Shown in pieces: positions 1 to 64,000 of a stretch of DNA of 64,000 nucleotides; the first letter of the stretch is position 1, and the number at the start of each line of letters is the position of its first letter. Source of the stretch: a bacterium 0.1xD8-71 (GTDB lineage: Bacteria > Bacillota > Clostridia > Lachnospirales > Lachnospiraceae); NCBI GenBank assembly GCA_003612405.1, contig RAYR01000003.1, positions 1 through 64,000 of the forward strand, given 5' to 3'. Both the position numbers and the translations under genes were made by a program. Under the pieces are notes generated by a model, which ran no database searches, was not told where the DNA came from, and saw only the letters and a program-made list of their open reading frames with translations.

Positions 1-1229
1 TTACAATCCTGATTCCTTCCGATCAGGCTCATGCTCTTAATTATATTACATCTAAATATAAAAGTTTTTTTCAGGTTACTATTTCTGAAATGATGGATCA
101 TACTTATGATATCGCTTTTATATTGGAAAAAGATGCAAAGAATAAAGACAATAACAACGCTTCTGTTCCAAAACCGGCTTACAATATCAATTATGAAAAT
201 GCCAATTTAAGTTTAAAATATAAATTTGATACCTTTGTAGTAGGCAGCAACAATAAACTGGCACATTCTGCTTCTCTTGCTGTGGCAGAATCACCGGGAG
301 AAGTATACAATCCACTCTATATATATGGAGGAGCAGGTTTAGGTAAAACACACCTGATGCACTCCATAGGACATTTCATTTTAGAAAGAAATCCTGAAAT
401 GAAGGTACTTTATGTTACTTCTGAAAACTTTACCAATGAAGTAATAGACTGTATCAGAAGCGGTGATGCCCTGAAAATGAATAAATTCCGTGAAAAATAC
501 CGCACAGTTGATGTCCTTATGATCGATGATATTCAATTTATCATAGGAAAAGAAAGTACACAGGAAGAATTCTTCCATACTTTTAATACCCTGCACGCCG
601 CCGGAAAGCAGATTATATTATCTTCCGATAAACCACCAAAAGATATGGAAACTCTGGAAGAAAGATTCCGTTCCCGGTTTGAATGGGGATTAATAGCAGA
701 TATTCAGCCGCCTGATTATGAGACAAGAATGGCTATCCTCAAAAAAAATGCTGAAAACTATAACAAAGAAATAGACGATGAAGTATTTAAATATATTGCT
801 GAAAACATCAAATCAAATATCAGAGAATTAGAAGGAGCCTTTAATAAAATCATTGCCTTTTCCAAATTAAATAAAGTAGATATTAATCTGGCATATGCGG
901 AAGAAGCATTAAAGGATGTGATATATCCTGATAAACCCAAAGAAATAACCCCTTATCTTATTATAGAAGTAGTTGCAGAACATTTTGGAGTAAGCCCTGA
1001 AGACATTACTTCCAAAAAAAGAAATTCTGAATTTGTTCAGCCAAGACAAGTAGTTATGTATCTTTGCAGGGAATTAATAGATACTTCACTAAATAATATA
1101 GGTAAGTTATTAGGAAAGAAAGATCATACTACCGTTATTCATGGAGTCAATAAGATAAAAGAAGAAATGACCACCAATGAAGAACTGAGAAACAAAGTAG
1201 ACATTATCAGAAAAAAAATTGTTCCTTAA
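1..1229 (+). CDS. dnaA: Chromosomal replication initiator DnaA (5' end outside window)
   Basis: DnaA is the AAA+ ATPase that binds DnaA boxes at oriC and opens the duplex to start replication. The frame is open from base 3 back to the window edge, so the first residues of domain I lie upstream; the internal ATG at 90 is not the true start. The visible part carries the Walker A loop GAGLGKTH (about 331-354), the Walker B segment with MIDDIQF (about 517-537), the arginine-finger/sensor region, and the C-terminal box-binding helix with KKDHTTVIHG (about 1116-1145). It ends just before a non-coding AT-rich stretch with DnaA boxes and dnaN, the usual Firmicutes order. Identity is certain; only the N-terminus is missing. 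Confidence 0.98.
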   Translation, partial: TILIPSDQAHALNYITSKYKSFFQVTISEMMDHTYDIAFILEKDAKNKDNNNASVPKPAYNINYENANLSLKYKFDTFVVGSNNKLAHSASLAVAESPGEVYNPLYIYGGAGLGKTHLMHSIGHFILERNPEMKVLYVTSENFTNEVIDCIRSGDALKMNKFREKYRTVDVLMIDDIQFIIGKESTQEEFFHTFNTLHAAGKQIILSSDKPPKDMETLEERFRSRFEWGLIADIQPPDYETRMAILKKNAENYNKEIDDEVFKYIAENIKSNIRELEGAFNKIIAFSKLNKVDINLAYAEEALKDVIYPDKPKEITPYLIIEVVAEHFGVSPEDITSKKRNSEFVQPRQVVMYLCRELIDTSLNNIGKLLGKKDHTTVIHGVNKIKEEMTTNEELRNKVDIIRKKIVP

Positions 1230-1545
1230 TATTAAGGATAAGTATTCACTCTTTTATCAACAATTCTTCAACACATGTTGTGAAACTGATGATTTTTGGT
1301 GTGAATTGACAATTATGTCATTTTTATCAGTAAAATTATGTTGTAGATAAGTTGAAAGTTATTATGAGGTTATACAAAGTTTTTCACAGCTTAATCGTTT
1401 TCATTTTGGTTGAAAAATAGTATAATAGATAAGGTTATGCACATATCAACAGCTATTATGATTAAGATTACTAAATAATTATTATATTAATAACCTATGA
1501 CGGCACAAAAAATATATCACAGTGAAGAAAGGAAGATATGCACAG
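1230..1545. other. Putative oriC segment between dnaA and dnaN
   Basis: This gene-free, AT-rich interval has several DnaA-box-like 9-mers. TTATGCACA (1435-1443) fits the TTATNCACA consensus exactly. Near matches are TTATCAACA (1254-1262), TGTAGATAA on the opposite sense (1342-1350), TTATACAAA (1370-1378) and TTTTTCACA (1380-1388). The position between dnaA and dnaN is where Firmicutes normally carry an origin or its dnaA-downstream half. A second half upstream of dnaA cannot be seen because the window starts inside dnaA. Confidence 0.75.
1398..1426 (+). promoter_or_regulatory. Probable dnaN promoter inside the origin region
   Basis: A perfect -10 hexamer TATAAT at 1421-1426 is preceded by TTTTCA at 1398-1403 with a 17-bp spacer. 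It faces dnaN, about 120 bp downstream, and DnaA-box-like sites flank it, so DnaA could influence it. The -35 box is only a 4/6 match. Confidence 0.5.
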
Positions 1546-2655
1546 ATGAAAATTGTATGTACGAAATCAAATCTTTTAACTGGGGTACAGACAGTATCGA
1601 AAGCTGTTCCTAACAAAACTACAATGTCTATTCTGGAATGTATCCTTATAGATACAAGAAACGGTGAAATTAAACTGACTGCCAATGATATGGAACTTGG
1701 TATCGAGACAACCATTGATGGAGAGATATTAGATAAAGGAATGATAGCACTTGATGCAAAGATATTTTTAGAGATTGTCAGAAAACTTCCTGATAATGAT
1801 ATCACCATCGAAACGAATGAAACTTATAAGACAACAATTACCTGTGAGAAAGCAAAATTTAATATTATTGGTAAATCAGGTGAAGATTTTTCCTATCTTC
1901 CTGATATAGAAAGAAACGATTCTGTCGTAATTTCACAGTTTACTTTAAAAGAAGTGATCAGACAGACAATTTTTTCTATTGCCGATAATGACAATAACAG
2001 ATTGATGACCGGTGAGTTGTTTGAAATTAATAATGATACATTAAAAGTAGTGTCTTTAGATGGTCATAGAATTTCCATCAGAAGAATTGATTTGAAAAAT
2101 TCTTATGCAGATAAGAAGGTAGTGGTTCCCGGCAAGACATTAAGTGAAGTAAGTAAGATTCTTTCCGGTGATATGGATAAAGATGTGAGTATTTTCTTTA
2201 CAGAAAAACATATTTTATTTGAGTTTGATAATACACTGGTAGTCTCCAGATTAATTGAAGGAGAGTATTTCAGAATCGATCAGATGCTTTCCAGTGATTA
2301 TGAAACAAAAGTTAAAATGAACAAAAAAGAACTGCTTGACTGTATTGACAGAGCTACTCTTCTTGTCAAAGAAGGGGATAAGAAACCTGTAATTATTAAC
2401 ATTACAGATTCTTCCATGCAGCTTAAGATGAATTCTACTGTAGGAAGTATGGATGAAGAAATTGACATTAAGAAAGAAGGCAAAGATTTGATGATAGGAT
2501 TTAATCCTAAATTTCTGATTGATGCGCTTCGTGTGATAGAAGATGAAGAGATTGATTTATACATGGTAAATCCAAAAGCTCCCTGTTTTATCAGAAATGT
2601 ACAGGAAAGTTATATTTATCTGATTCTGCCGGTTAATTTTACAACGGTCAGTTAG
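1546..2655 (+). CDS. dnaN: DNA polymerase III beta sliding clamp
   Basis: The beta clamp forms the ring that tethers the replicative polymerase to DNA. The protein begins MKIVCTKSNLLTGVQ, ends in the typical MVNPKAPCFIR...YLILPVNF region and is about 369 residues long, as expected for three clamp domains. The reading frame extends upstream to a GTG at 1522, but family alignment favours the ATG at 1546, preceded by AAAGGAAG at about 1528-1535. It follows the presumed origin and is followed 22 bp later by the S4-domain gene, so dnaN-S4-recF are probably co-transcribed. Confidence 0.97.
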   Translation: MKIVCTKSNLLTGVQTVSKAVPNKTTMSILECILIDTRNGEIKLTANDMELGIETTIDGEILDKGMIALDAKIFLEIVRKLPDNDITIETNETYKTTITCEKAKFNIIGKSGEDFSYLPDIERNDSVVISQFTLKEVIRQTIFSIADNDNNRLMTGELFEINNDTLKVVSLDGHRISIRRIDLKNSYADKKVVVPGKTLSEVSKILSGDMDKDVSIFFTEKHILFEFDNTLVVSRLIEGEYFRIDQMLSSDYETKVKMNKKELLDCIDRATLLVKEGDKKPVIINITDSSMQLKMNSTVGSMDEEIDIKKEGKDLMIGFNPKFLIDALRVIEDEEIDLYMVNPKAPCFIRNVQESYIYLILPVNFTTVS

Positions 2656-2677
2656 AAAGGTATAAAATATCAGTATC

Positions 2678-2887
2678 ATGGAAATAATAAAAATCAGGGA
2701 TGATTTCATCAAACTTGGCCAGATAATGAAATTAGCCGGGTTAGTACAATCTGGTGTGGAAGCAAAGATAGAGATACAGGAAGGCTTTGTCAAAGTCAAT
2801 GGTGAAGTAGAATTACAGCGCGGTAAGAAAATATATCCCGGTGATGTAATTGAGTTTGATGGACAACAGATTAAGGTAGAAAACTGA
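2678..2887 (+). CDS. yaaA: S4-domain RNA-binding protein (YaaA/RlbA type)
   Basis: This 69-residue protein consists almost entirely of one S4 RNA-binding fold: the segment around IKLGQIMKLAGLVQSG, then VKVNGEVELQRGKKIYPGD. Homologues sit between dnaN and recF in Bacillus (yaaA, also called rlbA) and in many clostridia, where a link to ribosome biogenesis has been proposed. The stop codon overlaps the recF start by one base (TGATG), which points to translational coupling. The family call is firm; the exact role is not shown by the sequence. Confidence 0.9.
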   Translation: MEIIKIRDDFIKLGQIMKLAGLVQSGVEAKIEIQEGFVKVNGEVELQRGKKIYPGDVIEFDGQQIKVEN

Positions 2888-3984
2888 TGATCATAAAATC
2901 ATTGGAACTGGCAGATTTTAGAAATTACGATTCTTTACATATTGATTTCAGTAAAGGAACAAATATCTTATATGGTGATAATGCCCAGGGTAAGACAAAT
3001 ATCCTGGAAGCAATCTATTTGTCTGCTACTACAAAATCACATAAAGGAAGCAAAGATAAAGATATTGTCAATTTTGATAAAGAAGAAGCCCATATCAGGA
3101 CTTATCTTGAAAAGGACAGTATGGAAATCAGAGTAGACATGCACCTTCGTAAGAATAAAACGAAGGGAATTGCTATTGACGGGCAAAAAATAAAAAAAGC
3201 TGCGGAACTTCTTGGATTATTAAATGTAGTATTTTTTTCCCCGGAAGATTTAAGTATTATTAAAAATGGACCGGCGGAAAGAAGAAGATTCGTGGATATG
3301 GAATTATGCCAGCTGGATCAGTTTTATCTTTATAATTTAAATCATTATAATAAAATAGTGAATCAGCGCAATAAGCTTTTGAAAGACATGTATTTTAATC
3401 CATCTCTAAGAGAAACGTTAAATATATGGGATTCTCAGCTTGTTTCTTTTGGAAGTAAGATTATCGAGAGAAGAAAGCTTTTTGTGGAACAGTTAAATGA
3501 TATTATCTATGATATTCACAATAAACTGTCCGGCGGAAAAGAAGAATTAAAAGTTAAGTATGAGCCTGATGTGGAGATTGCAGATTATGAACAGAATCTT
3601 CTGATGTGTCAGGATAAGGATGTAAAATTGAAACAGACTACGGTAGGGCCGCACAGAGACGATTTTTGTTTTATGGTGAAAGATGTGGATATCCGTAAGT
3701 TTGGATCCCAGGGACAGCAGAGAACTGCTGCATTGTCTCTTAAATTATCGGAAATAGAACTTGTGAAGAAAATAGCAAATGAAAACCCTGTTCTTCTTCT
3801 GGATGATGTCTTATCTGAACTTGATAGTCATAGACAGAATTATCTCTTAAGTACTATCGGAGATATTCAGACGATTATTACTTGTACAGGATTGGATGAA
3901 TTTGTAAATAACAGATTTGAGATTGATAAAGTTTTTCAGATAGAAAATGGAAAAATCATCAATAACTCTGACAGTGAAGCATAA
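2887..3984 (+). CDS. recF: DNA replication and repair protein RecF
   Basis: RecF is an SMC-like ABC ATPase that helps load RecA at single-strand gaps. Key signatures are visible: Walker A GDNAQGKTN near the N-terminus, the ABC signature FGSQGQQRTAALSL, and Walker B LLLDDVLSELD with the D-loop. The length of 365 residues is normal. It is coupled to the preceding S4 gene by a one-base overlap and followed 26 bp later by gyrB, which has its own strong AGGAGG ribosome site. Confidence 0.97.
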   Translation: MIIKSLELADFRNYDSLHIDFSKGTNILYGDNAQGKTNILEAIYLSATTKSHKGSKDKDIVNFDKEEAHIRTYLEKDSMEIRVDMHLRKNKTKGIAIDGQKIKKAAELLGLLNVVFFSPEDLSIIKNGPAERRRFVDMELCQLDQFYLYNLNHYNKIVNQRNKLLKDMYFNPSLRETLNIWDSQLVSFGSKIIERRKLFVEQLNDIIYDIHNKLSGGKEELKVKYEPDVEIADYEQNLLMCQDKDVKLKQTTVGPHRDDFCFMVKDVDIRKFGSQGQQRTAALSLKLSEIELVKKIANENPVLLLDDVLSELDSHRQNYLLSTIGDIQTIITCTGLDEFVNNRFEIDKVFQIENGKIINNSDSEA

Positions 3985-4001
3985 ACATTGGCACAAATTA
4001 G

Positions 4002-5927
<1,926 letters not shown>

Positions 5928-5930
5928 ATT

Positions 5931-5959
5931 TTGATATTATTTTGCACTTAAGTTATAAT
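5931..5959 (+). promoter_or_regulatory. Promoter for gyrA
   Basis: In the 57-bp gap between gyrB and gyrA, TTGATA (5931-5936) and a perfect TATAAT (5954-5959) are separated by 17 bp. This is a near-consensus sigma-A promoter placed to drive gyrA, which could therefore be transcribed independently of gyrB. Confidence 0.75.
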
Positions 5960-5984
5960 CTGAATGATTTAACGTGGAGGAAAG

Positions 5985-8495
5985 ATGGACGACCGAATTT
6001 TTGATAAGATAGAAGAAGTGGATCTGAAAAAGAAAATGGAAGATTCTTACATTGATTATGCCATGAGCGTTATTGCAGCCCGTGCGCTTCCCGATGTAAG
6101 AGACGGTTTAAAACCTGTACAGCGACGGGTTTTATATTCCATGATAGAATTAAATAACGGCCCGGACAAACCTCATAGAAAAAGTGCCCGTATTGTCGGT
6201 GATACCATGGGTAAATATCATCCCCATGGTGACAGTTCTATCTATGGTGCGCTCGTTAATATGGCACAGGAATGGTCCACAAGATATCCTTTGGTGGATG
6301 GTCATGGAAATTTTGGCTCCGTAGATGGTGACGGTGCTGCTGCCATGCGTTATACAGAGGCAAGGCTCAGTAAGATTTCCATGGAACTTCTTGCTGATAT
6401 TAATAAAAATACAGTAGATTTTGCGCCAAACTTTGATGATACGGAAAAAGAACCTACAGTGCTGCCAAGCCGTTATCCGAATCTTCTGGTAAACGGTACT
6501 TCCGGTATTGCCGTAGGAATGGCTACCAATATTCCTCCTCATAACTTAAGAGAAGTTACCAATGCGGTAATAAAAATTATCCAGAATCGTATTGAGGAGG
6601 ACCGTGAGACAGATATCGAAGAGATTTTACAAATCGTGAAAGCTCCTGATTTTCCTACCGGTGGTATTATTCTGGGTACCAGAGGTTCGGAGGAAGCTTA
6701 TCGGACCGGCCGCGGCAAGGTAAGGGTGCGTGCCGTCACAAATATTGAGACCATGTCCAATGGCAAAAGCCGTATTATTGTGACGGAACTTCCCTATATG
6801 GTCAATAAGGCCAATTTAATTTTAAAGATTGCAGATCTTGTGAAATTAAAGAAAATTGACGGCATTACAGACCTGCGGGATGAGACAAACCGTGAAGGTA
6901 TGCGTATTGTTATTGAACTCCGTAAAGATGCCAATGCCAATGTTATCTTAAATCAGCTTTATAAACATACCCAGCTTCAGGATTCTTTCGGTGTGATTAT
7001 GCTGGCGCTTGTGAATAATGAGCCGAAGGTTATGAATCTTCTGGATATGCTTACTTATTACTTAAAGCATCAGGAAGATGTGGTGACCAGAAGAACAAAA
7101 TACGATCTTGATAAGGCGGAAGAAAGAGATCATATTTTGCAGGGTTTACTGATTGCCTTAGACCATATTGATGAAGTCATCCAGATTATCAGAAGCAGTC
7201 AGACAACACAGATTGCCAAAGAAAGGTTAATTGAAAGGTTTGAATTTTCTGAGGCCCAGGCTCAGGCGATTGTGGATATGCGTCTGCGTGCATTGACAGG
7301 TCTGGAAAGAGAGAAGCTTGAGAACGAACATAAAGAATTGATGGCAAAGATTGCAGAATTAAAGGCAATTCTTGCGGATGAGAAATTACTTCTTGGTGTG
7401 ATCAGGGATGAAATGCTTGTGACTGCCGAGAAATACGGTGATGACAGAAGAAGTCAGATTGGATTTGATGTCTATGATATCAATATGGAAGATCTGATTC
7501 CCAGGGATAATACTGTCATTGCCATGACCAGTCTCGGTTATATCAAGCGTATGACAGTTGATAATTTTAAATCCCAGAACCGCGGCGGTAAAGGTATTAA
7601 AGGGATGCAGACGATTGAGGAAGATTATATTGAAGATCTTCTGATGACTACAACGCATCATTATCTCATGTTCTTTACCAATTACGGAAGAGTATACCGC
7701 CTGAAAGCGTATGAAATTCCGGAAGCCAGCCGGACAGCCAGAGGGATTGCCATTGTTAATATTCTTCAGCTTAATCCGGGTGAAAAGATATCGGCCATGA
7801 TACCGATTAAGGATTATGAAGATAATAAGAATCTCTTTATGGTTACGAAGAAAGGTATCGTGAAAAAGACTCCTGTTATGGAATTTTCCAATGTCAGGAA
7901 AAACGGTCTGGCAGCGATTAACCTGCGGGAAGATGATGAACTGATAGAAGTAAAGAATACTTCCAGTGATACGGAAATTTTTCTGGTGACAAGACAGGGC
8001 ATGTGTATACGTTTTAAAGAGACAGATGTGAGACCTACGGGAAGAACTTCCATGGGTGTTATTGGTATGAATCTGTCAGACGATGATGAAATTGTGGGTA
8101 TGCAGTTGGATCACCAGGGAGATTCTCTTCTGATTGTATCAGAAAATGGTATGGGTAAACGCACTTATTTAGAGGAATTTACCATACAGAAACGCGGCGG
8201 TAAAGGATTAAAGTGTTATAAGATTACTGAGAAAACGGGTTACGTGGTGGGTGTTAAGGCTGTTAATGACGATCATGAGATTATGATGATCACAGATGGC
8301 GGTATCATTATTCAGCTTCGTATGGATGAGATTTCCACCTTAAAGAGAATTACATCCGGTGTGAAGATGATTAATCTGGATGAGGGAACAAAGGTTGCAA
8401 AGATTGCCAAAGTCCGGGAAAAAATCAGTAATGGCGAAGAAGAATTTGAAAATATTGATGACGCTATGGAAGATATTTCGGAGGAAGAGCAGTAA
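5985..8495 (+). CDS. gyrA: DNA gyrase subunit A
   Basis: GyrA is the DNA-breaking and rejoining subunit of gyrase. The N-terminal winged-helix/tower part includes [17 protein letters not shown] (the quinolone-resistance region) and the catalytic tyrosine in AAMRYTEAR. The C-terminal half has the repeated beta-pinwheel blades, including a GyrA-box-like [11 protein letters not shown]. The length of 836 residues is typical. At the position matching E. coli Ser83 the residue is Ser; at the position matching Asp87 it is Gly, which may be natural variation in this lineage. GGAGG precedes the ATG. Confidence 0.98.
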
Positions 8496-8509
8496 AAGTC
8501 TGATCAAAT

Positions 8510-9379
8510 ATGAAAGATTATAAAATAGCAGTAATCGGTGATATACACAGTAATCATATTGGTTTGGAAAGATGTATTGGACATGCTCTTGAAAGAGATG
8601 TGGATGAATTTCTTTTCCTGGGAGATTACATCAGCGACTGTGCCTATCCTCAGAAAACCATGCAGATTATTTATGAGATGGATCATAATTATCCCTGCAT
8701 CTTTATCAGAGGTAACAGAGAAGATTATATGCTGGATTATCGAAAAAATCCTCAGAAAAACTGGACTTATTCTTCTGCCAGCGGTAGTCTTCTCTACACT
8801 TATGATAATTTGACGGAACGTGATTTTCAGTTTTTTGAAAAGATTGGAATTGCTGGATATTATGAGAGAAAAGGATTGAAACCTTTTCGTTATTGTCATG
8901 GATCTTTGACTCGTTCCAATGAGATATTGGAGCCGGATGCGGACAATACCGTACAGATTATGAAAAATCTGGATGTTGATTTTCTGGTTTCCGGTCATGT
9001 ACATTTTCAGGAAGAGAAACTGTATGATAGCAAGAAAATATTTCATCCCGGAGCAGTAGGTATTTCCTGGTTTTTTGATGGTAAGACACAATATATGATA
9101 CTGCATGGCACGCAATATGGCTGGGAAGGGGAATTTTTTCAACTGGAATATGATGTGGAAAGCGTCGTGAAAGAATTTGAAACTTCCGGTCTCAATCAGA
9201 AAGCACCTTATTGGTCTAAGATTAATATTCATACCCTGCGCACAGGGATAGACAAAAATAGCGATTGTCTGCGTCTTGCCATGAAATTGTGTAAGGAGGA
9301 AACAGGAATCGTATCCTGGCCTGACATTCCGGAAAAATATTGGCAGCAGGCAGTGAAAGAATTTGGAATAGACGATTAA
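8510..9379 (+). CDS. Calcineurin-like metallophosphoesterase
   Basis: A 289-residue cytoplasmic enzyme of the two-metal phosphoesterase superfamily. The ordered motifs are GDIHSN near residue 9, GDYISD near 39, GNRE near 71, CHGS near 130, GHVHFQ near 163 and HPGAVG near 181. This pattern resembles YfcE/YmdB-type phosphodiesterases, but the roughly 100-residue C-terminal extension is not diagnostic and the substrate is unknown. It starts 14 bp after gyrA with only a weak ribosome site, so it may be read from the gyrA transcript. A hairpin terminator follows directly. Confidence 0.85.
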   Translation: MKDYKIAVIGDIHSNHIGLERCIGHALERDVDEFLFLGDYISDCAYPQKTMQIIYEMDHNYPCIFIRGNREDYMLDYRKNPQKNWTYSSASGSLLYTYDNLTERDFQFFEKIGIAGYYERKGLKPFRYCHGSLTRSNEILEPDADNTVQIMKNLDVDFLVSGHVHFQEEKLYDSKKIFHPGAVGISWFFDGKTQYMILHGTQYGWEGEFFQLEYDVESVVKEFETSGLNQKAPYWSKINIHTLRTGIDKNSDCLRLAMKLCKEETGIVSWPDIPEKYWQQAVKEFGIDD

Positions 9380-9416
9380 AAACAGTCCTTCTGGAAATTC
9401 GGAGGGACTGTTTTTT
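9380..9416. terminator. Bidirectional terminator after the phosphoesterase
   Basis: The inverted arms ACAGTCCTTC and GAGGGACTGT (about 9 of 10 paired) flank a short loop. T-runs lie on the right for the + strand and on the left for the - strand. It sits between two convergent genes, the phosphoesterase (+) and an XRE regulator (-). Confidence 0.8.
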
Positions 9417-9441
9417 ATGTTTGTTGGTTTTTTGATTAATA

Positions 9442-10380
9442 TTAAGATTCTTCTTCATTATTATTTCTGTCAATAATAGTTGCAATGATACCACAGAAAA
9501 TCCCAAAAATCGGATAAACCACCCATGCTATTTTCCATAGATTTCCAATATATCCACAAGCAAGAAATATCATTGTTGCTACCATCATAATACATCCGCA
9601 GTACAATCCTTTTTTCTTATCGTTTTTATAAGTCTGGGAATTGTGATCCTGCATGAGATTATAGTGTTTAATGTTATATTTACTGCCCTGCGTACCAGCA
9701 TAGACAAATAATATCACTGCAATGGTTACGCATAATAAGAATACACTGCTCATGAGATCTTCCAGATTAATTTTGTTTTTCCCTATATATTCGGGAAGAG
9801 TAATTGCTTCAGTCCCCATCATAATGATTAATCCTACAATAATTAATACAACACCCGAAGTAATTAAAATAATATTTTTCTTATGAAAATTGTCTTTTTC
9901 TTCTTCTGAATAAAAATCCTCAATAAAAGGATGCTTTTTGGCAAAGTAGCTGTCCTGTAATCCTGTCACAATAAAAATTGCCACCGCTGCTACCACAAAT
10001 AGAAAAAATACAATGGTAGAAATCATATCTGTGTCCAAACCCTCTCTTTTTGGCAGTACTGTACTTAAGAAAGCGCACATTGTCAATCCAAAAAGAATGA
10101 GTCCCACACCGGCTGTGATCCATTTACTGAATTGATTTTTATGTTGGTCATAATGATTCTTATCTTCCACATACTGAGTGCTGATATCTTTCTGCATCAG
10201 ATCATCTAAAGTACAATGAAATAAGTTTGTCATCTGTAATAATTTATCTGTCTCCGGATAAGTGGTATCCGATTCCCATTTGGAGACAGACTGGCGGGAT
10301 ACTTCCAATAGCTCCGCAAGTTGTTCCTGTGTTATATCTTTCTGTTTTCTTAAAAACTGTAAATTTTGTCCTAAACTCAT
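9442..10380 (-). CDS. XRE-family regulator with membrane-spanning C-terminal half
   Basis: Residues 1-60 form a Cro/C1-type helix-turn-helix (QEQLAELLEVSRQSVSKWES). The remaining ~250 residues hold several hydrophobic segments (about 85-110, 120-140, 175-190, 210-235 and 265-300), so this is a membrane-tethered regulator. The HTH is clearly related to that of the regulator at 17156-17887 (shared VSRQxVSKWE, YPETxK), and both genes share an upstream DNA element. Ligand and targets are unknown; local or self-regulation is the likeliest role. AACCTCC on the + strand just upstream gives a good GGAGG ribosome site. Confidence 0.85.
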   Translation of the reverse strand: MSLGQNLQFLRKQKDITQEQLAELLEVSRQSVSKWESDTTYPETDKLLQMTNLFHCTLDDLMQKDISTQYVEDKNHYDQHKNQFSKWITAGVGLILFGLTMCAFLSTVLPKREGLDTDMISTIVFFLFVVAAVAIFIVTGLQDSYFAKKHPFIEDFYSEEEKDNFHKKNIILITSGVVLIIVGLIIMMGTEAITLPEYIGKNKINLEDLMSSVFLLCVTIAVILFVYAGTQGSKYNIKHYNLMQDHNSQTYKNDKKKGLYCGCIMMVATMIFLACGYIGNLWKIAWVVYPIFGIFCGIIATIIDRNNNEEES

Positions 10381-10424
10381 AATAAACCTCCATCTTATAA
10401 ATTTTCATGTAAAACTGTGCCGGT

Positions 10425-10456
10425 CACATATACCGTATGTCGCTTCGGTATGTGTG
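10425..10456 (-). promoter_or_regulatory. Hairpin in the leader of the XRE gene
   Basis: An 11-bp stem (CACATATACCG, 10425-10435, against CGGTATGTGTG, 10446-10456, with one G-T pair) encloses a 10-nt loop about 45 bp before the XRE start. There is no T-run on the coding side, so an operator or a leader RNA structure is likelier than a terminator. Confidence 0.45.
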
Positions 10457-10524
10457 TATTGTATAAAAACATGGATGTAAATTCTATCAATCTGATGTTG
10501 CTTTTGAATATTTTCATGTAAAGA

Positions 10525-10560
10525 TCAGGTTGCATCCCGTGTTTATGCGGGTTTTTCTTT
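10525..10560. promoter_or_regulatory. Shared dyad element upstream of XRE gene (copy A)
   Basis: TCAGGTTGCATCC followed by TGCGGGT and a T-rich run recurs almost identically at about 17967-18000, before the other membrane-tailed XRE gene. It could be a common operator for these paralogous regulators, or a small terminator for a + strand transcript because a T-run follows. Confidence 0.45.
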
Positions 10561-10865
10561 CATAATGATAACATATAATGATTAAATTTCAATGACAGTC
10601 TTTTTAATTTATAAATATAGTTCATATCACTTTTTAGAATATATTTTACATTTCTTGCTTTTTATATCAGAAAATGTTATAGTACCTGTAACTTCAATAT
10701 CGTGTTCATTCATACGATATATAACTTTCGGCATCGCTGGAAGATGAATGAGGCAAATCGCCTCTAATTTACCAACTTTCAACTGACAGATAAGGTTTAA
10801 AATCTTATGTTGTTTCCCTATGTTTTCTTACCTTCTCTGTTCTACTCAACAGCAAAGGAGCTAAT

Positions 10866-11212
10866 ATGTGCAAAGAAAACAGAACAATTATTGACAACTC
10901 ACAATTTCGTGACAGCAGCAGTAAATTAATTTTTGGCGATAATATCCTAAGTTGCCAGTTTTTCAGGGATTATGCAGATATGGAGATTCTTCGTAATATT
11001 CAGCCGGAAGATATGGAAGCATTTGCTAATTTACCGGATGAGCAGGTGAATGAGATTCTTAAGGATACGCCGGAATACCTTTTTTCAGACAGATCTGTAA
11101 AATGTCCTTAAGAAAATGTTCTGATAAAGAAATAGAAGATTACCTGATTCAGAATTTTTCTATCACAAGAGAAGAAGCGATGGAAGAAATCGGGAAGTTG
11201 TATGAGGATTGA
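10866..11212 (+). pseudogene. Decayed Rpn/PD-(D/E)XK transposase-like gene
   Basis: An 81-residue frame with a good AAAGGAG site starts at 10866. Its segment around FGDNILSCQFFRDYADMEILRNIQPEDMEA resembles, from memory, the N-terminus of Rpn-family PD-(D/E)XK nuclease 'transposases' common in Lachnospiraceae. It then jumps to tail-like sequence (LPDEQVNEILKDTPEYL) without the nuclease core. A second 36-residue frame (11102-11212, ending EEIGKLYED) overlaps in another frame. The picture is of a full gene (~300 residues) reduced by an internal deletion and a frameshift. The family assignment rests on recall and needs a search. Confidence 0.4.
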
Positions 11213-11228
11213 CTTTATGTCAATCCTC
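11204..11228. terminator. Perfect 10-bp hairpin between convergent genes
   Basis: GAGGATTGAC (11204-11213) and GTCAATCCTC (11219-11228) are exact inverted repeats with a 5-nt loop. The hairpin overlaps the end of the Rpn remnant and lies 3 bp from the stop of the - strand flavin reductase gene. Neither side has a strong T-run, so termination is probable but unproven. Confidence 0.5.
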
Positions 11229-11231
11229 AAA

Positions 11232-11834
11232 TTACATGATTTTCTCAAAATCCTCTACACCATGTTTACACCAGGGACAGATAAAATCAGGAGGAAGTTC
11301 TTCTCCTTCATAGATATAACCGCATACTGTACAGCGCCATCCCTTAGCGGAGGAGGCAGCAGGCTGCGGTTTTACAAATTCGTGGTAGAAGGAATAAGTC
11401 ATTGCCTTCTCACCGGAGATAATTTCACAGTCATTTACAGTTGCAATAAAAAGTAAATGTGTTCCCAGGTCTATTGTGTTTGTAACCTTACAGTCAATAA
11501 AAGCGCTGGTATGACTGGTCAGATAAGGCAGGTCCTGTCCGGTTAGTGCGAAAGGATAATTTATAAATTTATCTGTCTTCCGTCCGCTCTGAAATCCAAA
11601 ATGTTCAAAAAGAGAAAAAGGTGCAGTTTCGGAAAGGACAGAGAGGGAAATCATTCTGGATTTTTGTACAATCTCGCAGGTCAGATTTTCTTTGTTGATG
11701 GCTACAGCCACCTGTTTGGGATTATCGGTTATCTGCATCACAGTGTTGACAATACATCCGTTCATCTTCTTGTCAAATTTAGATGCTGCGACATACAAGC
11801 CATAGGATATTTGAAATAATGCCTTTGGATTCAT
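11232..11834 (-). CDS. Flavin reductase-like protein fused to rubredoxin
   Basis: Residues 1 to about 155 resemble the FMN-binding flavin-reductase (flavoredoxin) fold (ALFQISYGLYVAASK, then GCIVNTVMQITDNP). The last ~40 residues are a rubredoxin domain with two CxxC pairs (CTVCGYIYEG and CPWCK) for one iron. Such fusions transfer electrons in anaerobes, often in oxygen or peroxide detoxification. The start is taken at 11834 (MNPKALF), preceded by GAGGAAG; the frame runs further upstream without a site. In the second pair the usual CPxCG glycine is Lys. The natural partner cannot be told from the neighbours. Confidence 0.88.
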   Translation of the reverse strand: MNPKALFQISYGLYVAASKFDKKMNGCIVNTVMQITDNPKQVAVAINKENLTCEIVQKSRMISLSVLSETAPFSLFEHFGFQSGRKTDKFINYPFALTGQDLPYLTSHTSAFIDCKVTNTIDLGTHLLFIATVNDCEIISGEKAMTYSFYHEFVKPQPAASSAKGWRCTVCGYIYEGEELPPDFICPWCKHGVEDFEKIM

Positions 11835-12084
11835 ATTGTCTTCCTCATCTTTCTTTTTTATCGTTATTTTAACAAACCGTTTTATTTTGATAATGAATGT
11901 CAATAGTATATGAAGAGTTTGTTATTTTATTCTCTCTACTATAGGAACTCTTTTACAGTCAGGCAACATAATCCCGTTAATATAAAAATATAATGAAAAC
12001 AGGGACAATTTTGGTATATGCAGCTTGCAAATTAAAAACTTTGGAACTAGAATGTAAAAGTAATTGTTATATAGGGAGATAGTT

Positions 12085-13494
12085 TTGACTCAGGAAAGGC
12101 AAGAAAATTCCATGGAATTTAAGAGTGCGGAAGAGAAACGAAACTATATGTTGGAAGAACCGGTGAAAAGACTGGTATGCAGACTGGCAGTACCCACGAT
12201 TCTCAGTATGCTGGTAACTTCTTTTTATAATATGGCAGACACCTTTTTTGTGGGAAAGATCAATACACAGTCTACGGCGGCTGTAGGTGTGGTCTTTTCT
12301 CTTATGGCGATTATTCAGGCTGTGGGATTCTTATTTGGCCATGGATCCGGAAATTACATTTCCAGAAAATTAGGTGCAGGGGATATTGAGGAAGCACAGA
12401 AAATGTCTGCGGTAGGTTTTTTTACTTCTTTTTTGGCAGGCATAATAATTATGATAGGATGTCTGTTTTTTATAGAACCACTTTCTTTCGCATTAGGTTC
12501 TACGGTAACGATTCAACCCTATACGGTTGCGTATTTGAAAATTATTCTGATTGGAGCACCGGCAATGACAGCTTCTTTGGTATTGAATAATCAGATGCGT
12601 TTTCAGGGAAGTGCTTTTTATGCCATGATCGGTATTGTGTCGGGTGCGGTTATCAATATTGCCCTGGATCCGCTTCTTATTTTTGGCTTTGAAATGGGAG
12701 TTGCAGGGGCAGCACTTGCTACAACGATCAGTCAGTATATCAGTTTTGTTTTTCTGCTTGTTATGATGAGGCGGGGAGGAAACATCCAGATTAGTTTCAG
12801 GAATTTTAAACCTAGTCTGCACTTTTATAAAGAAGTAATCCGGGGAGGAATCCCTTCGTTGTTTCGACAGGGACTTGCCAGTGTGGCTACTATCTGTCTC
12901 AATCACGCGGCAGGTGTCTATGGTGATGCAGCGATTGCCGGTATGTCAATCGTATCCCGTATTATGATGTTTGTGAATTCCGCATTGATTGGCTTTGGTC
13001 AGGGATTTCAACCGGTGTGCGGGTTTAATTATGGGGCGAAAAAATATAAAAGGGTACTGGAAGCTTTTTTCTTTTGTGTGAAAGTAGCTTTTCTATGTCT
13101 TGCCGGTATTGCAGTCATTGTTTTCTTATGTGCGCCCCAGCTGGTGACAGTTTTCAGAAAAGGGGATGTCGATGTAATCGAAGTGGGAACGGCGGCGCTT
13201 CGATATTCTATTGTTGCACTTCCGTTAAGTTCCTGGATTATCATGTGCAATATGATGCTACAGTCTATTGGAAAAGGTTTAAAGGCTTCCATTGTAGCAT
13301 CTGCAAGACAGGGTATCTTTTTTCTGCCATTAATTACTATTCTGCCCTATTTCTGTGGACTTACCGGGGTGGAAATCTGTCAGGCTGTGTCAGATATTTT
13401 TGCGCTGACAGTTTCCATACCGTTGGGAGTAAGTGTGATCAAAGAGATGAAGCGGGACGATACGAATGTTCCGCAGGATCAGTCGATCAGATAA
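12085..13494 (+). CDS. MATE-family multidrug/Na+ antiporter
   Basis: A polytopic membrane exporter with about 12 hydrophobic helices and the MATE signature near the N-terminus (PTILSMLVTSFYNMADTFFVG), repeated in the second half (GIPSLFRQGLASVATICLNHAA). The family exports cationic drugs or metabolites using a Na+ or H+ gradient; substrate is unknown. A TTG at 12085 with GGGAG 6 bp upstream is the best-supported start; the ATG at 12112 is the alternative. Its 3' end overlaps the convergent gene on the - strand by 16 bp. Confidence 0.9.
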   Translation: MTQERQENSMEFKSAEEKRNYMLEEPVKRLVCRLAVPTILSMLVTSFYNMADTFFVGKINTQSTAAVGVVFSLMAIIQAVGFLFGHGSGNYISRKLGAGDIEEAQKMSAVGFFTSFLAGIIIMIGCLFFIEPLSFALGSTVTIQPYTVAYLKIILIGAPAMTASLVLNNQMRFQGSAFYAMIGIVSGAVINIALDPLLIFGFEMGVAGAALATTISQYISFVFLLVMMRRGGNIQISFRNFKPSLHFYKEVIRGGIPSLFRQGLASVATICLNHAAGVYGDAAIAGMSIVSRIMMFVNSALIGFGQGFQPVCGFNYGAKKYKRVLEAFFFCVKVAFLCLAGIAVIVFLCAPQLVTVFRKGDVDVIEVGTAALRYSIVALPLSSWIIMCNMMLQSIGKGLKASIVASARQGIFFLPLITILPYFCGLTGVEICQAVSDIFALTVSIPLGVSVIKEMKRDDTNVPQDQSIR

Positions 13495-15125
13495 TTCTGG
13501 GCTTTATAAATCGAAAAATTAAAATTTCTCAGGTGCATGTTGTCTGAAAGATACTGTATATGTTGACAATAATTAATTGTCCAATAGGAATCATCACATT
13601 CAGGCATATGTTTTATATCAGAATAATCCATGGTTTTATAAAGTGAAAGTATTTCCTGTATCTGTGTCACATCAGGATTGATCTGAGGATTCAGTATTGC
13701 TGGCGCGGCATCGCTTGATAAGCTGGAAAGATATCTTTTTTCACTTCCTGTATATTCCTCATTCATCAGATTATAGCGGGCAATCCAGTAGTCGGGGCGG
13801 GAGAAAGATAAAGCAATATAAAATACCGTGACTACTACAATGCCATAAGAAAAAAGAGGAAATTCCTTAAAATATATGAAAATAGTAATACCAGTCATCA
13901 GAAAGAAGATAACAGCCAGGGCCCACAGTACCTGTATCCTTCTGAAGGTCAGATTATAGTTATTAATATACATGATCATCCGCAGAGCACTGGAAAGAAT
14001 CATGATATAGGTACAAATACTGATAATTGTGAGAATGATTTTTAATGCTGTATTATCCCGGAATAAATACAGACAGGTTAATACCAGCAGCAGGTTAATG
14101 ATACAGACAGCCAGCAGTTGGAAAAATCCTTCCCTTGCGTAACTTGCATAAGTGTAACCGTCCGGAAGCTGCATGTTGCCGATAAAGAGATAGACAATCT
14201 GTATACCGCTGAACATCAGATAAAGTATGGAGAGAGCTGATGTCACAACAATGGCAATGACAGGGTCGAAAATCTTTTTGTCCGTTACTTCTTCTGTTAC
14301 ATTTTTCTTTCCAAGCGCTGCATAGAGCGAGTAAGAACCAAAGAAAACCACAGTCATAAGCAATATGACACACATAATTTCCCATAGATTAATGGCCTCG
14401 AAAAATCTTTCAAACATCTGTGCAAAAACGATATCGGCACTGGAAAGTAATAGTATCATAATAAATAACAGAGGAATTGCAATGACTATTCCAATCGTAA
14501 CAGACAGGAAATAGCTCTTTTTTTCTGTTTTTTCCCGTTTTTGGGCATCAAAATAAGAGATCATGTCTCCAAAGGGACGAAACAGGCAGGTGAAACAAGT
14601 GCCAATGGTCTGTAAAATAGCCATACAATATTTTGGCAGGTTCCATGTCTGGTCATTGTATACTGTATGCAATATCAGGACAAAAGAAAGCAGGAAGATG
14701 CCGAACTTGTTAATGGAAAGTATCTGCGGGGAACTGGTCATGCAGTTTGAAATGCCAAGTAATACAATACTAATAATGTAAAAAATGCTGTCTTTTTTGT
14801 ATGGAACCCCTAACTTTTGCATAGAGAAGAAGAAATAGCAAAGGGTTCCGACGACGAAAAAAGGGTAGGTGATACCGGAAGCGTTCTTATAGAGGCAGAA
14901 AGCATAAAACATGGCATAAAGCAGACTGCCGATACCAAAGAACGGGAAGCGCTTTTTCATACTCTGGGTATATTGATTGTCTGGTTCTTCGCCGGTTGCA
15001 ATGGTTGGCTTTACAGTGTTCAACTGGTTGGAGTAAGGTTGATTAGGATAAAGCTGGGCAGCTGCCTGGGGGTTTGCCTGCGGCTGATTCATAGATGGAT
15101 AATTGTTGGGTTGATATTGATTCAT
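13479..15125 (-). CDS. DUF4153/DUF4173-type membrane protein
   Basis: A 548-residue protein starting at 15125 (MNQYQPNN), with AAAGGAG upstream. The first ~45 residues are Gln/Pro/Asn-rich and probably cytoplasmic. About 12 hydrophobic helices follow, then a soluble C-terminal tail. The SRPDYWIARYNL motif and a following LSSLSSDAAPAIL region are, from memory, hallmarks of the DUF4173/DUF4153 family, whose function is unknown. It lies 22 bp after a small XRE regulator and a DUF2975 gene on the same strand, so these three probably form one operon. Confidence 0.75.
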   Translation of the reverse strand: MNQYQPNNYPSMNQPQANPQAAAQLYPNQPYSNQLNTVKPTIATGEEPDNQYTQSMKKRFPFFGIGSLLYAMFYAFCLYKNASGITYPFFVVGTLCYFFFSMQKLGVPYKKDSIFYIISIVLLGISNCMTSSPQILSINKFGIFLLSFVLILHTVYNDQTWNLPKYCMAILQTIGTCFTCLFRPFGDMISYFDAQKREKTEKKSYFLSVTIGIVIAIPLLFIMILLLSSADIVFAQMFERFFEAINLWEIMCVILLMTVVFFGSYSLYAALGKKNVTEEVTDKKIFDPVIAIVVTSALSILYLMFSGIQIVYLFIGNMQLPDGYTYASYAREGFFQLLAVCIINLLLVLTCLYLFRDNTALKIILTIISICTYIMILSSALRMIMYINNYNLTFRRIQVLWALAVIFFLMTGITIFIYFKEFPLFSYGIVVVTVFYIALSFSRPDYWIARYNLMNEEYTGSEKRYLSSLSSDAAPAILNPQINPDVTQIQEILSLYKTMDYSDIKHMPECDDSYWTINYCQHIQYLSDNMHLRNFNFSIYKAQNYLID

Positions 15126-15147
15126 GATTTTGTCTCCTTTCTTTTTA

Positions 15148-15390
15148 TCAATCGACAGAATTTTCTTTGTTATCTTCGTCTTCCGTATCTTCCACATATT
15201 CCAGAATATCGCCCGGCTGACAATTCAGCGCCTTGCAGATTTCGTTTAAGGTGGAGAGACGGATTGCCTTGGCTTTATTATTTTTAAGGATGGACAGGTT
15301 TGCAAGAGTGATGTCGATATCGCCGGCCAGTTCGGTCAGACCCTTCTTGCGCATTGCCATCATGACGTCCAGATTAATGATGATTGCCAT
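15148..15390 (-). CDS. Small XRE-family regulator (YozG-like)
   Basis: An 80-residue protein that is almost entirely a Cro/C1-type DNA-binding domain (GLTELAGDIDITLANLSILKNNKAKAIRLSTLNEICKAL is the helical core region, followed by LNCQPGDILEYV). The acidic tail EDTEDEDNKE is short. Proteins of this kind usually pair with a DUF2975 membrane protein, as here (gene 44 bp upstream on the same strand). It probably regulates its own operon, including the DUF4173-type gene downstream. Confidence 0.85.
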   Translation of the reverse strand: MAIIINLDVMMAMRKKGLTELAGDIDITLANLSILKNNKAKAIRLSTLNEICKALNCQPGDILEYVEDTEDEDNKENSVD

Positions 15391-15434
15391 ATCTGTAATT
15401 GCTCCTTTGCTGCGTATATATTGAAATCTATATT

Positions 15435-15881
15435 TTAAATGGTAAGGTCGTTTTCCAGTTTGTAAGTGACAGCCTTATCAAAGACCTGGGCAAGCACCTT
15501 ACTGAAAAGTCCGGCGATCACAAAGACCAGAATGACGATAAAGACAGCCGGAGTAAGATAAATAAACAGGCGGCATGCGGTAATCACGGCGATAAAGAAG
15601 CTGTAAATGCTCATTTTTTCAAGACTGACTACATTCTCTCTGGTAAAACAGTCATCCCGTAATACGGAGCCGAACATCTGTCGAAGCTGCTGTAAGATTA
15701 ATACAGCAAAGATGCCGGATAAAAATAAGATAACACAAAGAGAATAAAAGTTATCCGCAAAATAGCTGTTGTAGCGTCCGTAAAAGCGGATGCTCAATGG
15801 AAGTGTTGCAGTTACGATAATGCCGGCGTAAAACATAAAGTCTAATAAGTATTTGGTAAATAAGGTCAGTTTGTCTTTCAT
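15435..15881 (-). CDS. DUF2975 four-helix membrane protein
   Basis: A 148-residue protein with four predicted transmembrane segments (about residues 10-30, 45-65, 90-112 and 118-138). Length, helix pattern and coupling with a YozG-type XRE regulator match the DUF2975 family, for which no biochemical role is established. It heads the - strand operon DUF2975-XRE-DUF4173. The ribosome site upstream is AAAGGAT. Confidence 0.75.
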   Translation of the reverse strand: MKDKLTLFTKYLLDFMFYAGIIVTATLPLSIRFYGRYNSYFADNFYSLCVILFLSGIFAVLILQQLRQMFGSVLRDDCFTRENVVSLEKMSIYSFFIAVITACRLFIYLTPAVFIVILVFVIAGLFSKVLAQVFDKAVTYKLENDLTI

Positions 15882-15986
15882 ATGACAGGTATCCTTTCTA
15901 CAATGAATGTTTCCATGACCCGTTTTGGATTGTAAACGGAAATCCTTTTTTGTAATTTTAAAATAGCATGCTTGGAAATGAATGTC

Positions 15987-16021
15987 AACAAAAATTTATT
16001 GAGTTTCGATAAATTTTTGTT
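15987..16021. repeat. 13-bp perfect inverted repeat between divergent genes
   Basis: AACAAAAATTTAT (15987-15999) and ATAAATTTTTGTT (16009-16021) are exact inverted repeats around a 9-nt loop. They lie between the divergent DUF2975 and ogt genes, just upstream of the ogt promoter. An operator for one or both genes is the simplest reading. Confidence 0.6.
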
Positions 16022-16044
16022 CCGGTGCAATAAGGAAGATTAGA

Positions 16045-16073
16045 TTTTCATTTGTATCCTGATATGTTATAAT
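16045..16073 (+). promoter_or_regulatory. Promoter for ogt (extended -10)
   Basis: TTTTCA (16045-16050), 17 bp, then TATAAT (16068-16073) preceded by TGT, giving an extended -10. It is about 40 bp before the ogt start. Confidence 0.65.
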
Positions 16074-16114
16074 GCGTTCAGCAGAAAATCTGTTATAAAT
16101 TTCGGAGGAATCAG

Positions 16115-16648
16115 ATGCAATACACATCTACCTATAAATCACCGCTGGGGAATATACTTCTTGCCGCTGACGAGACTGGCCTGATTGGACTATGGTTTTA
16201 TGGGCAGAAATATTTTGCTCGTAATCTCGATCCGGAACATGAAGAAAAAGACCTGCCGGTATTTGAGACAGCAGGAAAATGGCTGGATATTTATTTTTGC
16301 GGACACAAACCGGACTTTATGCCGCCTGTGCATCTGCTAGGCACGCCATTTCAAATCAGTGTCTGGAAATTATTACAACGGATTCCTTATGCGAAGACAA
16401 TAACATATGGGGAACTGGCCAAAGAAATTGCTCGGGAAAAAGGCCTTGCCCATATGTCTGCCCAGGCGGTAGGCGATGCGGTAGGACATAATCCGATTTC
16501 TGTCATTGTGCCCTGTCACCGCGTGGTAGGTTCCGGTGGCAGTCTGACAGGATATGCGGGAGGTCTGGATAAAAAGAAATGCCTTCTCTCCTTAGAAGGC
16601 GTGGATATGGGGAAATTGATTCTGCCTTCTAAGGGAACGGCATTATAG
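16115..16648 (+). CDS. ogt: Methylated-DNA--protein-cysteine methyltransferase
   Basis: Repairs O6-alkylguanine by transferring the alkyl group to its own cysteine. The active-site motif VIVPCHRVVG is present near residue 132, together with the helix-turn-helix segment (YGELAKEIAREKG) that inserts a finger into DNA. The length of 177 residues is normal for the Ogt type without the Ada N-terminal domain. GGAGG lies 7 bp before the ATG. It is monocistronic, facing a convergent lipoprotein gene 17 bp away. Confidence 0.93.
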   Translation: MQYTSTYKSPLGNILLAADETGLIGLWFYGQKYFARNLDPEHEEKDLPVFETAGKWLDIYFCGHKPDFMPPVHLLGTPFQISVWKLLQRIPYAKTITYGELAKEIAREKGLAHMSAQAVGDAVGHNPISVIVPCHRVVGSGGSLTGYAGGLDKKKCLLSLEGVDMGKLILPSKGTAL

Positions 16649-16665
16649 TTAATAAAGTGATATCT

Positions 16666-17109
16666 TTATTGAAAATATTGTGTAAGATATTCCATTGTAG
16701 TTTCAGATACCCGAAAAGATATTTTTACACCGGCTGTTTTTAATGTCAGATAAGGAATATCCTCATAGCAGAGTATTTCGCAAATGGTAGATATTTCTCT
16801 GTCAGATGCATCTTGTCCAAATTTGAGAGTTTCTTCCTGTGAAAATTGAAAAGTGCCGGTCAGTTTGGCTGTTTCAGGTAGGCTTTCCAGTTCCCAGTGT
16901 TCAATATCCAGTGCTGATATAAAGTCAGATATTTCTTGCTTTTCTGTCATTTTCTGTAAAATATCAGAAGTATCTGCTGAAATAGCGGTAATTTCCTGTG
17001 TCTTGGCAAGATCCGAATAATATTCAGATTCCTGTTCTTTTTCATTTACAGCATCACAACCGCAGAGAAAAAGTGCTGATAGTATGATTGTTAATATTAT
17101 TTTTTTCAT
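16666..17109 (-). CDS. Small lipoprotein of unknown function
   Basis: 147 residues with a lipoprotein signal peptide: Lys-Lys start, a hydrophobic stretch, and lipobox LFLCGC giving a lipidated Cys at about residue 18. The mature part is acidic and ends in a segment that looks beta-rich (TLKTAGVKISFRVSETTMEYL). No family is recognised. It follows the membrane-tailed XRE gene by 46 bp on the same strand, suggesting co-transcription with that regulator. Confidence 0.7.
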   Translation of the reverse strand: MKKIILTIILSALFLCGCDAVNEKEQESEYYSDLAKTQEITAISADTSDILQKMTEKQEISDFISALDIEHWELESLPETAKLTGTFQFSQEETLKFGQDASDREISTICEILCYEDIPYLTLKTAGVKISFRVSETTMEYLTQYFQ

Positions 17110-17155
17110 GGTTTTCCTCCATTCTGATACATTTACGTGATAAGGCTATATAAAA

Positions 17156-17887
17156 TCAGCCTTCCATTTTGTTCATAATCAACAGCCGGTATGCTCGTGT
17201 AATACCAGACATATATACACATAGAAAAGCTCCCACACCAGCTAAGATGAATCCACAGGCCAGAATAATATTATCTAAAATATCAAACTCCGCAGGAACG
17301 ATAAGCGGGCAGAGTAAAAAGCCGACAGCAATCAGGGCAATTCCGATAAGGTTAGAAATGTGTATGAATTTCTTTTTATCGGCGTAAGCCGAAACCAGTT
17401 CAGATTTGACAGTTTTGTCAAAGAATAAGGGTTCTTTCCATAATTTGTGGTAAGGATTATCTGCAAGTTTTACAGAAAACAATAAGATAATTCCTATGAT
17501 CACAAAAATCATGAACAGGATCATGTTGATTTCGACAGCCCAGAAGCTAAGGGATAAGCTTGCAATCATAAAACCGATTGCGGTACTGGTTTTCAACATT
17601 TTTCTTTTCTGATAGGAAAGAAACCCTTCCGCCATTTCACGGCTGACGTATAATCCCTTTTCATGTAAGTTATTTTCTGGCTTGGGTGTATCTTCTTCCC
17701 CCAGAAGGTAGTCTATCGTTACCTGAAACATTTTGCTCATACGCACAATTTTTTCGGTTTCCGGATAGCCGTTGTCTCGTTCCCATTTACTGACAGCCTG
17801 TCTTGATACATTTAGCTGATCTGCAAGTTCTTCCTGAGATAGACCGGATTCTTTTCTTAATTTTTGTAGTTTTTCCCCAAATGTCAT
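17156..17887 (-). CDS. XRE-family regulator with membrane segments
   Basis: Residues 1-65 form a Cro/C1-type HTH (QEELADQLNVSRQAVSKWERDNGYPETEK). After a linker come about four hydrophobic segments (roughly 100-118, 122-140, 180-200 and 208-230). It is a paralogue of the regulator at 9442-10380, and the two share an upstream DNA dyad. GGAGG lies 7 bp before its ATG. The lipoprotein gene downstream may be its partner or target. The signal it responds to is unknown. Confidence 0.85.
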   Translation of the reverse strand: MTFGEKLQKLRKESGLSQEELADQLNVSRQAVSKWERDNGYPETEKIVRMSKMFQVTIDYLLGEEDTPKPENNLHEKGLYVSREMAEGFLSYQKRKMLKTSTAIGFMIASLSLSFWAVEINMILFMIFVIIGIILLFSVKLADNPYHKLWKEPLFFDKTVKSELVSAYADKKKFIHISNLIGIALIAVGFLLCPLIVPAEFDILDNIILACGFILAGVGAFLCVYMSGITRAYRLLIMNKMEG

Positions 17888-17959
17888 ATTGTGTTCCTCC
17901 TTCTGATGTCAGTTTATCTTTTTGGATGGCAGCAGGCTACCAAAATACGGTTTCTATTA

Positions 17960-18000
17960 CGCAACTTCAGGTTGCAACCAGATGTTGCGGGTATTTTTTG
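17960..18000. promoter_or_regulatory. Shared dyad element upstream of XRE gene (copy B)
   Basis: The perfect palindrome GGTTGCAACC (17970-17979) is flanked symmetrically by CGCAAC (17960-17965) and GTTGCG (17984-17989), forming a 30-bp interrupted dyad, then a T-rich run. TCAGGTTGCA, the CC and TGCGGGT match copy A at 10525. It lies between the divergent XRE gene and mutM. Confidence 0.5.
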
Positions 18001-18049
18001 CTTATCTATGTTATGATATATAATAACATACAGAAAGAGGATTGAAACC

Positions 18050-18895
18050 ATGCCGGAACTGCCAGAAGTGGAAACAATCAAAAGAGTTTTGGAGCCGCAA
18101 CTCAAAGGACTTACCATTACAAAGGTAACAGTAAACCGTCCGGAAGTAATTGCCCGTCCTGCAGCGGATGAGTTTTGCAGATTATTGATCGGTCAGAGTG
18201 TATCGGGAATGATGCGCAGGGGGAAGTTTTTACATATTTTGTTAGACAGTGGAGACCGCGTTATATTGCATTTACGGATGACGGGCTGTCTGTTATTTAC
18301 GCCGGCTGATTTTCCGGAAGAAAAGCATACGCATATTGTTCTGGAAATGAGTGACGGCAGGCAGCTGCGTTTTTCGGATATGCGGCGTTTTGGGCGTTTC
18401 TGGCTGCTTCAGAATGGAGAAGAAGATACATACAGCGGGATTGCAAAACTTGGGATGGAGCCTTTTGACGAAGGACTGACTGCCGATTATCTGATCAGCC
18501 GTCTGGGAAAACGTAAGAAAACAATTAAAGAATGTCTGTTAGATCAGAGTGTTGTCGCAGGTATCGGCAATATTTATTCCGATGAGATATTATTTGCGGC
18601 CGGCATCCATCCGGCGTGGACGGCGTGCAGTCTGCAACAGGAAGAATGGGAATGTCTTGTGCGGGTGATTCCAGAACGGTTATCTTATTTTATTGAAAGA
18701 AATGTGATTAGTCCGGAAGAATATCTGGAGACGAAAGGACAGGATTATCGGAATACACCATTTTTGCAGGTGTACGGGCATGGAGGGGAAGCCTGTCCGG
18801 TTTGTGGGAAAATGCTTTGCCGTATGGTCATAGGCGGCAGGAGCAGTGTGTATTGTGAGGGGTGTCAGAGGAAAGGCGGTATCGTAAAATCATAA
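18050..18895 (+). CDS. mutM: Formamidopyrimidine-DNA glycosylase (Fpg)
   Basis: Removes oxidised purines such as 8-oxoguanine and nicks the site. The mature N-terminal Pro2 and Glu3 nucleophile region (MPELPEVETI) is intact, as are the DNA-contacting segment QSVVAGIGNIYSDEILF and a C-terminal zinc finger with four cysteines (CPVCGKMLCR ... YCEGCQR). The length of 281 residues is typical. It is divergent from the XRE gene, sharing the intergenic dyad, and convergent with a lipoprotein gene. Confidence 0.96.
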   Translation: MPELPEVETIKRVLEPQLKGLTITKVTVNRPEVIARPAADEFCRLLIGQSVSGMMRRGKFLHILLDSGDRVILHLRMTGCLLFTPADFPEEKHTHIVLEMSDGRQLRFSDMRRFGRFWLLQNGEEDTYSGIAKLGMEPFDEGLTADYLISRLGKRKKTIKECLLDQSVVAGIGNIYSDEILFAAGIHPAWTACSLQQEEWECLVRVIPERLSYFIERNVISPEEYLETKGQDYRNTPFLQVYGHGGEACPVCGKMLCRMVIGGRSSVYCEGCQRKGGIVKS

Positions 18896-18918
18896 TTTGT
18901 TTATATTATGTGAATTTT

Positions 18919-19554
18919 TTAGTAATAGGTACAGTTTTCCAGAAAACCACTAAGCATCTGCTGTAAATCTTCAGGATAGTCCTCCACACATGTCAATTCC
19001 ATGCAGACGGCCATATCTTCATAGATGCCGAATACGGATACTCCATGGTCATAGGGGTTTTCCGTGTTGGTAAAATGATAGGTAATCAGAACATATGATT
19101 GACCATTACAGTCAATACTTTCTTCTTTTATTATCTCATAATTTGACTTACCAGCGGCAAGCCAACTGTCCATATTTTCCTGTGCGGCTTCAGCGGATTT
19201 AAATTCCCCTGCCAACAGGTAAAGCTGAGCATCGTATAAAGTAACCGATTCTCCGTCACTGTTTTCATAAGGGGCAGAATCTCCGGCAACCCATGAAGCG
19301 TAATAGAGTCCATCGGCTGAAAGGGCATCCATATGCTCAGACAATGTCATTCTCTCGTCGGTATTTTGGATTGTCAGATGGGAGCCGATTGTTATCTGGC
19401 CGGATGCTTTTTCCTCGGAGATATCATTATTTGTGGTATTTGTAAAATCAGGTAAAAAGGCACAGCCGGATAAAGTGACAATACATAGTATCATGCATGT
19501 TATGGAAATGATTTTACGGGTTCTTAGGCAGGGTTTTCTATATTTGAATTTCAT
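18919..19554 (-). CDS. Lipoprotein of unknown function
   Basis: The start is placed at 19554 (MKFKYRKP), preceded by GGGAG; the frame extends 13 codons further without a site. A basic N-terminus, hydrophobic core and lipobox TLSGC predict a lipidated surface protein of about 211 residues. The mature part has Tyr/Trp-rich strands and an extracytoplasmic look, but no family is recognised. It is the last gene of a - strand group with the 219-residue membrane-anchored protein and LacI, although the 84-bp gap leaves operon membership open. Confidence 0.7.
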   Translation of the reverse strand: MKFKYRKPCLRTRKIISITCMILCIVTLSGCAFLPDFTNTTNNDISEEKASGQITIGSHLTIQNTDERMTLSEHMDALSADGLYYASWVAGDSAPYENSDGESVTLYDAQLYLLAGEFKSAEAAQENMDSWLAAGKSNYEIIKEESIDCNGQSYVLITYHFTNTENPYDHGVSVFGIYEDMAVCMELTCVEDYPEDLQQMLSGFLENCTYY

Positions 19555-19638
19555 TTTTGTTTTCTCCCATCTATAGTTTTTATTTGATTTCATTGGATTT
19601 AGTCAGGTTTAAAATGATAATTTCCCATAAGAAAAGTT

Positions 19639-20298
19639 TTAATTATTTTGGATACTTTGACGCAGCGTATCCCACAATCTGGCACATTCTTTGACATGCT
19701 CCGTGACAGTGTCGGTGTAGAAACAGCGTCTGCCAAGATAAAGTCCGGAAAGTATATCCTGGTTATTACCGGTCGTTGTCTGCCCAAGCGATGTGTCGGT
19801 GTAGGTGCCAAGTTCCATATCCGCGAGAACAGGACAGTCTGACCATTGCAAAATCTTGCCCTCTGTTTCATAATCCGATGAATCCGGACAGCTTCCGTCT
19901 GCAGAAGCAAGCAGCTGATAGGTACGCTGAAAATCTGCGGGATCTTCCAGAAGGAAAAAGTAACTTTCACAATCTGAGATATCACCGATCAGTGTTATTT
20001 CAGAGGCGTATTGGTAGTAAGCTGTATCCGCATCCGGGTTGTCGTTGCCGTTTACATATTGATTCACCTGGACAATGATTTCACCATCATGGTTATAGTC
20101 CGCGGCCAGGGAGGTAAAAGCTTCCTGTATGGCAGCGGCCGTATCTGCGGGAAGAGAAGCCTTGCCAATATAAGCAACCTGCAGGTCGGGAGATTTCCGG
20201 AAAAGTCCCAGGGCATTTCCGATCAGGTTACAGATAATCAGAAACAGAATGACGCCGATTATGACATACCATTTGTGATAATACCACCAGTTTTTCAT
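19639..20298 (-). CDS. Membrane-anchored protein of unknown function
   Basis: 219 residues from the ATG at 20298 (MKNWWYYHKWYV), preceded by GGAGG; the frame runs upstream inside lacI but has no start site there. One N-terminal transmembrane helix (about residues 10-30) is followed by an Asp/Tyr/Thr-rich extracellular domain. Proteins with this KNWWYYHKWYVI start are common near XRE and LacI genes in Lachnospiraceae, but I know no function. It begins 15 bp after the LacI stop codon, so the two are likely co-transcribed. Confidence 0.7.
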   Translation of the reverse strand: MKNWWYYHKWYVIIGVILFLIICNLIGNALGLFRKSPDLQVAYIGKASLPADTAAAIQEAFTSLAADYNHDGEIIVQVNQYVNGNDNPDADTAYYQYASEITLIGDISDCESYFFLLEDPADFQRTYQLLASADGSCPDSSDYETEGKILQWSDCPVLADMELGTYTDTSLGQTTTGNNQDILSGLYLGRRCFYTDTVTEHVKECARLWDTLRQSIQNN

Positions 20299-20312
20299 AC
20301 GATTCCTCCGCG

Positions 20313-21302
20313 TTATTCTCTGGTAGTGCCGCCATAAGCATAGGTAACGGGCAGGCACACGAGCGGCGGCTTGGAAGATATATTTTCCTGTAAAAGCAGA
20401 TTGACACACATTTCGGCAATTTCCGGAACAGGCTGTACAATGGTGGAACATACATAGTCCGTTCCCTGAAAAGGACGAATACCGTCGAAGCCGATAACCT
20501 GCACATCCTCCGGGACGCGGAGATTTAATTTGCGAAGTGTCTTGATGATCAGATAAGCCAACCGGTCCGTTACACAGAAAATACCGTCAAAAGAAAGTCT
20601 TCCGTAGTGAATATGTTCGGCAAGAAAATACTCAAATTCTTCATAGGCGTCTCCATCATTTAAGATTTTCATTTCATAAGAAAGCCCCCGGGACAGACAA
20701 CCGTTTTCAAAACCGGCTTTCCGTTTGTTGGGTTCGTTATCCAGCGAGGAACCGGTGCGCAGAAAAGCAACGTTAGTGCAGCCAAGATCCGCTAATTTCT
20801 CTGCGGCTAACTGGCCGCCGGCAAAGTTGTCACTGGCTACGCAGGGGATTTTGGTTCCCATGGAGCGGTCGATGGCTACAAAGGGCGTATTTTCTTCAAT
20901 CTGCAGATTCGGATTGTAAGTCAGGCCGATGATACCGTCCACCTTGTTCTGCTGTGCCATGGTGACATATTCCTGTTCCTGATCGCAGTCAGAGTCGGTA
21001 GAGCACAACAACATACGATATTTCCGCTTTAAGAGTGCAAGATTAATATAGTAGACAAGAGAAGCAAAAAAGGGTTCTTTCGTGTTGGGAATCAGAAGCG
21101 CGATAGTATAGGTTTTGCTTGCTTTTAAGCCCTGCGCATAACTGTTTACCTGATAATTCAGTTTCTTTATGGCATCTTCCACACGGAGCCGGTAAGATTC
21201 ACCGACGGGAATTCCATTTACTACCTTGGATACGGTTCCCAAGGCAACACCGGCTTCTTTTGCCACATCTTTCATAGTAGGAATGGAATGTTCGGATTTC
21301 AT
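20313..21302 (-). CDS. LacI-family repressor of the fructan/sucrose locus
   Basis: The N-terminal LacI helix-turn-helix reads MKDVAKEAGVALGTVSKVVNG, with the hinge helix near residue 55. A periplasmic-binding-protein-like sugar-sensing domain follows (IALLIPNTKEPFFASLV, then VIGFDGIRPF). The length of 329 residues is standard. It is divergent from the GH32/fructokinase genes and their broken transporter, so it is the likely local repressor, relieved by sucrose, fructose or a fructo-oligosaccharide. Candidate operator half-sites lie in the 390-bp gap. Confidence 0.9.
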   Translation of the reverse strand: MKSEHSIPTMKDVAKEAGVALGTVSKVVNGIPVGESYRLRVEDAIKKLNYQVNSYAQGLKASKTYTIALLIPNTKEPFFASLVYYINLALLKRKYRMLLCSTDSDCDQEQEYVTMAQQNKVDGIIGLTYNPNLQIEENTPFVAIDRSMGTKIPCVASDNFAGGQLAAEKLADLGCTNVAFLRTGSSLDNEPNKRKAGFENGCLSRGLSYEMKILNDGDAYEEFEYFLAEHIHYGRLSFDGIFCVTDRLAYLIIKTLRKLNLRVPEDVQVIGFDGIRPFQGTDYVCSTIVQPVPEIAEMCVNLLLQENISSKPPLVCLPVTYAYGGTTRE

Positions 21303-21692
21303 AGCAACCTCTTTTCTGTTTCATGAATTAGTATGAAACATAATGAAATATACTTTCTAAATAAAGAATATAATTTGTTAAGGACATTTAATATTTGAAT
21401 ATTCAGTAGGAAAATCTTTTCATTGATGTCATTATAAGATAAAAAAAAAGGTTTGTAAAGACTGAAATGAAATAAATTATGAAACGTTACATGAAATTAT
21501 AATGTATAAAATACAAAAAATAACTATATAAAATAGTATAAAATAACAAAAATTATAAATAATCACGAAAAAATAGGTAAAATACATTGACTGGTTTTTA
21601 AAATAATGTTAGCATACGGATAATAAGTGGTATAACGCTTCACGAAAAATGTGGAAATTATAAAGTCCACATGCAAGGGAAGGAGAAAGGAT
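21303..21692. other. Divergent regulatory region of the fructan locus
   Basis: A 390-bp very AT-rich gap without genes. It contains two LacI-type candidate operators with AACG cores: TGAAACGTTACA (21480-21491) and TAACGCTTCA (21633-21642). The second lies just downstream of the promoter at 21587-21615, a good place for repression. Nothing else is evident. Confidence 0.5.
21587..21615 (+). promoter_or_regulatory. Promoter of the fructan operon
   Basis: TTGACT (21587-21592), a 17-bp spacer, and TAGCAT (21610-21615). It points toward the transporter remnant, GH32 and fructokinase genes, and a possible LacI operator follows within 20 bp. Confidence 0.5.
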
Positions 21693-22097
21693 ATGAGTGG
21701 AAGTAAATCGGCAGTTACAAGTCTGGCAGTCATGTCGGGAGGCAAACCACTGGGAAAACGCATCAAAGATAACTAGCAATTATATCTGATGCTTTTGATT
21801 CCGGTGATTTTGACCATTATTTATAAGTACATCCCCATGTATGGCATACAAATTGCGTTCAGGGATTACAAGGCCAGCAGGGGTATGTGGGGCAGTGAGT
21901 GGATCGGTCTGGAGTGGTTTGAACGTTTCTTTACCGCACCGACCTGTGCACGTATGATTAAGAATACTCTGCTTCTTAGTTTTTACAGTCTGTTGTGGGG
22001 ATTTCCGATTCCGGTTATTCTGGCATTAATGTTGAATCAGTTGAGATTCCAGCGTTTTAAGAGAGTGACGCAGACAGTGCTCTATGCGCCGCATTGA
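21693..22097 (+). pseudogene. Truncated LplB-type sugar ABC permease
   Basis: Reading from the ATG at 21693 (AAGGAG upstream), the frame gives an N-terminal tail ending KRIKDN, then an in-frame TAG at 21774 where relatives have Trp (TGG to TAG fits one substitution). It continues as a clear LplB-like permease: LMLLIPVILTIIYKYIPMYG, FRDYKASRG, and so on. After YAPH it runs directly into unrelated sequence (stop at 22095). About 180 residues of the permease, including the EAA loop, are gone. The importer cannot work. Confidence 0.88.
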
Positions 22098-22401
22098 CCG
22101 TGCGATTGAGCGTCTGACAGATTTACAGGATTTTTGGATGCCATATGTTGACAGTACTGTGACCTATCCTGTAGACTGTGTCTTTACAGGAAGAGAATTA
22201 GATACTATCGACTGGTATAAAGCCAACTTCGAGAGTACAGTATCTGAAAATGAAGGTTTGTGGCTCAAAAACGGCGGCCCTACAGATGAAGAGTGGCAGG
22301 CGTATATTGAATTGTTGGAAAAGAAGTGCGGTATGAATAAACTTCTGGAAGTATATCAGGATGCGTATAACCGGTACTCTGGGATTGAAGTGGAAGAATA
22401 G
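22084..22401 (+). pseudogene. C-terminal remnant of a sugar-binding lipoprotein
   Basis: A roughly 100-residue frame matching the C-terminal end of type-1 extracellular solute-binding proteins (AIERLTDLQDF, GGPTDEEWQAYIELLEKK, LEVYQDAYNRYSGI). There is no signal peptide or lipobox. It is joined directly, in a different frame, to the permease stump, so one deletion removed the permease 3' end, a presumed second permease and most of the binding protein. The join lies within about 22085-22110. The intact GH32 gene begins 54 bp later. Confidence 0.85.
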
Positions 22402-22455
22402 GATATTCCCCGCATAGAGTTAATATGTCGGAAGGCGGCATTATGGAGGATTATT

Positions 22456-23940
22456 ATGATAAGTCAGATCTTACGTGACGCAAGAAAATATGAAGAGGCG
22501 ATGGAGAGAAAAATTGATGGAAAGAATCGTCCGGGTTTTCATCTGGCGGCCAGAGTGGGTTGGATGAATGATCCCAATGGTTTCTCGTATTACAAAGGCG
22601 AATATCATCTGTTCTATCAGTACCATCCCTATGATTCTCACTGGGGACCGATGCACTGGGGCCATGCGGTAAGCAAAGACCTGCTGCATTGGGAATATTT
22701 GCCTGCAGCGTTGGCGCCGGATGCTGACTTTGACAGGGACGGTTGCTTTTCCGGCAGTGCGGCGGTTCTGCCGGATGGAAGGCACCTGTTGATTTATACA
22801 GGGGTGGTCAGGGAAACACAGCCGGATGGCAGTATGCGCGATGTACAGACACAGTGCCTTGCGGTAGGTGACGGTATAGATTATGAAAAATATGTGGGGA
22901 ATCCGGTGCTTACCAAAGAGGATTTGCCGGATAATGGAAGTAAATTTGATTTCCGTGATCCTAAAATCTGGCGGAAATCCGACGGCTCTTACCGGTGTGT
23001 TGTGGGAAATTGTACGTCGGAAAGAGACGGACAGATTCTTCTTTTCAGCAGTCAGGACGGGTTTCAATGGCGGTACGATAAAATCCTGGCAGCAAATCAT
23101 AAACGTTATGGTTTGATGTGGGAGTGTCCGGATTTCTTTGAGTTGGACGGCAAGGCAGTTTTGCTTACGAGTCCCATGGATATGCTTCCACAGGGATTTG
23201 AATATCATAATGGAAATGGAACTTTATGTCTGATTGGATCCTATGATGAGGAAACCGAAACTTTTACGGAGGAACATAATCAGGCAGTGGATTATGGCAT
23301 TGATTTCTATGCAACACAGACCATTCTGACACCAGACGGTAGAAGGGTTATGGTTGGTTGGATGCAGAACTGGGATACCTGTAATCTTCATTCACCCGAT
23401 CAGCCTTGGTTTGGACAGATGAGCCTGCCCAGAGAACTGTCAATACAAAATGGCCGGTTGTATCAGAATCCCATACGCGAGTTAGAGGCTATGAGAGGGG
23501 AAGAGATTCGGCATGAAAATGTTACTTTTCATGATGTGATCAGGCTTGCGGGAGTGGAAGGCCGTAAGGTCGATATGGAACTGACACTGCGCCCTGCGGA
23601 TGAGGAAAATGTTTATCATAAATTTGCGGTGAGGTTTGCACAGAATGATACATACCATACTTCTATCAGTTTCAGACCTTACGAATCCATTGTCAAGATA
23701 GACAGAAAGTTTTCGGGATCCAGAAGGGCGATAATCCACCAGCGTCGCTGTCAGATAAACAACAAGGACGGACACATTAAGATGCGTGTGATTCTGGACA
23801 GATTTAGTGTGGAAGTGTTTGTAAATGATGGAGAGTATGCAATGAGCGCAACTATTTATACGGATTTGGCAGCGGAAGGTATTTCATTTTATGCAGATGG
23901 AGATGTGTCTATGGATGTTGTGAAATATACATTGGAGTGA
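22456..23940 (+). CDS. GH32 beta-fructosidase / sucrose-6-phosphate hydrolase
   Basis: Hydrolyses beta-fructosyl bonds in sucrose, sucrose-6-phosphate or short fructans. The three GH32 acidic signatures are present: WMNDPNG with the nucleophile Asp39, FRDPK with Asp168, and WECP with the acid/base Glu223. The five-bladed propeller is followed by the usual C-terminal beta-sandwich (DRFSVEVFVNDGE). There is no signal peptide, so it acts in the cytoplasm on imported sugar. Its length of 494 residues is typical. It lies between the dead importer and fructokinase under probable LacI control. Confidence 0.95.
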   Translation: MISQILRDARKYEEAMERKIDGKNRPGFHLAARVGWMNDPNGFSYYKGEYHLFYQYHPYDSHWGPMHWGHAVSKDLLHWEYLPAALAPDADFDRDGCFSGSAAVLPDGRHLLIYTGVVRETQPDGSMRDVQTQCLAVGDGIDYEKYVGNPVLTKEDLPDNGSKFDFRDPKIWRKSDGSYRCVVGNCTSERDGQILLFSSQDGFQWRYDKILAANHKRYGLMWECPDFFELDGKAVLLTSPMDMLPQGFEYHNGNGTLCLIGSYDEETETFTEEHNQAVDYGIDFYATQTILTPDGRRVMVGWMQNWDTCNLHSPDQPWFGQMSLPRELSIQNGRLYQNPIRELEAMRGEEIRHENVTFHDVIRLAGVEGRKVDMELTLRPADEENVYHKFAVRFAQNDTYHTSISFRPYESIVKIDRKFSGSRRAIIHQRRCQINNKDGHIKMRVILDRFSVEVFVNDGEYAMSATIYTDLAAEGISFYADGDVSMDVVKYTLE

Positions 23941-23994
23941 GCGTTTTAGGGTATATCTTGCAACACGAATAACAGTAGGAAAGGAGACACAGAT

Positions 23995-24957
23995 GTGAAA
24001 AAGTATGATGTGACTGCGCTGGGAGAACTACTGATTGATTTTACAGAGAATGGGGTGAGCGCACAAGGGAACCCCATTTATGAGGCAAATCCCGGTGGTG
24101 CACCCTGCAATGTACTGGCTATGCTTACAAAGCTTGGCAGAAAGACTTCGTTCATTGGCAAAGTAGGACAGGACATTTTTGGAAATCGTCTCAAAGAGAT
24201 ATTAGCTGAAATGGGAATAGATACTTCCAATCTGGTAATGGATGAAGAGGTTAGGACAACATTGGCATTTGTGGAGACTTTTCCGGATGGTGACAGAGAC
24301 TTTTCCTTTTATAGAAATCCTGGCGCTGATATGATGCTTCGAGAGGAAGAGGTGCAAGAGGGTTTACTGATGGATACAACGGTATTCCATTTTGGTACCC
24401 TGTCGATGACGCACGAGGAAGTGCGCCGGGCCACGAAGAAAGCAGTGGAAACAGCGAAGGCGGCGGGAGCAGTCATTTCCTTTGATCCTAATTTGAGGGA
24501 GCCTTTGTGGGAATCCCTGGAGGATGCCAGAAAGCAGGTTGCTTATGGTTTGTCCAAGTGTGACTTTTTGAAAATTTCCGATAATGAGATTCAGTGGTTT
24601 ACCGGTGAAGAGGATTATGACGCCGGTATCCGTAAACTGAAAGAACAGTATGACATTTCCCTGATTGTGTTGTCCATGGGAAAGGCGGGGAGCCGTGCAT
24701 ATTATAAAGATTTGCGTGTGGAAGCAGCGCCGTTTTTGCAGGAACATACGATAGAGACCACAGGAGCGGGGGATACCTTTGGAGCCTGCTGCCTGTACTA
24801 TATTTTACAGTATGGACTGGAGGATCTGGATGAGGATAAACTGCGGGAGATGTTAACTTTTGCAAATGCTGCTGCGTCCATTATTACGACCCGTAAGGGA
24901 GCGCTTCGTGTGATGCCCGAGGCCGATGAGATACGGGAACTGATAAACAGAATGTAA
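23995..24957 (+). CDS. scrK: PfkB-family fructokinase
   Basis: Phosphorylates fructose released by the preceding GH32 enzyme. PfkB family signatures are visible: GGAPCNVLAMLTKLG near residue 35, and the anion-hole/catalytic-base motif TTGAGDTFGACC near residue 252. The start is GTG at 23995, preceded by AAAGGAGA. The length of 320 residues is standard for sugar kinases of this family. Fructokinase specificity is inferred from the GH32 neighbour and sequence style. A hairpin terminator follows. Confidence 0.9.
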   Translation: MKKYDVTALGELLIDFTENGVSAQGNPIYEANPGGAPCNVLAMLTKLGRKTSFIGKVGQDIFGNRLKEILAEMGIDTSNLVMDEEVRTTLAFVETFPDGDRDFSFYRNPGADMMLREEEVQEGLLMDTTVFHFGTLSMTHEEVRRATKKAVETAKAAGAVISFDPNLREPLWESLEDARKQVAYGLSKCDFLKISDNEIQWFTGEEDYDAGIRKLKEQYDISLIVLSMGKAGSRAYYKDLRVEAAPFLQEHTIETTGAGDTFGACCLYYILQYGLEDLDEDKLREMLTFANAAASIITTRKGALRVMPEADEIRELINRM

Positions 24958-24971
24958 TATAAAAATACAGG

Positions 24972-24997
24972 GGGCGGTTTTCCGCCCTTTTGTTTTA
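24972..24997 (+). terminator. Terminator after fructokinase
   Basis: GGGCGG-TTTT-CCGCCC hairpin (24972-24987) followed by a T-rich tail: a textbook intrinsic terminator closing the fructan operon. Confidence 0.9.
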
Positions 24998-25116
24998 GGA
25001 AAGTTTTCCGCTTATCCGAGATCCGCATGACAAATAAGTTTTTTCAGTGTATGATAATAATAAATTAGGATGGCTGACAGACAACCTGTCAAGTTGGAAA
25101 TATTCAGGGAGCAAAC

Positions 25117-25452
25117 ATGGAAGACGGGAAAGTAATAATAAAGAAAAGAATTATTAAAGAACATGATGAACCGGAGAGTGTGAAGAACAGTATACCCACA
25201 GAGATTCCCGAGGATGTCAATATGCTGGTGACAGGAATGTTACACAAGGGGAATAAATCTTTTGTACGGGTTTCATTTCTGCGCGGAAAGGACTGGGCCG
25301 AAGGAATCGTGCCGGAGGCAAAGATTGAGAAATCGGAAGGATTTACCGAAGAAGAGATCAGCCGACTGGAGACTTATCTTCTGGAACAAAAAGGCATGAT
25401 CCTGGAACAGGCCAAAGGGGTCAACCCGCTGAGAAATATGTTTGGAATGTAA
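25117..25452 (+). CDS. Small protein of unknown function
   Basis: A 111-residue soluble protein, rich in Lys, Glu and Ile, without signal peptide or membrane helices. The central part (VRVSFLRGKDWAEGIVPEAKI) looks beta-structured, and the C-terminal third is probably helical. The start at 25117 has a GGGAG site. It lies 13 bp before the MgtC-like gene and its tail is read right up to that gene's ribosome site, so the two are likely co-expressed. No family recognised. Confidence 0.7.
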   Translation: MEDGKVIIKKRIIKEHDEPESVKNSIPTEIPEDVNMLVTGMLHKGNKSFVRVSFLRGKDWAEGIVPEAKIEKSEGFTEEEISRLETYLLEQKGMILEQAKGVNPLRNMFGM

Positions 25453-25465
25453 TATGGAGGACAAA

Positions 25466-26143
25466 ATGCTGATTGGAAACTTTTCCGAATGGACAGTACA
25501 GAATCTTATCATACGAGTTGTGGCATCCATGCTTCTTGGCGGTATCATTGGCTTGGACCGGGGTATGAAGCACCGCGGCGCAGGGACCAAGACCATGACT
25601 GTGGTCTGTCTGGGAGCCACACTGGTGATGTTGACGGAGCAGTATATTCAGGTGAATTTCCCGGGGCTTGCCAATATGAACCGCCTGGCAGCACAGGTGA
25701 TCAGCGGCGTAGGCTTTCTGGGAGTGGGTACGATCATCATATCCAACCACCGGGTCAGAGGTCTGACCACGGCCGCCACACTCTGGGCCAGCGCCACGAT
25801 CGGACTGGCTGTGGGAATCGGGTTTGTGGAAGGCGGCATACTGATCACGTTAATGATGTTATTGTCTCTTCATGTACTTCCCTTCGTGGAGCGTTTTGCC
25901 ACCAGAAATTCCCGGTACTGTAATGTGATTGTTGATCTGGAGGAGAGCCGTTATCTTCATGTCATTATCCAGGATTTAAAAGCGGCCGGGGTCACAGTGG
26001 ATTCCATGGAACTTAGTCCTTCCAGGATTGGGGACAGCGTCTCTGTCTATCTGATCCTTCATACCGGCAAAGGTATGGAAAATACAGAAATCTATGAAAT
26101 CATCACCAGGTCGGACAAGGTCGAGTCGGTGGATTTCCTGTGA
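25466..26143 (+). CDS. MgtC/SapB-family membrane protein
   Basis: The N-terminal half has about four membrane helices with the MgtC signature: VVASMLLGGIIGLDRG, HRGAGTKTMTVVCLGATLVML, GVGFLGVGTII and RGLTTAATLWASATIGLAVG. The C-terminal ~80 residues form a soluble ACT-like domain. MgtC proteins help cells cope with low magnesium and in some species modulate the ATP synthase; the transport role is not settled. The start at 25466 is chosen because GGAGG lies 5 bp before it; upstream in-frame ATG and TTG codons lack a site. Confidence 0.88.
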   Translation: MLIGNFSEWTVQNLIIRVVASMLLGGIIGLDRGMKHRGAGTKTMTVVCLGATLVMLTEQYIQVNFPGLANMNRLAAQVISGVGFLGVGTIIISNHRVRGLTTAATLWASATIGLAVGIGFVEGGILITLMMLLSLHVLPFVERFATRNSRYCNVIVDLEESRYLHVIIQDLKAAGVTVDSMELSPSRIGDSVSVYLILHTGKGMENTEIYEIITRSDKVESVDFL

Positions 26144-26148
26144 TGGGT

Positions 26149-26907
26149 CTATTGTAAGATTAATCCAACCGGGCAGTGATCTGATCCCATGATATCTTTA
26201 TAAATTATGGCATCCTGAAGCCGGTCTTTTAAAGCCGCAGATGTAACGAAATAGTCGATACGCCATCCTGCGTTCTTTTCCCGGGCGCTGAAGCGGTAAG
26301 ACCACCAGGAATAGATGCCTTCCAGATCCGGATAGAAATAGCGGAAGGTGTCAATGAATCCTGCTTCGGTCAATGCGGTAAACTTTCCCCGCTCTTCATC
26401 TGTAAACCCGGCGTTTTTACGGTTGGATTTAGGATTTTTCAAGTCAATTTCCTTATGGGCAACATTTAAATCACCGCAGAAAATGACAGGTTTGGTCTCT
26501 TCCAGCTTTTTCAGATAGGTCAAAAAGTCGTCTTCCCATTTCATACGATAGTCCAGACGGGCCAGTTCATTCTGGGAATTGGGCGTATAGACTGTGATAA
26601 AATAGTAATCCGTATATTCCAGGGTGATGACACGGCCTTCATGGTCGTGTTCTTCAATGCCGATACCGTAGGAAACACTTAGCGGCTCTTCTTTGGTAAA
26701 TACAGCCGTGCCGGAGTACCCCTTTTTCTCCGCATAATTCCAATACTGATGATAGCCGGGAAGATTCAGATCAATCTGACCCGCCTGCAATTTTGTCTCT
26801 TGAAGACAGAAGATATCTGCATCCGCTTCTTTGAAAAAATCCAGGAATCCCTTGCCTACACATGCTCTGAGTCCGTTTACATTCCAGGAAATAAATTTCA
26901 TACTCAT
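26149..26907 (-). CDS. exoA: Exodeoxyribonuclease III
   Basis: An AP endonuclease and 3'-5' exonuclease of the Xth/ExoA family, used in base-excision repair. It has the metal- and catalytic-site motifs [31 protein letters not shown] and SDHCPVGL. The length of 252 residues is standard. Its ATG overlaps the stop of the upstream SGNH-like gene (ATGA at 26904-26907), so it is translationally coupled to an unrelated acyltransferase operon. Confidence 0.96.
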
Positions 26908-27989
26908 CTCTCTCCTTTTTCTCCATAATATCTTAAAATTTCCGTTTTTACAATCTCTTCCGACAAAGCATGCATGCCGTCCAGACGTTCTTCATAATTC
27001 TCCAGGGTAAGCCGGCCCTCGCCCTTTGCCAGTTTCTCATAAACCTGATAATTGATATCCTTGGAAAAATGAATCATGTCCATATAATTGTCCAGGTTGG
27101 TGATGGTCTCTTTGTCATCCTGATAGAAATAGATCTCCACATTGTCATAAGCAAGCAGTGCTTTCACAGCTTCTTTTTCATTATAGATGACAGAGTCCCG
27201 CTCGCCGGTTCTGTAAGCATTATCCCACCAGAGCATGGAGTAAGGAGAAAAGAAAAACTTAAAGGTTGTCTCCGGGTGCGCCTCCACCTGTGCTGTGAGG
27301 AGAGAAATATTCCCCTGAAGGGTTTCTGCATTGACGGTTTCCGGCTGCATTTCCCTGATGGAAGGCAGGCGGCCATAAAGTCCTGTTGCCATATCGGCAC
27401 CGAAATATTTCCATTGGGCCCAGTTGTAAGAATCACCCTCGTCATAATCACCGATAAAAGAGTAAGCCAGCATATAGGGAAGTTTTTCCATCAGCACATC
27501 CTTATTCAGCACATAATGATAATCGTTTAAAAGATTTGTGTCATATAAGTACATGGGGCATCCGGTGGATTCATAGGTAGGTGTCGTATCTGCGGACAGG
27601 GAAGAAGGGTCTATATTGTAGAAAATATAGTCCAGGTCATGCTCCTCATAAGCCACATCCAGAAGATAACAAAGATCTGCTGTGGCACCGTAGGAACGGA
27701 TAGCCTTGATGGTCTGGCAGTCAAAACCCTGGTCAAACCAGCCGTTGTTATAGTTTTCACAGACAGAGGATCCTACGATGAGGGCATTGTAGTCAAAGTT
27801 GCGCAAAGTTCCCACACATTGATATTCTTTGTCTGTCAGTACGGCTTTTAAGCCGGGCAGCGGTTTATGGTACTGGTAAAAGGGGTCAAAGATAACCACT
27901 GTCGCAATCAGCGCTGCCAGCAGGATACAGGTTCTTATAAAAAAGGATCGGATAAATTTTTGTTCCATGAGTGCTTTCCTCGCTGTCAA
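26904..27989 (-). CDS. SGNH-like (DltD/AlgX-type) partner of an MBOAT acyltransferase
   Basis: A 361-residue protein with an N-terminal membrane anchor (about residues 14-34) and an extracytoplasmic domain. [11 protein letters not shown] near residue 70 and [15 protein letters not shown] near 315 fit an SGNH-hydrolase-like Ser...Asp-x-x-His pattern. Such proteins work with MBOAT (AlgI-like) proteins to O-acylate cell-wall or exported polymers. Its start overlaps the MBOAT stop by four bases and its stop overlaps the exoA start. Substrate and acyl donor are unknown. Confidence 0.75.
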
Positions 27990-29530
27990 AAGTTAAAGTA
28001 CAAAAAGGTACTTATCTGGGAGAGGGAGATGACGCACCATACAAAGAGGATGCAGATGCCCCAGCATTTTCCCGAGGTCAGTTCATTGTAAGTTGCCCGT
28101 TCGTAAGCGTTTCTCCGGAAGATAAGGAAGAAAGCCAGTGCAAATAATATAAACATAAAGATCAGATACACATAATTCACAATACTTGGGGCTGCCATAT
28201 CCAGAGCCTGTCTGATTACATAAATTTCAGAAATATCAAGCTGTGCGGCAACCTCATGGATTTTGCCGGTATATTTGCCGGAGAACAGATTTTTAAATAA
28301 TTGTATTGCACCCAGCATACTCTCACTTCTGAAGAAGAAAAGAGAGAGATTAAAAAGCGAAAAAGTGAAGATCCAGCCCAGCCAGGCGGGGATATGGAAT
28401 TTGGAGGGCCTTTTTTCTTCGTGCCCCTGGATACCGATGATTCCCAGATTATCCCACACTACCAGAAGACCCTGCATGGCGCCCCAGGCCACATAGGTCC
28501 AGGCGGCACCGTGCCAGAGACCGCTTAATAGGAAGATGATAAAAGTGTTTAGCAGCATACGGGTTCTGCCTTTTCTGCTCCCGCCCAGGGGAATATAGAC
28601 GTAAGTGACGAAAAAGCGCGATAACGTAATGTGCCAGCGCTGCCAGAATTCCTTGATACTACAGGAACGATAAGGCGAGTCAAAGTTTATGGGAAGTTCA
28701 ATGTGGAACATTCTGCCCAGACCGATTGCCATATCGGAGTAACCGCTGAAATCAAAGTACAGCTCAAAACTGTAAGCCAGAATGACAATAACAGTAGAGA
28801 TACTGTCCAGGGAAAAGGTCTGTGCAAAGCCATAGTTGGCCATCAGGCCAAAGGTGTCCGCCAGCAGCACTTTTTTGGCAAGTCCCAGAACAAAGAGATA
28901 AAGTCCCCTGGCAAAGGAAAGGGCGTTAAATTTACGCCGGGAATTGTCCTCAAATTGGGGAATCATTTCCTTATAGAGGACGATAGGCCCTGCAATCAGC
29001 TGCGGAAAAAAGGTAACAAAGGTCAGATAGTTGAGAAAGCTGTAATGTTCACATCTGCCAAGCGCCCGGTCGATGATGAAGGACAGCTGCTGGAATGTAA
29101 AGAAACTGATGCCCAGGGGCAGCAGGATATGTTTCAGATTAAAATCCGTATGAAAAGCCATGTTTATATTTTCGATAAAGAAATCATAGTATTTAAAGTA
29201 AAATAAAATGCCAAGATTTAAGATGATACCGGCCAGCAGACCCAGGCGGTTTATAAGCGGCAGAGCGGTTTTTGTATTGGACAGATTTTCCGTGGAAGCG
29301 CGTTCGAGCGGGGGAAGTTTGGTAAACAGATAACTCAGTCCGTAATTCATGCCGATGCTGCACAGAATGATAGCCAGATAGCTGATATTAAAATAGCCAT
29401 AAAACCACAAAGACATACCGGCCAGAAAAAGGCTGGCCAGTTTATATTTCCCGTATCGATTGAGCCCATACCACCCAAGCAGGGCAATGGGCAGAAAAAT
29501 GAAAATAAAAATATAGGAGTTAAATAACAT
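27986..29530 (-). CDS. MBOAT O-acyltransferase (AlgI/PatA type)
   Basis: A 514-residue polytopic protein with about 11-12 helices. The MBOAT core motifs are clear: the FWQRWHITLSRFFVTYVYIPLGG segment and the catalytic histidine in SGLWHGAAWTYVAWG. Enzymes of this type pass acyl groups across the membrane to polysaccharides, teichoic acids or peptidoglycan. It is the first gene of the - strand set MBOAT-SGNH-exoA, joined by ATGA overlaps. There is no dlt operon here, so D-alanylation is not implied. Confidence 0.93.
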   Translation of the reverse strand: MLFNSYIFIFIFLPIALLGWYGLNRYGKYKLASLFLAGMSLWFYGYFNISYLAIILCSIGMNYGLSYLFTKLPPLERASTENLSNTKTALPLINRLGLLAGIILNLGILFYFKYYDFFIENINMAFHTDFNLKHILLPLGISFFTFQQLSFIIDRALGRCEHYSFLNYLTFVTFFPQLIAGPIVLYKEMIPQFEDNSRRKFNALSFARGLYLFVLGLAKKVLLADTFGLMANYGFAQTFSLDSISTVIVILAYSFELYFDFSGYSDMAIGLGRMFHIELPINFDSPYRSCSIKEFWQRWHITLSRFFVTYVYIPLGGSRKGRTRMLLNTFIIFLLSGLWHGAAWTYVAWGAMQGLLVVWDNLGIIGIQGHEEKRPSKFHIPAWLGWIFTFSLFNLSLFFFRSESMLGAIQLFKNLFSGKYTGKIHEVAAQLDISEIYVIRQALDMAAPSIVNYVYLIFMFILFALAFFLIFRRNAYERATYNELTSGKCWGICILFVWCVISLSQISTFLYFNF

Positions 29531-29720
29531 AAAATACCGGAATTCCTTCCTGCATACATATTTTTCTAATATAGGTAAAAAATAATAGTGACTGAAGATA
29601 TACCTTGCTATAGTATATCAAATCCAGACACAGCTTACAAATATTTCCTTATATAATAAAATAATGCCCGCTTCACTGCAATTTGATACAGACAGTGAAA
29701 CAGGCAGAAATGGAGACTAT

Positions 29721-30362
29721 ATGCAAAAAACAATAGCAATAACCATGATGTTAAGTATGCTTTTGCTGACGGGGTGCGGTGACAGCCTGCCGGAAGATGA
29801 ATTGGTAAACAGAGGAAGAGAGTCCCAGATGGAAAATGCCAATGAGGATTTACAGGCCAGCAGTTTCCCTTATCTCAATATGGAAGAGGATTATCAGAAA
29901 GAGCGGAAGTTTTATACACTGCCGGAATTAAGACAGGAGGTAAAGGATCTTCTGGGTGACCATTACTGGCCGGAGGTAGACTTATCGAAAGAAGAGTTAG
30001 AGAGCCTGACGGGGATATCGGAAGATATGTATGTAGATTTTCTGGCGGAAAAACAGCCTCTGGACTCTCATATAGATACCATGATTATTATTCATGCAAG
30101 GGAAGATTATGTGGGAGCCGTGGAAGCGGCAATTGAGAAATACCGCAGTAGTGTTATAGAAGAAAACTGTAATTATCCGCAGAATCTGGGTAAAGCCAAG
30201 GCTTCCCGGATGGAGACCATAGATGATTATGTCTGTTTTGTACAGTTGGGGGCAGATACCACCATAGTGGCGGATAAAGGATCGGATGCAGTGACAGCAT
30301 ATTGTCTGGAAGAAAATGAACGGGCTCTTTATGTGCTGGAACAGGCAATCTTTGAACGATGA
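29721..30362 (+). CDS. DUF4358-like lipoprotein
   Basis: The start at 29721 (MQKTIAIT) has GGAGA upstream; the frame extends further without a site. A short signal peptide ends in lipobox LLLTGC (Cys at about residue 18). The mature region has EDYVGAVEAAIEKYRSSVIEENCNYPQN and a C-terminal YCLEENERALYVLEQAIFE segment, a layout I associate with DUF4358 lipoproteins, which have no known function. It precedes the probable glycan cluster by 127 bp; a functional link is only suggested. Confidence 0.65.
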   Translation: MQKTIAITMMLSMLLLTGCGDSLPEDELVNRGRESQMENANEDLQASSFPYLNMEEDYQKERKFYTLPELRQEVKDLLGDHYWPEVDLSKEELESLTGISEDMYVDFLAEKQPLDSHIDTMIIIHAREDYVGAVEAAIEKYRSSVIEENCNYPQNLGKAKASRMETIDDYVCFVQLGADTTIVADKGSDAVTAYCLEENERALYVLEQAIFER

Positions 30363-30489
30363 GAAAGAACACGTATTATTTAACGTAGTAATAAATCCAA
30401 AGTTATGATAAAATGATATGGATAACATATCATTTCAGAAGAGTTTACGAAACGTTAATCAAACTGAACGTGAAGGTAGGGGAATTGCG

Positions 30490-31551
30490 ATGAATGGACT
30501 TATTCAGATTTCAAAGTATGCAGGCATGAGAAACGATCTGGCGCAGGCAGGCGGTGGGAATACGTCTGTTAAGATAGACGATCAGATTATGTTAGTGAAA
30601 AGTTCAGGCTGTCAGCTCGCTGATATGAGTAAAGATAACGGTTACATGAAAGTAAACTACCGTTTGATTGCAGAGTATTTAGAGCAAAATACGGCAGCAG
30701 GGGAATTGACAGAAGAAGAAGGGAAAAGATTACTTGTTCAGGCACAGATGGAAGACGGACATGCATCCATTGAAACTTTTCTTCATGCAGTGACAGATAA
30801 ATATACGCTGCACTCCCATCCGACACTTGTAAATATACTGACATCCAGAAAAGGCGGACGAAAGGAACTTCAGGAGCTTTTCCCGGAGGCAGTTTTTGTG
30901 CCTTATAAGAAACCAGGGGCGGCCCTGGCGGAGGCCTGTTACAGAGCGTGCAGAGAGCAGGCTTCAGGGAATCATAGTCAGGAGGTTATTTTTCTGGAGA
31001 ATCATGGTCTGGTGGTCAGTGCAGATACATCGGAACATGTGATTGAGAAGACAGAGGAGATACTTAGAAAAATTGCCGACCATTTACATATTTCTAACAG
31101 AATCTATTCTTCTGCCACCCGGATATGGGATATGTTTTTACGTATTCCCAAATTGCAGGAGATGATCGTATATCCTGCACAAAACCAATATCTTTCATGG
31201 GACTACATAGGAGATGGGCTGGTAGGGCCGGGTCTGTGGAACCATGCCTTCTGCCCGGATTGCGTTGTCTATGGATCCAGGAAAATGCTGTGCCTTAGTG
31301 ACGATTTCAGCCGCAAGGATATTGTGGACTTTATGGATGCGTATGGGGCACCTGTACTGATTTGTTACCGCAAACATATTTACATTGTGGCCGAAAGTGT
31401 GAAGAAGGCACAGGAAATAGAGAATGTCATGAGTTTTGGGGCGCAGGTTCAGATGGCCAATCTGGGGCAGGAAATGAATTATCTGAGCGAGAGCGAACAG
31501 GATGAACTGTTGAACTGGGATTGCGAGAAATACCGCAGGATGATGAAGTAG
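30490..31551 (+). CDS. Class II aldolase/adducin-like protein
   Basis: 353 residues from ATG 30490 (MNGLIQISKYAGM; AGGTAGGGG upstream). The family's phosphate-binding loop appears as AGGGNTSVKI, with metal-site histidines in LHSHPTLVN and the FLENHGLVVS motif. The extra C-terminal ~150 residues end in an aspartate- and glutamate-rich tail. Members split or epimerise sugar phosphates such as fuculose- or ribulose-phosphate. As the first gene of a glycan-type cluster it may make a short polyol or sugar precursor, but the substrate is unknown. Confidence 0.82.
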   Translation: MNGLIQISKYAGMRNDLAQAGGGNTSVKIDDQIMLVKSSGCQLADMSKDNGYMKVNYRLIAEYLEQNTAAGELTEEEGKRLLVQAQMEDGHASIETFLHAVTDKYTLHSHPTLVNILTSRKGGRKELQELFPEAVFVPYKKPGAALAEACYRACREQASGNHSQEVIFLENHGLVVSADTSEHVIEKTEEILRKIADHLHISNRIYSSATRIWDMFLRIPKLQEMIVYPAQNQYLSWDYIGDGLVGPGLWNHAFCPDCVVYGSRKMLCLSDDFSRKDIVDFMDAYGAPVLICYRKHIYIVAESVKKAQEIENVMSFGAQVQMANLGQEMNYLSESEQDELLNWDCEKYRRMMK

Positions 31552-31562
31552 GAGGAGTCGTT

Positions 31563-33218
31563 ATGTATGTTATCATTCCGATGACCGGCTATGGTTCCCG
31601 TTTTGTGGCTGCCGGGTATAAGGAATTGAAACCCTTTATTCCGGTTATGGAGACACCGGTGATAGAGTGGATTGTGACAAGAATGTATCCGGCAGATACA
31701 GATTTTATCTTTGTGTGCCGGGGAGAGCATCTTGAAAAAGAGCCTGCCATGAGAGGACGGCTTATGGCGCTTGCTCCGAATGTAAATATTGTTGCCATAG
31801 AGGATTGGATCAAGAAAGGGCCTGTTTATGATGTGCTGCGGGCATACCGGGAACTGAAAGTATCCCGCCGGATTGATGTGGAGGTTCCCTGTATCATTAA
31901 TTATTGTGATTTCTATATGACCTGGGATTTTCAGGCCTTTGCGGATATGGCGCGGGAGAGGGACTGTGACGGCAGTGTGCCCTGTTATACAGGGTTTCAT
32001 CCGAACCTCTTACCGGAGAAGAATTATTATGCGTCCTGTCTGACAGATGAACAGGACAATCTGATTGAGATCCGGGAGAAATATTCTTTTGAGAAAGATA
32101 AGACGAAAGCAAAACATTCCCCGGGAGTATATTACTTTAAGAATGGCGGTATCATGGAGAAGTACTGCCAGATCCTGACAGAGCACGAGGAGTGTGCCAT
32201 CAACGGAGAATTCTATGCCAGCCTGCCCTATAACTTTATGGTGCAGGACGGTCTGAAAGTGTGGGTACCCACGAATGTGGAATATTTCTGCCAGTGGGGC
32301 ACACCGGAGGATATGCAGGAATTTGTATATTGGACGGATTTGATCCGAAATGGGGGCAAAGACGGGCTGATAGAGAATCAGGCATCGGAGAAATTCCCGT
32401 CTGCGGGTAAAGTGCTGATTCCCATGGCGGGTGCCGGAGCACGATTTACGGAAGCGGGGTATTCAGTACATAAGCCGGCTATTATGACCATAGACCGTTG
32501 TGACGGGGAGGAAAAACCCATGGTGGTCTGTGCTACAGAAGATCTGCCGGGGGTTAAGAAAGATGGCAGTAATGTGATCTATGTAGACCGGACATTTCAC
32601 CGGGAAGACGGGGTAGAAGATGTTATCAGGCAGTATTATCCACAGGCACAGTTTATTACCATCGACCATCTGACACAGGGACAGGCCTGTACCTGTATGC
32701 TGGCGGAAGAATATCTTGATCCGGAAGAACCGCTTCTGATAGCCGGCTGTGATAATGGTATGGATATTGATGTGGAGGAGTTTCATCGCCTCGCCAAAGA
32801 CAGTGATTGTATTGTGTTTACCTATCGTCATAACGAGGCCGTTCTGGCGAATCCTAATGCCTATGGCTGGATGATAACGGATGAGGAAGGGAACATTACA
32901 GGGACTTCCATCAAGAAGGCGATTTCGGACACTCCTATGGAAGACCCGGCGGTAGTGGCTACATTCTGGTTCAGGAAAGCCAGGATTTTCCTGGAGGCCA
33001 CGGCCAAAATGATTCAGGAAGATGACAGGATTAACGGAGAGTTCTATGTAGACCAGACAGTGAAACATGTACTGGATTTGCAGTATCAGGCAAAGATTTT
33101 TGATATTGACCGTTATGTAGGCTGGGGCACCCCGGCAGATTACGAAGCCTATCAGAAGACATATACCTATTTTAAGGATTTCCTAACAAGAGAAAATTTG
33201 GTATACTGTATAAAATAG
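31563..33218 (+). CDS. Tandem double-domain sugar nucleotidyltransferase
   Basis: 551 residues from ATG 31563 (AGGAGG upstream). Two NTP-transferase domains lie in one chain: domain 1 opens MYVIIPMTGYGSRFVAAGYKE (read as two pieces around the GxGxRF loop), and domain 2 opens VLIPMAGAGARFTEAGY near residue 285. Each ends with a WGTP-containing segment (QWGTPED, GWGTPADY) typical of RmlA/CDP-type cytidylyl- or thymidylyltransferases. Such enzymes activate a sugar or polyol phosphate as an NDP derivative. Both loops look intact, so both halves could be active. The tandem form is unusual. Confidence 0.85.
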   Translation: MYVIIPMTGYGSRFVAAGYKELKPFIPVMETPVIEWIVTRMYPADTDFIFVCRGEHLEKEPAMRGRLMALAPNVNIVAIEDWIKKGPVYDVLRAYRELKVSRRIDVEVPCIINYCDFYMTWDFQAFADMARERDCDGSVPCYTGFHPNLLPEKNYYASCLTDEQDNLIEIREKYSFEKDKTKAKHSPGVYYFKNGGIMEKYCQILTEHEECAINGEFYASLPYNFMVQDGLKVWVPTNVEYFCQWGTPEDMQEFVYWTDLIRNGGKDGLIENQASEKFPSAGKVLIPMAGAGARFTEAGYSVHKPAIMTIDRCDGEEKPMVVCATEDLPGVKKDGSNVIYVDRTFHREDGVEDVIRQYYPQAQFITIDHLTQGQACTCMLAEEYLDPEEPLLIAGCDNGMDIDVEEFHRLAKDSDCIVFTYRHNEAVLANPNAYGWMITDEEGNITGTSIKKAISDTPMEDPAVVATFWFRKARIFLEATAKMIQEDDRINGEFYVDQTVKHVLDLQYQAKIFDIDRYVGWGTPADYEAYQKTYTYFKDFLTRENLVYCIK

Positions 33219-33246
33219 TGCACTCAGGAAAGGCATAGCCTGTCAG

Positions 33247-35355
33247 ATGTTACAGAAATTACATGCGCTTGATATGGAGAGAAATTATCAGAAGTTATTA
33301 AAGGCTGCCATAGCCATGGGAGTCTTATTCAAGTTATTCTTAATGGGATTCTTTTCTTCCGATTATCAGGACATGATGTTCATTCCTTTTGTCAGATGTT
33401 TCTTAAGCGGGGAGAATCCTTATCAGTTTTACTATGATCACCAGCTGCTTTCCTCTTTCCCCTATCCTCCGGTGATGTTGTTTGTGGAATGTATCGGAGG
33501 TATCTTTGTCACCTTATTTTCGGGGATGCCGGTTTTTGTCCAGAATCTGGTCTTCAAACTGCCCATTCTTTTCATGGATTTACTGGGGCTGTATTACCTG
33601 ATGCAGATTTTCAAAGATAAAAGAAAATATATTATGGTCTTGTATTTTCTGTCGCCCATCATTTTATACGGATCTTATATGCATGGCCAGCTGGATATCA
33701 TTCCTACGGTGTTTCTGGTAGGTGCGGTTTATTATCTGGCGGAGACGGGTACGCTTGCAGAGAAGCATTTATCCAGTGAATGGAAGTTTATGATCTTTCT
33801 TACCCTTGCACTGTCATCCAAGTTCCATATTGTTGCGGTTCTTCCCTTATTTTTTCTCTATATCTATAAGAAAAAGGGCCGCAGGAAAGCTATTGTTATG
33901 ATGGGACTGCCCGTTCTTGCCACGGTAGCGGCAGTACTGCCATTCTGGGGGAGCGGATTTGCCAATATGGTATTATTCAATAAAGAACAGCAGGCCATTG
34001 ACAGTGTTTATCTTGATTATGGAAATGCGCATCTGCTGCTCTCTGTGCTGGTGCTGCTTTTTATTTACTTTCAGGCTTTTCAGATCAACCAGATGAACAG
34101 GGATCTGCTGATCAGTATGACAGGGTTATTATTTTCTGTTTTTCTGGCGTTTGTACCTGCCATGCCTGCCTGGTTTATCTGGATTGTACCGTTTTTTATG
34201 CTGTATCTTGCGGGACTGTCCGAGAACCGGGGTAAGATGGTTCTGGTCTATGGGATGTTTAATCTCCTGTATTTATTGTATTATGTCTGTTTCCATACAA
34301 CGCAGTTTGTGGATCTGTATTTCCTCGGCAGGGATTTAAGTTGCCTGAAACTGTCTGATGGCATGTTAAAAAATATGGTCTTCACGTTGATGGTGGGTGT
34401 TTTTCTGATACTGGTGGTCTGCATGTACTTGTACGGGGTCAACAGCAATTCTTATTACCGCAGGAGAAACCGCCCCTTTACCATTGGTATTGCGGGAGAC
34501 AGCGGTGCAGGCAAGAGCAGACTGCTTTCCATGTTAAAGGAGCTTTTGTCCAAGGAGCGTATCCTGTGTGTGGAAGGCGACGGTGACCATAAATGGGAGC
34601 GCGGCGACAGTAACTGGAAAGAGATGACGCATTTAAATCCCCAGGCCAATTATCTTTACAGACAGGCGGAGGACTTGCAGATACTTCGTGGGAATAATAC
34701 TGTCAGACGGGAAGATTATGATCATGAGACGGGTACTTTCACCACTAAGAAACGAGTGGCACCCAAGCCCTATATTGTCATGTGCGGACTTCATTCCCTG
34801 TACTTGCCGCAGATGCGGCAGGCTTTGGATATGAAGATTTATCTGGATACGGATGAGAGCCTTCGCTGTTATTGGAAACTGGAAAGGGATCATGACAACA
34901 GGGGACATGACAGAGCGGATGTGATGGCACAGATTCAGGCGCGCCGGGAGGATGCGAAACGCTACATTCATCCACAGAAACAGTACGCTGATTTGGTGAT
35001 CCGGTATTTCGATCCGGCACTGTCCCAGGGCGGGGAGCAGCCGGGAGATTATAAGGCGTCCTTAAGTGTGGAGTTTCTGATTGACATGGGTATTAACGCG
35101 GAACCGTTACTGGCTCTTTTGCGGGACAGAGGGGTATCGGGCACACTGACTTATGATGACCTGTTACATCAGAAAATAGTATTTCGCAGCGAAGACCTTA
35201 AGGTGGACAGAGAATTCTGGGCCGCTACAGCCTGTAGCGTCATTCCGCAGATTGAAGATCTGACAGGCAGTCATATGGTCTGGGAAGACGGCGTCAACGG
35301 GGTTGTGCAGCTGATGCTTCTGATGGTGATTGGCGAGATAATGAAAAAAGATTAA
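33247..35355 (+). CDS. GT-C membrane protein fused to PRK/uridine-kinase-like domain
   Basis: A 702-residue fusion. Residues 1 to about 400 contain some ten membrane helices with loop features of GT-C mannosyltransferase-like proteins (FPYPPVMLF, MHGQLDIIPTVFL, SSKFHIVAVLPLF). Residues 414-424 are a Walker A loop, GIAGDSGAGKS, opening a roughly 290-residue cytoplasmic P-loop kinase domain of the phosphoribulokinase/uridine kinase type (GDGDHKWERGDSNW, then a lid-like RDHDNRGHDRADV). The kinase could phosphorylate a small polyol or sugar feeding the neighbouring nucleotidyltransferase. I know no characterised example; activity is inferred. Confidence 0.78.
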   Translation: MLQKLHALDMERNYQKLLKAAIAMGVLFKLFLMGFFSSDYQDMMFIPFVRCFLSGENPYQFYYDHQLLSSFPYPPVMLFVECIGGIFVTLFSGMPVFVQNLVFKLPILFMDLLGLYYLMQIFKDKRKYIMVLYFLSPIILYGSYMHGQLDIIPTVFLVGAVYYLAETGTLAEKHLSSEWKFMIFLTLALSSKFHIVAVLPLFFLYIYKKKGRRKAIVMMGLPVLATVAAVLPFWGSGFANMVLFNKEQQAIDSVYLDYGNAHLLLSVLVLLFIYFQAFQINQMNRDLLISMTGLLFSVFLAFVPAMPAWFIWIVPFFMLYLAGLSENRGKMVLVYGMFNLLYLLYYVCFHTTQFVDLYFLGRDLSCLKLSDGMLKNMVFTLMVGVFLILVVCMYLYGVNSNSYYRRRNRPFTIGIAGDSGAGKSRLLSMLKELLSKERILCVEGDGDHKWERGDSNWKEMTHLNPQANYLYRQAEDLQILRGNNTVRREDYDHETGTFTTKKRVAPKPYIVMCGLHSLYLPQMRQALDMKIYLDTDESLRCYWKLERDHDNRGHDRADVMAQIQARREDAKRYIHPQKQYADLVIRYFDPALSQGGEQPGDYKASLSVEFLIDMGINAEPLLALLRDRGVSGTLTYDDLLHQKIVFRSEDLKVDREFWAATACSVIPQIEDLTGSHMVWEDGVNGVVQLMLLMVIGEIMKKD

Positions 35356-35392
35356 GGAGAGGAAATACAACGAATTGTTGTATAGATAATCC

Positions 35393-36091
35393 ATGATACA
35401 GGCCGTGATATTTGATTTGGATGATACCTTATATGATTATAAAGCTTTAGACCGCGAGGCGGGCCGCAGGGTGCAGGATCTGGTCTGTAGAACGCTGCAC
35501 ATAGACGAGGCGGAGTATCTGGAAGCCTACAGGCGGGGCCGCAGGGAAACGAAAGAGCAGCTTGGGAATACCGGTGCCTCCCACAACAGATTACTATATT
35601 TTCAAAAAACACTGGAACATCTGGAGTGTAAGCCCTTGTCCTTATCTCTTCAGATGTATGAGACCTACTGGGGTACTTTTCTTACGGAAATGAAGTTGTA
35701 TCCGGGAGCCCGAAAGCTTCTGGACAGGCTGCATGAGAGAGGGATTCTTGTGGGAATCTGTACGGACTTAACGGCACATATCCAGCATCGTAAGCTGGAA
35801 GCTCTGGGACTTACCGGAGATATTGACTGTCTGGTAACCAGCGAGGAAGCCGGACAGGAGAAACCGGCACCGGAGATCTTTGCACTGTGTCTTAAGAAAC
35901 TGGGTGTAAGTCCGGGAGATATCTGTTTTGTGGGGGATGATTATAACAAGGATGTGGCAGGAGCCCTGGCGGCAGGTATGCATGCGGTATGGTTCTGTCC
36001 GAATACAGACCCCATGTGTGGGAGAGACAGCACAGAGTATAATGTAGTTACAACATATGGACAGATAGAGGAACTGCTCGATGTTATGTAG
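35393..36091 (+). CDS. HAD-family hydrolase
   Basis: A 232-residue haloacid-dehalogenase-like phosphatase. Motif I is DLDDTLYD with the nucleophile Asp near residue 9, motif II is the CTDLTA segment, motif III has the Lys near QEKPAPEIF, and motif IV is VGDDYNKDV. The cap is helical (subfamily I). It may dephosphorylate a sugar or polyol phosphate in this cluster. Its AGGAGAGG site (35354-35361) lies 31 bp before the ATG, separated by a 7-bp inverted repeat that could loop out and restore normal spacing. Confidence 0.88.
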   Translation: MIQAVIFDLDDTLYDYKALDREAGRRVQDLVCRTLHIDEAEYLEAYRRGRRETKEQLGNTGASHNRLLYFQKTLEHLECKPLSLSLQMYETYWGTFLTEMKLYPGARKLLDRLHERGILVGICTDLTAHIQHRKLEALGLTGDIDCLVTSEEAGQEKPAPEIFALCLKKLGVSPGDICFVGDDYNKDVAGALAAGMHAVWFCPNTDPMCGRDSTEYNVVTTYGQIEELLDVM

Positions 36092-36116
36092 AATCACAGG
36101 AAGGGGCGGAAAACAG

Positions 36117-36815
36117 ATGAAGCTTTCGATCGTAGTGCCGTGTTATAATGAAGAAGAAAACATACCGCTTATTCTGGAACGCTTTCAGGAAGTGATAGAG
36201 CGGGAAGATATCGAGGTTATTCTGGTCAACAACGGTTCCACGGATAACAGCGCACAGGTACTGGAACAGTTGCTTCCAAAGTATTCGTTTGCAAAGACCA
36301 CGCTGGTGGCAGTGAACCAGGGCTATGGTTATGGTATCTTACAGGGACTTGCCATGTGCCGGGGAGAGTATATCGGCTGGACCCATGCGGATATGCAGAC
36401 AGATCCGGCGGATATTATCAAGGCGCTTCATGTCATCGAGCAGGAGAAAGGGCTTGTCTTTGTGAAGGGCCGCCGGAAGGGCCGGCCGTTATTTGATGTC
36501 TTTTTTACGGTGGGGATGAGCATCTTTGAGACTTGCTACCTGCATAAGAAGTTATATGATATCAATGCCCAGCCAAATATTTTCCCGAAGGTCTTTTATG
36601 ATGGATGGGAGGAACCGCCGCAGGATTTCTCACTGGATCTATATGCCTTATATATGGCCCGTAAGAAGGGACTGAAAGTAATCCGTTTTCCGGTGCTTTT
36701 CCCTGAGCGGATTCATGGAGAATCCAAATGGAATACAGGGCTGCAATCCAAATGGAAATTTATTAAGAGAACCATTGATTTCAGCGTAAAGTTAAAAAAG
36801 AGCGGGAAATTATAA
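36117..36815 (+). CDS. Family 2 glycosyltransferase
   Basis: 232 residues from ATG 36117 (MKLSIVVPCYNEEENI; AGGAAGGGG upstream). GT-A fold features are VPCYNEEENIP, LVNNGSTDNS, and the acidic THADMQTDP, which replaces the common DADLQ form. There are no C-terminal membrane helices, so it differs from ArnC/DPM1 types with membrane anchors but resembles soluble dolichyl-phosphate-mannose-synthase-like enzymes. It could supply a lipid-phosphate sugar to the two GT-C proteins. It overlaps no neighbour and follows HAD by 25 bp. Confidence 0.88.
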   Translation: MKLSIVVPCYNEEENIPLILERFQEVIEREDIEVILVNNGSTDNSAQVLEQLLPKYSFAKTTLVAVNQGYGYGILQGLAMCRGEYIGWTHADMQTDPADIIKALHVIEQEKGLVFVKGRRKGRPLFDVFFTVGMSIFETCYLHKKLYDINAQPNIFPKVFYDGWEEPPQDFSLDLYALYMARKKGLKVIRFPVLFPERIHGESKWNTGLQSKWKFIKRTIDFSVKLKKSGKL

Positions 36816-36844
36816 GGACAAATGCAGACAAAAATGGAGGAAAA

Positions 36845-37438
36845 ATGGAATATATAGCACACAGAATCAATACCGTGGAAGAATTGCGTAAACTTCCCAC
36901 AGAATATGGCGTGGAATTGGATTTAAGGGATGACTTAAACGGCAGGATTTATATTTCCCATAATCCATTTGAGGCGGGAGAGGATTTTGAGGATTACTGT
37001 AAAGAGTATCATCATGGGACGATGATATTAAATATCAAAAGTGAACGGATTGAGCATGAAGTACTGAAGCTTATGGAACAGTATCAGATAAAGAATTATT
37101 TTTTCCTGGATTCTTCTTTTCCGATGATTAAACTGCTGACGGATATGGGTGTAAAACAGGTAGCGCTCCGGTTCAGTGAATTGGAGGGACTTGATACAAT
37201 CCGCAATATGGCAGGCAGGGCAGAGTGGGTCTGGGTGGACTGTTTTACGAAGGTGCCAATTGAGCAGGCAAGCTTCCAGGAATTAAAAGCGTTGGGTTAT
37301 AAACTGTGTTTCGTATCTCCGGAACTGGAAGCCCAGGAAGAAAAACTGCCCTTGTATAAGCAGTATATAAAGGAGCAGGGTATTGTATTTGATGCGGTCT
37401 GTACCAAAAGTTATCATATTAAGGATTGGATGGAATGA
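36845..37438 (+). CDS. GDPD-like phosphodiesterase-fold protein
   Basis: A 197-residue protein with the opening of a glycerophosphodiester-phosphodiesterase barrel: IAHRINTVEEL, GVELDLRDDLNG and ISHNPFEAG, which keep the His, Arg, Glu/Asp and second His positions of the GDPD active site in altered context. Later barrel strands (ILNIKSERI, NYFFLDSSFPMIKLL) fit too. There is no signal peptide. It may cleave or make a phosphodiester in this glycan pathway. The stop overlaps the next start by four bases (ATGA), so the two are translationally coupled. Confidence 0.7.
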   Translation: MEYIAHRINTVEELRKLPTEYGVELDLRDDLNGRIYISHNPFEAGEDFEDYCKEYHHGTMILNIKSERIEHEVLKLMEQYQIKNYFFLDSSFPMIKLLTDMGVKQVALRFSELEGLDTIRNMAGRAEWVWVDCFTKVPIEQASFQELKALGYKLCFVSPELEAQEEKLPLYKQYIKEQGIVFDAVCTKSYHIKDWME

Positions 37439-39036
37439 TGAAAGGAAAATTACGGGAAAGAGCCGGAATGGCGGCGGCTGTTGCAGGCACGCTTCTTGCA
37501 GGTCTCTTGTTATTTTACAGACACTGGCAGTTTGAACTGCCCCTGTATCCCAATGTGGATGAAATGCTGTCGCTTCAGAATATTTATAATCTGCTGGAGC
37601 AACACCTTTATACGGGGGATATCTATGTGCTGGACTTTTTCCGGTATCCGCACCTGACCTTTTATTATGCGGCTGTGGGAGCCCGGCTTCTGGGAAAGAT
37701 CCTGTCCGGAGCAGACACCGTAATTCTTCTTCGGTATGTGGTCTGCGGCACGGCGCTTTTATCGAATGTCTGTGTCTATTTTGCTATGAAGATCATGACG
37801 GGGAGCCGTAAGTGGGGATATATAGGTTTCCTGTTGTCGGTCTTTTCCCTGTATGGTTATGCCTACCTTTATTATACGGGGCCGGATACACTTCTGTATG
37901 CGGTGGCCAATGTCCTGCTTTTATTGGGCTGCATTATCTATCAGGACCAGAATGAGGAACGGGTGGTGTATTTGTGGTATCCGCTGATGGCAATCTGTAT
38001 CGGACTGGCCATGGCGGCCAAATATCATGGGATTGTGTTCGGCATCTTCTGGCTGGCACTGCATATCCGCAAGAAGTACTGGAAGAGCCATCGGAATAAC
38101 TATCTGTTTTTTATGGATTGTATTGTGCTGGCGCTGGTGTTTTGCCTGTGCAACTATTCCCTGTTCTTTCATTTTAAGACCTTTATTGGGGACAACCTAT
38201 ATAATCTGAATCATTATGCCTGGGGCCACCCGGGTATCGAACATAACCTGCCGTTTCTGGGATATCTGGAGGCCTTCGGGTTTACCAATTACGGGGCGGT
38301 GGGCGCAGTCCTGCTGTTTGCAGGGATTGCCTGTCTGATCCGGAAGAAGGATTGGGCACAGATGGCGGTATTTTTGCTGATGCCTGTCTGCATCCTGGTT
38401 CTTCTGTCCAAATATCAGATTGTGCTAGGCAGAAATATGTCTCTGGTACTTCCTTTTGCATTTCTTTTCATGACCTATGGACTGATGGAAGTGGAGAGAC
38501 TTCTGGGGAAATGTCTTGTAAAGAAAAAGATTACGGCAGCAGGCGCGGTGACAGTCCTGGTGGCGCTGATGGTGTTGTGCAATGCAGCGGTTGTCTGCAA
38601 TCATTATCGCTATGAGCTCACCTATATGCAGGCATCTACAGATATAGAGAGTCTGATTCCGCAAGGCGCCAGGATTTACTGTACCTCCTATGCGCCGGTG
38701 ATGGATGTGGATAACTATGAGATAATCGATATCGGAGAGGATATATCACTGCTTCCGGATCAGCTGGCACCGGGAGAATATTATATTGATGTGCAGTATG
38801 CCACGGGGTATTTTACCCAACGTAAAGATTATCTGATCTGTCAGGGCAAGGATATGTATCCGGACAAGAAGGCGGCCTATGAGGCAAAGACAGACGGTTA
38901 TACGATGGTAAAGACCTATCCGGGGATTTCCTATGGCGGTGAATGGAAATACAGGATCGGGTATCTGGATGTTTTCCGGTATACACCAAAAGAATATTAT
39001 GTGGGACCGGGCATTGCGATTTATGCAGGGGAGTAG
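37435..39036 (+). CDS. GT-C type membrane glycosyltransferase (GT39/ArnT-like)
   Basis: About 534 residues with 10-12 membrane helices and a large first external loop containing NVDEMLSLQN, where the acidic pair matches the DD/DE catalytic site of lipid-sugar-dependent GT-C enzymes, and FFRYPHLTFYYAA. The C-terminal ~120 residues are extracytoplasmic. It probably moves a sugar from a lipid-phosphate donor, perhaps made by the GT2 gene two places upstream, to an outside acceptor. The ATG at 37435 overlaps the previous stop codon. Confidence 0.82.
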   Translation: MMKGKLRERAGMAAAVAGTLLAGLLLFYRHWQFELPLYPNVDEMLSLQNIYNLLEQHLYTGDIYVLDFFRYPHLTFYYAAVGARLLGKILSGADTVILLRYVVCGTALLSNVCVYFAMKIMTGSRKWGYIGFLLSVFSLYGYAYLYYTGPDTLLYAVANVLLLLGCIIYQDQNEERVVYLWYPLMAICIGLAMAAKYHGIVFGIFWLALHIRKKYWKSHRNNYLFFMDCIVLALVFCLCNYSLFFHFKTFIGDNLYNLNHYAWGHPGIEHNLPFLGYLEAFGFTNYGAVGAVLLFAGIACLIRKKDWAQMAVFLLMPVCILVLLSKYQIVLGRNMSLVLPFAFLFMTYGLMEVERLLGKCLVKKKITAAGAVTVLVALMVLCNAAVVCNHYRYELTYMQASTDIESLIPQGARIYCTSYAPVMDVDNYEIIDIGEDISLLPDQLAPGEYYIDVQYATGYFTQRKDYLICQGKDMYPDKKAAYEAKTDGYTMVKTYPGISYGGEWKYRIGYLDVFRYTPKEYYVGPGIAIYAGE

Positions 39037-39145
39037 AGGAGGTACCCATTTTAGAGATAGTATAAAAATTCTGCTTACGAAAATTCTGTGACAATGATAA
39101 AATAATAAAGAAAGAGTGATTGTTTGAAATAGGTGGAAGATCGCT

Positions 39146-39373
39146 ATGCGTTGGATACCATTACAGAATATAAACAGCAGAAAATGGGTGTTGTGTGTCC
39201 TCTATGATGACTGTATGTCGTATGACGTCACATTAATAGAGTCGGAGCATGTAGAGAGGATTCTCTCCTATGCGTCCTATATGAATGATGGTGTTACAGA
39301 CAACATTGATCCTGCCACACTTGTGCGTTTGCAGAAACTGAAAAAACGCATTATTGACAAACACAGCGATTGA
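39146..39373 (+). CDS. Small conserved-looking protein, function unknown
   Basis: 75 residues with an AGGTGG site before the ATG. Soluble, no signal peptide, with two helices predicted in the second half (ESEHVERILSYASYM and PATLVRLQKLKKRIIDKH). No family recognised. It lies 109 bp after the glycan cluster and its stop is 4 bp from the convergent gene on the - strand. Confidence 0.6.
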   Translation: MRWIPLQNINSRKWVLCVLYDDCMSYDVTLIESEHVERILSYASYMNDGVTDNIDPATLVRLQKLKKRIIDKHSD

Positions 39374-39377
39374 ATTG

Positions 39378-40079
39378 TCAGGTCAGAAATTCTTTCAGTA
39401 AAAGTTCCAGTTCCTCGGCTTCCGATGATGTGAAAGCCGGGGAATTTTTCATGTCCTCTTCCTTATGTTCTGAAAGAGAAATATCGGGAAGTATGATGGG
39501 TTTGTCCTTTTGTTCCGGTTCTTCGGAAACATCCGTCTGGATCATGCGCATATCCAGCTGCGTCTGCTCCAGACGGCTGGCCAGATGATTTTCCAGATAG
39601 TCCACCAGATTGGTGCGCAGTACCTTTATCTTTCCGGGAATATCCACCAGGGAAGAAACCGCAAAGTAACTGTATAAGCCCAGAAAGCTGATCAGATAAA
39701 AAGGTGCGATCTGAAAGAAATCCTCATCGTGGATGATCCCCTGGCAGGCGCCGATTCCTGCCACAAGTACGGCAAGAAGCATAAGCTGGCCGGCTATATG
39801 CCTTAGATAAGATAAGGGCAGACGTCCCACTTTAATCTGATTAATAAACTTGTCCACAAAAACAGGTACGTTGGGAACACTCTCATGAAGCTGACGGCAG
39901 CTTGTAAACTTTAATTTTAGTTTCTGTAAAGTCCTGTTAGTGGTGGTGGACATATTTTCAGTTTCCCAGATTAATTTATGGTATATCACTCCGCTCACAA
40001 TCTGGCATATGATACTAAGAGAAAGAAGTACCAGAATGGCGAGCATGAAATTTCTGTGTCTGAAAAAAAGTGCGAGCAT
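39378..40079 (-). CDS. Membrane protein of unknown function
   Basis: 233 residues with an N-terminal helix (residues 8-34) and a second helical pair around residues 105-150. The cytoplasmic tail of about 70 residues is acidic and charged (EEPEQKDKP, SLSEHKEEDMKNSP). A conserved-looking arginine/lysine segment precedes the first helix pair (TLQKLKLKFTSCRQLHESVPN). No family recognised. It is monocistronic on the - strand. Confidence 0.65.
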   Translation of the reverse strand: MLALFFRHRNFMLAILVLLSLSIICQIVSGVIYHKLIWETENMSTTTNRTLQKLKLKFTSCRQLHESVPNVPVFVDKFINQIKVGRLPLSYLRHIAGQLMLLAVLVAGIGACQGIIHDEDFFQIAPFYLISFLGLYSYFAVSSLVDIPGKIKVLRTNLVDYLENHLASRLEQTQLDMRMIQTDVSEEPEQKDKPIILPDISLSEHKEEDMKNSPAFTSSEAEELELLLKEFLT

Positions 40080-40323
40080 AATTTATAATACCTTTCGCTA
40101 TCATAACAACAGGGTGCATACTTATATTATATTGCAATCTGCGCAGGGAAAAAGACGTAAGGCATCGACAGATTCCGCGCAGTCTCTGTGACAGGGATGG
40201 TGTTTGAAGAACAGCATAAATAAGGGTACTGGAAAGTGGCGGGAAACTGTGGTATAGTAGAAACGTTAGAGAAAAAGGAATTTATCATGAAAATCTGGAG
40301 AGCATGAATAGGAGGGAGAAGCT

Positions 40324-40566
40324 ATGATCTATCGACCCAAAGGAGTCTGTTCTAACACAATAGATGTTGAAGTGGAGGACGGTGTCATCAAGTCTGTAGA
40401 ATTTACAGGAGGATGCAACGGGAATCTGCAAGGGATTTCACGACTGGTTGCCGGTATGAAGGTAGAAGATGCAATAGACAGGCTGAAAGGCATCAAGTGT
40501 GGATTTAAAAGTACTTCCTGTCCGGATCAGCTGGCCTGTGCATTACAGGAAATCATGAATGACTAG
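40324..40566 (+). CDS. TSCPD-domain protein (TIGR03905-type)
   Basis: An 80-residue protein with the TSCPD motif at its C-terminus (FKSTSCPDQLACALQEI) and the preceding GGCNGNLQGISRLVAGM segment. The same domain caps some B12-dependent ribonucleotide reductases; free-standing versions are common in clostridia and of unknown role. Cysteines in VCSN, GGCNG and TSCPD may bind metal. GGAGGG precedes the ATG. It lies 14 bp before murG, so the two are probably co-transcribed. Confidence 0.88.
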   Translation: MIYRPKGVCSNTIDVEVEDGVIKSVEFTGGCNGNLQGISRLVAGMKVEDAIDRLKGIKCGFKSTSCPDQLACALQEIMND

Positions 40567-40580
40567 GAGGGTTCTTTCTT

Positions 40581-41657
40581 ATGGGCAGTAAGAAGATTGT
40601 ACTTACCGGCGGCGGTACAGCCGGGCATGTAACCCCGAATATGGCGTTGATACCAAGACTTAAAGAACTGGATTATGAGATTGTTTATATAGGGTCTTAT
40701 GACGGGATAGAAAAAAAACTGATTGAGGATTTTGATATTCCTTATTATGGAATTGCCACAGGTAAATTCAGAAGATATTTTGACCCTAAGAATTTTTCGG
40801 ACCCCTTCCGCGTGATCAAAGGAATGGGAGAAGCCAGGAAATATTTGAAAGAGATCAAGCCGGATGTTCTTTTCTCCAAAGGTGGGTTTGTCAGCGTACC
40901 TGTGGTGCGGGCGGCCGCTTCCCTGGGGATTCCCTGTATTATCCACGAGTCGGACATGACACCAGGGCTGGCAAATAAACTTTGTATTCCGGTGGCCAAG
41001 AAAGTATGTTGTAACTTCCCGGAGACATTTAAACTCTTACCTGCCACGAAGGCAGTGCTGACAGGTTCTCCAATCCGGAAAGAACTGGCGGCGGGCAATA
41101 AAGAAGCAGCATATAAACTCTGTGGTTTCGATGCTTCCAAGCCGGTAATCATGGTAGTGGGCGGAAGCCTTGGTTCTGCGGCGATCAACCAGGCGGTCAG
41201 AGACGTTCTGCCGGAACTTCTGAAAGATTTCCAGGTGGTACATCTGTGCGGTAAGGAAAAAGTGGATAACCTGCTTCTTACCACATCCGGTTATAAACAG
41301 TTTGAGTATGTGAAATCAGAGATGAAAGATATCTTTGCCATGGCGGATATTGTGATTTCCCGCGCCGGCGCCAATGCCATCAGCGAGATTCTGGCCCTCA
41401 AGAAACCCAATATCCTGATCCCGCTTCCTTCGGGCAGCAGCAGGGGAGATCAGCTTCTTAACGCCAGCTCCTTTGAGTCACAGGGATTCAGTATCGTGAT
41501 TGACGAAGACGATCTGACTAATAAACTGTTCCTTGAGAAGATACAGGAACTTTACTTTAACAGATTCACCTATATTGATGCCATGAGCAAAAGCAGCCAA
41601 AGAGATGCCATTGGCACGATTATCGGATTGATTGAAAAGGAAGTAAATGTAGAATAA
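40581..41657 (+). CDS. murG: Lipid II synthase MurG
   Basis: Adds GlcNAc to lipid I to form lipid II on the inner face of the membrane during peptidoglycan synthesis. GT-B features are clear: the N-terminal GGGTAGHVTPN loop, the HESDMTPGLANK segment, the GGSLGSAAIN loop opening the second domain, and the UDP-binding ISRAGANAISE...P region. The length of 358 residues is normal. It stands apart from a dcw cluster, as often happens in this group. An AGGAGG site lies upstream and a strong terminator follows. Confidence 0.96.
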   Translation: MGSKKIVLTGGGTAGHVTPNMALIPRLKELDYEIVYIGSYDGIEKKLIEDFDIPYYGIATGKFRRYFDPKNFSDPFRVIKGMGEARKYLKEIKPDVLFSKGGFVSVPVVRAAASLGIPCIIHESDMTPGLANKLCIPVAKKVCCNFPETFKLLPATKAVLTGSPIRKELAAGNKEAAYKLCGFDASKPVIMVVGGSLGSAAINQAVRDVLPELLKDFQVVHLCGKEKVDNLLLTTSGYKQFEYVKSEMKDIFAMADIVISRAGANAISEILALKKPNILIPLPSGSSRGDQLLNASSFESQGFSIVIDEDDLTNKLFLEKIQELYFNRFTYIDAMSKSSQRDAIGTIIGLIEKEVNVE

Positions 41658-41662
41658 TAGTG

Positions 41663-41686
41663 AAGCCAGGCAAAGCCTGGCTTTTA
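41663..41686 (+). terminator. Terminator after murG
   Basis: AAGCCAGGC (41663-41671) and GCCTGGCTT (41675-41683) form a 9-bp stem with a 3-nt loop, followed by a short T-run. Confidence 0.85.
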
Positions 41687-41706
41687 TAACATAATACAGA
41701 GGGAAA

Positions 41707-42261
41707 ATGAGACAGGTTAAAGTAGTAACAACATGGATGTTTCTTTGCATGATGTTGTCAGTACTTTATTATGGAACAGTGGAGGCCATGGAAGAGACTA
41801 CTTATGGATATTCGGAAGTGTCCCTGTCCGATGTTCGCCAGCAGTTTCTGGAAAAGTACCGGCAGAAGCAAGAACTCATGAAATACAGGGATATCGGGCA
41901 GGCAGACTGGCCATTGGTGGATTCCGTGCAGATGATTTATGAGAAACATTATCAGGATGATCCTGACAGTTTATCTGTGCCTTATTGTACTTATAATGCC
42001 AAAGGCAATTTCTATGCAGAGGTGGTGGACAAGAGTCATGCCCGGATTGTGTTGGTATATAACGGCGTGTCGGAGAACGGGAAGTGTTATTTGTTTGTGG
42101 CTGAGGAAGAGCACTTTGATACAGAAGGCTCTATGCTTGATAATACCAGTTTGTTGGAATTTTATGCGGTGAATGTGGAAGAAGGAAAAGTCTATGAGGC
42201 ACATAAGACTACCTGGGGCGGGGCAGAATCCCAGGAGTACCGGGAAGCGACCAGGGAGTGA
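41707..42261 (+). CDS. Exported protein of unknown function
   Basis: 184 residues with an N-terminal signal peptide (MRQVKVVTTWMFLCMMLSVLYYG...A, cleavage near residue 28). The mature part is acidic and aromatic and probably secreted or wall-associated. No lipobox, membrane tail or sorting motif. No family recognised. A terminator precedes it, so it probably has its own promoter, though none is convincing. Confidence 0.7.
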   Translation: MRQVKVVTTWMFLCMMLSVLYYGTVEAMEETTYGYSEVSLSDVRQQFLEKYRQKQELMKYRDIGQADWPLVDSVQMIYEKHYQDDPDSLSVPYCTYNAKGNFYAEVVDKSHARIVLVYNGVSENGKCYLFVAEEEHFDTEGSMLDNTSLLEFYAVNVEEGKVYEAHKTTWGGAESQEYREATRE

Positions 42262-42284
42262 GGGAAGAACCCGCCCAAACCCTC

Positions 42285-42313
42285 TTGAAAAACCAAACTG
42301 TCAATGCTACACT
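42285..42313 (+). promoter_or_regulatory. Promoter for pgi
   Basis: TTGAAA (42285-42290), exactly 17 bp, then TACACT (42308-42313), about 43 bp before the pgi start. Confidence 0.6.
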
Positions 42314-42355
42314 TAGGAAAGAAAGCACGGCCAGAAATAAAGAAGATAGGAGAAA

Positions 42356-43708
42356 ATGAAAATGAGCAAAGTGACATTTGACTATTCTAAAGCGGCACCG
42401 TTTATTAAGGACAATGAAGTGGAGTCCATGAAGAAACTTGCCCTGGATGCAAAAGAACTGTTGGTGAGTAAGACAGGCGCAGGCAATGATTTCCTGGGAT
42501 GGATTGATCTGCCGGTGGATTACGACAAAGAGGAATTTGCCAGGATTAAGAAAGCAGCGGCAAAGATTCAGAGCGATTCCGAAGTGCTTCTGGTAATCGG
42601 TATCGGCGGTTCCTATCTGGGAGCGAGAGCGGCGATTGAGTTCTTACGCCACAGCTTCTATAATGTGGTGGACAAGTCTGTGAGAAAGACACCAGAGATT
42701 TATTTTGTGGGTAATTCCATCAGCTCCACTTACATTAAGCATCTCATTGATGTGATTGGGGACAGGGATTTCTCCATCAATATGATTTCCAAGTCCGGTA
42801 CGACCACGGAACCTGCCATTGCTTTCCGTGTATTTAAGGAGATGGCGGAGAAGAAATACGGCAAAGAGGGCGCAGCCAAGAGAATATATGCCACCACGGA
42901 TAAGGCAAGAGGATCTCTTAAGAACCTTGCTACAGAAGAAGGCTATGAGTCCTTTGTGGTTCCGGATGATGTGGGAGGACGGTTCTCTGTTCTCACAGCT
43001 GTTGGTTTACTGCCTATTGCCGTATCCGGTGCAGACATTGACAAGCTGATGGAAGGTGCGGCAGAAGGCAGAAAGATGGCATTGGAAGCTCCCTTTGAGG
43101 AGAATGACGCGGTGAAATATGCGGCTTTGCGCAATATCTTATTGAGAAAAGGCAAAGCAATTGAGATTCTGGCAAACTATGAGCCCAGCGTGCATTTTGT
43201 ATCTGAGTGGTGGAAACAGCTTTACGGCGAGTCTGAAGGAAAAGACCAGAAGGGAATCTTCCCGGCAAGCGTGGATCTGACCACAGATCTGCACTCCATG
43301 GGACAGTTTATTCAGGACGGTTCCAGGACTATGTTTGAGACGGTTATTAATATTGAGACCAGCAGGGAAGAGATTCTGATTGGCGAGGAACCGGTAGATC
43401 TGGACGGTCTTAATTATCTGGCAGGCAAGAGTGTTGATTTTGTGAACAAGAGTGCCATGAACGGCACCATTCTTGCGCATACCGACGGTCAGGTGCCTAA
43501 TTTCATGGTCACGATTCCGGAAGTCAATGAGTTCTATCTGGGCGAGCTGTTCTATTTCTTTGAGTTTGCATGCGGTGTCAGCGGTTATCTGTTGGGAGTA
43601 AATCCTTTCAATCAGCCGGGCGTGGAGAGTTATAAGAAGAACATGTTTGCTCTGCTTGGCAAGCCGGGATATGAGGCACAGAGAGAAGAGCTTTTGAAGA
43701 GATTGTAA
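42356..43708 (+). CDS. pgi: Glucose-6-phosphate isomerase
   Basis: Interconverts glucose-6-phosphate and fructose-6-phosphate in glycolysis. SIS-domain signatures are present: [28 protein letters not shown], and the C-terminal [11 protein letters not shown] with the catalytic region. The length of 450 residues matches the short Gram-positive type. Two in-frame ATGs (42356 and 42362) lie close to AGGAG; either could be used. It would also feed on fructose-6-phosphate from the fructokinase encoded at 24 kb. A strong bidirectional terminator follows. Confidence 0.97.
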
Positions 43709-43713
43709 AAGAA

Positions 43714-44340
43714 TTACGATAAGAAAGATAAAAAGGCAGTTCCGTTTCCTATGGGCGGAGTTGCCTTTTTACTGTTTTTTGAAATTTGTGTTTTGCTTTT
43801 CCTGCATCTAAACGCTGCCATACCCTCAACAGCCTTTATTTTCGCTTTCTTATACATAGTTTTCAGCCGTTCCTCAAGACTTTCAGCCGTTTCGTAGGGC
43901 GGTGTAAAATATCCCTTCGGTGTATAAATTTTTTCTATGAACCAATCGGTTCTTTTGTTTTCACCTTTCACATAAAAACAGCCGCAAAAAATCCCGCCGG
44001 GTTTAAGGACGCGGTAAATTTCACGGTAAGCCGCTTCTTTGTCTGGAAAGGCATGGAAGCCGTTCAGCGATAATACCAGGTTAAAGCTATTGTCATCAAA
44101 TGGCAGATGCCCCACATCTTCCTGCATAAAACGGACATTTTGGATACCACGTTTTACTGCCTGCCGTTTTGCCCGTTCCATCATGTCCGGAGAGTAATCC
44201 AGACAGGTGATATCCGCATCCGGCAATGTTTCGTATACCGGCATGGTCAGAATACCTGTACCTACAGGCACCTCCAGCATACAGCCCGAAAATCCCTGTG
44301 GGATACCGGATAATGCCAGTCTCAGGTAATGATCATCTGA
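43714..44340 (-). pseudogene. Truncated class I SAM methyltransferase
   Basis: The frame keeps the SAM-binding core: LEVPVGTGILTMPVY (motif I), CLDYSPDMMERAKRQA, DVGHLPFDDNSFNLVLSLNGFH and LKPGGIFCG. This resembles small-molecule (ubiE/COQ5-like) methyltransferases. The first ATG is right at motif I, and homologous-looking sequence (DDHYLRLALSGIPQGFSG) continues upstream without a start codon before ending near 44340, so the N-terminal ~40-60 residues are missing. The C-terminus reads through the pgi terminator. It is therefore most likely a pseudogene. Confidence 0.75.
43728..43771. terminator. Bidirectional terminator after pgi
   Basis: AAAAAGGCA-TTCCG and CGGAG-TTGCCTTTTT arms form a long hairpin with T-runs on both sides, between pgi (+) and the methyltransferase remnant (-). 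The remnant's reading frame runs through this hairpin, which suggests its natural end is lost. Confidence 0.8.
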
Positions 44341-44409
44341 GAAAATATAAATGCAGTATGTTACTTTTATTAGCCTTCATACGTGTTACAGGCAGAGGAG
44401 GTGAAATAC

Positions 44410-44560
44410 ATGGATATCGAGAACGACATAAGAGAAGTGGTCATAAAATACAGCGATATGCTCTATAAAATCTGCATTGTCATACTGTGCAATGAACAGG
44501 ATGTGCAGGATGCCATTTAGGATACCTTTTGCAGATATTGGGAAAAAGGCACTGAAGACG
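44410..44560 (+). pseudogene. ECF sigma factor remnant
   Basis: A good GAGGTG site precedes ATG 44410. The 36 residues from MDIENDIREVV to QDVQDAI match region 2 of ECF sigma factors (a YSDMLYKICIVILCNEQDVQDA core), then a TAG at 44518 replaces the expected Gln (CAG to TAG). In frame beyond the stop, DTFCRYWEK continues the same region. After about 15 codons the match is lost to unrelated sequence, and region 4 is absent. A point stop and a deletion have both hit this gene. Confidence 0.75.
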
Positions 44561-44584
44561 GATCTAGGTGCAAAAGGGAAGGGA

Positions 44585-44797
44585 ATGAAATTACGCCTAT
44601 GGGAGGAACGTTATGGATGGAAAATAGATTTATGTGTAGCGGATTGGAGTGGGATTAGGGAGAAAGACAGGGGAGAAATCGGCTATTATATGCAGTTTGA
44701 TTATGGTGATGATTCGGATGACTGGACGAGTTATCATTGTACGGTCAATGTCGTGGATGGCAGTATTTTGGAGGCTTATATTGGATACCTAATTTAA
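44585..44797 (+). pseudogene. C-terminal fragment of an unidentified protein
   Basis: A 70-residue frame (MKLRLWEERYGWKIDL..., ending DGSILEAYIGYLI) lies in another frame right after the sigma remnant. The tail looks like a complete domain end (YGDDSDDWTSYHCTVNVVDGSILEA). There is no signal or partner domain, and the frame continues upstream without clear homology. By analogy with the transporter scar at 22 kb, it is probably the 3' end of a gene once downstream of the sigma gene, brought close by deletion. It could still be translated from a GGGAAGGG site. Confidence 0.45.
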
Positions 44798-44805
44798 GAT
44801 ATATA

Positions 44806-44814
44806 TGGTATAAT
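44806..44814 (+). promoter_or_regulatory. Extended -10 promoter
   Basis: TGG followed by a perfect TATAAT (44809-44814) forms an extended -10 about 35 bp before the small lipoprotein gene. No good -35 box is seen. Confidence 0.5.
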
Positions 44815-44849
44815 CTAAATATATTAAACATATTGGGGGATAAAAGAAT

Positions 44850-45164
44850 ATGAAAAAATTTAAATTATTCGTTATAAGCGCATTGCTATTATGTTCATTG
44901 TCGGCCTGTAAAAAGCAGGAAGATTCCACACAGGCGGCAGAGGTTTTTGAAGCGGTTGTATTGGAAGTATCCGCCAATTCCATTCTGGTAGAGCCGGTTA
45001 CCGGCTCACCGGAACTGAATTCTTCAGACCAATTTAATATACCGGGCGAGGATGGGATGGAACTGTATGTTGGCGACAAAGTAGAGATTGAATATAATGG
45101 GGAGATTTTGGAGACTTACCCGGCACAATTAGGAGAAGTATATAAAATTACATTATTGGAATAA
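44850..45164 (+). CDS. Small lipoprotein (DUF3221-like)
   Basis: 104 residues with a lipoprotein signal ending in LSAC (Cys at about residue 20), then a short beta-barrel-like domain with alternating hydrophobic strands: FEAVVLEVSANSILVEPV, VGDKVEIEYNG. This OB-like pattern fits DUF3221/YobA-type small lipoproteins, whose role is unknown. GGGGG precedes the ATG. An extended -10 promoter lies just upstream. Confidence 0.7.
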   Translation: MKKFKLFVISALLLCSLSACKKQEDSTQAAEVFEAVVLEVSANSILVEPVTGSPELNSSDQFNIPGEDGMELYVGDKVEIEYNGEILETYPAQLGEVYKITLLE

Positions 45165-45214
45165 GATAAAGAGTATTGTATCAGTATTATACTGATGATA
45201 GAAGGAGGATTCCA

Positions 45215-45679
45215 ATGACAGTAGAATATGCTCAGACAGCAGATATACCTTTATTGACAGAATTAAGACTGGCCTATTTGGAAGAGGATCACGGCAAGCT
45301 GAGCGAGGATGAGTTCGAGATTATCAGTCGGGATTTGCCGGGGTACTTTGAGAGAAACCTGAATCAGAACCTTTTTTGTTATCTGATAAGAGAGCAGGAA
45401 GAAATTGCAGCCTGTGCTTTTTTGCTGGTGGTTGAAAAGCCGATGAGTCCGGCGTTTATTACCGGCAGGACAGGGACAGTTTTAAATGTATACGCCAGAC
45501 CTGCCTGCCGTCATAAAGGGTATGCCAAACAGATCATGGAAAGATTGTTGGAAGATGCGGCCGAGAAAAAATTGAGTGTTGTGGAACTGAAATCTACAGA
45601 GGATGGATACCGGCTGTATCAATCTGTCGGGTTTGTGGATGATGTGACGGAATATCGTTTGATGAAGTGGTATAATTAA
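45215..45679 (+). CDS. GNAT-family N-acetyltransferase
   Basis: 154 residues from ATG 45215, with GAAGGAGG upstream; the frame runs 13 codons further without a site. The acetyl-CoA-binding motif reads VYARPACRHKGYAKQIMERLLEDA, followed by VVELKSTEDGYRLYQSVGF, standard for GNAT enzymes. The acceptor substrate is unknown. Free-standing, with no partner nearby. Confidence 0.9.
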   Translation: MTVEYAQTADIPLLTELRLAYLEEDHGKLSEDEFEIISRDLPGYFERNLNQNLFCYLIREQEEIAACAFLLVVEKPMSPAFITGRTGTVLNVYARPACRHKGYAKQIMERLLEDAAEKKLSVVELKSTEDGYRLYQSVGFVDDVTEYRLMKWYN

Positions 45680-45739
45680 ATGAACCATGAAACTGACGCT
45701 ATCTATGGATAATATATTGTCAAAGCACAGAATCCGCCA

Positions 45740-45768
45740 TTGAAATTGTGAGATAGATTATGTATAAT
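45740..45768 (+). promoter_or_regulatory. Promoter of putative antisense RNA
   Basis: TTGAAA (45740-45745), 17 bp, perfect TATAAT (45763-45768). It has no coding gene after it; a short transcript would run into the terminator at 45832-45880, facing the toxin gene. Confidence 0.7.
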
Positions 45769-45774
45769 ATGTTT

Positions 45775-45880
45775 AACAAGGGAGCCGATACGATAGATCA
45801 CACCTATCCGTTTCCGGCGAAAATATTAGTAAAAAATAGCACCTTTACTTTGTCAGAGCGGGGGTGCTATTTTTTATTTT
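45775..45880 (+). ncRNA. Putative type I antitoxin RNA (RatA-like)
   Basis: A roughly 100-nt transcript expected from the strong promoter at 45740-45768 to the hairpin terminator at 45832-45874. It overlaps the 3' end of the toxin frame on the other strand, the convergent arrangement known for TxpA/RatA in Bacillus. The exact ends are inferred from sequence only. Confidence 0.55.
45832..45880. terminator. Shared bidirectional terminator of the toxin-antitoxin pair
   Basis: AAAAATAGCACC (45832-45843) and GGTGCTATTTTT (45863-45874) are 12-bp exact arms, T-rich on both strands. It ends both the + strand RNA and the - strand toxin mRNA. Confidence 0.85.
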
Positions 45881-45950
45881 TCATATTCAGAATGGCTACG
45901 ACCAGTAATGCAAAAGTAAGTATAATTTGCAATTCTTCGTATGTATTCAC
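45867..45950 (-). CDS. Putative holin-like type I toxin peptide
   Basis: A 27-residue peptide, MNTYEELQIILTFALLVVAILNMKNKK: a short polar start (TYEELQ), one hydrophobic helix, and a basic tail. This is the layout of the 'putative holin-like toxin' family (TxpA/BsrG/YonT type) common in Firmicutes. The start is GTG at 45950, preceded by only a weak site; a 43-residue frame (45874-46005, AGGAG upstream) overlaps it in another frame and could couple translation or be chance. The stop codon lies inside the terminator stem. If active, it would insert in the membrane. Confidence 0.6.
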   Translation of the reverse strand: MNTYEELQIILTFALLVVAILNMKNKK

Positions 45951-46230
45951 ACCCTATCGGCTGTCCAGGTAAGCATATTATGTTGTCAATGTCCAGTGTT
46001 TCCATAACAACTCCTAGTATAACTATAACATAAAAAGATTTTAAATAAAACTGTTTTATGATAACAGACTATTGAGAAACTTTTAAGATATCCTTAATAC
46101 TGTCAAACTTCGGTTAAGACTATTGAGCTTCGGATAAAAATATGATAGTTTTAAGACATAAACTGTAAGAATTATTCTTAAGATAATTGTCATAATAACT
46201 GTATCAACAGAGAAAAGGATAGGTATACGG
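45951..46230. other. AT-rich intergenic region before the stator genes
   Basis: Holds the presumed promoter of the toxin mRNA (toward the left) and the leader of the stator operon (toward the right). Short direct repeats are visible: GACTATTGAG occurs twice (about 46067 and 46118), CTTCGG twice (about 46108 and 46128), and TTTTAAGA twice (about 46081 and 46149). They may be binding sites for a regulator. No gene seen. Confidence 0.4.
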
Positions 46231-47394
46231 ATGAAGAGTAGATTGTATTATGCACTGTATTTTTTATATGTCATTGTTGTGGCTTTTGTACTATATTTGA
46301 ATGGGGTATTTACCGGGGAGGAGATTTCCCTTGTAAACCTTTCAATCAATATCGGTTTTCTGATTATTATCGGAATTGTCTTTATCATATCTTCCGTCAG
46401 CTTTGGCCGGCTTAACAGGGTTACTTATGAACTGGAAGATGTTATGTTCCGGTTACAGAAGGAATATAAGGAGGCCGACGGAAAGAATCTCTGGGCAAAG
46501 TATAAAGACAATACGAAAGTTTTTGAGGAAGAGGTCTTGCAGGATGCGTTTGATAAATACCGTCTGCGGGTAAAAGCCACAAGAACCAAGCGGGGAGCTG
46601 CATCATCCTGTGATCTGGGAGAGTATATCAATGAGGATCTTCTGGACAGAACAGGCATGAGTTTCTTTAATTCCGGCGTTTCCGGGATGCTTACGGGTCT
46701 GGGGATTTTAGGAACGTTTCTTGGTCTGTCCATGGGGTTGGGGGCTTTTACCGGGGATGATATTTTTTCGATTTCTGATAATGTGGGTTCCCTGCTTTCC
46801 GGCATGAAGGTAGCTTTCCACACTTCGGTATATGGCATCTTTTTCTCCCTGGTGTTTAATATTGCCTATCGAAGCATTATGGCGGATGCATATGAGACAT
46901 TGAACGAATTTCTGAATGTATTTCGTCAGACGGCGCAGCCGGCTTCTTTGAAAGAGGACGATAATGCGGCGACAATGCTGGTATATCAGGCGGGAATAGC
47001 AAATTCTTTAAAGCAGATGATGGAAATGATGAAGGGCAATGCAATGGAACAGACGGCAGGTGTGGAGCGTATTGTAGATAAGTTTACTACGCAGATGCAG
47101 TCTGCTCTGGATACGGACTTTAAGAAACTGGGGAATACTCTGAAGGCAGCAGGAGAATCGCAGGCAGCCAGTGCCGTCAATGCGGCGGAAATGGTGGAAG
47201 CGGTTACAGCCTTGGTGGAGGTAAACCGTAACGTGCAGGAGGCTCTTGCAAAAGTCATGGAAAGGCAGGAGGTATTTGCGGGACAGATTGAGGAGCAGAA
47301 GAAAATGCTAGCAGACACATGCAGTGATATGAGTGATGAGATCAGCAGCCAGATATATACCTTTGAGCAGATGAGGAATTTGTATGAAAAATAG
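46231..47394 (+). CDS. ZorA/MotA/ExbB-like ion-channel stator protein
   Basis: 387 residues. Two N-terminal helices (about 7-25 and 36-56), a cytoplasmic region, then the conserved MotA/TolQ pair (SGMLTGLGILGTFLGLSMGLGAF near residue 150, and MKVAFHTSVYGIFFSLVFNIAYRSI near 195). A long helical C-terminal tail (residues 230-387) follows, as in ZorA. With the MotB-like partner it should form a proton- or sodium-driven 5:2 stator. The tail is much shorter than in Zorya ZorA, and no ZorC/ZorD is nearby. The downstream gene overlaps by 11 bp. Confidence 0.88.
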   Translation: MKSRLYYALYFLYVIVVAFVLYLNGVFTGEEISLVNLSINIGFLIIIGIVFIISSVSFGRLNRVTYELEDVMFRLQKEYKEADGKNLWAKYKDNTKVFEEEVLQDAFDKYRLRVKATRTKRGAASSCDLGEYINEDLLDRTGMSFFNSGVSGMLTGLGILGTFLGLSMGLGAFTGDDIFSISDNVGSLLSGMKVAFHTSVYGIFFSLVFNIAYRSIMADAYETLNEFLNVFRQTAQPASLKEDDNAATMLVYQAGIANSLKQMMEMMKGNAMEQTAGVERIVDKFTTQMQSALDTDFKKLGNTLKAAGESQAASAVNAAEMVEAVTALVEVNRNVQEALAKVMERQEVFAGQIEEQKKMLADTCSDMSDEISSQIYTFEQMRNLYEK

Positions 47395-48286
47395 ACGAAG
47401 GAACAGGGAAGCTTTTGCAGAGCACAGCTATTGGCAATCCTATTCAGACATGATGGCGGCGCTTCTGTTGATTTTTATTCTGATGATAGCGATTACCCTT
47501 GCCATATACAGACAGAAAACGGATGATCTGGATAAGACAAGGCGGGAGCTCAGCACGGCACAGAGTGAACTGGATGCGACAATAGCGGATCTGGAGAAGT
47601 CCAATGAGGATCTGGCTTCTTCTCTGGCACAGTTGCAGCAGGCTTACGATCAGGCAGCACTGACACAGGAAGAACTGAACAATGCCTATCTGGAGATAGA
47701 AAACGCCAGACAGGAACTGACGACGACAAAACAGGAATTACAGGACATTGTGGGGATTCGTACAGATATTATCGGGGCGTTGCAGTCTGCGTTCAGTAAT
47801 TCCACGATGAAGGTGGATGCCCAGACAGGATCCATTACGTTTTCTTCAGATGTGCTTTTCCGTTATAACAGTTCTTTACTGACAGCGGACAGCAGGGACA
47901 CATTGCAAAACGTTATTCCCACATATCTGGATGTACTGCTTCAGGATCAGTTCCGCGATTATATTGCGGAAATCATTATTGAGGGACACACGGATACGGA
48001 CGGCGGTTACCAGAGCAACATGGAATTGTCTTACGAGCGTGCCAAGGCCGTGGCAGACTTCTGCCTGGACAAGAGAAACGGGCTTAGCGAGACAGAGATT
48101 GAACAGCTGCAAAAGATTCTTACCGTTAACGGAAAATCATGGAGCAATCCCATCTATCAGAAGGATGCTTTCGGTAACTCGACGGATGAGGTGGATATGC
48201 CGGCCTCCAGAAGGGTGGAGATTAAGTTCCGGTTGAAAGAAGATGAAATGATAGAGAAGATGGCAGGGATTCTGGAACAGGAGTAG
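47384..48286 (+). CDS. ZorB/MotB-like OmpA-domain stator partner
   Basis: 300 residues. A single N-terminal helix carries the expected ion-binding Asp22 (SYSDMMAALLLIFILMIAI). A heptad-type coiled coil follows (about residues 45-125, with repeated Leu/Glu spacing), then a C-terminal OmpA/MotB peptidoglycan-binding domain (IIEGHTDTDGGYQSNMELSYERAKAV, and ASRRVEIKF). The long coiled coil between helix and wall domain is larger than in typical MotB. Start overlaps the partner gene, so the two are co-translated. It ends 19 bp before the GH120 gene. Confidence 0.88.
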   Translation: MKNRRRNREAFAEHSYWQSYSDMMAALLLIFILMIAITLAIYRQKTDDLDKTRRELSTAQSELDATIADLEKSNEDLASSLAQLQQAYDQAALTQEELNNAYLEIENARQELTTTKQELQDIVGIRTDIIGALQSAFSNSTMKVDAQTGSITFSSDVLFRYNSSLLTADSRDTLQNVIPTYLDVLLQDQFRDYIAEIIIEGHTDTDGGYQSNMELSYERAKAVADFCLDKRNGLSETEIEQLQKILTVNGKSWSNPIYQKDAFGNSTDEVDMPASRRVEIKFRLKEDEMIEKMAGILEQE

Positions 48287-48305
48287 GAATTAAGGAGGAT
48301 AACAG

Positions 48306-50309
48306 ATGAAATATTACGTCAATATTAGTGCGGCACAAGACGGTGATGGCAGCAAAGAGAACCCTTTTCGGCGGATTCAGGAAGCGGCGGATAAGGCTAT
48401 GCCTGGTGATGAGGTAATTGTCGCACCGGGAATTTACAGGGAAGCGGTAAGTCCTGTAAATGGAGGCAGGGAAGACGCCAGGATTGTTTATCGTTCGGAA
48501 GTGGAGCGTGCGGCCGTGATTACGGGAGCGGAACCCGTAAAAGAATGGGAAGCCTGTGAAGGGACTGTGTGGAAAGCGAAAATTTCCAACAAGGTGTTTG
48601 GTGATTATAATCCTTATACCACATTGATATATGGGGACTGGTTCGTGGCTTCGATGATTGCGCATACAGGGGATGTATATTTAAATGGCAAGTCCATGTA
48701 TGAGGTCACAGAATATGACAAAGTCCTGCACCCGGAGAAGAGCAGGGCATCCTGGGATCCGGAGTTTTCTGTTTATGTATGGTATACAGTTCAGGATCAA
48801 AAGGCAGATGAGACGATTTTCTATGCCAATTTCCAGGGCAGGAATCCCAATGAAGAAAATGTGGAGATCAGTGTTAGGAGAAACTGTTTTTATCCGGAAA
48901 AAGAAGGTGTGGGATACATTACCCTGTCGGGCTTTACGGTGAGACAGGCGGCAACCCAGTGGGCTCCGCCAACGGCTTATCAGGAAGGAATGATAGGCCC
49001 TCATTGGTCGAAGGGCTGGATCATTGAGGACTGTGAAATCTACGAGGCGAAATGCTCCGGCATTTCTCTGGGGAAATATTTGCAGCCGGAAAACGATAAT
49101 AAGTGGTCTAAATGGAAATACAAGGATGGAACACAGACAGAGCGGGACTGCATCTGCCAGGCGCAGCGGGAAGGATGGAGCAAAGAGAACATAGGCTCTC
49201 ATATTGTTAGAAGATGCAATATTCACGATTGTGGACAGACGGGAATTGTGGGGCATATGGGCGGTGTATTTTCTGTCATAGAGGATAATGAGATTCATCA
49301 TATCAATAATAAGCAGAATTTATGCGGCGCCGAAATCGGAGGCATTAAAATGCATGCGGCGATTGATGTCATTATACGCCGTAATCAGATTTATCATTGT
49401 ACTCGTGGTTTATGGCTTGACTGGCAGGCACAGGGAACCAGGGTGACAGGGAACCTGTTCTTTGATAACTGTCTGCCGGAAGAATATAATCATGTGGAGG
49501 GGAATGAAGTCGGAGAAGATATTTTCATCGAGGTATCTCATGGCCCTACACTGATTGACCATAATGTGCTTCTGTCGGACTGTGCGTTGAAACTTCCCAC
49601 GCAGGGTGTTGCGGTGGTACATAATCTGATTGCCGGTTCTTTGACGGCAGTAGGCCGCGGCGTCTTAAATGGTACGCTTACCAGATCAGCACCGCGTTAT
49701 ACACCTTACCATGTGCCGCATAGCACGGAGCTTGCAGGGTTTATGACAATTCTCCATGGGGATATGAGGTTTTACAATAATATTTTCATGCAGAAGGAAA
49801 TGCGTCCGGCTTTGAAGCAGATGATGGATGCCATGAAGGATGATGAATGGACGGATGGAAACCTGATTGCAGGCACGATTCCTTACGAGGAATATCCGAC
49901 GCTGGAAGAATACCAGGAGCAGTTTGAAGGTTATTGCGGGATGGGATCGGCGCCCAGCGACAGATATTATAATCCGCTTCCTGTGTGGGCGGAAGGGAAT
50001 GTGTATTTTAATGGCGCCAGGCCTATGTCGAAAGAAAAGGCATTTGTGGATGAAACAAACAAAGTATCTGTCAGTGTGGAACAAACGGAGGAAGGCTTTT
50101 TCTTAAAGACCAATCTGTATGATTATATGCCGGAAACGCAGAATAAAGTTATCACCACGGATGTACTTGGCATGGCATTTGAACCGGAGCAGAAGTTTGA
50201 GAATCCGGATGGCTCTCCTATTGTGTTCAGTGAAGATTATTATGGAAAAGCACATGGGGAATTCCCGGTTGCAGGTCCATTTGCACAGCCGGGTATGTTG
50301 AAAGTCTGA
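48306..50309 (+). CDS. GH120-type beta-xylosidase
   Basis: 667 residues of right-handed parallel beta-helix with no signal peptide, so cytoplasmic. It closely follows the GH120 xylosidase XylC of Thermoanaerobacterium as I remember it: FGDYNPYTTLIYGDW, AATQWAPPTAY, GPHWSKGWIIED, SHIVRRCNIHDCGQTGIVGHMGG. The two XylC catalytic residues are matched by Asp372 (GLWLDWQAQGT) and Glu409 (FIEVSHGP); a ~14-residue insert separates them more than in XylC. Likely role: release of xylose from imported xylo-oligosaccharides. GGAGG precedes the ATG. The gene follows an unrelated stator pair by 19 bp. Confidence 0.85.
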   Translation: MKYYVNISAAQDGDGSKENPFRRIQEAADKAMPGDEVIVAPGIYREAVSPVNGGREDARIVYRSEVERAAVITGAEPVKEWEACEGTVWKAKISNKVFGDYNPYTTLIYGDWFVASMIAHTGDVYLNGKSMYEVTEYDKVLHPEKSRASWDPEFSVYVWYTVQDQKADETIFYANFQGRNPNEENVEISVRRNCFYPEKEGVGYITLSGFTVRQAATQWAPPTAYQEGMIGPHWSKGWIIEDCEIYEAKCSGISLGKYLQPENDNKWSKWKYKDGTQTERDCICQAQREGWSKENIGSHIVRRCNIHDCGQTGIVGHMGGVFSVIEDNEIHHINNKQNLCGAEIGGIKMHAAIDVIIRRNQIYHCTRGLWLDWQAQGTRVTGNLFFDNCLPEEYNHVEGNEVGEDIFIEVSHGPTLIDHNVLLSDCALKLPTQGVAVVHNLIAGSLTAVGRGVLNGTLTRSAPRYTPYHVPHSTELAGFMTILHGDMRFYNNIFMQKEMRPALKQMMDAMKDDEWTDGNLIAGTIPYEEYPTLEEYQEQFEGYCGMGSAPSDRYYNPLPVWAEGNVYFNGARPMSKEKAFVDETNKVSVSVEQTEEGFFLKTNLYDYMPETQNKVITTDVLGMAFEPEQKFENPDGSPIVFSEDYYGKAHGEFPVAGPFAQPGMLKV

Positions 50310-50354
50310 TATCTGTATAAAATATTATATGAAAATATAAAGGAGGCATTATCG

Positions 50355-50492
50355 ATGGGGACAATTATCGTATTAGCTCTCGTGGCTGGTGCGGTGGTAC
50401 TTGCGGTCAGGAGCATGATCAAAGCCAAAAAGGCAGGCAAATCGCTCCAGTGTGGTGGAGATTGCAGTCGATGCGGCGGATGCCGGGAATGA
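50355..50492 (+). CDS. FeoB-associated Cys-rich membrane protein-like peptide
   Basis: A 45-residue protein: one N-terminal membrane helix (IIVLALVAGAVVLAV), a basic stretch (SMIKAKKAGKS), and a tail with four cysteines, CGGDCSRCGGC. This is the shape of FeoB-associated Cys-rich proteins, thought to help iron uptake. The start has AGGAGG upstream. No FeoA or FeoB gene is nearby. A strong hairpin terminator follows at 50545. Confidence 0.85.
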   Translation: MGTIIVLALVAGAVVLAVRSMIKAKKAGKSLQCGGDCSRCGGCRE

Positions 50493-50544
50493 GGCATACG
50501 CATTACCACTGATTTTTCATTATAATAAATGTTCCTGTTTTTTA

Positions 50545-50584
50545 AAAGAACCTCTGCTGTGCTCTTGCATGGCAGAGGTTCTTT
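50545..50584 (+). terminator. Terminator after the Cys-rich peptide
   Basis: AAAGAACCTCTGC (50545-50557) and GCAGAGGTTCTTT (50572-50584) form a 13-bp perfect stem. A T-run lies a little downstream. Confidence 0.8.
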
Positions 50585-50692
50585 GTCAGAATTGCTATTT
50601 TTTTGAAGGTTTTCTATTTTTCCTAAGTATACGAAGAGATGGTTTGAAGGTATGATAACAAACAAAAGAAACAATTGGATGGAGGAAAATAA

Positions 50693-51349
50693 ATGGGAAA
50701 TTTATTCAATATTAACAGTGTTCTTTATCGGATACTTGCGAAGATAGGAAACCTGGTAATTTTAAATCTTCTTTTTCTTATTTGTTCCTTGCCGGTAGTT
50801 ACCATCGGAGCATCAAGTACGGCATTGTATACAGTTACGTTGAAAATGGCAAAAGATCGGGAAAATTATATTGTAAAAGATTTTTTATATGCTTTTAAAA
50901 AAAATTTCAGACAATCTACGATTATATGGGTGCTTTTGCTGTTTCTGGCGATTATCCTGCTTGTAGATGCCAATCTTTGCAATGCACTGGCAGGACCGGG
51001 GATTATTGTTCTGGCTGTCCTTATACGAATTTTTATGCTTATCTGGATTATGATTTTTACCTATGTATTTCCGGTTCTGGCAAAATTTAACAATACGGTC
51101 AAAGCTACGATGAAAAATGCGTTTGTAATGTCGGGTGTGCATTTATTTACCACAGTAGTAACAGTAGGAATGAACTGCCTTCCCTTTGCATTTCTGTATT
51201 TTTCTGAGAAAAATCTGATTTATATTGTTGGAATTTATACCGGAATAGGGTTTGCTGGAATTGCCTATCTCAACTCAACTTTGTTGAATCGTGTGTTCCA
51301 GAGATATATGGATGATATGGATGAGGAGGAGTCATTATGGGAACCATAA
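50693..51349 (+). CDS. YesL-like (DUF624) membrane protein
   Basis: 218 residues with five predicted helices. The start (NINSVLYRILAKIGNLVILNLLFLICSLPVVTIGAS is the characteristic region, given here by feature: Leu-rich helix then SLPVVTIGASSTALY) fits the DUF624/YesL family. These proteins accompany YesM/N- or YesS-type regulators and carbohydrate ABC importers, but their role is unknown. It is the first gene of the large uptake locus, overlapping the MFS gene by 13 bp. GGAGG precedes the ATG. Confidence 0.85.
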   Translation: MGNLFNINSVLYRILAKIGNLVILNLLFLICSLPVVTIGASSTALYTVTLKMAKDRENYIVKDFLYAFKKNFRQSTIIWVLLLFLAIILLVDANLCNALAGPGIIVLAVLIRIFMLIWIMIFTYVFPVLAKFNNTVKATMKNAFVMSGVHLFTTVVTVGMNCLPFAFLYFSEKNLIYIVGIYTGIGFAGIAYLNSTLLNRVFQRYMDDMDEEESLWEP

Positions 51350-52746
51350 AACTTCGGATTCAGTTTTTGATAGGAAAGTTACGGCGGATTTTCTTTATGG
51401 CATTGCCGGAAAATGAAAAAGATTATCAAAAGAGCAGAAAACTGTACATTGTGAGTGATACGGCTTCCCAGATGTTATCCGGTTTTGCGGGTGGAGTGTT
51501 TCTGGTAACTTTGATGTCTTCTGTGGGGATAACCGAGGGAAATATTGGAATTATTCTGTCAATGGGAGAATTATCATCATTTTTCCAATTGATCACCATG
51601 AATTATATACAACATCTATTGAAGTTTAAGTTGTTCATATGTATGGCAACTCTGCAAAAGGTATGGTTTGCCTTTATCTACTTTATTCCTTTTTTTTCAT
51701 GGCCCAATTCCATAAAGGCAGTTGTTTTAATGTTATGTTATTTTACCGCCAATATTTGTATACGGCTAGGTACACCTCCTACGAATGATTGGCTGGCAGA
51801 TTTGGTTCCATCGAATGTCAGAGGCAGGTTTTTTGCAAGAAAAGAAGGCATTGCTGTGTTTTTCTCCGTTCTGGTATCCCTGATTATGGGGATTATGCTG
51901 GATTATTACAAAAATACCAGATTATTGCAGGGCTTTGTTATTACCGGAACTGTCATTTTATTCCTGGCTATTGTGAATGTGGTTTCTATTATTATGATGA
52001 AGGAGCCCAAAACAGGACCTTTAAATGAACAGGGAAAAGAAATTCATGGCAGACTGGCAAAAAGGCTGGTACAGGAACAAATAGAAAAATGCAGCGTTTT
52101 TGAGGAGCTCAAACAAGCATTTCACGATGTTTCCTTTTTAAAGATTCTTATATTGAATTGTATGTGGATGACAGCATATTTTGTTGCCATGCCCTTTAAT
52201 TTTAGTTATCAGTTAAATGAACTGAAGCTCTCCTATACATATATTACTGTCATTGGCTTTGGATGCAGCCTGCTGCGTATCTTTATCACGCCAACTGTGG
52301 GAAAAGAAGCTGACAAGGCGGGCATGGCGAAAACTGTGGAAAGAGGAATGATACTGGTTGCAATTCACTATTTGGTCATGGTTTTTGCGAAAGCATCCAA
52401 TGGATATATCACATATACACTTGCCACTATTTTCTCCTGTTGTGCATGGGCATATACAGGAATTGGCTTTTTAGGGATTCAGTTAGAGTTTTTTGATAAA
52501 GAAAAAAGAGTGTTGTTGTTTTCTTTGTTCTCTGCAATCTCAGGTCTCTATGGTTTTCTGGTATCCTTTGTTACTGGAAAATTATTGGACTGGATTCAGA
52601 AAAAGGATATTTTCATAGGAAATGTACCGATATGTGCACAACAAATAACAAATTTCATGGGTTTTTGTGCAACGGTGGGAATCATTCTTTATATCAGAAC
52701 GATGCTGGAAAAGAAAGATTTCAGAACCCCATTACAAAAATTTTAA
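51337..52746 (+). CDS. MFS transporter
   Basis: 469 residues with 12 predicted helices and an MFS-like loop (VPSNVRGRFFARKEG after helix 4-5). A hydrophilic N-terminus of about 45 residues precedes the first helix, and a longer central loop separates the halves. Members of this type transport sugars, oligosaccharides or related products. It is translationally coupled to the DUF624 gene, GAGGAGG upstream. An exporter for a pathway product or a second importer are both possible. Confidence 0.85.
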   Translation: MGTIKLRIQFLIGKLRRIFFMALPENEKDYQKSRKLYIVSDTASQMLSGFAGGVFLVTLMSSVGITEGNIGIILSMGELSSFFQLITMNYIQHLLKFKLFICMATLQKVWFAFIYFIPFFSWPNSIKAVVLMLCYFTANICIRLGTPPTNDWLADLVPSNVRGRFFARKEGIAVFFSVLVSLIMGIMLDYYKNTRLLQGFVITGTVILFLAIVNVVSIIMMKEPKTGPLNEQGKEIHGRLAKRLVQEQIEKCSVFEELKQAFHDVSFLKILILNCMWMTAYFVAMPFNFSYQLNELKLSYTYITVIGFGCSLLRIFITPTVGKEADKAGMAKTVERGMILVAIHYLVMVFAKASNGYITYTLATIFSCCAWAYTGIGFLGIQLEFFDKEKRVLLFSLFSAISGLYGFLVSFVTGKLLDWIQKKDIFIGNVPICAQQITNFMGFCATVGIILYIRTMLEKKDFRTPLQKF

Positions 52747-52879
52747 AAATTTTCACATTTTTCAAAGAACATTTTGTAACCAGATTCTTAAATTTTAAAG
52801 ATTTCTTCCAATTCTGTTTGGTTCACAAGATGACTGTACTTACGGATAATAGACTTATCAAGTGCAGGAGGTGAAAAAA

Positions 52880-53848
52880 GTGTCACAAGCCATAAAGAAG
52901 GTTACAAAACCACAAAAAAGAGTAAGTTTTCTGTCTGACATAAAAAGAAACAATTTCTCTTATATGATTGCACTTCCGGCAATTATATATATGTTTATCT
53001 TCAGTTATATGGCGTATCCATACTTACTGTTGGCATTTCAGAGGTATGATTATCGGAACAATACAATCAAGGATATCATTTTTCATGGAAATTGGGTTGG
53101 ATTAGATAATTTCAAATTTTTCTTTTCCTCACAGAATGTATTCAGAGTTACCTATAATACACTTTTCCTAAATATTTTATTTATTATTACCGGAACTGTA
53201 ATGTCTGTATTATTGGCGCTACTCTTAAACGAATTAAGATGCAAATGGTTTATTAAATCTACACAGTCTATTATGTTGTTTCCGAATTACATTTCCTGGA
53301 TTATGGTAAGTTATATTTTATTAAGTCTGTTTTCTACTGAATATGGTATTGCAAATCAGATGCTGACAGCACTGGGAAAAAATCCGGTTAACTGGTATGC
53401 GGAGCCTAAGATCTGGCCGGCAATCCTCGTTATTATGAGAATATGGAAAGGGGCAGGAATGAATGCGATTATCTATCTTGCTGCGATAACAGGTATGGAT
53501 TCCTCCTTAAATGAGGCTGCGGCAATTGATGGTGCAAACCGCTTTCAGATTATGACAAAAATAACATTACCCCTTATTACACCAACCATTGTGGTTATGA
53601 CACTTCTTTCTTTAGGGAAAATTATGTATGGCGATTTTGGAATGATTTATGCGCTGGTTGGTGATAATGGTTTGTTATATTCCACAACAGATATTATTGA
53701 TACTTATGTGTTCAGAGCCCTGCGTCAGGTTGGAGATGTTTCCCAATCAACAGCGATTGGTTTATTTCAGTCTGTCATTGGTTTTGTTATGGTATATGGT
53801 TCTAACTGGCTTGCACGCAAGTTTTATCCGGATGGAGCTTTATATTAG
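52880..53848 (+). CDS. Sugar ABC transporter permease (LplB type)
   Basis: 322 residues from GTG 52880 (AGGAGG upstream); the frame's earlier GTG at 52862 lacks a site. Six membrane helices, N-terminal cytoplasmic tail, and the EAA loop EAAAIDGANRFQIMTKITLPLI that contacts the ATPase. This is the first of two inner-membrane permeases of a type-1 carbohydrate importer. No ATP-binding protein is encoded nearby; such systems usually share an MsmX/UgpC-like ATPase encoded elsewhere. Confidence 0.93.
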   Translation: MSQAIKKVTKPQKRVSFLSDIKRNNFSYMIALPAIIYMFIFSYMAYPYLLLAFQRYDYRNNTIKDIIFHGNWVGLDNFKFFFSSQNVFRVTYNTLFLNILFIITGTVMSVLLALLLNELRCKWFIKSTQSIMLFPNYISWIMVSYILLSLFSTEYGIANQMLTALGKNPVNWYAEPKIWPAILVIMRIWKGAGMNAIIYLAAITGMDSSLNEAAAIDGANRFQIMTKITLPLITPTIVVMTLLSLGKIMYGDFGMIYALVGDNGLLYSTTDIIDTYVFRALRQVGDVSQSTAIGLFQSVIGFVMVYGSNWLARKFYPDGALY

Positions 53849-53859
53849 GAGGTGACAAC

Positions 53860-54732
53860 ATGAAAAAATATTCCTGGGCGAATTTCTTTATTGGTTTGTT
53901 TATCTTACTTTTTACGCTTGTATGTTTTTTGCCAATGCTATTGACAGTCATTGTTTCTTTTACTGATGAAATGACCATTATGCAGAATGGATACAGTTTT
54001 TTTCCGGAAAAGTGGTCTTTATACGCATATAGCTTAATCTTTAAAGGAGGCTCCAGTGTAGTACGAGGTTATATGGTTTCTGTTGTTGTTACTGTTATAG
54101 GTACAGTATTGGCAATTGTGATTACAGGTCTGACGGGATATACATTGGCAAATAAAAATGTTTATTACAGAGGGGCGTTGGGGCTTTATTTCTTTATCCC
54201 CATGGTGTTTGGTTCCGGTATTGTACCGTGGTATTTGATTTGTACAGCATTACACCTTCGTAACAATATTTTTGCGCTGATTGTACCGAATCTGCTGTTC
54301 AATGTGTTTAATATGTTTTTGGTACGAAACTTTATGAGCGGGCTTCCGGATTCGCTTCGAGAGTCAGCTACTATAGATGGTGCCAATGATATGATTATTG
54401 CCCTGAAGATTTATTTTCCGTTAGCACTTCCCGTTTTGGCAACGGTTGGTTTATTTTACGCATTGGGATATTGGAATGACTGGTGGAATGCAATTATGCT
54501 GGTAGAGGATAAAAACCTTTATCCTGTGCAGTACCTGCTTTTACAGTTGAAATCACAGATTAGTATGATTCGGGATTTGCAGCTTGCAAGCGGAGCAGCA
54601 ATTCAGACACCGCCTTCAGAATCTTTAAAGATGGCAACAAGTGTAATTACAGTAGGACCAATTGTACTGCTTTATCCATTTCTTCAGAAATATTATGTAA
54701 AAGGTATGGTTGTAGGGTCCGTAAAGGGCTAA
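53860..54732 (+). CDS. Sugar ABC transporter permease (YtcP type)
   Basis: 290 residues with six helices. The EAA loop reads ESATIDGANDMIIALKIYFPLALPVLATVG. The C-terminus MVVGSVKG is typical of YtcP-like permeases. It pairs with the LplB-type permease 11 bp upstream and the binding protein downstream, forming the membrane part of one glycoside importer. AGGAGG lies upstream. Confidence 0.93.
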   Translation: MKKYSWANFFIGLFILLFTLVCFLPMLLTVIVSFTDEMTIMQNGYSFFPEKWSLYAYSLIFKGGSSVVRGYMVSVVVTVIGTVLAIVITGLTGYTLANKNVYYRGALGLYFFIPMVFGSGIVPWYLICTALHLRNNIFALIVPNLLFNVFNMFLVRNFMSGLPDSLRESATIDGANDMIIALKIYFPLALPVLATVGLFYALGYWNDWWNAIMLVEDKNLYPVQYLLLQLKSQISMIRDLQLASGAAIQTPPSESLKMATSVITVGPIVLLYPFLQKYYVKGMVVGSVKG

Positions 54733-54761
54733 CACTAAATATTTTAACAGGAGGAAAAATA

Positions 54762-56312
54762 ATGAAAAAGACAACAAAGAGGATGGCAGCAATTATAATG
54801 ACATTTGCGATGATGGCAACATTATTTGCTGGCTGTGGAAAAGGAGAAAATGCAACAACAGCGGCTGGTGAGACTCCGGCAGCTGACAGTTCTGTAGAGA
54901 ACACCGGAGCAGCCACGGAAGAAACAGTTGAATGTCTGTATGTGGTTCCCGGGGATGAGCCGTCTGACCTTGAGGCCGGACTTGCAGCTATTAATGCCAA
55001 GATGGCGGAGGATGGTGTGGGAGTGACCATAAAACTCCAGTATATTCCATGGGATGCGTGGGATCAGAAAATCAATTTGATGCTCTCCACAGGCGAAAAA
55101 TTTGATTTGTTCCAGGTTATGAATGACCGTGTTTCTCTGGCAAACTATGCTTCGCGTGGTGCACTGGCTGATATTTCAGAAGAGATGCAATTGTACGGTG
55201 AAAACATTTTAAAGGTAAATCCTGAAATTATGATGAAATCAGGGCAGGTAAAAGGTGTGCAGTATGCAATTCCTGCATACTGGGTTGAAAGTGCTATTGA
55301 TCCTGAAATCTTTATCAGAAAAGATATTATGGAGAAATACGGAATTACAGAAGTTCCTACTACCTGGGAAGAACTTACTACAGCATATGAAACTGTTATG
55401 AAAAATTGGGAAGGCGCTCAGAAGCCACATCTCTTGATGACTGGAAATAATACATCAAGATTTGCCTATGCAGCAAAAACTTATGATGAATGGCCATTTG
55501 TAATTTATGACAGAGTTTTTTATGTAGATCAAGAGGGTAATGTAGAAAATTATTTTGCAACAGAAGTATTTAAACAGGATTGTGAACATGCAAGAGAGTG
55601 GTATGAAAAAGGGCTCATCAACCCGGATGTAATGACTGTTACAAGCGAGCAGACAGATGCACGTAATCAGGCCGGTAACTACTTCCTTGGAGCCTCCTCG
55701 AATATCGATACATTAAAACAGAACTATCCTGATATTGATGTAGATGATTGGATCAGAGTAGAACTTGCTCCGGACAAACCGGATATAAGACCTTATGGTA
55801 CAAGAAATATGAACGCAGTTCCTCTCTCCAGTGAACATCCGGAAGCAGCTGTTAAATTTGTAAACTGGGTATATGCAAGTCAGGAAAATTATGACTTGTT
55901 CATGTACGGCAGAGAAGGCATTGATTATGAGAAGGAAGAGCCTCATAACAGAATTGATATTATTAATGAGACCAATTTCCCGGGATATTATTTCAGCGAT
56001 TGGATGATGGGAAATGTAAATTACCTGCGTCCTACAACAGCGGGTCCTACTGAATATAATGAACGTTTATATACGGTAAATGAAAATGCAGTAGAAGGTT
56101 ATGCAGCGCAGTTTACCTTTGATGCTACACCTGTTCAGACAGAATATGCAGATGTGATGACTGTTATTTCCGAGTATATCAATCCGATGGCCTGTGGTGT
56201 GAAGGATTACGAGTCCAATATCGATGCGGCATTGGAACAGTTGGACAAAGCAGGTGTTTCAAAGCTAATTGAAGAATACAAGAGACAGCTTGAGGAAAGC
56301 AAAAATAATTAA
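54762..56312 (+). CDS. Extracellular sugar-binding lipoprotein
   Basis: 516 residues. Lipoprotein signal with lipobox LFAGC (Cys at about residue 25), a short Ala/Thr-rich linker, then a type-1 solute-binding protein of the large LplA class (IPWDAWDQKINLMLSTGEKFDL, VPTTWEEL...AY, and a C-terminal GGVKDYE-like linker). The ligand is unknown but should be an oligosaccharide or glycoside. Directly follows the two permeases, AGGAGG upstream; a terminator follows, so the sensor gene downstream is probably separate. Confidence 0.92.
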   Translation: MKKTTKRMAAIIMTFAMMATLFAGCGKGENATTAAGETPAADSSVENTGAATEETVECLYVVPGDEPSDLEAGLAAINAKMAEDGVGVTIKLQYIPWDAWDQKINLMLSTGEKFDLFQVMNDRVSLANYASRGALADISEEMQLYGENILKVNPEIMMKSGQVKGVQYAIPAYWVESAIDPEIFIRKDIMEKYGITEVPTTWEELTTAYETVMKNWEGAQKPHLLMTGNNTSRFAYAAKTYDEWPFVIYDRVFYVDQEGNVENYFATEVFKQDCEHAREWYEKGLINPDVMTVTSEQTDARNQAGNYFLGASSNIDTLKQNYPDIDVDDWIRVELAPDKPDIRPYGTRNMNAVPLSSEHPEAAVKFVNWVYASQENYDLFMYGREGIDYEKEEPHNRIDIINETNFPGYYFSDWMMGNVNYLRPTTAGPTEYNERLYTVNENAVEGYAAQFTFDATPVQTEYADVMTVISEYINPMACGVKDYESNIDAALEQLDKAGVSKLIEEYKRQLEESKNN

Positions 56313-56328
56313 ATTATAATTCTTAGGA

Positions 56329-56371
56329 AGCTGCTGTCGAACCAGGTGTTAGTTTGACAGCAGCCTTTTTT
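56329..56371 (+). terminator. Terminator after the ABC importer genes
   Basis: GCTGCTGTC (56330-56338) and GACAGCAGC (56356-56364) pair exactly, followed by a run of T. It separates the importer from the AraC sensor gene. Confidence 0.85.
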
Positions 56372-56510
56372 GACGGTGAATGGAATGTGCGGTTACTGGT
56401 TTGAGGGGGAAGAACAAACAGGCTGATACCTCAAAGTTTGATAGAGCAGTAGTTGGATAATTTCTATGGAACGAAAGGGTATAATAACAAATGACAAGGA
56501 GAAACACATA

Positions 56511-58421
56511 ATGAAGAAGATTAAAAAGATGTTGTCACATTCCATATACCGGAGAACATTTTATTTATATGCCATTAGTAGTGTGTTGATTATGATGACT
56601 ATTTTGATCTGTGTTTTTGGAATGGTCTCAGCAGAGGTAAAAAAACAGGCAAAAGAAACATCCTACCAGATTTTACAACAGTTAGTCAGTTCATCTGATC
56701 GAGTGTGTGAAGATATAGGAAACATGATGTCAAGCATATTAAGTAAGGGTAAAGCTTTGAAGGTAATGCAAAATACAGAGGTAGATAAAACCGATGAATA
56801 CTGGTTATTTTTAGAACTTCAAAACTTACAGGGATATTATTCCTATATTGATAATATTGCCGTTTTAAACTTGAATCAGGATATATGTGTGCAATCCATC
56901 GGAGCAAATGAATTTACTTCTGAAACACTGGAGACAGCAAGAGCAATGGTAGAAACAAATCAATATATTTTGCCAAGAGATATTAGTGTGGTGGGTAAAA
57001 CAAAGAGCGTTATCACTTTTCTGCAATACTATCCGTCTCAAAATTCCGGGATTCTGGTTGATATCAATTCAGATATCTTTCAATACAGTTTGAACGAACA
57101 GACAAAAACTGCCAGGGTCGTATATTTAATAGACACAAGCGGAAAACCGGTTACCAAGGTTACAAGAGAAAAGTTCAATGATGAAATGATGATTGCCGAG
57201 TATTTGTTTCAAATTGTTTCTGATATGGAAATGAAAGAGAATAACGGTGTATATGATGATAGAAGAAATCAGCAGATGGTACTGGTGACTAAGTCTGAAA
57301 GCCTGGACTGGTGGTTTTGCGATATTTTAAGCTATTCTTATTTTAACGAACAATATAAAAAGATGAGTATTATTTTTGTTGGAATAGCGGGTGTAATTCT
57401 GGGAGCCTGTGTCTTAACCGCCTTTTTGTATAGTAAGAAAACGAACAGAAAACTTTTGAAAATTGCAAATCACTGTAGACGCATTGCGGGATTGGATGAA
57501 TTGCCAACAGATAATGAACTGGCTTATATTGAAAAAACAATGAGCCATATCAGTCATGAAAAATATATGAATGAAAATTATATCAACTTTTGGTTTTTAA
57601 AAAATTTAATTTCAGGACAGGGAATACCATTTATCCTGTCTAAGGAAAAGATACTTTCCTTGCAGGAAAAATATGCTTCTCCCTGTTATGCTGTTTTGCT
57701 CATCGGGATACAGACAAAGGAGGAAATCCAGGAAGACAGGCGTAAGGAAGAATATGGAATTTATCGTTTTATGATATGTAATCTTGCAGATGAAATATTT
57801 GGAGAAAACTATCGCTGCAAAGCAGTAGATTTAGAGGAAAGTATAGTAGCGGTTCTGCTCTTTATCAATTCTGAGACAATTTCTGAGGATTATCTTCTCT
57901 GCTACAATAAACTGCGTGATTTTGCGGAAGATAATATGGGACTTCTTCTCGCCGGCAGCCTGGGAAGTATAGTGAACTCGCAGGGTGAGGTGTTCCTTTC
58001 CTATGAAAAAGCCAGGCAATATATGAAGGTAAGTAATTTAATCGGTAAGAAGGAACTGATAGATTCCAATCAGGTTTCCAATGTGAATTATCAGGAAAAA
58101 AACCAGAAGCTGGTGGAGTCTATCATCGAGTATACGGAACTGAATTACTCAGATGCGGATTTATCCTTAAAGAGTATTTCACAGATGTTTCACCTTTCCA
58201 CGGCCTATGTGGGAAAAATATTTAAAACGATTCAGGGGAACTCCTATGCCTCCTATCTGGTAAATTATCGTTTGGAAAAGTCAAAGACACTGCTCTTGGA
58301 AACCAACAAAACAGTAAATGAAATAGCAGGGGAACTGGGCTTTACCAATGCCACATATTTTACCACATTGTTTAAAAATGAATATGGAATGACACCGACA
58401 ACATTCAGGAATAAAGGATGA
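56511..58421 (+). CDS. YesS-like membrane sensor with AraC DNA-binding domain
   Basis: 636 residues from ATG 56511 (AAGGAG upstream). A first helix (about residues 15-40), a roughly 250-residue extracytoplasmic dCache-like sensing region, a second helix (about 285-310), a cytoplasmic linker, and an AraC-type double HTH at the C-terminus (STAYVGKIFKTIQGNSY, and VNEIAGELGFTNATYFTTLFKNEYGMTPTTFR). Such proteins sense a sugar or its binding protein outside and switch on the neighbouring uptake locus. It is the obvious regulator for the surrounding genes. Confidence 0.9.
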   Translation: MKKIKKMLSHSIYRRTFYLYAISSVLIMMTILICVFGMVSAEVKKQAKETSYQILQQLVSSSDRVCEDIGNMMSSILSKGKALKVMQNTEVDKTDEYWLFLELQNLQGYYSYIDNIAVLNLNQDICVQSIGANEFTSETLETARAMVETNQYILPRDISVVGKTKSVITFLQYYPSQNSGILVDINSDIFQYSLNEQTKTARVVYLIDTSGKPVTKVTREKFNDEMMIAEYLFQIVSDMEMKENNGVYDDRRNQQMVLVTKSESLDWWFCDILSYSYFNEQYKKMSIIFVGIAGVILGACVLTAFLYSKKTNRKLLKIANHCRRIAGLDELPTDNELAYIEKTMSHISHEKYMNENYINFWFLKNLISGQGIPFILSKEKILSLQEKYASPCYAVLLIGIQTKEEIQEDRRKEEYGIYRFMICNLADEIFGENYRCKAVDLEESIVAVLLFINSETISEDYLLCYNKLRDFAEDNMGLLLAGSLGSIVNSQGEVFLSYEKARQYMKVSNLIGKKELIDSNQVSNVNYQEKNQKLVESIIEYTELNYSDADLSLKSISQMFHLSTAYVGKIFKTIQGNSYASYLVNYRLEKSKTLLLETNKTVNEIAGELGFTNATYFTTLFKNEYGMTPTTFRNKG

Positions 58422-58429
58422 AAAGAAAT

Positions 58430-58573
58430 ATGAGATCAAAAATGAAAGCTTTTTATCAAAATTTGAAAGCCTTCTTTGCAAAAATTATATTTTTTTGGCA
58501 TCTATCACGGGTATACGGGTCAGTTGGAAGGAAGGATAATGATAGCATAGAACCCTGCAAAATGCAGCAGTGA
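58430..58573 (+). CDS. Possible 47-residue peptide
   Basis: A short frame starting 8 bp after the sensor's stop, with AGGA about 13 bp upstream. It has a basic/aromatic helical segment (MKAFYQNLKAFFAKIIFFWH) and a polar tail. It may be a real small membrane peptide or chance; nothing else in this 165-bp gap explains it. Confidence 0.3.
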   Translation: MRSKMKAFYQNLKAFFAKIIFFWHLSRVYGSVGRKDNDSIEPCKMQQ

Positions 58574-58586
58574 TAGGAGGTATGAA

Positions 58587-60143
58587 ATGCATCAGACGAA
58601 AGAAAAAGCTTGCAAGGAGGGATTGGAAACTGTGAATGACAATTATCAATTTCCTGATTTGGAGGATATGAAAAAACTTCCGGAACTTTCGCTTCCGGAC
58701 TATCAGGAATTGAATAAGCGTTTTATAGAAGCCGTGCATGATCCGGCAAATAAAATATACAGAACCAATCCTCAAAACGGACATCCGATTTTTGGAGCCT
58801 ACACCTTGAGCAACTCTAATGAGATGGTGACATGGGGAATTTTGGCGATTGGGGAATGGCTGATGAATCGTGATACAAAATGGATTGCACCTACATATTT
58901 CGATTTTTATAGTCAGACACACAGGATATTTTTAAATTCTCCAGATGTGGACAAAGTCGAATACTGGTATCTGTTCTATGTAAATCTTCTTGCCGGGGCT
59001 GTTTACAGAACCTTATATGATGGAGAGGAAACTGCTAAGAATTACCTGATGGAAGCGGCGTCGTCCATGAAAAAGTTAGCGAAAAGCATCAACTACGATT
59101 TTTATGCCCAGGGATTTGACTTTACCACCTATCAATCCTTTACAAACAGAGATATCTTTTGTCAGCCGGATTCTATGGCGGGCTATGCATATCAGATGCT
59201 TTTTGCCAGTCAGATTCTTGAACAGCCAGATTGTCTGGAGGAAAGTGTAAACGCGATCAGAAGATATCAGGCTTATGAGAAAAATCCCTGGTATGAGATT
59301 CCCAATGGAAGCGCGGGCGTATTGGCGGCAGCCTGGCTTCAGGCGCATGGTTATGAAAATGATGTGGAAAAAACAGCTTTCTGGATATTTGACAATGAAA
59401 ACGGTCCCCTCCAGAAAGGGAACTGGGGAGATGAATGTGTAAACGGCCTGATGATGGGATGGCGCGGTGAGAGCAGAAAGGATGCCATGGATTCTGCCTA
59501 CAGCATGGAGAGCCTGATGCCGATGCAGCTTTTACTTCCTTCGGTACGTTATTGTCCTGCGCTGGCAGAAGCTGTTTCCAACTGGGTGCGCCATGTGATG
59601 TCTTCGTTCCAGTTATATTATGGACAAGGTAAAACAAAGCTGAAGGAAACCAGGCCGGAGTTATCTTCTGCCGTTCCCTATGAGAGATTGCAGCGGCTGG
59701 AAGGAGAAGAGAATCCGGTGGCCTGCGGCGACTTTGACGGGCACAGGTCTGTTTATGGCGCCGGATACCTGATGTGGCTGGATGCACTGGTACGAAATAC
59801 GGACAGAGAATGGATCTATGCATTGGACTTGTCTGTAACCGACTGGCTCAGCCGGAAGAACTGTCCGGTTTATTTGATTCAGAATCCTTTGGAGGAGGAA
59901 ATCACGGTACAATTTACAGCGGCAGATATCTGGAAGAAAAAAAGACCGGATTTATTTGAAAATGCATTTCTGGTATGGGAATTGCCTTCTGTACGAAAAT
60001 TAGGAATGTATGAAGAGAAAATTACGGTTACGCTGAAAGCGAAGGAATATAAATTCATGGCAATTTCAAAGGAAATGCCGCTGACAACCACGAATTTCAT
60101 CTGTGGAGCAGATGGAGAAGAGCTGTTATATACAGGGAGATAA
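58587..60143 (+). CDS. Unknown 518-residue protein of the uptake locus
   Basis: A soluble protein with AGGAGG upstream. It is rich in Trp, Tyr and aromatic-acidic segments (AYTLSNSNEMVTWGIL, GNWGDECVNGLMMGWRGESRKD, CGDFDGHRSVYGAGYL), with an all-helical pattern through residue ~430 and a beta-strand-rich final ~90 residues. This resembles an (alpha/alpha) toroid plus beta-sandwich layout of some glycoside hydrolases and lyases, but I recognise no family. No signal peptide. The next gene begins 4 bp after its stop codon, so it is co-transcribed with the GH130-like gene. Confidence 0.75.
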   Translation: MHQTKEKACKEGLETVNDNYQFPDLEDMKKLPELSLPDYQELNKRFIEAVHDPANKIYRTNPQNGHPIFGAYTLSNSNEMVTWGILAIGEWLMNRDTKWIAPTYFDFYSQTHRIFLNSPDVDKVEYWYLFYVNLLAGAVYRTLYDGEETAKNYLMEAASSMKKLAKSINYDFYAQGFDFTTYQSFTNRDIFCQPDSMAGYAYQMLFASQILEQPDCLEESVNAIRRYQAYEKNPWYEIPNGSAGVLAAAWLQAHGYENDVEKTAFWIFDNENGPLQKGNWGDECVNGLMMGWRGESRKDAMDSAYSMESLMPMQLLLPSVRYCPALAEAVSNWVRHVMSSFQLYYGQGKTKLKETRPELSSAVPYERLQRLEGEENPVACGDFDGHRSVYGAGYLMWLDALVRNTDREWIYALDLSVTDWLSRKNCPVYLIQNPLEEEITVQFTAADIWKKKRPDLFENAFLVWELPSVRKLGMYEEKITVTLKAKEYKFMAISKEMPLTTTNFICGADGEELLYTGR

Positions 60144-60147
60144 AAAG

Positions 60148-61218
60148 ATGGATAAAAAAATATTGCAAGAGAAAATGCGGGAAATCTATGAGAAAACTCT
60201 AGAAGAAAGCAGCAAAAAAAATGACGCAGATTATTCTATGGAATATTTCTTTGGACAGTACGGGAAATCACCGTCCTGGTGCATTGGACCAATGAAAAAG
60301 GATGAGTCTCTTACATTCCGGAAAAATGTACAGTGGAATGATCCTACAGAAACCGGTTGGAAATCAGGGTTTCTGTTTAATCCATCTGCTATTGAGAAAG
60401 ATGGAAAGCTATATTTGTTCTACCGGGCGGCTCCCAGGATGGAAACTTTGTGTTCACGTATTGGCCTTGCTGTATACACGGAGGAGAAAGGGTGGGAGGA
60501 CTATCAGAACAATCCGGTTGTTTTTCCTGTAGTGGAAGACGAAGTGTATGGTACAGAGGATCCTAAGGTCTATCAAATAAAGGATGACAGCTATATTTTA
60601 TTTTATAATGGTGTATCGCCGATTACAGAAGAGGTTCGCGCAGAGCTTACGGCAGAGGGCACAGAGGTTCCGTCTCTTGTCTGTACCGTAAAAGCCATGG
60701 TATCCAAGGACTTGCTTCATTGGGAGCGGGTGGGACAGATTGTTCCTACAGAAGTTTCCCGATACTGGGCAAAGGGTGCTGTAATTCCCAGAAATCCCCG
60801 GGGAGAGGCAGTGAAGATCAATGGTGAGTACTTAATGTATCTCAGTGAAGGCTGTGGCGGGAAGCAGGTAATAGGACATTCTGAGGATATGATTCACTGG
60901 ACTTTTGTACAGCAGGAATATTTAAAGATTGATGAACTGGGAAGTATCTGTGAGGTTGCCTGTGCTGTCGTGGATGATGAGAAAGACCAGAATACTTTGC
61001 TTCTGGATGTGTATTATCACACAAAAGAAGGAAAAAGGGCAGGGCTTCAGGCATTGTATTCGAGACAGCACCCATTTGAACAGCTGGAACTGAATTTCGG
61101 GGCAACCCTATGCTGGGGTGGTCTTTGGAAGTACCGGGGTAAATGGATGTGCGCACAGGGCTGGGACGCAGAGGAAGGAAACGAAGAAATCTATTTTTAC
61201 ACAACAGAGACAAAATAG
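60148..61218 (+). CDS. GH130-like five-bladed propeller protein
   Basis: 356 residues from ATG 60148 (GGGAG upstream). Propeller blade signatures resemble GH130 mannoside phosphorylases: FNPSAIEKDGKLYLFYRA, the acidic YGTEDPKVYQI, and the AKGAVIPRNPRG phosphate-side region. These enzymes split beta-mannosyl bonds with phosphate to give mannose-1-phosphate; some GH130 members are hydrolases. No signal peptide, so cytoplasmic. The substrate is not evident. The next gene (DUF1861) starts 11 bp later. Confidence 0.78.
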   Translation: MDKKILQEKMREIYEKTLEESSKKNDADYSMEYFFGQYGKSPSWCIGPMKKDESLTFRKNVQWNDPTETGWKSGFLFNPSAIEKDGKLYLFYRAAPRMETLCSRIGLAVYTEEKGWEDYQNNPVVFPVVEDEVYGTEDPKVYQIKDDSYILFYNGVSPITEEVRAELTAEGTEVPSLVCTVKAMVSKDLLHWERVGQIVPTEVSRYWAKGAVIPRNPRGEAVKINGEYLMYLSEGCGGKQVIGHSEDMIHWTFVQQEYLKIDELGSICEVACAVVDDEKDQNTLLLDVYYHTKEGKRAGLQALYSRQHPFEQLELNFGATLCWGGLWKYRGKWMCAQGWDAEEGNEEIYFYTTETK

Positions 61219-61229
61219 GAGGAATATAG

Positions 61230-62222
61230 ATGTCAATTCAGGAGAAAAAAGCAGAATTCGAGAAAAAAAGGCAGGAAAAGATTTATGAAAGCGTAAAGCT
61301 TACCTTTCATGGTGTGGAGGGGTTTGATGTATATAACTGTTCCATTCCTTTTAGCTGGGAAGGCAAGGAATACATCTATGGGCGTGTTGAAAAAAGAGAA
61401 GAGTGGGCTCGTTCCTGGGTACGGCTTTTTGAAAAAACAGGCAAGGATGAGTACACCGTTGTAAGGGAGCATATGATTTATCCACTGGAGGATCCTTATG
61501 TCAGTATTGTGCAGGGAGAACTTACTCTGGGAGGCACCCATGTAAGAAAAAGAAGCGGAGAAGTGGACAGCTTTTATGGTTATTTTTACCGCGGTAAAGA
61601 TATTGAGGATATGGTGTATTTTACAACGGGTCCTGATTTTATGAAGGATATCCGTCTGGTAGAGCTGGACAATGGAAAGGTTGGAGTATTTTCCAGACCC
61701 AGAAACAAGGAAATTGAAGAGAAATATGGAAGCAGCGCCATGATTGGTTTCGCTGTGATTGACAGTCTGGATGATCTTACGGATGAGGTTATTTTGAATG
61801 CGAAGCCCATTGAGGGTATCTTTGAAAAGGGTGAATGGGGAGGCTGCAATCAGGCATATCTTCTCACAAATGGAAACATTGGTATCATTGGGCATCAGAG
61901 CTTTTCGCAGCCATGTGAAAATGTTTCGGAAGAATCTGCTTCCAATGACTTTACCAAACCTAGCACGACCAGTCTGGATGTATACGTCAACATTGCCTTT
62001 GAGTTTAACCCGGAGACTTTTGAGGTTACGAATCGTAAGGTAATCGGAACCCGTTCATGTTATCCGGAAGGCCTGTCAAAACGGCCCAGTCTGGTTGATT
62101 GCACGTTTACCTCCGGCATTACGCTCCGGGAGGACGGTAAGGCCGATCTTTATGGTGGAATGAGCGATGTGGAAGAAGGAAGAATTACAATCGACTATCC
62201 ATTTTCCTGTCTGATAAAGTAA
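61230..62222 (+). CDS. DUF1861 propeller protein
   Basis: 330 residues, cytoplasmic, AGGAGG upstream. Regularly spaced blades typical of five-bladed propellers (WEGKEYIYGRVE, VSIVQGELTLGGTHVR, LDNGKVGVFSRPR, GGCNQAYLLTNGNIGIIGHQSF). The whole pattern fits DUF1861, a family related in fold to GH43/GH130 but without a proved function. Its place next to a GH130-like gene suggests a joint role in glycoside breakdown. Confidence 0.75.
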   Translation: MSIQEKKAEFEKKRQEKIYESVKLTFHGVEGFDVYNCSIPFSWEGKEYIYGRVEKREEWARSWVRLFEKTGKDEYTVVREHMIYPLEDPYVSIVQGELTLGGTHVRKRSGEVDSFYGYFYRGKDIEDMVYFTTGPDFMKDIRLVELDNGKVGVFSRPRNKEIEEKYGSSAMIGFAVIDSLDDLTDEVILNAKPIEGIFEKGEWGGCNQAYLLTNGNIGIIGHQSFSQPCENVSEESASNDFTKPSTTSLDVYVNIAFEFNPETFEVTNRKVIGTRSCYPEGLSKRPSLVDCTFTSGITLREDGKADLYGGMSDVEEGRITIDYPFSCLIK

Positions 62223-62279
62223 GACAGATATAGAAAGGTTTTCTTTTTCAGGTGCTGTCTTTAAGAGTGAGGTGCTGTT

Positions 62280-63128
62280 ATGGTGGAAACTACAGAAATA
62301 AGCGGAATGGTTAGTAATATACAGCGGTCAAGTATGCATGATGGGCCGGGAATCAGAAGTACTGTTTTTTTAAAGGGCTGCAATATGAACTGCCAATGGT
62401 GCCATAATCCGGAAACTATCAGCTTTTCTGAGGAATTACTCTTTTATCCGGACAAATGTATTCATTGCGGCTTATGTGAGCAGGGATGCTTTTCCGGGGC
62501 AAAGGTGCCTTGTGGGAGGAGGATGACAGCGACAGAGGTTCTTGAGGAAGTGCTGCTGGATGCAGCGTATTATCAAAATGGCGGAGGGATTACTGTTTCC
62601 GGTGGAGAACCCTGTTGCCAACCCCGGTTTACAAAGGAAATACTGTATCTGGCAAGGCTGGCGGGAGTGCATACGGCGATAGAGTCTAATTTAAATGTAT
62701 CCGTTGATGTTCTGTCAGAAGTGCTTACGGAAGCCGACCTGCTGATGTGTGATTGCAAGATTTTTGATGAAGAAAAACACAGGAAGTATACAGGGGTGTC
62801 TAATCGACAGATTCTTCAAAACCTGGAGTGGCTGTCGACCTTGAAAATTCCTGTCATCATCAGGACGCCGGTAATTGCAGCAGTCAATGATACACCGGAT
62901 GATATTCTTCCGATCGCAAAGCTGGCAGCGAATCTGCCGAATCTGCTGTATTATGAACTGCTCCCCTATCATGCTCTGGGACTTTCCAAAGGAACGGTAA
63001 ACAGTGAAAAAATCAAGTTTGACGCGCCTTCCAGGGAGACGCTTTATGCTCTGGCAGAAAGTGCGTTGCAGCAGGTAAAAGAGGTCTATATTGCTTCTAA
63101 AAAGTATAAGAAAACGGCAGAGAAGTAA
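62280..63128 (+). CDS. Glycyl-radical enzyme activating protein (radical SAM)
   Basis: 282 residues. Installs the glycyl radical on the enzyme encoded next. The radical-SAM cluster motif CNMNCQWC is Cys34, Cys38, Cys41, and GGGITVSGGEP near residue 102 binds SAM. The ferredoxin-like insert has one clear CX2CX2CX3C motif (Cys60, 63, 66 and 70) and one extra Cys78; the second motif found in most GRE activases is missing. The start ATG 62280 has only weak AGGTG, and AGGTGCTGT is repeated in the 57 bp before it. Confidence 0.92.
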   Translation: MVETTEISGMVSNIQRSSMHDGPGIRSTVFLKGCNMNCQWCHNPETISFSEELLFYPDKCIHCGLCEQGCFSGAKVPCGRRMTATEVLEEVLLDAAYYQNGGGITVSGGEPCCQPRFTKEILYLARLAGVHTAIESNLNVSVDVLSEVLTEADLLMCDCKIFDEEKHRKYTGVSNRQILQNLEWLSTLKIPVIIRTPVIAAVNDTPDDILPIAKLAANLPNLLYYELLPYHALGLSKGTVNSEKIKFDAPSRETLYALAESALQQVKEVYIASKKYKKTAEK

Positions 63129-63152
63129 CGCTGTGAAAGGTGGGTAGATTTC

Positions 63153-64000
63153 ATGGAAAAATTAAGTTATCCGGAACGTGTGAAGTTTTTACGGGAGAAG
63201 AAAATTGAGCATACCATAAAAAAGAAAGAACAGAACGGGTATATGGATGGGGACGATTATGGGACGGTTCCGTTGCCACCGGATTATGAATTTAAGCCTA
63301 TGTATTTTGCCGACAAGGATTTCTTTTTTGGGGATATTTCCTATGCGCTTAATTTCAAGCATTTTTTAGAGGGACATCCTCTTTATGTAGATCCACTGGA
63401 AATCATGTGTGGGCGGTGGGCAGATATGCTTCCTCATTATACGGGCAGGGATAAAGCCTATGACACAGTATATCCTTATGAGGAACTGAAACCGTTGCAG
63501 GAAAAGTATGACATTGTGAGTGGAATTGGTGCGGACGCGCATTTTGCCTGTGACTATTCCATTGGCTTACAGTTGGGATTTGGTGGACTTCTGGAAAAAA
63601 TCCGTCATTATAAAGCTATCAATCCCGAAAAGGAAGAGTTTTATCTGGCAGAGGAAATTACGGTACAGGCAATTATTGACTTTATTGGACGGCATATCGA
63701 GGAAATCAGACGCTGTCTGGAAAAGGAAACTCGTCCTGAACTGAAGGAAACCCTGGAAGAAATGCTGGAGGCAAATAAATCGGTTCAGTATGGAAAACCG
63801 GAGACCTTTTTGGAGGCCTGTCAGTGGATTGCCTGGTTTAATACGGTTTCCCGTATTTATGATAGAGACGGCGCAGGTTGTAATCTGGATATTCTTTTGT
63901 ATCCCTATTATGAGAAAGATATCCAAAAAGGTTTGCTGGATGACGAGAAGGCCACGTTTATCCTGGCAAATTTACTGTTGATTGATACCCACTATTATCA
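63153..64000 (+). CDS. Glycyl-radical enzyme, pyruvate formate-lyase-like (3' end outside window)
   Basis: The first 282 residues of a PFL-like enzyme, from ATG 63153 24 bp after the activase. The N-terminal part is unlike common dehydratase/PFL starts. HFACDYSIGLQLGFGGLLEKI (residues ~130-150) fits the family's conserved His-Asp region. Where many members have a GRxDQxLYP segment, this has GAGCNLDILLYP (from residue 240). The catalytic Cys and the glycyl loop lie beyond the window, so the reaction (lyase, dehydratase or decarboxylase) cannot be named. Genome context suggests a sugar-derived substrate. Confidence 0.9.
   Translation, partial: MEKLSYPERVKFLREKKIEHTIKKKEQNGYMDGDDYGTVPLPPDYEFKPMYFADKDFFFGDISYALNFKHFLEGHPLYVDPLEIMCGRWADMLPHYTGRDKAYDTVYPYEELKPLQEKYDIVSGIGADAHFACDYSIGLQLGFGGLLEKIRHYKAINPEKEEFYLAEEITVQAIIDFIGRHIEEIRRCLEKETRPELKETLEEMLEANKSVQYGKPETFLEACQWIAWFNTVSRIYDRDGAGCNLDILLYPYYEKDIQKGLLDDEKATFILANLLLIDTHYY

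What the first reader, a model, noticed from the sequence alone, without database searches (positions are those of the whole stretch)
60148..64000. Glycyl-radical enzyme tied to a glycoside uptake and propeller-enzyme locus
A divergent glycyl-radical enzyme and its activase lie in the same + strand run as an ABC sugar importer, an AraC membrane sensor, a GH130-like protein, DUF1861 and an unknown 518-residue protein. PFL-like enzymes in clusters with GH130 and DUF1861 are not a described pathway that I know of. Inference: the imported glycoside is cleaved or phosphorolysed and a released polyol, sugar acid or other product undergoes a radical C-C or C-X bond cleavage.
Basis: partly seen in the sequence, partly recalled or inferred. 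Interest (0 to 1): 0.8.

Follow-up and report, generated by a model that had tools for sequence, protein, structure and literature searches.

The report
Unusual radical enzyme in mannoside operon
A bacterial genome carries, inside an operon that looks built for taking up and breaking down a mannose-containing sugar, a radical enzyme from a branch whose active site lacks the usual acid-base residue, so it may carry out a sugar reaction that is not yet described.

Summary
The glycyl-radical enzyme (GRE, 718 aa; 63153 to contig base 65309) lies in a tight + strand run: 518-aa protein, GH130-like, DUF1861, activase, GRE, GNAT, 728-aa protein; gaps -11 to 57 bases. DUF1861 is a GT108 relative (Leishmania MPT-4, E 7.6e-101).

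The GRE is neither PFL nor glycerol dehydratase. It falls in a branch of 82 sequences (SH-aLRT 100), far below NCBIfam GRE cut-offs. All 82 have Trp two residues after the radical Cys; five of seven references have Glu there, the two PFLs Ser. Sugar oxidoreductases (Gfo/Idh/MocA) accompany 56 of 81 loci.

The GH130/GT108 link is limited but real. Both nearest relatives (67-68%) keep the GH130-like gene, importer and a 518-family gene in changed order; Flammeovirga (45%) has GH130 about 6 kb upstream, across one opposite-strand gene. Elsewhere neighbours differ.

Most likely: a beta-mannoside is imported and phosphorolysed, and the GRE cleaves a C-O bond of the freed moiety without the usual Glu.

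The parts
48306..50309 (+). GH120-like right-handed beta-helix protein, 667 aa; possible upstream member of the locus, not shown to be co-transcribed
   Evidence: PF21258 1.4e-39, PF13229 5.9e-08
50693..51349 (+). DUF624/YesL-like membrane protein (named by inspection, no family search run on it)
   Evidence: ORF
51337..52746 (+). MFS-type transporter (named by inspection)
   Evidence: ORF
52862..53848 (+). ABC sugar permease 1
   Evidence: clusters with permeases of L013 and L014
53860..54732 (+). ABC sugar permease 2
   Evidence: clusters with permeases of L013 and L014
54762..56312 (+). solute-binding lipoprotein (lipoprotein by inspection)
   Evidence: PF01547 8.5e-20, PF12010 1.2e-16
56466..58421 (+). 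AraC-type sensor-regulator, 651 aa (membrane part by inspection)
   Evidence: PF12833 6.4e-19
58587..60143 (+). 518-aa protein of a rare, unnamed family
   Evidence: no Pfam hit; relatives near GT108 or GH130 genes
60148..61218 (+). GH130-like enzyme, start at the ATG 60148 (my choice)
   Evidence: PF04041 2e-11; 46% identical copies in L013 and L014
61230..62222 (+). DUF1861 = GT108-type mannosyltransferase/phosphorylase
   Evidence: PF08950 7.1e-112; MPT-4 7.6e-101; LEDP Asp kept
62280..63128 (+). radical SAM GRE activase with one auxiliary CxxCxxCxxxC motif
   Evidence: TIGR02494 265 bits, cut-off 174; motif count
63153..64000 (+). glycyl-radical enzyme, first 282 of 718 codons; continues to contig base 65309
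   Evidence: PF02901 1.9e-82, PF01228 2.4e-15 on the full protein

Best explanation
The operon imports a beta-mannoside through the ABC transporter. The GH130-like and GT108 enzymes split off the mannosyl unit as alpha-mannose 1-phosphate, and the 518-aa protein acts on the same glycan. The dedicated activase puts a glycyl radical on Gly694; Cys373 becomes the thiyl radical that takes a hydrogen from the freed carbohydrate (unphosphorylated sugar, sugar acid or anhydro-sugar), and a neighbouring C-O bond breaks. The usual Glu base is replaced by Trp, so deprotonation must come from another residue (candidates: Asp387, Glu382) or not be needed. Shown: gene content, clade, residues, linkage kept in the nearest relatives. 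Inferred: import of a mannoside, phosphorolysis, the role of the 518-aa protein, the substrate, and C-O rather than C-C cleavage.
For: Operon packing. GT108 homology with the LEDP Asp kept. Importer, GH130-like and 518-family recur within 10 kb of the GRE in both nearest relatives, with changed order and strands; at E 1e-20 the GH130-like protein found no match in 390 other class genomes. Flammeovirga plasmid: sulfatase, GH130, an opposite-strand gene, activase, GRE, 136-aa protein, GH47. Best solved match is PflD, 279.5 bits, before PFL2 261.6 and glycerol dehydratase 252.8; PflD cleaves 1,5-anhydromannitol 6-phosphate to 1-deoxyfructose 6-phosphate (PMC12441222, passage read). Clade context: Gfo/Idh/MocA in 128 of 264 genes in the 5 kb upstream against 12 of 520 in the 10 kb downstream. 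Cys373, Trp375, Glu382, Asp387 and Arg234 in 82 of 82.
Against: No enzyme of the locus or clade has been assayed as far as my searches show. The GH130 link rests on three close relatives plus one distant one; none of the 76 loci in the other four groups counted has a GH130, GH130-like or GT108 cluster member. The Flammeovirga plasmid has two GH130 matches in 640 kb, so one within 7 kb of the GRE has roughly a 4% chance by accident. 518-family and GT108/GH130 genes also occur together with no GRE on the stretch read. The PflD lead is small and PflD keeps the Glu. The Glu382 column is also Glu in this genome's own PFL, so it is not special to the clade. The GH130-like protein matches PF04041 weakly and over part of its length.
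Confidence: 0.45

Rival explanations
1. The GRE is an ordinary polyol or diol dehydratase (glycerol dehydratase-like) that uses another acid-base residue; the aglycone is a polyol or glycerate.
For: His130 and Asp387 align with positions His164 and Asp447 of glycerol dehydratase (counted from the alignment; their catalytic role is recalled); an MGH1-like glycosidase (PF22422 4.4e-54) directly precedes activase and GRE in Paenibacillus S150.
Against: The Glu that all five non-PFL references have is Trp in 82 of 82; Arg234, Arg238 and several Trp stand at aligned positions where the references have other residues; far below family cut-offs.
Confidence: 0.2
2. The clade acts on keto-sugars or uronates made by the Gfo/Idh/MocA enzymes: the ketone replaces the need for a Glu base and the GRE does a C-O or C-C cleavage of a keto-sugar. 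The window copy has been recruited to a mannoside such as Man-GlcA.
For: Gfo/Idh/MocA directly upstream in many loci; UxaC in 2, UxuA in 3 and a TRAP large subunit in 6 of the 9 loci of one group; invariant Arg234 could hold a carboxylate; GH130 includes a Man-GlcA phosphorylase (PMC8950772, passages read).
Against: No Gfo/Idh/MocA cluster member lies in the three window sub-clade loci; whether the oxidoreductase acts before or after the GRE is unknown.
Confidence: 0.25
3. The GRE sits in the mannoside operon only for co-regulation under anaerobic sugar excess and has no biochemical link with it.
For: Clade members occur with very different neighbours; GT108-GH130-518-family groups exist with no GRE on the stretch read.
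Against: The GRE lies inside one tight run; linkage kept in L013 and L014 despite reordering, and a GH130 lies near the GRE in a Bacteroidota plasmid.
Confidence: 0.1

Closest known systems
PflD / YbiW (1,5-anhydromannitol- and 1,5-anhydroglucitol-6-phosphate cleaving GREs)
   Same: GRE with radical SAM activase; PflD is the best solved match (279.5 bits); Pro-Gly and Asp at +6, +7 and +14 after the Cys shared with PflD; sugar-derived substrate in PflD.
   Different: Glu at Cys+2 in both, Trp here; PTS and aldolase genes lie beside pflD, ABC importer and GH130/GT108 genes here; separate branch.
B12-independent glycerol dehydratase and related diol dehydratases
   Same: Cys and Gly loops; His164 and Asp447 positions kept.
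   Different: Glu435 position is Trp, Tyr640 position is Phe (counted); 252.8 bits.
Pyruvate formate-lyase
   Same: GRE superfamily, no Glu at Cys+2.
   Different: No Cys-Cys pair; 97.9 bits over profile positions 515-709 only; the two PFLs were used as outgroup.
GT108 mannogen enzymes and GH130 phosphorylases
   Same: DUF1861 protein is a clear GT108 relative; GH130-like passes the PF04041 cut-off.
   Different: GH130-like is a remote, partial match; neither has been assayed.

Membership tests
Glycyl-radical enzyme superfamily | Gly-radical loop near the C terminus | tested here: met
   Gly694 in 80 of 82 members, the other two cut short before it; PF01228 2.4e-15
Glycyl-radical enzyme superfamily | active-site Cys | tested here: met
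   Cys373 in 82 of 82
Glycyl-radical enzyme superfamily | dedicated radical SAM activase | tested here: met
   TIGR02494 above cut-off; activase within 1.5 kb upstream in 62 of 73 loci that have more than 1.2 kb upstream
GRE dehydratases/lyases of the GCxE type (glycerol, diol, choline, PflD, YbiW) | Glu two residues after the Cys | tested here: not met
   Trp in 82 of 82; Glu in PflD, YbiW, CutC and two unnamed GREs
Pyruvate formate-lyase | adjacent Cys-Cys pair | tested here: not met
   GC[NSH]W motif
NCBIfam GRE equivalogs matched (PRK09983, HypD, CutC, HpsG/HpfG, HPAD, IAD, PFL) | score above the curated cut-off | tested here: not met
   best equivalog 207.6 bits against 1109
GT108 | homology to Leishmania MPT with the Asp of LEDP | tested here: met
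   E 7.6e-101; LEDPY aligns with LEDPF of MPT-2, the residue of the D94N entry if the tag offset is 20
GT108 | transferase or phosphorylase activity | not testable with these tools
   needs an assay
GH130 | Pfam PF04041 above cut-off | tested here: met
   43.9 bits against 26, profile 20-199 of 320 only
GH130 | phosphate-binding residues and phosphorylase activity | not tested
   residues not mapped; no structure available

The most novel reading that the evidence does not exclude
A widespread GRE branch has given up the Glu base and gained an aromatic, arginine-containing site to do radical cleavage of carbohydrate rings or glycosides themselves, usually on keto-sugars or uronates made by adjoining Gfo/Idh/MocA enzymes: an anaerobic, non-hydrolytic sugar-cleaving chemistry that I know of nowhere in print.
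Probability: 0.25. Interest if true: 0.88.

Novelty: new variant of a known kind. Interest (0 to 1): 0.66.

Why it matters
Matches at E 1e-80 or better were found in 27 of 390 other genomes sampled from the class, and many records of the genome scan come from herbivore guts by their titles, so an unknown radical step in carbohydrate breakdown would bear on fermentation there. The loss of the Glu base makes a clear mechanistic test: either another residue takes its place, or the reaction differs from the dehydratase type. It also places GT108, whose characterised phosphorylases in the review read are from Leishmania, in a bacterial operon with an importer.

Tried and rejected
PFL assignment: rejected (no Cys-Cys, far in score). 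Neighbour noise: rejected for the nearest relatives, accepted for the wider clade. 4-O-methyl-glucuronate demethoxylation: considered because of the GH120-like gene and the uronate genes in one group; no direct evidence, and a paper search listed nothing to the point (176 papers hold two of three terms, 10 listed, listing only). C-glycoside route (136-aa cupin-like protein plus TIM barrel): considered; the 136-aa protein is only a weak cupin below cut-off and the TIM barrel is nearest to hydroxypyruvate isomerases, also below cut-off, so not pursued. Glycosidases in single loci point different ways: alpha-rhamnosidase-like and melibiase-like in L025, MGH1-like in L076. Scans of the 518-aa and 728-aa proteins gave nothing significant.

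Limits: the genome scan kept 80 of 99 relatives, and one of its two patterns contains the Trp, which favours it; five members with GCHW can only have come through the other pattern and also have Trp. Gene counts rest on longest-ORF picks and BLAST clusters; one Gfo/Idh/MocA cluster member was checked by Pfam and eleven in a profile search, and the Pfam-positive one in L076 lies outside the cluster, so 56 of 81 is a lower bound on that side. The 518-family rates come from different queries: single protein, E 1e-5, 4 of 39 genomes (behind 39 of the 80 loci plus the own genome) and a profile, E 1e-10, 3 of 391, own genome in both. GT108 above cut-off: 4 of 40 against 5 of 200, own genome in both. 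The tree is a quick one with long-branch warnings and no bootstrap; 93 rows, 82 in the clade; the split copy L092 was left out for length. One 518-family gene, in G363, lies at the end of an 8.8-kb contig with no GT108 or GH130 match on it.
Full report
Observation. The genes named in the finding are present, intact and co-directional. The window ends inside the GRE; the contig continues to 68,876 and supplies the remaining 436 codons, a GNAT and a 728-aa protein without Pfam, NCBIfam or PDB match. The seven genes from the 518-aa protein to the 728-aa protein are spaced by -11 to 57 bases. The genome is probably Lachnospiraceae: its family-mates G030 and G205 have contigs of the same lengths as records titled Lachnospiraceae bacterium RGIG4233 and Clostridia bacterium UC5.1-2E3.

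Neighbours of the GRE. DUF1861 is a GT108 relative: E 7.6e-101 to Leishmania MPT-4, with LEDPY aligned to the LEDPF of MPT-2 that I take for the D94 of the D94N entry (the numbering offset is my count). A review describes the four characterised GT108 enzymes as dual glycosyltransferase-phosphorylases on beta-1,2-mannan with the GH130 fold, and names a Man-GlcA phosphorylase in GH130 (PMC8950772, passages read). The GH130-like protein matches PF04041 over part of its length, with matches far below cut-off to NCBIfam beta-1,2-mannosidase and beta-1,2-mannobiose phosphorylase.

The 518-aa protein. No family matches it. Six relatives were aligned, at 21-28% identity. Near them: GH130 directly after it in L013 and in the second copy of the L014 genome (L113); GT108 three genes before it in L014; GT108 directly beside it in G565 (L111) and G127 (L119); GH130 one gene away from one of the two copies in Paenibacillus S150 (L112). 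In G363 no such gene is on the short contig. It is rare: 3 of 391 class genomes, own included. I read it as an enzyme of the same mannoside cassette; its fold is unknown.

The GRE clade. A scan of genome contigs found 99 relatives and kept 80. With the window, Flammeovirga and G260, 82 sequences over 600 aa form one branch, SH-aLRT 100, stem 5.63, in a quick tree of 93 rows with long-branch warnings; the window, L013 and L014 form a set with support 100. By record labels hosts are mostly Bacillota, with one each of Lentisphaerota, Chloroflexota, Spirochaetota, Hydrogenedentota and Bacteroidota. In the class sample 28 of 391 genomes have a match at E 1e-80 or better, own included (not placed in the tree); in the family sample 4 of 299 at 1e-100, own included.

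Active site. In a MAFFT alignment of the 82 with 7 reference GREs, Cys373, Trp375, Glu382, Asp387, Arg234 and His130 are in 82 of 82, Arg238 in 81, Trp573 in 81, Trp342 in 80; Gly694 in the 80 that reach it. The Trp375 column is Glu in 5 of 7 references and Ser in the two PFLs. The Glu382 column is Glu in the own-genome PFL too, and Asp387 is shared with PflD, so these two are not special to the clade. Against glycerol dehydratase, Trp375 falls on Glu435, His130 on His164, Asp387 on Asp447 and Phe571 on Tyr640 (positions counted from the printed alignment; their roles are recalled). So the radical residues are present and the standard base is gone. Trp and Arg at these places suggest a ring-shaped, perhaps acidic, carbohydrate; this is inference without a structure.

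Clade neighbourhoods. Of 81 loci, 56 hold members of the Gfo/Idh/MocA cluster. In the 80 loci with an unsplit GRE they make up 128 of 264 genes in the first 5 kb upstream (126 on the GRE strand), 19 of 277 in the next 5 kb and 12 of 520 in 10 kb downstream; GRE and activase genes were left out of the count. One group of 9 has a PMI-like gene in 9, a second protein that looks like a cupin by inspection (no Pfam hit) in 7, a TRAP large subunit in 6, UxuA in 3 and UxaC in 2. Nineteen other loci have a TIM barrel nearest to hydroxypyruvate isomerase. No GH130-like, GH130 or GT108 cluster member lies in the 76 loci of these other groups (L076 and L092 were not grouped and show none); searches with the window's two proteins and the Flammeovirga GH130 agree.

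The window sub-clade. L013 (67%) and L014 (68%) are the nearest relatives. Both have importer permeases, a better-scoring GH130, a GH130-like gene 46% identical to the window's and a 518-family gene within 10 kb; L014 also has GT108, while in the L013 genome GT108 is on another contig. Order and strands differ, which suggests that the link is kept by selection. The GH130-like protein found no match in 390 other class genomes at E 1e-20. Flammeovirga kamogawensis plasmid p1, GRE 45% identical, has SusC and SusD, a symporter, a sulfatase, GH130, a large opposite-strand gene, activase, GRE, a 136-aa protein and a GH47; with two GH130 matches on 640 kb the nearness alone has about a 4% chance.

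Mechanism. The best solved match is PflD, which cleaves 1,5-anhydromannitol 6-phosphate to 1-deoxyfructose 6-phosphate (PMC12441222, passage read; the original paper was not read). I therefore favour C-O cleavage on a sugar released by the phosphorylases, at 0.45. Rivals are a polyol dehydratase with another base, keto-sugar or uronate chemistry as in the Gfo/Idh/MocA loci, and co-regulation only.

Literature. Searches of the held library: 'glycyl radical' with GH130, 1 paper, the term only in its references; 'glycyl radical enzyme' with Gfo, 1 paper, PMC8877437, listing seen only; with polysaccharide utilization, 13 papers, 10 listed, of which PMC13027841 was checked and has the term only in its references; with glycosidic from 2019, 17 papers, 12 listed, listing only; with sequence similarity network, 23 papers, 20 listed, of which passages of PMC6386719 were read. 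No title or abstract start in these lists describes this clade; unread texts and subscription journals may.

Noticed in passing
L117 (G000:C1:98001-118000), 6197-7153 and 14997-18129: The same genome has a second GT108 gene next to a GH38 alpha-mannosidase and an ABC importer, with a different GRE (motif GCGEYV) and activase about 8 kb away across what looks like a two-component system.
   Followed up: partly
L062 7058-12208, also L063 and L066: In three loci a GRE of that second type stands directly before the activase and GRE of the Trp clade, so the two GRE types may work together.
   Followed up: no
L001 1264-3303: The genome's pyruvate formate-lyase frame (679 aa) shows no RVxG glycyl-radical motif; its C-terminal radical domain may be missing or separate.
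   Followed up: no
46231-48286: A MotA/TolQ-like and OmpA/MotB-like gene pair, resembling Zorya ZorAB by inspection only, just upstream of the GH120-like gene.
   Followed up: no
L018 8017-9132 and the same place in ten other loci: The Gfo/Idh/MocA protein directly before the activase has a GxxHxH start in place of the usual GxGxxG and is only remotely like solved members (best 1.1e-11).
   Followed up: partly
L059 12254-12661, L101 18152-18562 and four further loci: A small protein, weakly cupin-like in L059 (below the Pfam cut-off), is found near the GRE in five Bacillota loci and directly after it in Flammeovirga.
   Followed up: partly
62280-63128: The window's activase, like 49 of 66 proteins of its cluster over 240 aa, has one auxiliary CxxCxxCxxxC motif; 15 have two and 2 none.
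   Followed up: partly
L011 8357-10507: The GRE of Clostridia bacterium UC5.1-2E3 is split into two frames.
   Followed up: no
L112 4949-16460: Paenibacillus S150 carries a group with two 518-family genes, SASA and GDSL esterases, GT108 and GH130, on a contig other than that of its GRE.
   Followed up: partly
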